A stretch of 33,213 nucleotides of DNA from Candidatus Kapaibacterium sp. (GTDB taxonomy: Bacteria; Bacteroidota; Ignavibacteria; Kapaibacteriales; Kapaibacteriaceae). The position numbers and the translations under genes were made by a program. Positions 1 through 33,213 of this stretch are shown piece by piece; position 1 is the stretch's first letter, and every line of letters begins with the position of its first letter. The notes beneath the pieces were generated by a model. That model made no database searches. It had not been told where the DNA came from and saw only the letters and a program-made list of their open reading frames with translations. The stretch is from positions 12,951 through 46,163 of the forward strand of contig JAPLFN010000113.1 in NCBI GenBank assembly GCA_026390655.1. Reading direction: 5' to 3'.

Positions 1-128
1 TGGGAAAGCCCCATCATCCGCCGGCCAATGAATGCACCGAGACGTTGGCGACCACGTCGTGAAAGACTCTGTGCGATACCCCCCAGCGCGAGGAGTCCAG
101 ACGTTGTGAACAGGTCCGCAAACTTCAT
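1..128 (-). CDS. Probable lysophospholipid/lipid A acyltransferase (LpxL/HtrB-like), N-terminal fragment
   Basis: Only the first 42 codons lie in the window; the gene runs off the left edge. The ATG at 128 overlaps the TGA of the upstream GWxTD gene as ATGA, which supports a real, translationally coupled start. The peptide begins MKFADLFTTSGLLALGG and continues with a basic stretch (SRRGRQRL) and GAFIGRRMMGLS. A short hydrophobic start followed by an Arg-rich 'LG..IGRR' segment resembles the N-termini of inner-membrane LpxL/HtrB-type acyltransferases, which add secondary acyl chains to lipid A. The catalytic HX4D motif would lie outside the window, so the family assignment is tentative; another small membrane protein remains possible. 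Confidence 0.4.
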   Translation of the reverse strand, partial: MKFADLFTTSGLLALGGIAQSLSRRGRQRLGAFIGRRMMGLS

Positions 129-1555
129 CAGCGTTGGTTGGGCTGTAGTAAAGACGCGGGCGATGGGTTAGGAGAAAACGCTTTGGCGTACAGGTTGTAC
201 CAATTAGGTTCTTTCACCTGACCGATCATCGTAGAATGCACGAGTCGGTGATTTTGCTGGAGCTGCCAGTCCACAAAGTAGAAGTATGAACCACCTTGAA
301 TACTCTGGTAGAACCAGATCTCATATGGCTTCGTATCAATGCCTGCAACAAACTGTTCCACCTGAGTTGCTATACCCCAGCGTAAGAGGGCCAATCCGCG
401 ATCAGTACGCCATCCATCACGAAAGATGGCGTTCCCATAGAACGTCTGAGCCCGCTTGAACATCTTCCTGAAATCGTCAAGTCGTTCATTTGATTGGGTT
501 GATGGATCAGGATCGCGGATGCCCCAAAATCGAAAGAGGTATCGTTGTTGAGAGCGCTCGTCTGTGCATTGCACACGCACCGCTTTTTCTGCGTTCAGTG
601 CAAGAACATCAGAGAGCTCAAGCTCGAGGGCAAGCCGCTCCCCTTTCACAACCGACCATTCGGACGCTTGAAATGCCTCGTCCTCTGTTAGGAGGATCCG
701 TCCTTCGGGAGGCAATTCGGGGTTGAGAATGTAGAATCGTTCTTCTCGTGTTTCATACGTGGTTGCGAGGTCATTGGACATTACGCGAATTCGTAGCGTG
801 TAAACACCAGACCGTAATGCCCCGGCCGGGATCTCCTCCCGTATAACGAGCCCATCGTTCTGCCCTATCATGCGGACGTACGACGTCTGTTGCTCTTCGA
901 GAACGTTGTCGAGGACTTGTATTTCAAGAGCAAACGTGTCTAGCTTACTCCGCAGAGTATTATAGATCTCCGCATAAACACAAATCGATGGGTCTCTGCC
1001 GATGATCTCGTGGCGTGGGTTAGGGTCTGCCGCCTGACCATTTCTGTCAAATCGGGGGTCCACCCCTGCACGCAACGGCATCACAAACATCACATCGCTC
1101 ATTGAGACGCGATATGAAAATGTCAAAACCGTACTCGAGAACTCGGATGTTAACGCGGAACTCGGATCATGCAAATCCCTTGCTACAAAACGGACGCGAT
1201 ATCGTCCCGGCGTAAGAACAAGCGGACGAACTCCGGAATAGAACCTCTGGTGTTTTGGGGCAGATTCCATACTCTGCGCAGAGGCTATCCACTCGTCACG
1301 AGTTGTATCACCAAGTTCTGACACGAGCTCCAGACCACAATAGAGTTCTCCTATGAACCCGGTTGGGGCCACAACATACTTCACCGCAGTGTCGGCAAAA
1401 GAGTATTGAAACTCCCAACGAGTACGCGCACCATCTCCACGAAACTGCACTACGTCCGCGATCACATCGATAGTGGGTTGCGCACTCGCCTGCCCAACGA
1501 TCGTGATCATGAGGCAAAGGGTGCTTACATAGAGAATAAGCGACTTAATGTTCAT
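128..1555 (-). CDS. GWxTD domain-containing secreted protein
   Basis: A 475-residue exported protein with a signal peptide of about 25 residues (MNIKSLILYVSTLCLM... ending near QASAQ). The diagnostic GWxTD motif is present near the C-terminus as GWRTD (residues 381-385), followed by RGLALLRWG and a PYEIW(F)Y segment, as in the GWxTD family common in Bacteroidota and Ignavibacteria. Family function is unknown; members are predicted periplasmic or outer-membrane associated. The ATG at 1555 is chosen because it opens the signal peptide. An in-frame GTG at 1618 would add 21 residues translated from a hairpin and is unlikely. The gene lies 76 nt downstream of a PorV/PorQ-family gene with a terminator-like hairpin between them, and its stop overlaps the next start (ATGA). 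Confidence 0.8.
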   Translation of the reverse strand: MNIKSLILYVSTLCLMITIVGQASAQPTIDVIADVVQFRGDGARTRWEFQYSFADTAVKYVVAPTGFIGELYCGLELVSELGDTTRDEWIASAQSMESAPKHQRFYSGVRPLVLTPGRYRVRFVARDLHDPSSALTSEFSSTVLTFSYRVSMSDVMFVMPLRAGVDPRFDRNGQAADPNPRHEIIGRDPSICVYAEIYNTLRSKLDTFALEIQVLDNVLEEQQTSYVRMIGQNDGLVIREEIPAGALRSGVYTLRIRVMSNDLATTYETREERFYILNPELPPEGRILLTEDEAFQASEWSVVKGERLALELELSDVLALNAEKAVRVQCTDERSQQRYLFRFWGIRDPDPSTQSNERLDDFRKMFKRAQTFYGNAIFRDGWRTDRGLALLRWGIATQVEQFVAGIDTKPYEIWFYQSIQGGSYFYFVDWQLQQNHRLVHSTMIGQVKEPNWYNLYAKAFSPNPSPASLLQPNQR

Positions 1556-1567
1556 GAGAATGCCTGT

Positions 1568-1610
1568 AAAATGATAATGCCGTCGATTCAAAGAACCGGC
1601 GGCATTATCA
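1568..1610 (-). terminator. Terminator- or attenuator-like hairpin between the PorV-like and GWxTD genes
   Basis: TGATAATGCCG (1572-1582) and CGGCATTATCA (1600-1610) form a perfect 11-bp inverted repeat with a 17-nt loop. On the minus strand the stem is followed at once by TTTT (1571-1568). It begins 21 nt after the stop of the PorV-like gene and ends 16 nt before the GWxTD start codon. The U-run is short, so partial termination or attenuation is more likely than a full stop. No separate promoter is evident between the hairpin and the GWxTD gene. Confidence 0.6.
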
Positions 1611-1631
1611 GAAGTCACTGCTAGCCGTCGA

Positions 1632-2708
1632 TCAATTGAATCGCATCGCGATACTAAGACGATTGATCAGGCCAAGATTTTTGGTCGGGTTGATCGAATA
1701 ATCGATCTGACCATCAAAACCACCACCATTGTATCGGATACCAAGGCCACCGGCAAGACCAAACTGGTCAGAACCAAAGCGGTACCCACCGCGGATGCTT
1801 ACAAATTCTTTCCACGTGTATTCCGTACCGATGGCAAACTGCTCCGGAACGTCGCTGTAGGTCTCAAAGTCGAATGCCGTAGTCCACGAATGTTGCAGTA
1901 CGCCGTCAGCGTCAACTTCTTGCTCAAAGACTGCCCCTTTACAGAGATCGACCCCTACACCGGCACGAAATGATAGCGGCATACTAAACGACGATGTTTG
2001 TAACTGCATATCCAAGGGGCTAGTATTAATTCCCTTGAACGGCGGGTTGGTGCGTGTTACGTCTGGTCCATCATACGCCTGTTGTGTGCCAAGCGAGTTG
2101 ATCGAGAAACCAAGAATCACACCATTGAAGCCTGTATTGTATCTGGTTCCGATATCGAACACAAATCCAGAGGCCGACATCGTTGTAAACGCATGCTGAA
2201 CATACTTTGCTGTGGCTCCAAACGAAAACTGTTCGGTGAGGTATCCGGCAAGCGTTAAGCCAATGGCAATATCGCTCACGTTATAGATACCGCCCGTGCC
2301 ATCTTGTTGTGCAGTGGTTGTTACATTAATATCACCGCTACTGAAACCTGTAAAGCTTGCTCCGAGTCGAAATTTTTCACCTACCGGGATCGCAATGGCC
2401 GCGAAGCTATGCGTCATCCCCCCGAACCAAAACGTCTGGCTAAAGTCGGCGGCGTAGCGCTTTACATCAGCAAGACCAGCCGGATTCCAAAAGATGGACG
2501 TTACATCGTTGGACAGCGCAGAAAACGCGCCGGCCATACCAGTACCGCGTGCACCAACGCCGATCTTAAGAAACTGTCCGCCCGCAAGACCCACCTTTGT
2601 GAAATCTCCGGCAGTTACCGAGATGATCTGCGAAGAAGCCGCCACTGTAGTTAAAGACAGAATGGCTATGGCAAGTGTAAGGCGCGAGAAAGTATTTTTG
2701 ATCTTCAT
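1632..2708 (-). CDS. PorV/PorQ family outer-membrane beta-barrel protein
   Basis: A 358-residue protein with a signal peptide (MKIKNTFSRLTLAIAIL... cleaved near AASSQ). After it comes the hallmark block FLKIGVGARGTGMAGAFSAL and then TSIFWNPAGLA, typical of the PorV/PorQ/UPF0164 family related to FadL barrels. The rest alternates short amphipathic strands and ends in RFN, consistent with an outer-membrane barrel. PorV shuttles T9SS cargo to the attachment complex and PorQ is another T9SS barrel; multiple paralogues are usual in this group, so this may be a cargo-specific copy. The start at 2708 is preceded by a clear AGGAGA Shine-Dalgarno sequence; an upstream ATG at 2735 has no such support. 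It lies 10 nt after a giant surface protein gene, probably in one operon. Confidence 0.8.
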   Translation of the reverse strand: MKIKNTFSRLTLAIAILSLTTVAASSQIISVTAGDFTKVGLAGGQFLKIGVGARGTGMAGAFSALSNDVTSIFWNPAGLADVKRYAADFSQTFWFGGMTHSFAAIAIPVGEKFRLGASFTGFSSGDINVTTTAQQDGTGGIYNVSDIAIGLTLAGYLTEQFSFGATAKYVQHAFTTMSASGFVFDIGTRYNTGFNGVILGFSINSLGTQQAYDGPDVTRTNPPFKGINTSPLDMQLQTSSFSMPLSFRAGVGVDLCKGAVFEQEVDADGVLQHSWTTAFDFETYSDVPEQFAIGTEYTWKEFVSIRGGYRFGSDQFGLAGGLGIRYNGGGFDGQIDYSINPTKNLGLINRLSIAMRFN

Positions 2709-2718
2709 AGTGTTCTCC

Positions 2719-5700
2719 TTACTCCCCATCGCCAATTATTCGAGCAGGCCCTACAACAACCGAGAACTTGCGTATCACGCTTGCCCCTTCGGGTGTTTCG
2801 ATCTTCGCAATGAGCATTTGACTTGCTACGCGCTGCTTATTCTTCGACAGTAAGGTCCACACATCCGCGGCTACTTTATCCGGAGCCGGGCTTGTGAGCT
2901 CATTGTGGTTGATCGTTTGAACGAGCGCACCACTGACGGAGTAAATGTGGATCGTACACACCCTCGGTAGCCGCGTAAAGTATATCTGTCCTTGGAACGG
3001 AGTGCTCATTCCTTCTTGAGAAACATAGAAGGGATTTGGCACTACTTGAACCTGCTCAAGATCCTTATCAGAGTACGACTGTGATCCCGTTGACGCTGTA
3101 TACGCGTCGTAGGGCGCGACTCGTATGTATGCCTTGGCACTATCAAACGGGAATCCAAATGCTCCGCCGAATGTCGTTAATCTAATCTTGTCTCCCGCCT
3201 TGAAGTCCTCGTTAGGCAGAACATCCGGGTGATTACCTGCTGACGGAGGATTAGGAATTGCACCCGTCGTTGAAAGTTTACGCCCCTTGCGTGAGAAGTC
3301 AACGACAAATTGACATCCGGCGATCGTGATCACGTGAAGGAAGTCAAGAGTGTCGGTGCCTGTTGTTGAGACATTTCGCGACCTGTAGTACCTCAACTGC
3401 TTTCCGAGTGGATTGCCGGTGTTTGATTCCGCTGCATAGGGCTTCAATGCGACCGCACCCCAGTTATCCAGGTGTGCATTTCGCCAGCCATATGCCGCTG
3501 TGGCAAAGTTCCCTATCCGAACCTCGGCCACAGTTGGGAAGTCCTTCTTGCGGTCCACTGGAGTAGCATTGTAGTCAAGCTCCTGAGGCTGGTATGCGAG
3601 TTCATAACCAACCTTTGCAGTCCCTATTGTACCATCAGGTTGCGGATCCTGGCGATCAAACGAATAGACGTTCTTGATCTCATACGTTAGGTATGGAACA
3701 TTCGGGAACGTCATCGTTGAGTCTTTACCCGCATCCGTCGTGCTGTTAAGCAAGAACTTTGTAGTTAAGGTCTCGGTGCTACCTTCTTTAAACGTGACTT
3801 CATAGATGCCCGGGCCATTGTTATAGCTCACCGTCCAAGGAAACTGCGGAATAAATCCAGGATACGGCAACTGTATATATGCAGGAGCTGGATTTAACAC
3901 ATCACTCGCATAGACTGATGCGATTGATTTTCCGAGTCCAACGTAGATGTTGTCCGGGCCACTCACGGTATAACCGGAGTCTAATCGGTACAGACCTCCC
4001 CATTGCTCTATAGAATAGTCGAACGCAATGCCCAATGCACCGAAGGCATACTTCTCCGAGAAGCACGCCGCATTTGACGTATAGGTCCCGGACCGAATGA
4101 CTTTTTCTCTCGAATCATCTCTGCCAAAAGTTGTCGTGTCAATTCTCTCGACTTTGCCACTTGAGGTAAACACTGTATCATAAAACACACTGTCGGGCTT
4201 TACTCCAACATAGACGGAAGATCGCTCGGAGAAATATCCCGGCAAACCTGTCACATTCGAAGTAGGGCAAAGCTCTGGCGGCAGAAAGCTATTCCATTGG
4301 TTTAAAGTTTCACGCGTTGCAGAATCGCGCAACAAGAACACCACCCCGTAGAGGCCATCTCCCGGATCAGTAGATGATGGAACGCTATTATAGCCACTCC
4401 AAAGTCGGAAGAACTCAAGCTCCAGAGTACGACCGGCAAAGAGCTGGTTGAACCGTTGCTGGTCATCGACTAGAAGTCGAACATTGTAAATACCACCAAG
4501 CTTCTTTCTGGTCTGGTCATCTGTGGTAAATGAGAATGAAACTGCCTTACCAGGGCGCGCAGCAAGCGGAGTTGCCGTCACAACATTAGGGAGGCCAACC
4601 GCGCGGCTATTTAGCTTTGATTGTGTGGGCAGGAGGTAGTCACCCTCGTCATATGCGCGCACCGCATACGTATAGTCGATGTTATTGATAAGCTTTTCAC
4701 TGGCTTCTGGATCCGTGGAGTACGAAACCACTCCATTTCCATTATCATCACCAACGTCGAAGAAAACTCGCCCTGCAGATTGCTCGCGGATGTACCGCGC
4801 AACAATACCCCTACGCACCTCATTTGTTTCTTCCCAGGGCCTTTGCAGTCGAACATACGTCGGTGTGCCGATGGCACTATAGTTTGTGTCCACATCCGGG
4901 AAAAGGAACGGGTCCATCTTCACTCGGCGAAGGAGAATAAGCTTAACGAGCGAGTCCTTGGCTGCCTTTGCCGGGAGACTATCCAATCGCAAATAACCAG
5001 GACGACCTTGAAAAGGCACTCGACCAACAGTTGGCAGCGTTTCTACCAGCGTTGTCATGTACGTGAACTGAACGGAATCCAATTTGTAGAAGTTTGGCGA
5101 GCCATTCTTTTCACCTGAAGTAACCACGGTACTGTCGGTATTTAGATAAACGTCGAAAAACGGGTCAACCCTGCCGAGTCTTGGATCTGCATGTGGGATA
5201 CCTCGTGCATTCCGCAGTCTCGCGTAATAGTTGCCCCATGCCGGAGCGTTAAAGTTCAACGTGCGAGCCACTAAGAATCTTTTCTGCCCTGGCTTGATCA
5301 CGTCTGCAATGGTCAGCTGATCCCTCCGAACGCCCGTAATACCAATTGCATCCCCTTCCTTTACAAAAGGAGTCCCGACATCAAACTGAGCGATCTGCTT
5401 CCAGGATAGAGGCCCCTTCCGGGCATTTTCTTGAAAATCGATTGCAAAGGTGTCCTGATCGGTGCGGCGTGCACGATAAATTCTGTATCCCATGAAGTCG
5501 AGACCACGCTCAAGCGTATCAACCGACATCTCAGAGGTTGAGTCCCATTGGATCGCAATAGCATTGTTGAGTGAGAGGTACCCTTCAGGCGGGATCGTCA
5601 TGAAACTATTGACGCCTGTGGTAGAGCCCTTTGGTGCACCTTTAATTGTCGATGTCTCAGGGGGCTTGGGGGCACGGAATTGATTGTCGTACACAAACTG

Positions 5701-7104
5701 TGCGAACTTTACCTTGCGGACAAGCTCTGTCATATCTTCCACGGTGCCAGTAGCGTCTCCGCCAAGACCAGTACCTGCTAGAATGATACCAACAACAATT
5801 CGAGCAGAATCTCCGGGGCGCATGTTGAAAGGTCCGGTAGCCATCATGAGCCTGCGATCACCTGGTCCATTATCAGTATCGAATGTGCCTCTCGAAATGA
5901 AGTTGTATCTATCTTCATTTTCAATTGGGTCTTCTGTGATAGGCCAATTTCGCATGGTACGAAGGCCAAGCTGTTCATTCAGTGGGAACTGCTTCCGATC
6001 CTTCCGTATGAATTTATCTGCATCAATTGCAGGGGATTCAAGGAAATTAAATCCTAGGTAGCCAAACCCTTGGCCTGCCTCTCCACGATCTGCATTACTC
6101 CACTGCACTGCAAGATTTAGAGTCGGGTCTGTATCGTAATACTTTGCGCGATCATTCTGTGCCCCAGCCGAAGAATTGGTCTGAAGAGCAACATCCACAT
6201 CCTGAACTGCCGCCATCCAACAATCGAACAGTGTATCACCGAACTTCTTGGGATGGATAAACAAATACTTCAGGAATAAGAAATCGGCATAGTCACCAAA
6301 ACCCCATGAATAGATGATCTGCTCAACTTGCATACCAAGAGGAAAACCTTCTGCTTTACGCTTCGTGGTGCCCCCTTCATAATAGTTGAGGTCGGTGTCC
6401 TTATACGTGCAAAAGACATCTTCCTCTGAGATGAAGGCCGGACCCTTTGTGTAGTTTGTCTTATATCGAAGCGTCGGGTCGTTGACGTAGTCGCCATAGT
6501 AGTTGTTATAGCGAATCGTGTCGTTTGGTGACGTGTCCCAAATGGGCCAACGCGGGAAGGTCGGATTTTGAAAGTCGTTTCCCTCATTCGAACTGAAATC
6601 CGTAGAGAAGTATGTCCTGAACTTGTTAATTCCTTGATCAGTAGATGTATTTACTAACGCGCCATCTTCGATCGTTCCCGGCACCATCCACGATCTGCCT
6701 GAGTTCGGGTTATACGTGATCATTACACGCTTGCGCAGCGAATCTGATCCTGGCGGACGCTTGCGAGTGCCGAACCATGCGCCACCAGCAAAAATGTATT
6801 GGTTCCGACGTCCACGTGGCCAGAATGTCCCGCCAACACCATTGGCGACATCAAATCCTACGATGCCGTAATTGGTCGTCTGGAAATCTACGTTTGAAAC
6901 AACATTCTTTTGCTGATCAAAGGTGCCTCGAGGCGTTCGCTGAACGCTTTCGTTGCCCTTGTCTGCTCTCTTTGCTACGACAGTACTTGTGCCCGCAGTT
7001 CCTGCGATCAAGGCTGCCGATGTACATGCAAGGAACATGACCACCGTAATGCTGCGCATCCATGTTTGATTCATGACATCTCCATTGTGCTTCTTCGTAT
7101 TCAT
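2719..7104 (-). CDS. Giant exported surface protein of unknown function, T9SS-type C-terminal region
   Basis: About 1461 residues, with a signal peptide (SITVVMFLACTSAALIAG). Two starts are credible: ATG 7104 (preceded by GAGGAAGAAC) and ATG 7074 (preceded by GGAG). The N-terminal domain has NVDFQTTNYGIVGFDV and a Gly/Trp-rich RNQYIFAGGAWFG, a pattern I associate with large uncharacterised surface proteins of Ignavibacteria-like bacteria. Mid-protein segments such as DFMGYRIYRARR suggest fibronectin-like sandwich domains. The C-terminus has VVPNPFYVS followed by IHIYSVSGALVQTI, which matches the start of a T9SS sorting domain, but it ends in a longer tail (VVVGPARIIGDGE) than usual. Adjacent genes encode a TonB receptor (17 nt upstream) and a PorV-like barrel (10 nt downstream), so secretion by T9SS via that barrel is a reasonable inference. 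No enzymatic motif was seen. Confidence 0.75.
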   Translation of the reverse strand: MNTKKHNGDVMNQTWMRSITVVMFLACTSAALIAGTAGTSTVVAKRADKGNESVQRTPRGTFDQQKNVVSNVDFQTTNYGIVGFDVANGVGGTFWPRGRRNQYIFAGGAWFGTRKRPPGSDSLRKRVMITYNPNSGRSWMVPGTIEDGALVNTSTDQGINKFRTYFSTDFSSNEGNDFQNPTFPRWPIWDTSPNDTIRYNNYYGDYVNDPTLRYKTNYTKGPAFISEEDVFCTYKDTDLNYYEGGTTKRKAEGFPLGMQVEQIIYSWGFGDYADFLFLKYLFIHPKKFGDTLFDCWMAAVQDVDVALQTNSSAGAQNDRAKYYDTDPTLNLAVQWSNADRGEAGQGFGYLGFNFLESPAIDADKFIRKDRKQFPLNEQLGLRTMRNWPITEDPIENEDRYNFISRGTFDTDNGPGDRRLMMATGPFNMRPGDSARIVVGIILAGTGLGGDATGTVEDMTELVRKVKFAQFVYDNQFRAPKPPETSTIKGAPKGSTTGVNSFMTIPPEGYLSLNNAIAIQWDSTSEMSVDTLERGLDFMGYRIYRARRTDQDTFAIDFQENARKGPLSWKQIAQFDVGTPFVKEGDAIGITGVRRDQLTIADVIKPGQKRFLVARTLNFNAPAWGNYYARLRNARGIPHADPRLGRVDPFFDVYLNTDSTVVTSGEKNGSPNFYKLDSVQFTYMTTLVETLPTVGRVPFQGRPGYLRLDSLPAKAAKDSLVKLILLRRVKMDPFLFPDVDTNYSAIGTPTYVRLQRPWEETNEVRRGIVARYIREQSAGRVFFDVGDDNGNGVVSYSTDPEASEKLINNIDYTYAVRAYDEGDYLLPTQSKLNSRAVGLPNVVTATPLAARPGKAVSFSFTTDDQTRKKLGGIYNVRLLVDDQQRFNQLFAGRTLELEFFRLWSGYNSVPSSTDPGDGLYGVVFLLRDSATRETLNQWNSFLPPELCPTSNVTGLPGYFSERSSVYVGVKPDSVFYDTVFTSSGKVERIDTTTFGRDDSREKVIRSGTYTSNAACFSEKYAFGALGIAFDYSIEQWGGLYRLDSGYTVSGPDNIYVGLGKSIASVYASDVLNPAPAYIQLPYPGFIPQFPWTVSYNNGPGIYEVTFKEGSTETLTTKFLLNSTTDAGKDSTMTFPNVPYLTYEIKNVYSFDRQDPQPDGTIGTAKVGYELAYQPQELDYNATPVDRKKDFPTVAEVRIGNFATAAYGWRNAHLDNWGAVALKPYAAESNTGNPLGKQLRYYRSRNVSTTGTDTLDFLHVITIAGCQFVVDFSRKGRKLSTTGAIPNPPSAGNHPDVLPNEDFKAGDKIRLTTFGGAFGFPFDSAKAYIRVAPYDAYTASTGSQSYSDKDLEQVQVVPNPFYVSQEGMSTPFQGQIYFTRLPRVCTIHIYSVSGALVQTINHNELTSPAPDKVAADVWTLLSKNKQRVASQMLIAKIETPEGASVIRKFSVVVGPARIIGDGE

Positions 7105-7121
7105 AGTTGTTCTTCCTCGCA

Positions 7122-10100
7122 TCAAAATCTAAATGCAACAGCGAAGTACGCAGTGCGAGGGTATTGATAATTGGGACGTCGTGCAATCACATCATTCTTG
7201 TATTCGAGATAACCCATGTATGTTTCTTCAGGCGTCACGCGACCGTCTCTGTTAAAATCAACGAGGGGTTGATACAATCTCTTGCCGACCCGATCATACT
7301 GATTTGTAGAAATCGTCGCCTTGTTTCCCGGATCAGCTTTTTCGTAATACGTCACTGCAGGAAAGTCCGACGGCTGGCGAGCCAAGGAATTCCCATCAAG
7401 ATCCGGACTGCCCGTTGTAGGATAGAAGAATATGGCATTCGTGAAGTTGAACAGGTTGGTAACGTCGAGCGAAATATCCACCGCGGTGTGACCACCAAGG
7501 AACCCATCAAGTGGTATTGTTCTCGTAATACGCATTTCTGAACTCCAGTTCGATGGGTATCGCGCAGAGTTGATCTCACCCGCGGACTGTCCGCGGAGGT
7601 TCACCGGTGTGTATGGCAGACCAGTTTGCCATGAACCGGAAACATTGATGTTGAAGTATTCCAAGAAGGTTATGCCACCGATCGACGGGCCTTCATCATT
7701 ACCCCAACTGAATCCAAAGGATCCATTCACACGATTGCGGATATCAAAGTCGAGTGGGAAGTCGGTTACAGGGTAAGCGGGTTGGCCTGTATACGGATCG
7801 AGTGCAACGGATGTACTGCTTGCATTTGCGGTTCCGCGAGCAGAGCTCAAGGTATAATTTACGTTGAACTGCCAGTTGTCTGTGAGCCGATTTTGGAAGG
7901 TGAATTCCACTCCGCGAGAGCTACCATAGTCTGCAAGAACCCTTTGGTAGAAAGGAACCGGAACAACGCGCACGTACGCTAGGCCAGACTGATTGTAGAT
8001 GTCCTTGTAGTAACCAGTAACCGTAATAGCGAGGTTATCCGTCAGCTGTTGATTGTACGCCACCTGGTACTGATTTGTCCGCTGCATTTCCATGTTCGGA
8101 TTTCCGAGCGTTTGGCTTCCACGAAGTTGAAAGGCATTGAACGAGTCGTAAAAATCAGACCAAGGTGGTGCCTGGTAATAGACTCCGTATGACAGTTGGA
8201 AGTTCTGACGTTCCGTGATCGGGAACGTGATAGAAATACGAGGGCTGATATAGAGCTTAGCTTTTGCAGTAGAAAACCCAACTGTATCGCCAAAGGGATA
8301 GAATTGATCATAACTGTTACGGTAAAGAGCGTCTGCATTCAAATAGTCAAGACGAACACCTGGGGTAAACACAAGCCCCTTAAAGATGATCTGATCTTGC
8401 ACAAACAATGCGCCGGTTGTTGGCGTGTACGGCTTCTCGGACTCTGCCTTTGCTGCCACTGCCTGAGGGTTGCCGTCCTGAGTGTCGAAATAAAGGTTGC
8501 CACCATACAGGTTGCCATATACGTCGTAGAACGGGGCACCGTCCCAAGGTGAGCTGTTAGAGTGCCGTGCCAAATTCAAAGAGCGGAATTCGAAGCCGGC
8601 TTTGAAAACGTGCCGTGTATCACCGAACTCTTGAGTACTTGTGATGTTTCCATCCACCTGAAAGAACTTCGCAACTCTGAAGTCAACGCCACCTTCGTTA
8701 CCATGGGAAGCAAAGTAACTGTACAATCCGTACGGATTATTCGTCGATTGGAAATCGGGTGGGCCTTCTACGTAGCCAGTGATGGGGTTTCTTTTTGTGG
8801 TCTCAATTTTCACATAACCATCTTCGGTATATCCTGTCTGACGGAGATAGTCATACGGATCGAGAATCTTGTTTGATTCGCCGTTGATATAGGCCGAGTC
8901 ATTGAATGACATGTTGTCGACGGGATAGTAAAGATCAAAGCCGTTGAACAACCCGGGCGCGTCCAAAGATTTTCTCTTGGCCGTTTCCGTGGTCTTGCCG
9001 TTGTATGAACCCCGGATTTCATAGACAGTGGAAGAACCGAGTGTGTGATTGATCTGTGCAAATGCATTTGAGCTGAACTCTTGAACCACGATCTGTTTAG
9101 CGTTCCGTTCAGGAGTTCCGTTTGGCTGTGCACCAGCGATCACGTTCCCCGCCTGGTCCGTGGCATATCCCTGATCGTTTGCATACATCCACGACCAGCT
9201 GTTTCGTTCGCCATTGACAAGGCCGTACATACCACCAACCAACAACGCGACGTTGTCGTCCAGTTGGAATCTCATACGTCCGGTAATATTCCTCGACCAG
9301 GTCCTATTGTTTGGCTGCATCCCGAGGTTGTTGCCAATTGGGTCAAGAACCTGTAAACCAAAGTTGCGGTAATTCTGATACGTGTTGCGAACCGCTATGA
9401 AAAACGTAGAGCGATTGAATCCAAGAGGTCCACCGAAGGTTACGTCCACTACATCTTCTAATGGATAACCGGCCTCAATCCCATTTCCTGCCTTACCGAA
9501 TAGAAACGGAACGTCCTTGCGCCACCGCACGAGACCTTCATACTTGTCTGTCTTACCCGTCTTTACAACTGTGTTGACAATACCACCGATAGCGTTGCCA
9601 TACTCCGCTCCAAAGCCACCCGTTTGTGCTTGCACTTCTTGAGTAGCAAATGGACTTGGCATCGCGGCTGAGACTGTAGATCCAGAATTTCCAAGACCAC
9701 CGGTAAACTGATCGGTTACCGTAAGGCCGTCTACAAGAACTTGCGTTTCTGTTGTACGCGAACCACGAACAACGAAGTTATTACCTGAGGCTCTGATACC
9801 GGCGTTGAGTCCAAGAGCCGACGCAACGTTATCGCGCGCGATCTTCGTCATGTCATCACCAGACATTACACGTGCTGTACCAACATCAGTTGAGCGGATC
9901 ATTTCACGCTCGGCTGAAACGTCGATCGTCTTCATTCGCACACCACCCTGGGATACCGTAAAGTTCACGGCAAGGGTTTGGTCGGCGACAATAGTCAGGC
10001 GCTTCGTGACCGTGTCAAAGCCCACGGCTGTGACGCGAACGTCATACGAGCCTGCGGTGATGTTCACAATCGTGAACTTTCCATCCAGCTTTGTGATGCC

Positions 10101-10256
10101 ACCACGGGTGGTCTCTAGAACCTTAACCGTGGCTCCGGGGACGGGCTTGCCATCTTTATCCGTGACCTTTCCGGTCAGAATACCGGTAATGCCAGCCCAA
10201 GATGCTGTGGAGGCGGCAACAAGTATGATCGCAACAAGGAGGTACTGACGCACCAT
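7122..10256 (-). CDS. TonB-dependent receptor with carboxypeptidase-regulatory-like domain
   Basis: A 1044-residue outer-membrane receptor. The start at ATG 10256 is preceded by GAGGAGAAG and opens a signal peptide (MVRQYLLVAIILVAASTASWAG). Domains in order: a carboxypeptidase-regulatory-like beta-sandwich (residues ~23-105; GKVTDKDGKPVPGATVKV), a TonB plug (~125-240, with NFVVRGSRTTETQVLVDGL), and a long beta-barrel ending in aromatic YFAVAFRF. A perfect EF-hand-type loop, DFNRDGRVTPEE, lies near the C-terminus. The domain order matches SusC-like and related receptors, but no SusD partner is present; instead a giant surface protein and a PorV-like barrel follow. The substrate cannot be inferred. 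It lies 47 nt after the Asp-box T9SS protein gene. Confidence 0.88.
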   Translation of the reverse strand: MVRQYLLVAIILVAASTASWAGITGILTGKVTDKDGKPVPGATVKVLETTRGGITKLDGKFTIVNITAGSYDVRVTAVGFDTVTKRLTIVADQTLAVNFTVSQGGVRMKTIDVSAEREMIRSTDVGTARVMSGDDMTKIARDNVASALGLNAGIRASGNNFVVRGSRTTETQVLVDGLTVTDQFTGGLGNSGSTVSAAMPSPFATQEVQAQTGGFGAEYGNAIGGIVNTVVKTGKTDKYEGLVRWRKDVPFLFGKAGNGIEAGYPLEDVVDVTFGGPLGFNRSTFFIAVRNTYQNYRNFGLQVLDPIGNNLGMQPNNRTWSRNITGRMRFQLDDNVALLVGGMYGLVNGERNSWSWMYANDQGYATDQAGNVIAGAQPNGTPERNAKQIVVQEFSSNAFAQINHTLGSSTVYEIRGSYNGKTTETAKRKSLDAPGLFNGFDLYYPVDNMSFNDSAYINGESNKILDPYDYLRQTGYTEDGYVKIETTKRNPITGYVEGPPDFQSTNNPYGLYSYFASHGNEGGVDFRVAKFFQVDGNITSTQEFGDTRHVFKAGFEFRSLNLARHSNSSPWDGAPFYDVYGNLYGGNLYFDTQDGNPQAVAAKAESEKPYTPTTGALFVQDQIIFKGLVFTPGVRLDYLNADALYRNSYDQFYPFGDTVGFSTAKAKLYISPRISITFPITERQNFQLSYGVYYQAPPWSDFYDSFNAFQLRGSQTLGNPNMEMQRTNQYQVAYNQQLTDNLAITVTGYYKDIYNQSGLAYVRVVPVPFYQRVLADYGSSRGVEFTFQNRLTDNWQFNVNYTLSSARGTANASSTSVALDPYTGQPAYPVTDFPLDFDIRNRVNGSFGFSWGNDEGPSIGGITFLEYFNINVSGSWQTGLPYTPVNLRGQSAGEINSARYPSNWSSEMRITRTIPLDGFLGGHTAVDISLDVTNLFNFTNAIFFYPTTGSPDLDGNSLARQPSDFPAVTYYEKADPGNKATISTNQYDRVGKRLYQPLVDFNRDGRVTPEETYMGYLEYKNDVIARRPNYQYPRTAYFAVAFRF

Positions 10257-10303
10257 TATTCTTCTCCTCAAGGACTCGATGGACAGAGTTTCGAAATTTC
10301 GGA

Positions 10304-12322
10304 TCAACGCACGATCACAAGTGGAACTGCAGAACGGAGACCGTTCTGCTCAACGATGCAATGATATGTTCCTGCGCTTAGAGCATGGGTTGCCAAGACA
10401 ACATCCCACTCACCTTGTGTTGACGGACTTTGCGATGTCATGATGGTCTCTCCCAGTGTCGTGAGAAGAGACACGGTGATCGTACCACCAGTTACTGATG
10501 CGATGCGAATAGTCGCATTATCGCGTGCAGGGTTTGGCATAACGCTGATCGTAGCATGTAATGTGCGCTCTTCGTCAACGCTATTTACCGCGGTGAGTTT
10601 GGCAACATCATATGCAAGCATCATCACCTTTGCTGCCTCTGCTGGCAACTCCACGTTTGTCACGTGATCGCCCGGCGTTGTTGCCGCGCTATAGCCAATG
10701 TACATGCGACCGTTGATAACCTCGTCGCACAACGTACCATATTGACAGCTCACACCAGCCGGAGTGATATCGGTAGGTGCGGACCAAATGTTAAATCCTG
10801 CCGGCTTGTAGGTAGCCCATACATGACCGTTTAATCCATCAACTTGAGAGAGCGTGTCCGGCTCTGTTTGTTGATTTCCACCAGTTGTATCAGTTATAAC
10901 ACTGGTTACATCACCATTCTTCCAAGAGCCATACACGCAATAGATATCATTCGCGGCATTTATTCCAAGCTGTGGCCATCTGCTCGCACCATCAAAGGAA
11001 CGAAGATTCATCGGATACCCTGCACCGTCCCAAGCGGATCCACAAGGGGGCGCCATGAAATACAGGTTTTGCTCACCCTGCTTCGTGTAGAGCATTCCCA
11101 TTGATCTGATGTTCGCTCTCGTATTAACCACGAAGATCGAACCAGTGCGCGTGCCGTTTGTGTCTTTGCGAACAACATACGATGGAACCACTCCCATCAC
11201 GTAATGGGTAGCTCCATCACTGTCAATGATCACATCCACATGGCCATTAGGCGTAGGGACGGTATCGGAATACACGGAAAAAGTTCCATACTGATTGAAG
11301 GAGGAATCAATGTCCGTGTAGTTCGGCGAAAAGATAATTCTGGCACTGTCAGACGGCCACGTAGCACCACCATCTGTAGAAGTGCGCGAGAACAACCGCA
11401 ACGATCCATCTGTGTATGTGATCACTGCCTTGTTGCCTCGAGCAGTTACCGCGTACGTGTCACCGCCGAGTCCACTTTGGAGTGCCCCTTCAGGTGCGTT
11501 CGGACCCGTGAACAGAATCTCGGAGGCCCATGTGAAACCCCCATCTGTTGAACGACGGTAGGCAACTTGATTCTGAGCGCTTCCTGATATAATTGTTCTG
11601 TTGTAGATCAGGTGCGTATTGCCCTGCCCATCAACAGCTGCCCTAGCCCATACCGCGGAGTCAGATGGAGACGTTACTTCTTTTCGCAAAACCGGCTGAT
11701 CACCAAGACCAGAATTTCCGTAGAAACGGACTGGCGTATGCGATGGCGTGCCAATGTTTCCATCCTTATACTGAACAATCGACGGCCATCCGGCACGAAG
11801 TGTTTCAACTTTTTGCCAGTCATCAACGCCGAGCTCTGGTGCGTCCGGACTGTTGACAATAAGAAACGTGTAATGCGTTCCACGATTATTACCAGCGAAT
11901 CCCGGAATGCGTGTGGCAGCATCTCGTGTGCTATCCTTTGACGTCATCCACACCATTTGCACATACTTGTCTGGACCATCCGGTGTATACACGAGTCTGT
12001 TGGACATCGCACCGTTCGTTTGAAAGTCGTAATAGGTGAAGCCAACCTGAATTCCGGGTAATCCCGCTTGCACTGCGTCAACGATCTTCGGCATTGTGGT
12101 ATGAAGAATTGGAGACGTCACAGCCTGACGATACTCCTCAGCTCCGCCCGTTGTTGAAACATTACCAACGGTCTGCCGTACTGCGCTACTGATGGACTCC
12201 GTGGAGCGCGGAAGAGAGGTTGGTTGAACAACGATGGATCGCTGAGCAATCGTTGCCATACTGGCAGCAACGAAAACCAACAATGTAACTGACGTATAGA
12301 AGTGCGTACGTGAACGGTTCAT
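10304..12322 (-). CDS. T9SS type A sorting domain protein with Asp-box (BNR/sialidase-like) repeats
   Basis: A 672-residue secreted protein with a signal peptide (TSVTLLVFVAASMATIAQ). Two Asp-box repeats of the S-x-D-x-G-x-x-W type are visible: STDGGFTW (258-265) and STDGGATW (315-322), pointing to a beta-propeller like those of exo-sialidases and other BNR proteins. I did not find the sialidase FRIP motif or arginine triad, so enzymatic activity is not supported. Residues ~582-672 are a type A T9SS sorting domain: SVMPNPARDNATIRI, then LSAGTYHCIVEQNG and a final basic residue. It should therefore be exported and attached to the cell surface or released. The start is preceded by GGAG. It is the first gene after the sigma/anti-sigma pair (74-nt gap). 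Confidence 0.82.
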   Translation of the reverse strand: MNRSRTHFYTSVTLLVFVAASMATIAQRSIVVQPTSLPRSTESISSAVRQTVGNVSTTGGAEEYRQAVTSPILHTTMPKIVDAVQAGLPGIQVGFTYYDFQTNGAMSNRLVYTPDGPDKYVQMVWMTSKDSTRDAATRIPGFAGNNRGTHYTFLIVNSPDAPELGVDDWQKVETLRAGWPSIVQYKDGNIGTPSHTPVRFYGNSGLGDQPVLRKEVTSPSDSAVWARAAVDGQGNTHLIYNRTIISGSAQNQVAYRRSTDGGFTWASEILFTGPNAPEGALQSGLGGDTYAVTARGNKAVITYTDGSLRLFSRTSTDGGATWPSDSARIIFSPNYTDIDSSFNQYGTFSVYSDTVPTPNGHVDVIIDSDGATHYVMGVVPSYVVRKDTNGTRTGSIFVVNTRANIRSMGMLYTKQGEQNLYFMAPPCGSAWDGAGYPMNLRSFDGASRWPQLGINAANDIYCVYGSWKNGDVTSVITDTTGGNQQTEPDTLSQVDGLNGHVWATYKPAGFNIWSAPTDITPAGVSCQYGTLCDEVINGRMYIGYSAATTPGDHVTNVELPAEAAKVMMLAYDVAKLTAVNSVDEERTLHATISVMPNPARDNATIRIASVTGGTITVSLLTTLGETIMTSQSPSTQGEWDVVLATHALSAGTYHCIVEQNGLRSAVPLVIVR

Positions 12323-12380
12323 TCTGACTCCAGGTTTACTATTTCATTATCGGACGATTTCTCGTTGGGTCGCAATATAC

Positions 12381-12398
12381 AATGGTTTTTAAACCATT
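12381..12398. repeat. DNA palindrome at the end of the anti-sigma gene
   Basis: AATGGTTT-TT-AAACCATT is a perfect 8-bp inverted repeat with a 2-nt centre. It overlaps the TAA stop of the anti-sigma gene and lies 59 nt upstream of the Asp-box/T9SS gene start. With so small a centre and no U-run after it (GTATATTGC follows on the minus strand), it looks more like a protein-binding operator than a strong terminator. A weak terminator cannot be excluded. Confidence 0.4.
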
Positions 12399-13590
12399 AC
12401 GGGGTGATTTGAATGCCTGCAACTGCACTCAGGAGAAATCCGACCGACGAGCTGTTAATGGTTCCTCCTGAGGACTGAATGCCGGAAGAGAGTGATCTGG
12501 CCTCAGCACCAATGGAAAATGAGAGCCACTTCTGAATTCGGACCTGCCCCGTCAACCGACCAAATCCAGTCAGCCCCACCTCATCTACGCCAACACCGGC
12601 CTTTGCCTGAAGCTCCCCGATGCTTGTTCGGAACAACGACTGTTGAATAAAGGCTGTGCCCCACAGGCGAGTAACGGACTGGGTTGTACTAAGTGACTGC
12701 TTTGTGTACTCATTTGGCGGTGCGGGCTCGAGTTTCGTTGTATGCCCATCTTCTCCATTGATTCGGCTGGCATGAACGGCAGAGGGATCGCGGTTGCTGA
12801 TGTTTGCCGTAGTCGAAACGGCATTTGCATACGAAAGAGATCCGAATTCCAAGCCGACCGTAGTGTTACTACTTACTTTGTAGCCTATGCTTTGTGCCAC
12901 GATGGTTGTGTTCGATAGCGATGGGTCACTGCTTCCAATTCCGGCTCCCACATAGGTGCCGAGAACCATGGCTAGGCTTGGCTTTGTTGGCTCTTCCACC
13001 CATTCTGGCTCTACCCGGACCGGATCAGTAGCCACGGGCACTGATACAACAGATGCCATTGCTTCATCTGTCGCCACTGGGAGATCCTCCACGAATTGAA
13101 TTTCGCTTGCTTGTGGAGTTGACGTTAGGCTTCCCGAATTGAATGTCGCCAGCGACAGTTCAGCTCTTGGCCTGGGGCCGACCAAGGTTCTGCTATCGAG
13201 GACGTCGGACTTATGCACGGCAGCCACTTCGGCCTTTTCTCCATCAATGAACAACAGATCGGGCTCACCAATGGGGATGCTGACAAGAAGAACAAGGGCC
13301 AAGGCCATTGCTAGGGGGCGCCCCATTCGCGAAACACTCTTAATGGCTGGGAGCTCCAATGGTGCGGCAGAAGCCTCAATGCGGGCAAAAACTGCCGTAA
13401 GAGTATCCCTTCTTGCGTCCTCCGGCACCTCAAAGGGATCGGCACATGACATGGCTATGTGAATCAGGATCGCGGCATCGAACGCTTCTTTCGCAGACGG
13501 GTCTTCCGACAACCGTTTCCGCAACTCCACGTCCTCCTCTATAGAGAGATCGCCATCAAGATATTTTGATACAAGAATATCGGGTATCAT
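12397..13590 (-). CDS. Probable dual-membrane-spanning anti-sigma factor (Dma-like)
   Basis: A 397-residue protein whose ATG overlaps the TGA of the ECF sigma gene (ATGA), the classical sigma/anti-sigma arrangement. Residues 1-75 (MIPDILVSKYLDGDLSIEED, then ELRKRLSEDP) are a soluble helical region like the cytoplasmic part of anti-sigma factors, but no HxxxCxxC zinc motif is present. One transmembrane helix lies at ~92-108 (PLAMALALVLLVSIPIG). Residues ~109-203 are a low-complexity Val/Glu/Pro/Thr-rich linker. Residues ~204-397 contain about eight amphipathic strands (for example YVGAGIG, NTTVGLEFGSLSY, GELQAKAGVGVDEVG, WLSFSIGAEARS, SVGFLLSAVAGIQITP), consistent with a small outer-membrane barrel. 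The layout (cytoplasmic domain, inner-membrane helix, periplasmic linker, outer-membrane barrel) matches the Dma anti-sigma factors described in Bacteroides thetaiotaomicron. Assignment rests on layout and neighbour, not on a database match. Confidence 0.65.
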   Translation of the reverse strand: MIPDILVSKYLDGDLSIEEDVELRKRLSEDPSAKEAFDAAILIHIAMSCADPFEVPEDARRDTLTAVFARIEASAAPLELPAIKSVSRMGRPLAMALALVLLVSIPIGEPDLLFIDGEKAEVAAVHKSDVLDSRTLVGPRPRAELSLATFNSGSLTSTPQASEIQFVEDLPVATDEAMASVVSVPVATDPVRVEPEWVEEPTKPSLAMVLGTYVGAGIGSSDPSLSNTTIVAQSIGYKVSSNTTVGLEFGSLSYANAVSTTANISNRDPSAVHASRINGEDGHTTKLEPAPPNEYTKQSLSTTQSVTRLWGTAFIQQSLFRTSIGELQAKAGVGVDEVGLTGFGRLTGQVRIQKWLSFSIGAEARSLSSGIQSSGGTINSSSVGFLLSAVAGIQITP

Positions 13591-14156
13591 TTTTCGTGCA
13601 GCACTACGGCTGCGAGAAGTTTGCGCATAGCAAGGCGGGCTCGGTGAACTCGAACCTTTGCCAATGAAAGGTCAATTGAGCAGATTTCGGCGATCTCCTG
13701 ATACGAATGTCCTTCGTACTCACGTAGGAGAAGCGCCTCTCTCAGGGTAACGGGTAGGCATCGCATCGCCCGATCGATCTCATCACGCAGTGCCACGTCG
13801 CCTTCAACGTCTTCTTTCCAAGCATGAGCCCCTTCATCAAAGGAGTCATGGGTCTTCCGTTGAGCCCTGATCACGTTGAGGCAGGTTCTGCGGGCGATGA
13901 CGAACAACCATGAGCGGACGTTATCGCCACGTAGTTCTTGGCGGTGCTCGTAAAAACGAATGAAGGTGTCCTGGAAAGCGTCTTTCGCAGCAGCCTCATC
14001 GTTGAGCATGTGCCTGCAGAAACGGTAGACTGCCGCCTCATAGAGATCGTAAATGCTTCGAAACGCATCGCGGTCTCCCACACGAAAAGCTGCCACCAAC
14101 GTGGACATCTCTTCAGATGGTATCGGTCTGCCAATATGGTTGGTTCTTCCGCGCAT
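13587..14156 (-). CDS. ECF-type RNA polymerase sigma factor
   Basis: A 189-residue sigma-70 family factor with only regions 2 and 4, the ECF layout. Region 2 is clear: DAFQDTFIRFYEH (residues 59-71) and RSWLFVIARRTCLNVIR (81-97). Region 4 spans ~134-180, with LPVTLREALLLREYEGHSY, the helix-turn-helix EIAEICSIDLSLAKVRVHRA and a basic end. It directs RNA polymerase to a dedicated promoter set and is probably held inactive by the anti-sigma protein encoded by the overlapping next gene. The ATG at 14156 has AGGA placed unusually close to it; an internal ATG at 14108 also precedes region 2. An inverted repeat sits immediately upstream of the start. No target promoter could be defined from this window. 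Confidence 0.92.
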   Translation of the reverse strand: MRGRTNHIGRPIPSEEMSTLVAAFRVGDRDAFRSIYDLYEAAVYRFCRHMLNDEAAAKDAFQDTFIRFYEHRQELRGDNVRSWLFVIARRTCLNVIRAQRKTHDSFDEGAHAWKEDVEGDVALRDEIDRAMRCLPVTLREALLLREYEGHSYQEIAEICSIDLSLAKVRVHRARLAMRKLLAAVVLHEK

Positions 14157-14160
14157 TTCC

Positions 14161-14186
14161 TGTCAACCGTGGTTGTAAGGTTGACA
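14161..14186. repeat. Inverted repeat overlapping the sigma-gene leader
   Basis: TGTCAACC (14161-14168) and GGTTGACA (14179-14186) form a perfect 8-bp inverted repeat with a 10-nt spacer. Its downstream arm ends 4 nt before the sigma factor start codon, touching the only Shine-Dalgarno-like bases (AGGA). It could be a repressor or autoregulatory operator, or an mRNA hairpin that limits translation of the sigma factor. No U-run follows it, so it is not a typical terminator of the upstream gene. Confidence 0.5.
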
Positions 14187-14204
14187 AGGCGGAAGAGCGA
14201 AGAG

Positions 14205-14912
14205 TTACACTTTTTGCAGGGAGACCACCCAACTGACGAGCGTGAAGGCACCCAGGATCAGACGCGTAATGAACCACACTACAGCTCCCACAACAATGCC
14301 GTATCGGCGGTGCAGGCCGCCCCACGTTGAAAGAGCAATTGCAATAGCTATGTATTGCCAAAGAGAGAAAAGGCTGATGCGCTGTAGCCATGTAAAGAGC
14401 ATGGGGGCATCAATGGGGCTAACAAACAACCCAGCATGAAGTCCGGCGCGAGCGGAATGAAAATAGATGTGTCCTGCAACAGAGACGAGAAGATCGAGAC
14501 CTTGGATTATCGCGGACGACGAGACCGCAACGATAGCCATGCTATACGTAACGGGTGCGTTGGTCATGAATCGCATAGCAATGAGAAAGAAACCGGCAAG
14601 CGCAGCCGTAGTTCCAATCGTGACCATCAACGCTCCGCCAAGTGCGCCAGTGAACTGTCTTTGCGGTGTTGATAGATCGAGTTGAGCGTCTTTTGCAACC
14701 GGCAACATTTCTGTGAGCTGGGAAAGTGTTCGTGACTCCGCCACAAGTGCGGGATCACCATTTTCAAGTATGGCACACCATGTACTTACTGCCACAATGA
14801 GCAAGACGGCTACGGCGAAGATCGCCGTAGCCGCTTGTGATGTTGCTTCCTGAACTCTCCAAGGAGCGCGAACTCCGTGCCAAAGTGCTTTGCCGGCTGC
14901 AATGATGCGCAC
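14205..14912 (-). CDS. Polytopic membrane protein, Yip1-like
   Basis: A 235-residue integral membrane protein with about five hydrophobic segments (roughly 28-47, 88-112, 120-147, 178-200, 208-232). The layout and the segment LFSLWQYIAIAIALSTWGG resemble bacterial Yip1-domain proteins, where a 'NPF..WQ/Y' stretch precedes the last helices; the match is weak. The start is GTG at 14912, preceded at a good distance by AAGGGG that overlaps the TAA of the upstream M16 gene (12-nt gap). It lies between the M16 peptidase pair and the sigma factor gene, so cotranscription with either is likely. No catalytic motif is visible; a role in membrane trafficking or transport is only suggested by the family name. 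Confidence 0.5.
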   Translation of the reverse strand: MRIIAAGKALWHGVRAPWRVQEATSQAATAIFAVAVLLIVAVSTWCAILENGDPALVAESRTLSQLTEMLPVAKDAQLDLSTPQRQFTGALGGALMVTIGTTAALAGFFLIAMRFMTNAPVTYSMAIVAVSSSAIIQGLDLLVSVAGHIYFHSARAGLHAGLFVSPIDAPMLFTWLQRISLFSLWQYIAIAIALSTWGGLHRRYGIVVGAVVWFITRLILGAFTLVSWVVSLQKV

Positions 14913-14924
14913 GTGCAGAGCCCC

Positions 14925-17129
14925 TTACTTTTTTTGTGGAGTGAAAAGTGAATCGTCAATCGACGCATTCACTTCGTACGCAGAATTCATCGTTAACGAG
15001 TAGATGCTGTTTTGAATACGGGTGACCGATGGGAACTTCACGCCTGCGACAGTTACAAAATCTTCGTATTTCTCAACAGTAGTAAGAATGCCGCGCTGTG
15101 TTGACTCATCTTTTTCAAGACGCACAACAAGCATGGTCTTCTCGTCAAGGTAATAGCGATCTGTGCGTTCAAATGGGCTTGACGCTTGAACTACGATCAA
15201 GCCGTTTTCATTCCACTTCACAACCACTTGGTAACCATCCTGCACAAGCGTTGCAAATGGGAAGATCCTCGCATCTAGGATCAACGCACCTGCTTCTAAT
15301 TTGCTTTGCTCACCGGCCGGTCCGTCCATCATTGAGACCCAGGCAGACTTGCCATCTACCCACTGAGTCTGCTTCATTGTGCCTAGATCGATCGCGGACT
15401 TCTCCTGCTTGGCAGATGTAACCGTGCGCTGGAACGTGCCCTTCATGTCACTCCCCTGCATGGACATCTTTGCAGTGCCACTGATCACCAGGCTTTTTAT
15501 CGATGCCACCGCGGCACTTCCACCAATTGCCTCTATATACTTCTCAACAAGTTGATCATATGTCATTGCAACCTTGGGGTATTGAACAGGCGCTGCCGGC
15601 TCAAGGTCTAAGGTAAAGTCCTTGATCGGACCAAATTGCTCAAGCTTAGAACGAATATCCGGGCTCCCAACTACAACGAGTCGTGTGTTGAACATCCCCA
15701 GGTAACGTCCTGCTGCCTCCTGAACATCGCCAACACCCAGCGCCTCAAGGCGTGATGTGTAATTCACTACCTCATCGATCGGCACATCATTTAACCACGA
15801 ATTCTGCAGAACCGCAGCGACGGTACTCGCGCGCTCAAATGCGATCTGATATTGTCCAACTTCTGAGGCAACACGGCGTGCGAGTGCCTGCTCATCAGGT
15901 CCCTCTGAAGCAAGCTTTCTGAGCTCACGATAGATTACTGCCACTGCAGAATCAGTAACAGCGGATCGCACTTCAGCACCAACAGCAATGCGATTGTATC
16001 GGCGACCTCGCGTTAACACTGAGAACGGCGAATAGGTGTACGAATAGGTTTCGCGCAGGGTATTAAACAGCAGACTGCCGAACCCGCCACCGATATAGCC
16101 GGTCATAATTTGAGCGGCAGAATAGTCGCGCTCACGTACCGCAGGTCCTGCAGCACAAACTATTACCGCACTCTGCACAGCCCCCTTGCGCGGAACGAAG
16201 TATACGCCGGCCGGCTCGGTTCGTATTGGAGGGAATTCGGTTTCAGGACGAGTGCCTTTTTCCCACATGGAGAAGTACTTCTGAAGGAGATCGCGCGCCT
16301 CCTTTTCATTGATATCGCCCACAATGGCAATTGAAGCTGAGTTTGGACGGACATAGTCGCTATGAAATGCAACAATGTCTTCACGAGTAACGGCCTTAAT
16401 AGACCCTTCGGACGTCCGCCGAGCTAGTGGGTTGTTCATCCCGTAGATCACCTTTCGCGACAATGCTTGGGCTAGCTCAGCAGGTCGGGATCGTCTGCTT
16501 GCTACACTCGACTGATATTGAGTCTTGAGTTTGTCGAGTTCTTCCTCTGCAAATGTTGGTTCGCGCAGTTGCTCACTCAAGATGGCAAGCACTGTATTGG
16601 TGTGACGTTTGAGAAACGATGCATTGATTGTCATCGATTCACCAGCAGAAGACACGCTGATGTTTGCGCCAACACCATCTAGTGTTTCCGCGATCTGCCC
16701 TGCCGTCCGATTCTTTGTTCCCTTGCCAAGCATATCGCCCGAGATTGCAGCCGTTCCCTCTTTGCCTCTTGGATCATATGCATCGCCACCACGAATGACG
16801 ATGTTGAACGTAAGAGTTGGTTGCTCGTGATTTTCAAGCAGGTATACATGAAGTCCGTTGGACAACGTGAAGTCTTTGTATTCCGGGAATACAAACGCCG
16901 TGCCGGACAATGCCTTCGGCCGAACATTGAGATTCGGCGGATCAATCTTTTCTTCAACTACTCCAGATGAATCTTTTGAGGGGGCTTGCACTGCCGCGGG
17001 GGTCTTTGCCTTCTTTGTCGACTTCTTCTTCGTTGTTTGCGCATTCCCCGTGTAGGCAATAACTGCAAACAAACACATGACCGAGAAAATGGATCGTGAT
17101 AGCATAACATTCAATGTAGTGGTGTTCAT
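14925..17129 (-). CDS. M16 peptidase-like protein, metal site lost, with C-terminal LolA-like extension
   Basis: A 734-residue exported protein (signal peptide MNTTTLNVMLSRSIFSVMCL... to ~GNAQ) followed by a Lys-rich linker (TTKKKSTKKAK). Residues ~83-530 have the M16 fold (FTLSNGLHVYLLENHEQP), but the HxxEH zinc motif is replaced by AISGD (128-132), so all ligands of the inverzincin motif are missing. Like the non-catalytic subunit of mitochondrial processing peptidase and of paired bacterial M16B enzymes, it probably serves as substrate-binding partner for the active M16 encoded just upstream (3-nt gap). Residues ~540-734 (YIEAIGGSAAVASIKSLVISG onward) form an additional beta-rich domain resembling LolA/outer-membrane lipoprotein-sorting proteins, often found after M16 domains in this group. 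The start has AAGGGG upstream. Confidence 0.85.
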   Translation of the reverse strand: MNTTTLNVMLSRSIFSVMCLFAVIAYTGNAQTTKKKSTKKAKTPAAVQAPSKDSSGVVEEKIDPPNLNVRPKALSGTAFVFPEYKDFTLSNGLHVYLLENHEQPTLTFNIVIRGGDAYDPRGKEGTAAISGDMLGKGTKNRTAGQIAETLDGVGANISVSSAGESMTINASFLKRHTNTVLAILSEQLREPTFAEEELDKLKTQYQSSVASRRSRPAELAQALSRKVIYGMNNPLARRTSEGSIKAVTREDIVAFHSDYVRPNSASIAIVGDINEKEARDLLQKYFSMWEKGTRPETEFPPIRTEPAGVYFVPRKGAVQSAVIVCAAGPAVRERDYSAAQIMTGYIGGGFGSLLFNTLRETYSYTYSPFSVLTRGRRYNRIAVGAEVRSAVTDSAVAVIYRELRKLASEGPDEQALARRVASEVGQYQIAFERASTVAAVLQNSWLNDVPIDEVVNYTSRLEALGVGDVQEAAGRYLGMFNTRLVVVGSPDIRSKLEQFGPIKDFTLDLEPAAPVQYPKVAMTYDQLVEKYIEAIGGSAAVASIKSLVISGTAKMSMQGSDMKGTFQRTVTSAKQEKSAIDLGTMKQTQWVDGKSAWVSMMDGPAGEQSKLEAGALILDARIFPFATLVQDGYQVVVKWNENGLIVVQASSPFERTDRYYLDEKTMLVVRLEKDESTQRGILTTVEKYEDFVTVAGVKFPSVTRIQNSIYSLTMNSAYEVNASIDDSLFTPQKK

Positions 17130-17132
17130 GGC

Positions 17133-18467
17133 TTACCCCTTCACCGGCAAGTAGGTAAGGACGATGCGTTGATTTGTACCAAAGAGTCTCTTTGCTACTC
17201 GTTGGATATCGGCCTTTGTTACCTTCATATACTTTGCCATCTCGTCGTTGATCGCAGACGTTGTTTTATCAAAACGATAGGCATTAGAAAGTGCGAGCGC
17301 TTTTTGGTAGACTCCTGTGCGTCCTTCAACAAAACTGGCCTCAGTTATATTCTTCGCCTTTACCAGTTCCTCATCTGTTACGCCCGTGCTCATCACCAAT
17401 GCAAGTTCCGCATCGATTCCTTTTTCTACATCTGCGAGCCCCTTACCGGGCGCGGCAATCCCAACGCAGTAGATCATTCCAACAAATTCACGAGGGAATA
17501 ATGAGATGCTTGCCTGAACTGCTACCTGCTGGCTGTCTACGAGTGAATGGTAGAATCTTGACGACTCGCCATTTGAAAGGATCGTTGTTAAGAGATCCGC
17601 AGCATAGGAGTCGGGGTCCGTTTGAGGCATTGCACGATAGGACATGAACAACGCGGGCAGTTGTGCCTTGGGGTCGTTAATGGTCTCACGTATCTCGCCG
17701 CTCAGCGGTGCAAGATCACCAACAACTGGTCGGCGAGGCTCTGGGCTACGTTGATACTCGCCGAAGTACGCCAGGATGGTCTCGCGTACAAGTGTTTCAT
17801 CAAAATCACCGCTCACAACAAGGATCGCGTTATTGGGCTGATAGTATGCATCGTAAAAGGCCTTGAACTCGGCGATCGACGCACTGTCAATGTGCTGGGC
17901 GGAGCCGATCGGCGACCACTGGTAGGGTGTGCCGGCAAAAAGTGTTGCCTGCGTCTTCTCCATCCATCCGCCGTACGGTGCATTGTCGTATCTGTTTTTT
18001 CGTTCCTCTTTTACTACACCACGCTGTGTTTCCACACCGATCGTATTGACATGCAGTTTGCGCATTCGTTGTGCTTCGATCCATAAAGCCAAACGCACTT
18101 GATTGGAGGGCAATACAAAGTGATAGACCGTTTGATCATTGCCCGTGAACGCATTCAGCTGCCCTCCGGCCCCATTGACCATTTTGTCGATCGTGGCACG
18201 CTCGATCGCATCTGTTGACTCAAACATGAGGTGCTCAAAGAAATGCGCAAAGCCCGTACGAGCAGGGTCCTCATCACGCGAGCCCACCATATAGTGAACA
18301 ACGGTTGCGACAACTGGAGCTGAATGATCCTCGTGAAGGATCACATGCAGGCCATTTGGTAGGTCATACTCTTTGTAGGCAAGGGGCTTGTATTGCGCCG
18401 TTGCAGACAGTGAGAGACCAAGGACAGTGACAAAAAGCGTCACGATCCGAAAGTTCAATTGATTCAT
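17133..18467 (-). CDS. M16 family zinc metallopeptidase (catalytic subunit)
   Basis: A 444-residue exported protease with a signal peptide (MNQLNFRIVTLFVTVLGLSLSATAQ). The inverted zinc-binding motif HFFEH is intact at residues 75-79, with the distal glutamate in VVKEERKNRYDN (E154 or E155), about 76 residues later as expected for M16B. Two tandem M16 halves are present, the second lacking zinc ligands as usual. It should cleave peptides in the periplasm; the substrate is unknown. The downstream gene encodes an M16 protein without the zinc motif, so the two likely form a heterodimer. The start overlaps the original stop of lnt by ATGA, indicating that it was translationally coupled to lnt. 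Confidence 0.92.
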   Translation of the reverse strand: MNQLNFRIVTLFVTVLGLSLSATAQYKPLAYKEYDLPNGLHVILHEDHSAPVVATVVHYMVGSRDEDPARTGFAHFFEHLMFESTDAIERATIDKMVNGAGGQLNAFTGNDQTVYHFVLPSNQVRLALWIEAQRMRKLHVNTIGVETQRGVVKEERKNRYDNAPYGGWMEKTQATLFAGTPYQWSPIGSAQHIDSASIAEFKAFYDAYYQPNNAILVVSGDFDETLVRETILAYFGEYQRSPEPRRPVVGDLAPLSGEIRETINDPKAQLPALFMSYRAMPQTDPDSYAADLLTTILSNGESSRFYHSLVDSQQVAVQASISLFPREFVGMIYCVGIAAPGKGLADVEKGIDAELALVMSTGVTDEELVKAKNITEASFVEGRTGVYQKALALSNAYRFDKTTSAINDEMAKYMKVTKADIQRVAKRLFGTNQRIVLTYLPVKG

Positions 18468-20133
18468 AGAAAGGTTTTTTCGATCGATGTGAAACGGAAA
18501 GGAAGATTACGAAGGATGAACGGAATTCGTGCAATCAATAGGAGAATGATCGTGCAGATGAGCCCCGTGATGGGCAATGGGTCACCAATGATTGAGTAGA
18601 TAGTCCTAGCATGGGAAAGTGGAGCGCTGCCTACAACCACGCCACGGGTCATTGGCTTGATAGCGGGATGCGGATCCTCGGACCCGTCCGGTCTGATGAT
18701 GCCAGTGATCCCGGAGTTTGCGCATCTAATGATTGTCCTCCTCTGTTCAATGGCTCGCATGCGGGCAATATCGAAATGTTGCTCAGGTCCCCAGGTGCCG
18801 TTGTACCACGCATCATTGGTGATAACGCACAGAAGGTCTGCACCATTGTTGACGCACCATTGTTGAAGAGATCACGTGCCACTTCCGGGTAGATGGACTC
18901 TATGCAAATGATGGTACCCACGTGAGCGATCGTGTCTCCACTTCGCACCAGCTCAAGGGGATTTCTGGTTTGCCCCTTACCCCATGCAGAGATACCTACG
19001 CCCCATTCAATCCACGACATGGCAAAGGTCAGCTGGTCGGCAAAAGGGAGTCGTTCTGCGAAGGGCGTAAGCATAGATTTGCGATGCACGGGCACATCGA
19101 GAACTCCTGCATTGATCATCATTGCTGCATTGAACGTGTCAAACCTCACTGCGGGGTCAATGCGTGAGTGACGAGCCGATGGTGGCGCCTGTCCGGGCGG
19201 ATAAACCATCACATCAGCAAAACCCGTAAGCAAGGAGATCTGAGAAGTGTCAACCCATTTTCTCAACTCTTCCCATTCTGCTTCTAAACGAGGGTCGCGA
19301 ATCGTGTAGGGTATAGCCGTTTCACTCCACACAACCATGTCGGGCTTGGAACCAGAAGACCGCGCTGAATCCACGAGCATTTCATGCACGTCAACTTGTG
19401 CCCTCGTATCGCCCCACTTCTCCCACGGATTCTCATTCGGCTGCACCAACATCACCGATATTGAATCGCCGTTTATAGGGGGCTCGCTCTTGCTCAATCC
19501 CCACGCTCCCCACGCAATGATAAAGACGGCGAGCAAGACCGATGGCGTCCGAATGCGTGCACCCTGTCGAAGTGCGAGGAAAACATAAAGGACCAAGGCG
19601 TTGACTATTCCTATCATGAAGGAGAGCCCATAGACCCCAACAGTATCGGCCACTTGGGCAAAAGGCGTGTGCACTAAGGAGTACCCAATGGTAAGCCAGG
19701 GGTACGATGCATCGGTTTGTCCGTGCAACCATTCAAAGCCTGCGATAGAAAGTGGCGTGGATATCAACATCCAGACAATACCCAGTCTTCTACGAATCGA
19801 CGCAAGCGCTATGAACGGCAGCATGAGGAAGAACGGATGAAACAACCACAGGGCTAAACCACTAGCAAAGAGGTACGGATCCGTTTGTGCCTGCCAGGAG
19901 CACACCCACCAATTGCTAAGACCGTGAAAGACCACGAACGTGAGGTAGAACCAAGCGATCAATGACCACCTGCGCGCTGCCTTTCCTCCATCGATAATGG
20001 CAAGCAGGAGTGGTACATATGCTACGAAGACAAGTAATCCTAACGTTCCGAGGCTGACCTGCGGAAAGGCTATACCTAGAAGCACACCGGACAGAAGTGC
20101 TCGTATGACTGGTCGTTGAAGGAACGTTTGCAT
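18464..20133 (-). pseudogene. lnt: Apolipoprotein N-acyltransferase, disrupted by a 14-bp duplication
   Basis: Lnt N-acylates lipoproteins in the inner membrane using a nitrilase-type Glu-Lys-Cys triad. The N-terminal multi-helix membrane domain and most of the nitrilase domain are intact: E271 (VVWSETAIPY), K352 (HRKSMLTPFAERLPF) and C410 (GTIICIESIYPE) are all present. After DLFNNGA (~427) the frame is broken and 67 foreign residues follow, ending at 18649. The missing part is open in another frame: ADLLCVITNDAWYNGTWG, then EQHFDIARMRAIEQRR, IIRCANSGITG and a last membrane helix, ending at 18464. A direct repeat at 18841-18866 explains the break; removing one 14-nt unit restores a 551-residue protein, normal for Lnt. 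The gene may be a recent pseudogene, a phase-variable allele, or an assembly error. The original stop overlaps the M16 start (ATGA). Confidence 0.88.
18841..18866. repeat. Tandem duplication that frameshifts lnt
   Basis: CACCATTGTTGACG (18841-18854) is followed directly by CACCATTGTTGA (18855-18866): a 12-bp perfect direct repeat with a 14-bp period. Deleting one period rejoins LFNNG to ADLLCVITND, the expected Lnt sequence. A 14-bp insertion shifts the frame because 14 is not a multiple of three. The form fits replication slippage. Confidence 0.9.
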
Positions 20134-20140
20134 GAAGTAC

Positions 20141-20148
20141 CAAAAATA
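20141..20148 (-). promoter_or_regulatory. Possible Bacteroidota -7 element for lnt, overlapping the upstream terminator's T-run
   Basis: On the minus strand the bases read TATTTTTG, a full match to the Bacteroidota TAnnTTTG -7 element. It ends 7 nt before the lnt ATG at 20133, so a transcript from it would be leaderless or nearly so. The same bases are the U-run of the terminator of the preceding gene. No TTG was found at the -33 position (it falls in the terminator stem), so the promoter is uncertain. Confidence 0.35.
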
Positions 20149-20186
20149 CGAACCGCTCCTGCGCCATTGGGCACAGGAGCGGTTCG
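20142..20186 (-). terminator. Intrinsic terminator of the 1826-residue T9SS protein gene
   Basis: CGAACCGCTCCTG (20149-20161) and CAGGAGCGGTTCG (20174-20186) form a perfect 13-bp G+C-rich stem with a 12-nt loop. On the minus strand the stem is followed by TATTTTTGG. It begins 26 nt after the stop codon of the T9SS protein gene and ends just before lnt, separating two transcription units. Confidence 0.85.
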
Positions 20187-20212
20187 GTGATTGTCAGGAT
20201 CGAAATCGAATG

Positions 20213-23200
20213 TTACTTCGAGATCGTCACATTCTTAGATACGACCAAGCCGTTGCTACGAAGAACAAGTGTGTATGTACCCGATGCTAATGTCGCTGCG
20301 TCAATTGATGCGCTGTGTGTACCTGCAGCAAATGAGCCTTGAGTAACAGTAAGCACTTCTTGACCTGCAACGTTCACCATGATGAGTTGAACGTCTCCAG
20401 CCGTTGTAAGCGAGAAGGATACCTTAGCACTGTTTGCAACTGGGTTAGGAGTTACGTCAGCTAGCTGAAGTCCCGCGCCTTCACCGTCGATCGTAACATT
20501 AACTTCTTGCGACGAAGAGCGTGCACCGTCCATATCGATTGCTGTCAAACGATATGTGTATGTGCCAGATGCGAGGTTCTCATCCTTGATCGAATAGTCG
20601 CGACGAATCGTTGAACTACCTGCCGCAGGTACCGTACGAACCGTAGCAAAGTCAGAAGATGAAGAAACTTCACCAGCCTTGGCACCTGAGATCATTGCGC
20701 GTTCAACGATGAAGTGATCGGTGTTCTTCTCTGTGGCAGTTGTCCAGAAAACATCCACATCATTCGTACGAGCCTTAGCATCGAACGATACAAGTGAAAC
20801 TGGAACTAATCCACCACCGTTTGATTCAAAGAAGTCGAAGATGCCTCGCACTACACGCTCATTACCGGTGCGGACACCTGTACGTGCGAAGTGACGCCAA
20901 TCAACACCAAGGTAGACAATGTTCGACGTGATGGCAGCAGTAGCCGTTCCCATGATCGAGTCAACCGTGCTACGATCGCCCGCAACGTACGAATATGCTG
21001 TGCTAGCAATACCCGGCGTGGTAGGGTCGGAGTAGATGCGGATCAATGCCGGAACTGGCTCAGCGTCATTAAATACCCCAGTACGGTCAACAAGCTCCAC
21101 GGAGTTGCGCGCAATTGCGTTACCAAATACACGACGTCCGCTATAGTTCGGTGTGAACGGAGTTCCTGGTGCCTGATTCACGGCACGGAGCACGCGCTGC
21201 ACGAAGTTGATATCGCTCGCTACCGTAGCACCTGAGTGCTGTGCAGGGAAGCCTTGACCAGAAATCGCAAGATTCTTCTTGTTACCTGGAACACCCGCTG
21301 AAACAAAGTTGCGAATATCATCACGCTCTGTGCGCGTTAGTGCAGTTTGGTCGTGTGACCAGAACGTTGTGTGATACATCGTGTAGTTCACTGAGCGAGT
21401 GGCCCAGGCGTTGCGCTCGAACACGTCGTAATCAAAACGATTGTTTGACGGATCGTTTACATATCCAAGATCTGCAAGTGCCTTCGTTACGCTGTCACTG
21501 TTGAGCTTACCAACAATCTCATTCACTGTAGGTGTTCCTACTAGAATGTTGTTGGCAGAGCCGCGGACACTGACGGCAATGCGGTTTGTAGACTTGCGAA
21601 GGAAGAAGCGGACGACCTTAGACTGAATATTGTTCGGGTTGAACTCATCAGATGAAGTCGTCACTTCTATACGATAACGAGGTGTTACGTTGATGCTCAT
21701 TGTGGAGAAGCGAGCAGGTACGTTATAGCCGGCCATGCCATAGTACGTTTGAGGCGTCCATGACGGGATGTTAAACACAACGTCCTTCGATTCACCTGAA
21801 GCAAGTGCAGTCGAAACCACACGATCAACAACCGGAGTGCCGTTCCATGTTGGAACAACTGCATCAGTATTGTTTGAGTTGGCTGTTTCGAGGTAGACAC
21901 GAACTCTAACCGGTGAATTCGTAGTTGCAAGACCACCATTATTGCGGATCCGTGATGTAACATCGATCGGAGCCGTTGTCATGATGTATTCTGCATCGCT
22001 CGTTGTGCCTAGTGCATCACGGTAGGCTGCCGGCTTGATGATGTCAATGACTTCGAGATCGCTAACGTAGAGACGACCGTCAAACTCATCAGCACCGATG
22101 TCATAGCCCAATCCAGCCTGACCACGCAGAGCTCCATCTATATCAAGAGTTGTGCCGGCCAGACGCTGGCCACGATTGTTGAGGATAGAACCAACTGGAA
22201 GTGGAGTAACATTAACACGAAGATTCTGATTAGGTGCAACACCGAGGAAAACATGCTCAGTGGTGAAGTCTCCCACAACGGAATTAATGTCCTGTGCCGT
22301 CCAGTTCCGCCATTGTGCGATTGTTGTGAACTCTGTTTGCGAACCAGCCGAAACAATTTCGCTCTTCTCTGAAATCTCAACAAAACGAGCGATGCCCGAA
22401 TTTGGAGCCCAAAACGCGTTCCGGTTGGAAACGAGAGCACCAGGGGCACCAGTCGGCAAGTACCATGCATTCACCTGACCATTACGGAACAGTGTTCCCT
22501 CATAGAAGATGGCCGACTGTGTAAGGCTTGCTGCATTCAGATTTGATTGCAACGAGATAGCATTGTTCATCACTACCGGCGTGTTCGCGTTTTGAACGCC
22601 AACACCAACGATAGCTCCCGTCCCAACTAAGTTGTCATTGCTAATTACTACCGTGTTGTTTACTACCGAGTCACCAACGGTGAAGTAGGTGAGAATCGAT
22701 GGCGTAACCAGCGCAGTTAGCGGATCTGCAGTTGTTGCGCGGCGTGTGTATACGTGGATACCAGCCATGCTCGCACCAGCTGCCCCACGTGTGAGACCCC
22801 AAACAGCATTGCTCGTAACATATGAGTGCTCTGGCTTATTCGGGAAGCTCACTGTTCCAGCTTGTGTACGTGGACCAAAGCCCTTGTTTGTAGCGTTGAT
22901 CGACTGATAGTCATTGCGACATTGTTCCACAACAACTCCACGGCTCCACGTATTACCGCGTACGCCGCTGATCTCGTTCTGCGCGATCATCAGGTTCATG
23001 TTGTTATAACGAACCTCACCACCTGCAAGGATACCGGCACATTCATTTTCAGTACCGCCCGTGGTAGCTCCGACGTTGTAGATACGGTTCGATGCTACCT
23101 TCACACCATCTTCGTATGCAACGAAGATTCCAGCGCGACGAACATTGAAGATGAGATTGCCTGTGATCTCCGTACCTGCATTGTAATATGGACGGAAGTC

Positions 23201-25693
23201 GTTGACGCCAGCCTTGATGAGTGATCCAATACCAATCGAGATCACGCCGTAACCGAATCCACTGATCTCATTTCCAACAAACTTGTTGTTCGTGTTAATG
23301 AGCGTGTCAATGTTACCGAGATTGTCCGGGTTGATAGTGTCACGTGATGTGATGCCGGCAGTATAACTGATGTTCGTGTTCTTCGTATTTCCTTCGAAGC
23401 GATACTGATTAGAGCCCGCATTGAACTGCACCTGAGGAAGCGTTGTAGCATAGCTTGGAACCACACCATCTCCATTCCCGATGATACAGTTCTTGATCAG
23501 CATGTTTGAAGAACCGGACGAGAGGTAGAACACCGAGACGTGCGGAGAAGGGAAGCCCGCTAGGACGTTCTTTCTCATGGTGAACTTCAGCGACTTCTGC
23601 GCACCACCATCGAAGGTGATGTAACCAGCAGAATTAGCATTCTGGGCATTACCGAAGTACGTCTGCTTTTGGATAGCGTTGATGTTTGATGGGTTGATGT
23701 TTTGGCCCAGTAGGACACCAATGCCAGACTCCGTCACCATGTTAATAGTAACAGACCCCTTGCTGATCGAGCGCTCAAGGCTTGGCTTGAACGTGATCGT
23801 ATTCGTGGAGCTTGCACCGATGATGCGCGAAGAAAGGTCGATAGCAGGGTTCGCAACACCTGTCACGGTCTGTGTATACGACTCATCGGTAAACTCAAAC
23901 GTGACTGCGCCGCTGAGCCCCTTGATATAGAGATCATCAAGCGCTGCGTTTATAGTCAGGTAATTACGAGGGCCTGGCTTAGTGACACCGATAGTGTACA
24001 CACCGGCGAGGTTCGATTGAATTGTGCGGACGACACATATCTCGTTGTTCGTGAGAACTGGGTCACCAGGATACTCGCAACGGAAGCAGAAACGATAGTC
24101 TCCGCCCACTGTTGGGCTGAATGCCGGGAACGTGTATATGGCTTTGTTGAACTGACCCGCAGCAATGTCCGGCACGATACCAGGTTGATTATATACAACG
24201 AGGCCCGTGCTGAGTTGCGTAATGATCAAACGAACAGGTACGTTGGACAGATCTTGAATACCGTTGTTCTCATATACAGCTTCTGGACGGAACGGACGAT
24301 TTGCGAACAACCCCTGGGATGCTCCAGGCACAGTAACTGAGCTAACGGCCGGCTCTTCGTTATAGCCAACCTCATAGATGTAGCTTGGTTGTCCCGGACG
24401 TGGTAAGCAGTCATTGAATGGATTTTCATCCGGAAATGGCGTGATCAGTTCTGCACAGAAGACAACGTTGTACAGACCGACGGGGTGACCGGTTCCACTT
24501 GCAATGAAGCTGTCAAACGACTGTGTCAAACGGCCACCAGGTATGAGCACTTCCGACACGGTCACAGTATCGATGTAAACAAGTGTGCCAGATGGACCAG
24601 TGATGCGACAAATCCCGCGAAACGCCTTTACGGTATCCAATCCGGCATTTTGGAAGATGGCTTCCACGGGGATTGGAGTGGTATTTGGGTATTTATAACG
24701 ACGAGGAAGCTCGTTGGATTGAGGCGAACGAATTCCGCGCACGGAAATGTCACGGTTTAGAGCAATGGTAAATGAACGTGACCAGTCATTGTTACAACTA
24801 GAAACCCCACCAATGGACTGAACAAGCAATGAGTACTCGCCACCAATCACGTTTCCTGTAACAAGCGAGGCACCAGGTCCGGCTGCAATGCCAGTTGCGG
24901 AGCTAGGCGAAGAAACGAAGCTTAATGGGAACGTGCCTGTGGAAGGAGCATTTGCCGTCCAATCAGCCTTATAGATTGTATCAGTAAGTGGCAGTGGTCC
25001 AAAGATGCGGTACTTGATCGTGAAGGCTTGACTCGCTGTCCCGGCACGAAGGGTCATGCTTGGCTTAGGGCGGGTAACAGTTGAAGCATCGTATGTGTTA
25101 CCACGTGGCAGAATGGCCGAGCTGTCCGGCGTGTCATTAGGGAATGATGACACGAAATCGCCAATGATATCAAGGTTGTAGTCTTCGCATTCACCCTGCA
25201 CAAAGCCAGGGAAGGTACATGGATCCGATGGACACGCACCTGCGTTCGTCATGAAGAACACGCGCATACGTGTTACACCAGTACGAGCAGTACATGGGAT
25301 TGTGACGGTTGTATTGTACATATACGGACCGAACGCTCCATCAACTACACAGAGCACACGCTCAGAAGTCGTGAAAATTCCATCCTGGTCCATATCGATC
25401 CAGATCGAATACCCTTTTTGACCAAAGGCATTTGTTTGGATCTGCGTGGTTTGCGGAGTAGCACGTGGTGCACTTAGCGTCGTGGCCGTGAAGTAATCAT
25501 AACCAGACTGGTTAGCATAGTCGGTGCCCGGAGAGCTCCGAGAGAACGCACCGAAACGAAAGAACGTAATGCCCTGTCCCCAGAACCCAGGCATAAGCGC
25601 TGGTTTACAATACTGAGCTTGTGCTTCTGTTGAGAAGCTTAGCAAGCCTACTATGAAAACCAAGCCCAAGAGAAAGGAGTAGATCCTCTTCAT
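20213..25693 (-). CDS. Giant T9SS-sorted surface protein with GEVED, beta-helix and Fn3-like domains
   Basis: An 1826-residue secreted protein with a signal peptide (MKRIYSFLLGLVFIVGLLSF... to ~QAQ). Residues ~28-180 form a GEVED-type domain with WIDMDQDGIF (98-107) and QGECEDYNLDI (166-176). Residues ~180-560 hold repeated immunoglobulin/CARDB-like sandwiches. Residues ~565-1200 begin with NYLTINAALDDLY and carry many Asn-rich turns (NTVVISNDN, NAISLQSN, NRIYNV), the look of a right-handed parallel beta-helix. Residues ~1200-1650 include more CARDB-like sequence and a possible Rossmann-like region (DIRNFVSAG). An Fn3-like segment (VFWTTATEKNTDHFIVERA) leads to a type A sorting domain (VTPNPVANSAKVSFSL, ending VVSKNVTISK). 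It is probably an adhesin or structural surface protein exported by T9SS. No clear Shine-Dalgarno precedes the ATG. A terminator follows. Confidence 0.82.
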   Translation of the reverse strand: MKRIYSFLLGLVFIVGLLSFSTEAQAQYCKPALMPGFWGQGITFFRFGAFSRSSPGTDYANQSGYDYFTATTLSAPRATPQTTQIQTNAFGQKGYSIWIDMDQDGIFTTSERVLCVVDGAFGPYMYNTTVTIPCTARTGVTRMRVFFMTNAGACPSDPCTFPGFVQGECEDYNLDIIGDFVSSFPNDTPDSSAILPRGNTYDASTVTRPKPSMTLRAGTASQAFTIKYRIFGPLPLTDTIYKADWTANAPSTGTFPLSFVSSPSSATGIAAGPGASLVTGNVIGGEYSLLVQSIGGVSSCNNDWSRSFTIALNRDISVRGIRSPQSNELPRRYKYPNTTPIPVEAIFQNAGLDTVKAFRGICRITGPSGTLVYIDTVTVSEVLIPGGRLTQSFDSFIASGTGHPVGLYNVVFCAELITPFPDENPFNDCLPRPGQPSYIYEVGYNEEPAVSSVTVPGASQGLFANRPFRPEAVYENNGIQDLSNVPVRLIITQLSTGLVVYNQPGIVPDIAAGQFNKAIYTFPAFSPTVGGDYRFCFRCEYPGDPVLTNNEICVVRTIQSNLAGVYTIGVTKPGPRNYLTINAALDDLYIKGLSGAVTFEFTDESYTQTVTGVANPAIDLSSRIIGASSTNTITFKPSLERSISKGSVTINMVTESGIGVLLGQNINPSNINAIQKQTYFGNAQNANSAGYITFDGGAQKSLKFTMRKNVLAGFPSPHVSVFYLSSGSSNMLIKNCIIGNGDGVVPSYATTLPQVQFNAGSNQYRFEGNTKNTNISYTAGITSRDTINPDNLGNIDTLINTNNKFVGNEISGFGYGVISIGIGSLIKAGVNDFRPYYNAGTEITGNLIFNVRRAGIFVAYEDGVKVASNRIYNVGATTGGTENECAGILAGGEVRYNNMNLMIAQNEISGVRGNTWSRGVVVEQCRNDYQSINATNKGFGPRTQAGTVSFPNKPEHSYVTSNAVWGLTRGAAGASMAGIHVYTRRATTADPLTALVTPSILTYFTVGDSVVNNTVVISNDNLVGTGAIVGVGVQNANTPVVMNNAISLQSNLNAASLTQSAIFYEGTLFRNGQVNAWYLPTGAPGALVSNRNAFWAPNSGIARFVEISEKSEIVSAGSQTEFTTIAQWRNWTAQDINSVVGDFTTEHVFLGVAPNQNLRVNVTPLPVGSILNNRGQRLAGTTLDIDGALRGQAGLGYDIGADEFDGRLYVSDLEVIDIIKPAAYRDALGTTSDAEYIMTTAPIDVTSRIRNNGGLATTNSPVRVRVYLETANSNNTDAVVPTWNGTPVVDRVVSTALASGESKDVVFNIPSWTPQTYYGMAGYNVPARFSTMSINVTPRYRIEVTTSSDEFNPNNIQSKVVRFFLRKSTNRIAVSVRGSANNILVGTPTVNEIVGKLNSDSVTKALADLGYVNDPSNNRFDYDVFERNAWATRSVNYTMYHTTFWSHDQTALTRTERDDIRNFVSAGVPGNKKNLAISGQGFPAQHSGATVASDINFVQRVLRAVNQAPGTPFTPNYSGRRVFGNAIARNSVELVDRTGVFNDAEPVPALIRIYSDPTTPGIASTAYSYVAGDRSTVDSIMGTATAAITSNIVYLGVDWRHFARTGVRTGNERVVRGIFDFFESNGGGLVPVSLVSFDAKARTNDVDVFWTTATEKNTDHFIVERAMISGAKAGEVSSSSDFATVRTVPAAGSSTIRRDYSIKDENLASGTYTYRLTAIDMDGARSSSQEVNVTIDGEGAGLQLADVTPNPVANSAKVSFSLTTAGDVQLIMVNVAGQEVLTVTQGSFAAGTHSASIDAATLASGTYTLVLRSNGLVVSKNVTISK

Positions 25694-25779
25694 AGGTGTA
25701 CCACTGATAAGTTGGAATTAAACGTGCAGATAATTTTGTTTCAATTTGACGAAAGATGTGTTCGAAGACACGCCGTTAC

Positions 25780-25799
25780 TGGTCAGAGTTACCTGACCA
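25780..25799. repeat. Hairpin in the predicted 5' leader of the giant T9SS gene
   Basis: TGGTCAG (25780-25786) and CTGACCA (25793-25799) form a perfect 7-bp inverted repeat with a 6-nt loop. If the promoter proposed at 25808-25836 is right, this hairpin is at the very 5' end of a leader of about 110 nt and could stabilise the mRNA. No U-run follows on the minus strand, so it is not a clear terminator for the upstream FG-GAP gene. Confidence 0.4.
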
Positions 25800-25807
25800 A
25801 CACATGT

Positions 25808-25836
25808 AAAATATACACAACGTGTATTCCTCACAA
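25808..25836 (-). promoter_or_regulatory. Candidate promoter with a palindrome in its spacer (giant T9SS gene)
   Basis: On the minus strand, TTG (25836-25834) is followed after 18 nt by TATATTTT (25815-25808), close to the Bacteroidota TTG-N19-TAnnTTTG pattern with one mismatch in the -7 box. The spacer contains the palindrome ATACAC-AAC-GTGTAT (25813-25827), placed where a repressor would block the promoter. It lies in the 152-nt gap between the FG-GAP gene stop and the giant gene start. Confidence 0.35.
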
Positions 25837-25845
25837 TAAGTAGTG

Positions 25846-28800
25846 TCATTTATTTCTTACGGCAATCGTCCCTGATTTCTTTTGACGGAGGTAGGTTGTA
25901 ACCGAAGTGGCACCGGGAGGAACGAGCAGATTGCAGCTCGTTTGGCTACGATATCCCGATCCACAGTAGACTTCCGTCCGCCTTTGACCCGAACCAACTG
26001 CAAAAACTGCAGACGTAACCTTCATTGGATCTACCCTTTGTACTCGAATATCGCGTGTTAGCGGGAGGTAAGTCAATGTGTGGCCTTGGTTTACAGCGGA
26101 GATAAGGACGAGTGGTGCGGACGCTGAGCCCGGGTTTCGTATGCTCACGAGCCCCCTAGCATCAAATTGGGAGGCAAAACCCGACTCCGGTAGTGTCTGT
26201 GGAACGAATTTCCCATCGCCAGACCCAAGGAGCACAAGCCCCTTTCCGGCATCATACCGAACTACATCGTCTTCGGCTCCATAAATATTGCCCACCAGGA
26301 CGAGGTCCATCCATGAATCTCCATTAAGATCAAGGGCTTCCATCCCCAATACGGGTGCAATCTGTGCTTCTGCGGGCAGGGGGCTAATTGTGAACCGTCC
26401 CGTACCATCATTAATGAGCACAACAGATTCCGATAAAAGCAAGGCACGGTGATAACACGTATCGAGCATGTCCTTTTCTACCACTTTTTCTATCGGTGCC
26501 ACAGCGAAATCCACGAATTCGTTGAATTTCCTGTTAAGCGTTGGCATTTGCGAGAACACTTTGCCACGATCCCGAATAATGTGGCGCTTCCCTTCGAACC
26601 ACCACGTAATGAGAGGATCGATACTACCGTTATCGTCAAAATCGGCAGCGAAAATCTCAATTGGCTTCTCAACGGACGTTTGGTATCTGGAGTTCAATCC
26701 AAGATTTCCCGCCACGTAATCCATGTCCCCGTCATTGTCAACATCGGCACCAATTAGGCTGTACCACCAACCGGTGGTTTTGGCGAGGCCGGCCTTCTCG
26801 GTGACATTCGAAAACGTTGCCCCGTCATTGTGCATGATGGTAAGGGGCATCCACTCTCCGGTTAAGAACAGGTCAAAACGACCATCTGCGTCGACGTCCG
26901 ACCAAAGCGCAGTTCGAACGATTCCGATGTTCCGAACTCCGGGCATTACTCGGTCTGTTACATCTACAAACGTACCCTTCCCCCTGTTTTCAAGAACGTA
27001 ACTGCTATCAGCAAATGGGTACATATCTGTCTTTACACCACCACCAATAAAGAGATCAAAATCTCCATCACCATCATAATCGCAGGCATTGATCGTTGCG
27101 GCGTTGGTATTGATTCTTGGAACCCCCATTACAACGCGAGATAGCATTCCCTTGCCGTTGTTCAAATAGACACGTAGCCCACGTTCAATATCGTCTTCGG
27201 CATACTCCGCACCGCCGCCTGCAATTACGAGATCTCGATCACCATCATTGTCAATGTCAACGAGAACCATTGCTTGCGACTCGTACGTTGTATCAACCCC
27301 AGTGAGCCCAGATTCCGATCGAATAAACGTGCCCGGCGTCTTCTGCAGAAACGTTGAGATACTGCGTCCTTTTGAAGCGCCGAACATGACATCATCCAAG
27401 CCATCATTATTGAGATCACCAACTGCAACAGCCGGACCTCCCCACGATACGCGAGTAGGCATTAGTCGATAGCGCTTAAAATCGTCGAATAAATTTTCCG
27501 AATGGACAAAGTTCAATCCACTGGTGGAACTTGCATCAGTAAAGAGCGGCGCGCTCACTTCAGGAAGGGCAAACAATGACGTTGATGGAGGAGTTGCATC
27601 TGCATTGCTGAAGGCGTACACCTTGTTGACCTGCTGTTGCGTTAGAATCTGAGCGCGACCATCCGGCCATTGCACGATGATCGAATCTGCGATAGAAGCG
27701 GCGCCCACGCCAATGATCATACGATCGTCCATTCGCGACTGATAGCCCCTTACAAGAAAATGCTCCTGGTAATAGGAACGGTTGCCGGCAACGACGCGCA
27801 CTTTTGTTCCAAGCCCGCTTGTATTTGCACCGTCTCCTTTAAACGTGATGGCAACAAAAGAACCGCGTTTTTGTTCAACGGCGTTGTTGCGATACACAAA
27901 CGCAACAGTATCCATGTTGGCGACAACAAGATCTAGGTCGACATCTCCATCGAGATCACCATATGCTGCTCCAAATGTTGTGGACGTGTCTGCCACACCC
28001 CATTCAACTCCTGCTTCAACAAAGTCCAAATACCCTCGCTGACGGAATAGGTGATTGGGTTCCGTTAGAAACCCCATCTTTGGCATGAGGCCCTTCTGAC
28101 GAGCATCAACATTATAGACGTAGTCTTGATTGGAAATGTCGGAGGTATATCCGTTACCTATGAATACGTCGGCAAGTCCGTCGAGATCAAAATCTTGAAT
28201 AAGACATGCCCAACTCCAGTCTGTAGCAGTCATCCCCGTCATATATCCAATTTCTGAGAATTGGTTATACCCACGATTAAGCTGAACCATATTTCTTGAA
28301 ACTTGGTTGGAGTCATACGTTGGGTTATAAATGGACATATCGCCGTTGTTGCCCGCGTTCAAGATTCGGCGAAAATGATTGTCCGGCAACATGTCTGTGG
28401 TGATAATATCTGGCAGTCCGTCACCATTGAGATCTGCGATGTCGCTTCCCATACTAAAAATCGAGGCCCGTCGCGTCATACGCATCATGCTCTCTGCAAA
28501 CGTTCCATCTCCATTATTGAGGTAGATGAGGTCTGTAGAATTAAAATCATTGGCCACATAGAGATCCGGATGACCATCAAGATTTATGTCAGCCACGGTA
28601 GCAGAGAGCCCCATGCCGTCGTCATTCATCCATGATGTGTAGGTGACGTCTTCGAAGGTGCCGTTGCCCTTATTCTTATAGAGCTTATCTGCATGCCCGG
28701 CATGACGAAGTTCGCTAGGAGAACGCTCATTAAGCTTTCGCAAGGTCTCTTCTCGCTGCGAGCCCGCCGCCGATTCGAATTTAGGCATCGTACTACCACT

Positions 28801-29436
28801 GCGTTGAAGCCTCTCAGACTCAGCTCCTGCGGCACTGTCTGAACGCATGTTGTTTGTAACGAGCGAATAATAATTCGAGTAGACTACGAGATAACAGTCG
28901 AGTAATCCATCTCCATCATAGTCAAAGAACGCGCTGTTAACCGTTTCGTCTTGAAAATCAAGACCATAGTCTGCAGCATGTTCTGTAAAGACACCATGGC
29001 CGTCATTGATCAAGAGTCGGCATCTGCTCTGCCAACGCGCAACGAAAAGATCGAGATCTCCATCGGCGTCTATATCTACGAGATTTAAACCTGTAGCGAA
29101 CTGCAGGGAATCAATTGGGTATCCGATCTTCTCCGAGATGTTCGTGTATTTCCAATCGCCATCATTACGATAAAACCCTGGTCCCCCAAAGCTCGAGAAC
29201 ACAACGTCTGGCTTACCGTCGCCTGTAATATCTCCGATTGCGACTCCACACCCAGGAACCATGGAGTTCACTCTACCCAACGAATCCTTCGAGATCTTGA
29301 TCCTGTCGTAGTCATGCCTGTAGTCCACGCCCGTTTGTTCTGGTAACATTCGCGTGAAGAGCTTCTGTGAACGTACCTCACTACCAAGAACTGAAAAGAG
29401 GATAATGAGTACGACTGCTCGAATTGGTGCGTTCAT
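25846..29436 (-). CDS. Secreted FG-GAP/VCBS repeat protein with ASPIC/UnbV domain (CRTAC1-like)
   Basis: About 1196 residues with a signal peptide (MNAPIRAVVLIILFSVLGSEVRSQ). The protein is built from about 14 calcium-binding-type loops D-x-[DN]-x-D-G-x-x-D, for example DITGDGKPD, DIDADGDLD, DYDGDGLLD, DLNGDGLPD, DLNNDGLDD, DVDNDGDMD, the signature of FG-GAP/VCBS beta-propeller blades; there are enough for two propellers. Between them, around residues 525-600, lies an ASPIC/UnbV domain (GLGTKVRVVAGNRSYYQEH, then SRMDDRMIIGVG and IIVQWPDG). Family members are extracellular or surface proteins of unclear role, often linked to polysaccharide uptake or adhesion. No T9SS sorting domain is seen. 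The ATG at 29436 is chosen because it opens the signal peptide; longer in-frame extension would read through tRNA-Leu. Confidence 0.85.
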   Translation of the reverse strand: MNAPIRAVVLIILFSVLGSEVRSQKLFTRMLPEQTGVDYRHDYDRIKISKDSLGRVNSMVPGCGVAIGDITGDGKPDVVFSSFGGPGFYRNDGDWKYTNISEKIGYPIDSLQFATGLNLVDIDADGDLDLFVARWQSRCRLLINDGHGVFTEHAADYGLDFQDETVNSAFFDYDGDGLLDCYLVVYSNYYSLVTNNMRSDSAAGAESERLQRSGSTMPKFESAAGSQREETLRKLNERSPSELRHAGHADKLYKNKGNGTFEDVTYTSWMNDDGMGLSATVADINLDGHPDLYVANDFNSTDLIYLNNGDGTFAESMMRMTRRASIFSMGSDIADLNGDGLPDIITTDMLPDNHFRRILNAGNNGDMSIYNPTYDSNQVSRNMVQLNRGYNQFSEIGYMTGMTATDWSWACLIQDFDLDGLADVFIGNGYTSDISNQDYVYNVDARQKGLMPKMGFLTEPNHLFRQRGYLDFVEAGVEWGVADTSTTFGAAYGDLDGDVDLDLVVANMDTVAFVYRNNAVEQKRGSFVAITFKGDGANTSGLGTKVRVVAGNRSYYQEHFLVRGYQSRMDDRMIIGVGAASIADSIIVQWPDGRAQILTQQQVNKVYAFSNADATPPSTSLFALPEVSAPLFTDASSTSGLNFVHSENLFDDFKRYRLMPTRVSWGGPAVAVGDLNNDGLDDVMFGASKGRSISTFLQKTPGTFIRSESGLTGVDTTYESQAMVLVDIDNDGDRDLVIAGGGAEYAEDDIERGLRVYLNNGKGMLSRVVMGVPRINTNAATINACDYDGDGDFDLFIGGGVKTDMYPFADSSYVLENRGKGTFVDVTDRVMPGVRNIGIVRTALWSDVDADGRFDLFLTGEWMPLTIMHNDGATFSNVTEKAGLAKTTGWWYSLIGADVDNDGDMDYVAGNLGLNSRYQTSVEKPIEIFAADFDDNGSIDPLITWWFEGKRHIIRDRGKVFSQMPTLNRKFNEFVDFAVAPIEKVVEKDMLDTCYHRALLLSESVVLINDGTGRFTISPLPAEAQIAPVLGMEALDLNGDSWMDLVLVGNIYGAEDDVVRYDAGKGLVLLGSGDGKFVPQTLPESGFASQFDARGLVSIRNPGSASAPLVLISAVNQGHTLTYLPLTRDIRVQRVDPMKVTSAVFAVGSGQRRTEVYCGSGYRSQTSCNLLVPPGATSVTTYLRQKKSGTIAVRNK

Positions 29437-29466
29437 GATGCGGATCAACAAAGAGGGTGAGTCGAG

Positions 29467-29552
29467 TGCTTGGAGCGGGGCTTGAACCCGCACGTCCCTT
29501 ACGGGACACGAGATTTTAAGTCTCGTGCGTCTGCCAGTTTCGCCATCCAAGC
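29467..29552 (-). tRNA. tRNA-Leu (anticodon UAA)
   Basis: The 86-nt minus-strand sequence folds as a class II tRNA: acceptor GCTTGGA/TCCAAGC, D-arm with GGCGAAACTGGCAGACGC, anticodon stem CGAGA/TCTCG with loop CTTAAAA (anticodon TAA at 29518-29516), a long variable arm (TGTCCCGTAAGGGACG) and a TpsiC arm GCGGGTTCAAGCCCCGC. The 3' CCA is not encoded (A then CTC follows). It lies 11 nt after the dedA stop and 30 nt before the FG-GAP gene start, so it is probably processed from a longer message. Confidence 0.96.
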
Positions 29553-29563
29553 AAGCATTCAAA

Positions 29564-30184
29564 TTACGGTTTCTTTTTACTGCGTATCACTTCAATAATT
29601 CCCGGGATAACGCTTATGATGATGATCACTCCTATTACGAGGGTGAAATTCTGTTTGACGAAGGGCTGATTACCGAAGTAGTATCCAAGAAGGAGGAATG
29701 ATGCAACCCAGACAACAGCGCCAACCACGTTGTAGGCAAGAAACTGCCTGTAGCTCATAGAACCAATGCCGGCTACGAAAGGTGCAAACGTGCGGATGAT
29801 CGGAATGAATCTGGCTAGGATGATCGTCCGTCCACCATGTTTCTCGTAAAAAGCATGCGTTCTATCCAAATGTTCTTTCTTCAACAACCTCGAGGATGTA
29901 CTCGAGAATAACCGCTCACCGATATTCTTTCCGATCGCATAGTTCACTCCGTCTCCAACTACTGCCGCCACAATGAGAAGCCCCATAAGCACAGATACAT
30001 CGAGCGTACCAAGCGTACAAAGAGCGCCCGCGGCAAAGAGCAACGAATCACCGGGAAGGAAGGGTGTTACTACCAAGCCCGTCTCGGCAAAGACGATGAG
30101 GAAGAGCACGGCATAGGTCCATACACCATAGGCAGCGGTCAGCGCTGCAAGGTGTATGTCTATGTGGAGGATGAAGTCGAGCAC
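29564..30184 (-). CDS. DedA family (VTT domain) inner-membrane protein
   Basis: A 206-residue polytopic membrane protein of the DedA/VTT family, implicated in lipid flipping and membrane homeostasis. Family landmarks are FAETG (32-36), [13 protein letters not shown] (41-53), GDGVNYAIG (77-85) and [18 protein letters not shown] (124-141), whose arginines are essential in E. coli DedA homologues. The C-terminus is a long hydrophobic helix with a basic tail (SKKKP). The start is a GTG at 30184; MLDFILHID matches the usual N-terminus of the family, which supports it although no Shine-Dalgarno is present. Immediately upstream is a heptanucleotide tandem repeat that also contains the murQ stop codon. 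tRNA-Leu follows after 11 nt. Confidence 0.93.
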
Positions 30185-30186
30185 GG

Positions 30187-30254
30187 GGTTACCAGTTACG
30201 AGTTACGAGTTACGAGTTACGAGTTACGAGTTACGAGTTACCAGTTACGAGTTT
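30187..30254. repeat. Heptanucleotide tandem repeat GAGTTAC at the murQ-dedA junction
   Basis: Eight contiguous 7-bp units occupy 30193-30248 (CAGTTAC, six GAGTTAC, CAGTTAC), flanked by partial units GGTTAC (30187-30192) and GAGTTT (30249-30254). In the direction of transcription the unit is GTAACTC, with a TAA in every copy. The murQ stop codon (30245-30247) is inside the array, and the array ends 2 nt before the dedA GTG. It therefore forms the entire intergenic region and replaces any Shine-Dalgarno for dedA. Confidence 0.97.
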
Positions 30255-31168
30255 ATAGCAGCGCGCACAAAGCCATTCGCTGCGAGCAGACGTTCTTCGG
30301 CTTGTTCTCGTGAGCAGGAGTGCTTAGCCATCACGAGTGCAGTTTTGACGTGACCATTGGCAGCGTCTAAGAGGCCCTCAGCCCCCTCATAATCCACACC
30401 ACCAAGCGTCATAACAATCCTTTTTGCACGTTCTTTCAGTTTTTCGTTTGTGAGCTGTAGGTCAACCATCACGTTGCCGTAGGTTTTCCCTATGCGGACC
30501 ATTGATGCAGACGTGATCATGTTGAGAACTATTTTTTGTGCTGTTCCGGACTTCATGCGCGTTGAGCCCGTGATCGGTTCCGGGCCCACAACCGGACATA
30601 TATAGACATCGGCGTGCTGGCAATGTTGGCGAACAACGTCTTTTGGGTTTGTGGCAAGGAGAATCGTGGTACACCCAATGGAGTGAGCGTATTCCAACCC
30701 ACCTTGCACAAAAGGAGTTCTCCCCGAGGCAGAGATACCGCAGACAACATCCTTTGCATTGAGCGGTATGGGGCTCAGCGACAACAGCGCTTGGACGCCT
30801 GCTTCCGTGGAATCTTCAGCCCCTTCCACAGACCTAAAGACCGCATTCGGTCCACCAGCCATAAGTCCTTGCACCATATCGGGTTGCGTGCCATATGTAG
30901 GGGGCATTTCCGACGCATCAACCACACCGAGACGTCCGGAGGTTCCTGCCCCTATATATATGAGTCTGCCCCCTGTCAAAAAGGCGGATGCGACCAGATC
31001 GACTGCTTCAGCCACATCATCCAGCACCAATTCCACTGCAAGCGCAACGGTACGATCCTCAGCATGGAGCATTTCAACCACTTCCCTCGTCGAGGCGAGG
31101 TCGATCTCAGTAGTACGTGGGTTTACAGCCTCAGTCTGAAGTGCGGCCAGGTGTTCAAACAGCGTCAT
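30245..31168 (-). CDS. murQ: N-acetylmuramic acid 6-phosphate etherase
   Basis: A 307-residue cytoplasmic enzyme that cleaves the lactyl ether of MurNAc-6-phosphate to give GlcNAc-6-phosphate and D-lactate in peptidoglycan recycling. The SIS-fold phosphosugar site is clear: IYIGAGTSGRLGVVDASE (70-87) with E87, and SVEGAEDS with E118; these correspond to the catalytic E83 and E114 of E. coli MurQ. GSTRMKSGTAQKIVLNM is the second phosphosugar-binding segment, and the C-terminal small helical domain (EGLLDAANGHVKTALVM, SREQAEERLLAANGFV) is the usual MurQ tail. No peptidoglycan-recycling neighbour (murP, anmK, nagZ) is in the window. A TAGATTTG box just upstream suggests a leaderless transcript. 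The stop codon lies inside a heptamer repeat. Confidence 0.96.
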   Translation of the reverse strand: MTLFEHLAALQTEAVNPRTTEIDLASTREVVEMLHAEDRTVALAVELVLDDVAEAVDLVASAFLTGGRLIYIGAGTSGRLGVVDASEMPPTYGTQPDMVQGLMAGGPNAVFRSVEGAEDSTEAGVQALLSLSPIPLNAKDVVCGISASGRTPFVQGGLEYAHSIGCTTILLATNPKDVVRQHCQHADVYICPVVGPEPITGSTRMKSGTAQKIVLNMITSASMVRIGKTYGNVMVDLQLTNEKLKERAKRIVMTLGGVDYEGAEGLLDAANGHVKTALVMAKHSCSREQAEERLLAANGFVRAAINS

Positions 31169-31172
31169 ACCA

Positions 31173-31180
31173 CAAATCTA
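31173..31180 (-). promoter_or_regulatory. Candidate -7 element for murQ
   Basis: The minus strand reads TAGATTTG, an exact TAnnTTTG match, ending 4 nt before the murQ ATG at 31168. Transcription would start at or within a few nucleotides of the start codon, giving a leaderless mRNA; this agrees with the lack of a Shine-Dalgarno sequence. A -33 TTTG was not found at the ideal spacing. Confidence 0.4.
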
Positions 31181-31210
31181 GCCAGAACCAGCCTTGAAAT
31201 AGCCGGAGGA

Positions 31211-31241
31211 TTTGCCAGGTTCTTGACTTTCCCTATCTTTG
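31211..31241 (+). promoter_or_regulatory. Bacteroidota-type promoter for rpsT
   Basis: TTTG (31211-31214) and TATCTTTG (31234-31241) are separated by exactly 19 nt, matching the Bacteroidota housekeeping consensus TTTG-N19-TAnnTTTG. The predicted start of transcription is near 31247, giving a leader of under 30 nt before the rpsT ATG at 31275. The region is shared with the divergent murQ promoter. Confidence 0.75.
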
Positions 31242-31274
31242 TGGCCCTGTCATTCAATCGGTGTAAATCAGTCT

Positions 31275-31538
31275 ATGGCCCATCATAAGTCAGCAATCAA
31301 GCGCATTCGTCAAACGCGTAAGCGCAAGATCTACAATCGCGGCAACAAGAAGCAACTTCGTGAAATCATCAAGCTTGTGCGCACAGCCACAAATCTTGAA
31401 GTAGCGCAGGATGCTCTCAAGAAGGCATTCAGCATTCTTGATCGTGTTGCATCGCGTGGAATCATCAAGAAAAACAATGCAGCGAATAAGAAGAGTAGCC
31501 TAAGTATGGCAGTTCGTCGCTTAGAAGTTAAAGCCTAA
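31275..31538 (+). CDS. rpsT: 30S ribosomal protein S20
   Basis: An 87-residue, very basic protein beginning MAHHKSAIKRIRQTRKRKI, the canonical S20 N-terminus (usually MANHKSA.KR...), with the conserved GIIKKNNAANKKSSLS near the C-terminus. It binds 16S rRNA in the body of the 30S subunit. The ATG at 31275 is chosen for homology; an upstream in-frame ATG at 31239 would overlap the promoter. No Shine-Dalgarno sequence precedes it, as is usual for Bacteroidota ribosomal genes. tRNA-Arg follows after 20 nt and shares its terminator, so the two are probably cotranscribed. Confidence 0.98.
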   Translation: MAHHKSAIKRIRQTRKRKIYNRGNKKQLREIIKLVRTATNLEVAQDALKKAFSILDRVASRGIIKKNNAANKKSSLSMAVRRLEVKA

Positions 31539-31558
31539 GGCTAAAGCCCTGGCGGGAC

Positions 31559-31632
31559 GGACTCGTAGCTCAACTGGATAGAGCATCTGACTACGAATCA
31601 GAAGGTTCGGGGTTCGAATCCCTGCGGGTCCA
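31559..31632 (+). tRNA. tRNA-Arg (anticodon ACG)
   Basis: A 74-nt cloverleaf: acceptor GGACTCG/CGGGTCC with a T-G wobble, D-arm GCTCAACTGGATAGAGC, anticodon stem CTGA/TCAG region with loop CTACGAA (anticodon ACG, read as ICG after TadA editing), and TpsiC arm GGGGTTCGAATCCCT. The 3' CCA is not fully encoded beyond the acceptor (CCACAT). It lies between rpsT and an intrinsic terminator. Confidence 0.97.
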
Positions 31633-31638
31633 CATTCT

Positions 31639-31672
31639 AAACCCATTAAGTCCAAAGACTTAGTGGGTTTTT
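31639..31672 (+). terminator. Intrinsic terminator of the rpsT-tRNA-Arg unit
   Basis: AAACCCATTAAGTC (31639-31652) pairs with GACTTAGTGGGTTT (31657-31670) through one T-G wobble and a CAAA loop, giving a 14-bp stem that runs into a T-tract (31668-31672). It starts 6 nt after the tRNA 3' end. Confidence 0.92.
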
Positions 31673-31729
31673 GCGTTTCCAGCCGACCTGGTTAGCAAGC
31701 GTTACAAAGGTTGGAAATTCCTCTCAAGC

Positions 31730-31796
31730 TGACCACTTGATTCCGCGTTAACGTGACCACCAAAAGTTGCTACCTGTTTGACGTGAAAAGTTACTA
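31730..31796. repeat. Terminal repeats of the IS21 element (probable transposase-binding sites)
   Basis: TGACCACTTGATTCCG starts at 31730, TGACCACC at 31754 and TGAAAAGTTACTA at 31784, spaced 24 and 30 bp apart. A second pair, AAAAGTTGCTA (31762) and AAAAGTTACTA (31786), is 24 bp apart. Iterated short repeats of this type are characteristic of IS21-family ends. The exact outer base is not provable without the other end. Confidence 0.6.
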
Positions 31797-31832
31797 TGAT
31801 TTCGATCGTGGCGATTTAGAAAAAGGGGTTTG

Positions 31833-32582
31833 TTATGCGGTCGGTTCTTCAGCAGTTCTTGTCTTGCGTTTTCGCAGGGAATCGCCCTTGAGTTCGAGGC
31901 GATGAGCGTCGTGAATGATGCGGTCTAATATAGCATCGGCAATGGTCTTCTCACCGATGACTTCGTACCAGTTGTGAACCGGTACTTGAGAGGTGAACAT
32001 GGACGACCGCTTTCCGTGCCGATCTTCAATGACCTCCATGAGTATGGCCCGGCTCTGCTGATCTAAGGGTTGCATACCGAAATCATCGATGATGAGTAGA
32101 TCCTGCTTCTCCATCTTTACCAGTTCCCTAAGGTAGGACCCGTCGGCCTTGGCCAGCTTGAGGCGTGAGAAGAGCTTGGCGCTGTGTTCGTAGAGCACCT
32201 TGTACCCAAGCGAGCAGGCCTGATGTCCGATGGCAGAGGCGATGTAACTCTTGCCGATACCCGTGCTGCCGGTGATCAAGACGTTCTCTCTGCGTTCGAT
32301 GAATGTGCAATCGGCCAGGCGCAAGATCTGGTTCTTGCTCGCCTGACGCGTGTCAGCAAAGCTGATCTGTTCAACCATAGCCTTGTAGCGGAAGCGCGCG
32401 TTCTTGATCCCCCGCTCTTGCTTGCGGTTGGAGCGGTCGTCCCACTCTGCGTTGATGAGCCACTCTAAGAGCTCATCAGCCGTGTGGTTGACCGTTTTGT
32501 CTGCCTCTACGCTCATGGTGAAGGCACGAACCATGCCGAGCAATTTCATTGCCTTCATCTTCTCCAGTATTGCTTCATTCAT
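31833..32582 (-). CDS. istB: IS21 helper ATPase IstB
   Basis: A 249-residue AAA+ ATPase that assists the IstA transposase in target capture and strand transfer. Walker A is GSTGIGKS (105-112), Walker B is LLIIDDF (162-168), and a DnaC-like sensor region follows (SSMFTSQVPVHNWYEVIGE). The N-terminal helical region (MNEAILEKMKAMKLLGMVRA) is the usual IstB start. Length is normal for the family and the frame is intact, so the element may be active. The ATG overlaps the istA stop (ATGA). Confidence 0.96.
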   Translation of the reverse strand: MNEAILEKMKAMKLLGMVRAFTMSVEADKTVNHTADELLEWLINAEWDDRSNRKQERGIKNARFRYKAMVEQISFADTRQASKNQILRLADCTFIERRENVLITGSTGIGKSYIASAIGHQACSLGYKVLYEHSAKLFSRLKLAKADGSYLRELVKMEKQDLLIIDDFGMQPLDQQSRAILMEVIEDRHGKRSSMFTSQVPVHNWYEVIGEKTIADAILDRIIHDAHRLELKGDSLRKRKTRTAEEPTA

Positions 32583-33213
32583 GAGATTCTCCTTCCTTGC
32601 GCTGTTGATGGATCACGTGGTTTACGTGCTTGCTCGTCGGTGTCAGCGGCATTGCCGCCGGCCGGCGTGCCCTGGTCTGCGTAATAGTCCTTGCCTCTGA
32701 TGTTTCCATGCTCGGGCATCGTGCGTTGTTCATCGTCTTGCTCGGGGAAGGCATCAAGCCCTCGCTCCAAGATGTCGGCTATGGCCCGGTAGGTATAGAG
32801 CCCGCACAACTGCGCACGTTGGCAGGCCCGCTCAAGCCTGTCATGGCCCACACGCGAGGCAAGGGAAAGAATACCTTGACACGACTTGTAGGCCTGCTCG
32901 GGATGCGGCCGCCGGTTGAGGATCTCTGTCAGCAGAAGCTCCGCATGTGGCCCCACGACGCGGGCCCGGGCCAAGAAGTACTCCGGGTTCCAAGCGGCCA
33001 TCACCTGGTGGTGGCTGGCCAGGTGCGCCGGTAAGGTGGTGTAGCTATGCGCGCGGCGCGAGCGCGCATGGCTGGCTATCAGCTCAAAGCGGTAGTAGAT
33101 CTCTACCCGTGAAGCGCTGTAGACCACGCGCAGCTTCCGGCTGATGTAGGCGTACGGGATGCTGTAGTAGTGCTTGTCCGGGCTCAGGCTAACGTGGCCG
33201 TTCTTCAGGGCCG
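32579..33213 (-). CDS. istA: IS21 transposase IstA, C-terminal part
   Basis: The last 210 codons of the transposase, entering from the right edge of the window. In the frame running from the edge it reads ALKNGHVSLSPDKHYYSIPY and then AYISRKLRVVYSASRVEIYY, matching the post-catalytic Mu-transposase C-terminal beta-barrel region found in IstA ('v..d.hyysVPy.yi...v.vr.....veiy'). The DDE catalytic core would lie outside. Acidic and Pro/Gly-rich C-terminal residues (PEQDDEQRTMPEHGN...) complete the protein. The stop overlaps the istB start, implying translational coupling. Confidence 0.93.
   Translation of the reverse strand, partial: ALKNGHVSLSPDKHYYSIPYAYISRKLRVVYSASRVEIYYRFELIASHARSRRAHSYTTLPAHLASHHQVMAAWNPEYFLARARVVGPHAELLLTEILNRRPHPEQAYKSCQGILSLASRVGHDRLERACQRAQLCGLYTYRAIADILERGLDAFPEQDDEQRTMPEHGNIRGKDYYADQGTPAGGNAADTDEQARKPRDPSTAQGRRIS

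Follow-up and report, generated by a model that had tools for sequence, protein, structure and literature searches.

A single-chain anti-sigma protein of a Kapabacterial ECF sigma/anti-sigma pair, predicted to link the cytoplasm to the outer membrane

A 397-residue protein encoded in the window (the whole stretch of 33,213 nucleotides of DNA that was analysed) is probably an inner-membrane anti-sigma factor that links the cytoplasm to the outer membrane in a single chain and, as a self-reporting outer-membrane client, controls the ECF sigma factor encoded beside it. The evidence consists of the sigma/anti-sigma gene pair, a domain order and barrel fold read from the sequence and from an AlphaFold model, a conserved promoter, and synteny. 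The pair and the domains assigned to the anti-sigma protein are listed below by window position.

13587..14156, minus strand: ECF sigma factor, 189 aa, cognate sigma of the pair (Pfam Sigma70_r2, 2e-15; Sigma70_r4_2, 2.5e-15).
12397..13590, minus strand: predicted double-membrane anti-sigma protein, 397 aa (ORF, AlphaFold model, orthologues).
13366..13590, minus strand: predicted cytoplasmic anti-sigma domain, residues 1-75, class I (RseA/RsiW/RslA/ChrR-like), without zinc ligands (Foldseek, VIA, profile search, zf-HC2).
13267..13323, minus strand: single transmembrane helix, N-in, residues 90-108 (KD 2.31; flanking charge +2/-4; model helix 90-103).
12982..13266, minus strand: disordered periplasmic tether, residues 109-203, about 95 residues (pLDDT <50 for 105-201).
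12400..12981, minus strand: predicted eight-stranded outer-membrane beta-barrel, residues 204-397 (AlphaFold, VIA, strand alternation).

Both reading frames were found as an earlier, sequence-only reading had claimed them, an ECF sigma gene and its 397-residue partner overlapping through ATGA, both on the minus strand and together occupying window 12397-14156. No Pfam family matches the 397-residue protein above the cut-off, zf-HC2 appearing only below threshold (residues 6-24), and residues 7-105 give a weak match to the NCBIfam entry 'anti-sigma factor' (E 1.1e-4). A chance pattern of open reading frames is excluded, because more than 20 orthologous loci (18-51% identity) have the same domain order and the sigma neighbour. 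Aligned orthologues keep an N-terminal motif (Y10, D12, L15, D20), the transmembrane helix and a variable linker; their conserved C-terminal region includes G246, E248, G250 and G334, with G392 (position -5 from the end) nearly invariant. Across the order, the layout returns together with the sigma partner and, ahead of the sigma gene, an ECF-type promoter.

Judged by its nearest named relatives, the window's genome is Kapabacterial; in NCBI's present listing Kapaibacteriota is equivalent to Bacteroidota. Relatives of the anti-sigma protein were found by protein search in 29 of 60 related genomes, and by profile search in 92 of the 245 genomes of the class, some of the latter matching one domain only. 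Within the genus, the protein search gave a strong match in just one of ten other genomes, and the absence of the locus from most of them counts against the main explanation. The window's own genome (G000) holds a second system of the same layout on contig 5 (L093:1738-3516; anti-sigma of 394 aa), the barrel of which matches that of the window family with an hhalign probability of 91; among the ECF-like sigma genes inspected in this genome, only these two have a double-membrane partner. One locus (L043, JAGFIZ010000019.1) lies on a contig labelled Bradyrhizobiaceae, has a Kapabacterial gene neighbourhood, and is probably mis-binned or mislabelled. Outside the class, proteins of four genomes (G456, G329, G542, G382; loci L078, L081-L083) share the N-terminal anti-sigma-like domain and adjoin an ECF sigma gene; their C-terminal domain is, by eye, glycogen-binding-like (CBM48-like), with no barrel.

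At the N-terminus the AlphaFold model has helices at residues 3-11, 17-29, 31-48 and 57-74, the three-to-four-helix fold of known anti-sigma domains. With this domain modelled alone, about 18 of 22 Foldseek matches were anti-sigma chains or chains of sigma/anti-sigma complexes, none individually significant; they included RsiW (the best), RslA, MucA, ChrR, and SigK and SigH entries. VIA gave Z 7.6 for RsiW (rmsd 5.2, 67 aligned), a score that a helical domain could owe to a common arrangement, and Z 6.2 for MucA (rmsd 2.6, 51 aligned); because the domain is small and helical, such structural scores are modest taken alone. A profile searched against 177,635 PDB sequences returned just two matches at E<=10, RseA (0.18) and RsiW (0.5). 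The zf-HC2 family is matched weakly by 20 of 22 family members; in the window protein the match spans only the part preceding the zinc ligands, and the alignment shows no conserved Cys/His set corresponding to the ZAS zinc ligands. The domain thus looks like the RseA/RsiW anti-sigma domains on the agreement of independent searches and not on any single score, and residues 1-75 are predicted to bind the sigma factor.

The charges flanking the transmembrane helix follow the positive-inside pattern (+2/-4). The linker that follows measures 95-221 residues across the family (median 143) and is never shorter than 95; by our own conversion, 95 residues in extended form reach about 33 nm, sufficient to cross the periplasm. 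For the C-terminal part, AlphaFold, working from a 22-sequence alignment, gave exactly eight strands between residues 208 and 395, with pLDDT of about 90 outside the loops. Top rank in VIA-align went to Legionella porin III (Z 17.3, rmsd 2.5, 149 aligned), followed by NspA (16.8), OmpA (16.5) and OprF (16.3); the fold is the closed eight-stranded one of OmpA and NspA, with rmsd 2.5-2.8 over 141-149 residues for porin III, NspA and OmpA. The anti-sigma-like cytoplasmic region, single helix, linker of about 95 residues and eight strands that the sequence-only reading had placed in one chain are therefore borne out by the structural and profile searches, by the model and by charge and hydrophobicity; residues 204-397 came out as an OmpA-like barrel with no confident soluble sandwich, and the proposed double-membrane layout gains support from the helix, tether and outer-membrane-type barrel in the model.

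The same reading had taken the protein for a relative of Dma. As described in PMC13088901, Dma1 and Dma2 of Bacteroides thetaiotaomicron consist of an anti-sigma domain, a transmembrane helix, a long disordered tether and an outer-membrane barrel, their adjacent ECF sigma partners are Das1 and Das2, and the mutants reported concern envelope behaviour. Reference loci came from a Bacteroidales control genome, chosen by NigD, whose ECF loci were listed for dma1/dma2-type controls: L112, with sigma, a 425-aa anti-sigma and a divergent NigD lipoprotein, has the make-up expected for dma1; L117, with sigma, a 351-aa anti-sigma and a DUF4943 gene, matches the published dma2 locus. Relatives of these proteins were gathered and aligned as the Dma reference. 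The window protein has the Dma/Reo domain order, and BLASTP between it and a Dma-type protein gave nothing.

Kinship with Dma found no footing in the profile comparisons, the Pfam domains or the sigma tree. A weak whole-profile signal (prob 30) was lost once the domains were split and shuffled controls were run: both ends fell within the shuffled range, the anti-sigma domain of the window family against the Dma alignment at hhalign prob 0.7 (score 11.6, shuffled maximum 12.0) and the barrel at prob 0.4 (score 15.9, shuffled maximum 22.0). Pfam OMP_b-brl is matched by 23 of 23 Dma members and listed for none of 22 window-family members, whereas zf-HC2 is matched by 20 of those 22 and listed for no Dma protein. 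A tree was built from 65 sigma factors, its bootstrap not fully settled. It places the window sigma in a starred clade (97/87) with its counterparts from the orthologous loci and, at a wider level, in a group with the sigmas of the class's other double-membrane systems (97/91); the Das sigmas form a separate starred clade (100/99) with the window sigma outside it. Judged by this tree and its dma1/dma2-type reference, and not by a formal ECF21 model, the window sigma is not of the ECF21 (Das) type.

By these comparisons the window protein is an analogue of Dma/Reo and not a demonstrated member. It appears unlikely that it is a true, very diverged member descended from one ancestral double-membrane anti-sigma: the domain order is identical, the tethers are similar in length (median 126 in Dma, 143 in the window family), sigma and anti-sigma genes adjoin in both, both lie within Bacteroidota, and a larger, weakly supported sigma clade (80/74) holds both window-type and Das sigmas; against this stand the scores below their shuffled maxima at either end, the exchanged Pfam matches and the clade that the Das sigmas keep to themselves. 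Since its parts are unrelated to those of Dma/Reo by sequence, the protein is probably a separately arisen analogue, a likely origin and a simpler one than divergence past recognition; the two barrels may possibly be related at the level of fold.

The promoter of the pair and the genes around it are as follows.

14183..14209, minus strand: ECF-type promoter TGTAAC-N17-TGTC, 26 nt upstream of the sigma start.
14205..14912, minus strand: Yip1-like membrane protein, 235 aa, upstream; a conserved neighbour within family f1 only.
10304..12322, minus strand: T9SS-type exported BNR-like protein, downstream, with its own housekeeping-type TATATTG -10.
7122..10307, minus strand: TonB-dependent receptor (CarboxypepD_reg, plug, barrel), next conserved gene of the cluster.
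2719..7125, minus strand: secreted protein of 1468 aa with no hit in Pfam; across the order it is conserved immediately behind the receptor.
1632..2735, minus strand: PorV/PorQ-family protein (T9SS), by domain/family match.

ECF promoters carry AAC in the -35 element and GTC in the -10 element, and TGTAAC-N17-TGTC fits. Its -35 element shares nucleotides with the stop codon of the preceding gene. The promoter is present in every orthologous locus with upstream sequence (21 exact, one with 1 mismatch), and the spacer is invariant at 17 nt in all orthologues, which is good evidence for predicted autoregulation of the sigma operon. On inspection, the sigma genes of the contig 5 paralogue and of L080, L086 and L087 lack it. 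An inverted repeat (TGTCAACC...GGTTGACA; window 14160-14190, minus strand) lies between the -10 element and the sigma start codon; it is partly kept in the closest relative (L035) and absent in L031.

Counted genome-wide, the exact motif occurs 63 times in eleven genomes and the reversed pattern 59 times, no excess, and such counts were dropped as regulon evidence; the candidate regulon rests on position and gene type. Outside the eleven sigma operons, 12 exact sites in these genomes are positioned as promoters: three ahead of an accessory TonB gene (TonB_C 7e-20; 27-39 nt; G002, G012, G017), three ahead of the same secreted protein, orthologous between the window's own genome, G002 and G011 (40-55% identity), five ahead of exported, mostly T9SS-type, proteins, and one ahead of a protein that looks DUF2911-like by eye. 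In three cases (L177, L198, L196) the site is covered as well by a long ORF on the opposite strand, so that nine are strict; the target genes were classified after the hits were seen. In G011 (L173), the orthologue of the L170 secreted protein is apparently interrupted, by frameshift or assembly error, and its promoter motif is intact. Most of these genomes also have a TonB gene of a second type, which lacks the motif where readable; the own genome's sole match to this type is without it, which counts against the main explanation. The positioned sites are suggestive of a small surface-export regulon of TonB and T9SS-type proteins as putative sigma targets, and to that extent agree with the control of surface-protein export proposed from the sequence. 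A window site before the T9SS-sorted gene at 20213-25693 (GGTAAC-N17-TGTC, 1 mismatch) was rejected as a target, not being conserved ahead of that gene's orthologues in G002, G012, G013 and G017. Exact or near-exact copies also lie before the TonB receptor, inside the coding region of a T9SS sorting domain (window 10470-10496 and several f1 genomes), and are absent there in other families; they may be promoters, or a coincidence explicable by conserved codons.

In nearly all orthologous loci with enough sequence, the same TonB-dependent receptor gene lies behind the anti-sigma gene, either at once or with a gene for a T9SS-type protein in between, and relatives of the 1468-aa protein come next, while the upstream genes vary between families. 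Further along, the window encodes a GWxTD protein besides the PorV-like one; an IS21-type istB and a partial transposase stand at its end (31833-33127). The receptor cluster was rejected as a certain sigma target: what lies ahead of it is a housekeeping-type TATATTG/TATATTTG, and the cluster therefore need not be one. A FecR/FecA variant, in which the receptor (7122-10307) responds to a ligand, passing the signal to the anti-sigma protein, and the barrel serves mainly as an anchor, would account for the constancy of the receptor despite differing upstream genes and for the sigma's motif ahead of the accessory TonB in three genomes; it is rather improbable, given that the Pfam scans found neither an STN domain on the receptor nor a FecR domain in the anti-sigma family, the two marks of FecR-type cell-surface signalling, and that the receptor cluster sits behind its own housekeeping-type promoter.

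The barrel of the double-membrane protein is predicted to lie in the outer membrane. Within-strand shuffles reached the hydrophobicity alternation of its strands in 4 of 5000 trials for the window protein and in 13 of 5000 for the family mean. The C-terminal end resembles a beta-signal: nearly all members have Gly at -5, and hydrophobic residues stand at -2 and -4; orthologues end mostly in Leu or Phe, and the window protein's unusual terminal Pro, neither aromatic nor Leu, counts against the main explanation. That residues 204-397 form a soluble periplasmic barrel or sandwich sensor, the protein spanning one membrane, is very hard to credit: designed barrels, PsbO and avidin do appear in the structural list at Z of about 10-12, but outer-membrane barrels score Z 14-17 over the whole domain, the strands alternate, and the C-terminal end suits BAM.

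Under the single-chain, double-membrane reading, residues 1-75 would clamp the sigma factor at the inner membrane, the N-in helix would cross that membrane and the tether of about 95 residues the periplasm, and the BAM machinery would insert the eight-stranded barrel into the outer membrane. While the barrel is assembled, the sigma factor would stay bound; were assembly or the outer membrane disturbed, tether or barrel would become a protease substrate, and stepwise destruction of the anti-sigma protein (regulated intramembrane proteolysis) would free it. The freed sigma would transcribe its own operon from TGTAAC-N17-TGTC and a small surface-export set of accessory TonB and T9SS-type exported proteins. 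Sigma binding, the membrane location, the outer-membrane signal, the proteolysis and the role of the regulon genes as functional targets are what we infer. As precedent, EcfO-Reo of Bacteroides fragilis and Phocaeicola vulgatus has an anti-sigma described as reaching from cytoplasm to surface; in Phocaeicola its authors propose outer-membrane stress as the signal, and many genes induced by treatment with the toxin BcpT, the response to which induces this system too, are also induced by a BamA inhibitor (PMC9308784, PMC13114119). This envelope stress and inhibitor overlap supports an outer-membrane-stress mechanism.

Single-chain regulators extending from the cytoplasm to the outer membrane are thought to be very few, and the described ones found are all from Bacteroidales. 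We suggest, tentatively, that double-membrane anti-sigmas may have arisen at least twice in Bacteroidota from unrelated parts, and that the Kapabacterial barrel may be an outer-membrane-assembly test client driving a compact TonB/type IX surface-export regulon. If a second, sequence-unrelated family holds true, double-membrane wiring would be a reusable solution, and comparing two independent designs would make what such proteins sense testable. The autoregulatory promoter of the Kapabacterial family, conserved across an order, offers a direct route to the regulon in Kapabacteria still uncultured.

Compared with known systems, the window family shares a similar N-terminal fold, with weak sequence match, with the class I anti-sigma factors RseA, RsiW, RslA, MucA and ChrR, which stop short of the outer membrane, whereas the window family adds a tether and barrel; unlike the ZAS subgroup of class I, it has no zinc ligands. 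PorXY-SigP of Porphyromonas gingivalis likewise links an ECF sigma factor to T9SS genes, but SigP couples to a two-component system and controls secretion components (PMC4800418, PMC7712824), while in the window system a double-membrane anti-sigma would tie the sigma factor to cargo and TonB. In layout the Kapabacterial pair is like Dma/Reo. Dma shares with it the adjacent ECF sigma gene, anti-sigma domain, transmembrane helix, tether and barrel; its N-terminus, however, is of about 50 aa without a Pfam match (in the window protein, an RseA/RsiW-like domain of about 75 aa), its barrel is OMP_b-brl and that of the window protein is not, and its loci have NigD or DUF4943 neighbours, neither of which is present at the window locus. 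Reo, likened here by its description, is a cytoplasm-to-surface anti-sigma with a proposed envelope stress signal, as in the window system; the EcfO-Reo regulon consists of NigD lipoproteins, and that of the window system would comprise TonB and T9SS-type proteins.

What the first reader, a model, noticed from the sequence alone, without database searches (positions are those of the whole stretch)
18464..20133. lnt interrupted by a precise, potentially reversible 14-bp tandem duplication
Seen: a 12-bp perfect repeat with a 14-bp period sits in the conserved nitrilase domain of Lnt. Removing one unit restores an uninterrupted 551-codon gene with the conserved TNDAWYNGTWGPE block, and the original stop still overlaps the M16 start. 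Everything else, including the Glu-Lys-Cys triad and the distal frame, is intact, so the lesion is recent or switchable. Known: Lnt completes lipoprotein maturation in most diderms, although some Bacteroidota can use alternative N-acylation. Inference: phase variation, a fresh pseudogene, or an assembly error at a repeat.
Basis: partly seen in the sequence, partly recalled or inferred. Interest (0 to 1): 0.72.

Follow-up and report, generated by a model that had tools for sequence, protein, structure and literature searches.

The report
Lipoprotein enzyme gene broken by duplication
In this draft genome of an uncultured bacterium, the only gene found for the enzyme that finishes lipoproteins is thrown out of frame by a small, young 14-base tandem duplication; this is most simply a recent knock-out allele or an assembly flaw, and nothing shows that it is a switch.

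Summary
The perfect match is 13 bp, not 12. All 21 same-family relatives with an assembled lnt have the unit once in one open frame. All 21 have Val where the 5' copy encodes Phe, so the unit was GTCAACAATGGTGC and the copies differ by one base. The distal frame is conserved: 0 of 25 family-invariant residues changed, and nonsynonymous divergence is like that upstream. If real, the lesion is young (at most about 1.2% neutral divergence). The genome shows no second Lnt and no Lnb; Lgt and LspA are open. LNT_N is present in 105 of 105 good-quality genomes of the class, so loss would be unusual. Nothing supports switching: no relative varies in copy number and the repeat has two copies only. The genome is a 131-contig draft with short N gaps, so a mis-joined contig end remains a serious rival that only reads can settle. 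Verdict: ordinary recent frameshift allele or assembly error; low interest.

The parts
18649..20133 (-). truncated lnt frame, 494 aa (about the first 430 aa Lnt-like, last 64 aa out of frame)
   Evidence: TIGR00546 lnt 179.9 bits, cutoff 132.9; PF20154 LNT_N and partial PF00795; aligns to solved Lnt up to the catalytic Cys region
18854..18867 (-). 5' copy of the 14-bp unit, TTCAACAATGGTGC, with a derived G-to-T (Val to Phe)
   Evidence: sequence; Val in 21 of 21 relatives
18840..18853 (-). 3' copy of the 14-bp unit, GTCAACAATGGTGC, ancestral form in the downstream frame
   Evidence: sequence; VNNGAD as in relatives
18464..18853 (-). displaced 3' part of lnt: 129 codons plus stop, open and conserved (TNDAWYNGTWGPE block and hydrophobic C-terminal stretch)
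   Evidence: matches solved Lnt chains directly after the end of the N piece, E 4.6e-13; 0 of 25 invariant columns changed
17133..18467 (-). M16 peptidase-like gene directly downstream; ATG overlaps the lnt stop
   Evidence: M16-type hits; a homologue follows lnt in 21 of 22 same-family loci, the other being cut by its contig end, with the overlap shared by the nearest relatives

Best explanation
A 14-bp tandem duplication (unit GTCAACAATGGTGC) arose recently in the nitrilase half of the only lnt gene found in this Kapabacteria-like bacterium, by ordinary slippage or repair error (inferred). It moves the ribosome into the wrong frame soon after the catalytic cysteine, so the protein ends about 64 residues later without the rest of the nitrilase domain and the C-terminal membrane part. 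The product is almost certainly inactive (inferred), so cells with this allele should make diacyl rather than triacyl lipoproteins (inferred). It is a loss-of-function variant sampled in the assembly; reversion to one unit is possible in principle at the low rate of any short two-copy repeat, but it is not a programmed switch.
For: Duplication beyond chance. All 21 same-family relatives with an assembled lnt have a single unit and an open gene of about 525 to 619 codons. Relatives give the ancestral unit exactly, Val in 21 of 21. The distal part is fully constrained: 0 of 25 invariant columns changed there and 0 of 88 upstream; pN 0.21 and 0.17 downstream against 0.22 and 0.23 upstream versus the two nearest relatives. 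That bounds the age at about 1.2% neutral divergence. No -1 slippery heptamer or useful internal start in the shared open stretch. No second Lnt found.
Against: The source is a draft genome (131 contigs, 92% complete, short N gaps), so the allele may not exist in any cell. LNT_N is present in all 105 good-quality genomes of the class searched, which makes real loss unlikely beforehand. The 5' copy needs one extra substitution within 28 bp, at most 28% likely within the age bound.
Confidence: 0.5

Rival explanations
1. Assembly error: two contig ends overlapping by 13-14 bp were joined without collapsing the overlap, with one wrong or strain-variant base, and the organism's lnt is intact.
For: The genome is scaffolded, with N gaps of 4 to 105 bases, some inside genes such as a murC-like gene; one gap has the same 5 bases (GCATA) on both edges. 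A relative's apparent lnt break is itself a 234-N gap. A base differing between the copies fits a contig-end error or strain variant. lnt is kept throughout the class.
Against: There are no Ns at the site, and the window's other large genes are open. K-mer assemblers normally join at longer overlaps (own knowledge).
Confidence: 0.38
2. Phase-variable switch: lnt is turned off and on by gain and loss of the 14-bp unit, to alter lipoprotein acylation.
For: Loss of one unit would bring the two frames together. Reversible duplications inside coding genes are documented (penA, PMC4169377, about 1e-6 to 4e-5; pneumococcal capsule genes, cited in PMC4243769).
Against: One unit in 21 of 21 relatives, with no repeat tract to drive switching. 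Only two copies, already differing by a base. Switched genes are usually surface-structure genes, not a housekeeping acyltransferase (own knowledge).
Confidence: 0.06
3. The gene is still read as one protein by ribosomal frameshifting or by a 14-nt hop between the matching codons of the two copies.
For: A net -1 shift in the 220-nt shared open stretch would rejoin the frames, and the distal frame is conserved. Identical AAC AAT GGT codons lie 14 nt apart.
Against: No canonical slippery heptamer in the stretch, and the element is absent from relatives. Conservation of the distal frame is equally expected for a young lesion.
Confidence: 0.02
4. Old pseudogene in a lineage that no longer needs Lnt.
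For: lnt is dispensable in several diderms (PMC7240156).
Against: No stops, further indels or changes at invariant positions on either side; lnt universal in the class.
Confidence: 0.02

Closest known systems
De novo tandem repeats in the penA beta-lactamase gene (PMC4169377)
   Same: Short tandem duplication inside a coding gene, reversible in principle by slippage
   Different: There the repeats change activity under drug selection and reversion was measured; here the repeat breaks the frame and no reversion or selection is known
Capsule phase variation by duplication within capsule genes of Streptococcus pneumoniae (Waite et al. 2001, 2003, cited in PMC4243769)
   Same: Intragenic duplication inactivating a gene
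   Different: Those duplications are reported as reversible; here only one sequence exists and the gene is housekeeping
Apolipoprotein N-acyltransferase Lnt (TIGR00546; structures 5n6h, 6nwr)
   Same: Both pieces match, with Glu, Lys and Cys of the triad
   Different: Reading frame broken after the catalytic Cys

Membership tests
Lnt (TIGR00546) | score over curated cut-off; LNT_N membrane domain plus nitrilase domain | tested here: met
   179.9 bits against 132.9; PF20154 and PF00795
Lnt (TIGR00546) | Glu-Lys-Cys triad (E267, K335, C387 in E. coli) | tested here: met
   aligned in phmmer output to 5n6h; triad from PMC10313180
Lnt (TIGR00546) | complete nitrilase domain and C-terminal membrane part in one frame | tested here: not met
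   rest of the domain lies in another frame
Phase-variable (contingency) locus | both states present in one population | not testable with these tools
   no reads and no second genome of the species held
Phase-variable (contingency) locus | repeat kept or variable in copy number among relatives | tested here: not met
   one unit in 21 of 21
Programmed -1 frameshift gene | slippery heptamer in the overlap | tested here: not met
   none in the shared open stretch
Old pseudogene | additional decay | tested here: not met
   0 of 113 invariant columns changed
Assembly artefact | reads lacking the assembled sequence | not testable with these tools
   reads not held

The most novel reading that the evidence does not exclude
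A lipoprotein acyltransferase that is reversibly switched by a short tandem duplication, so that a free-living bacterium toggles its whole lipoproteome between diacyl and triacyl forms.
Probability: 0.04. Interest if true: 0.75.

Novelty: new member of a known kind. Interest (0 to 1): 0.17.

Why it matters
If real, it would be a recent loss of an enzyme otherwise found in every good-quality genome searched in its class, in a genome without a recognised replacement, and so a small natural test of whether these bacteria need triacylated lipoproteins. As it stands it mainly shows that a single break in a draft genome needs read support.

Tried and rejected
A second lnt: the other CN_hydrolase genes are an NAD synthetase-like protein (recognised by eye from the sequence, not by a family search) and a short stand-alone hydrolase without a membrane domain. 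Lnb: no match. A second broken lnt in the genus (G008): it is a 234-N gap. LolC/LolE versus LolF, which would predict whether lnt is dispensable: several LolC/E-like hits, none over the cut-off, so uninformative. One family search failed because of a wrong frame. The scan of genome contigs gave relatives with names but no copy of the same species.

Full report
What is there. The lnt gene lies on the minus strand at 18464-20133. Its first frame runs 494 codons to a stop at 18649, and scores 179.9 bits on TIGR00546. At 18840-18867 a 14-bp unit is repeated in tandem. The 13 bases that match perfectly occur twice in the window and never in 100 shuffles, and 20 simulated windows gave no comparable tandem match. 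The element is unique in the genome, even with three mismatches allowed.

What it does to the gene. Read to the lesion, the protein aligns to solved E. coli Lnt through the Glu, Lys and Cys of the catalytic triad (residues named in PMC10313180). From the second copy onward another frame continues the same protein: it matches Lnt chains from the next residues on, E 4.6e-13. The truncated protein therefore has its catalytic residues but not the second part of the nitrilase fold or the C-terminal membrane part. Loss of activity is inferred, not shown. Both frames are open together for about 220 nt, without a canonical -1 slippery heptamer; the first in-frame ATG of the downstream frame is beyond the TNDAW block.

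Origin. Fifty-nine of 60 relatives have lnt. All 21 same-family genomes with an assembled gene have one unit and one open frame. One further genome of the genus seemed broken, but the break is 234 Ns. Relatives read VNNGAD where this gene reads FNNGA followed by the second copy, VNNGAD. Val is found in 21 of 21. The most economical history is an exact duplication of GTCAACAATGGTGC followed by G to T in the 5' copy.

Age. Neither side has decayed: none of 88 family-invariant columns upstream and none of 25 downstream is changed; nonsynonymous differences per site are 0.21 and 0.17 downstream against 0.22 and 0.23 upstream in comparison with the two nearest relatives. If the gene has drifted free since the lesion, neutral divergence since then is at most about 1.2%. 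An old pseudogene is excluded; a young lesion and an intact gene misassembled predict the same picture.

Context. The genome is 2.63 Mb in 131 contigs, 92% complete. It has one LNT_N gene, open Lgt and LspA genes, and no Lnb_N. Because the assembly is incomplete, absence of a second copy is not final. LNT_N is present in 105 of 105 good-quality genomes of the class. lnt is dispensable in some diderms, apparently those with LolF (PMC7240156), but the Lol type could not be decided here. Nearest named relatives are metagenome-assembled genomes labelled Candidatus Kapaibacterium and Ignavibacteria; that this genome is itself a metagenome-assembled one is inferred from its fragmentation and relatives.

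Artefact or allele. Short N gaps of 4 to 105 bases, some within genes, show a scaffolded assembly. One has the same five bases on both edges, as an uncollapsed overlap would. The lnt site has no Ns, but a closed gap would leave none. I judge a real allele somewhat more likely than an artefact; the two cannot be separated without reads.

Switching. Short intragenic duplications can revert: two penA repeats at 9.3e-7 and 3.6e-5 (PMC4169377), and capsule genes of pneumococcus vary by reversible duplication (cited in PMC4243769). That makes reversal possible here, not programmed. Two copies, already different, absent from all relatives, in a housekeeping gene, give no support for a switch.

Noticed in passing
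window 30188-30253: Array of about 9 copies of the heptamer GTTACGA just upstream of a DedA/VTT-domain gene (start 30184), overlapping the end of an SIS-domain gene. Exact arrays of three or more copies occur at about a dozen places in this genome, none for the reversed control.
   Followed up: partly
window 31833-33211: IS21-type istB and an istA-like frame (by position, no family hit) cut off by the contig end, next to tRNA-Arg.
   Followed up: no
contig C101 12899-12950 (L075): A run of 52 N ends exactly where the window begins.
   Followed up: no
L058 14067-14079: A 13-N gap flanked on both sides by GCATA, as if a small overlap had been left uncollapsed.
   Followed up: partly
window 17133-18467 and relatives: An M16 peptidase-like gene follows lnt throughout the family where the downstream DNA is held, often with overlapping stop and start codons.
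   Followed up: partly
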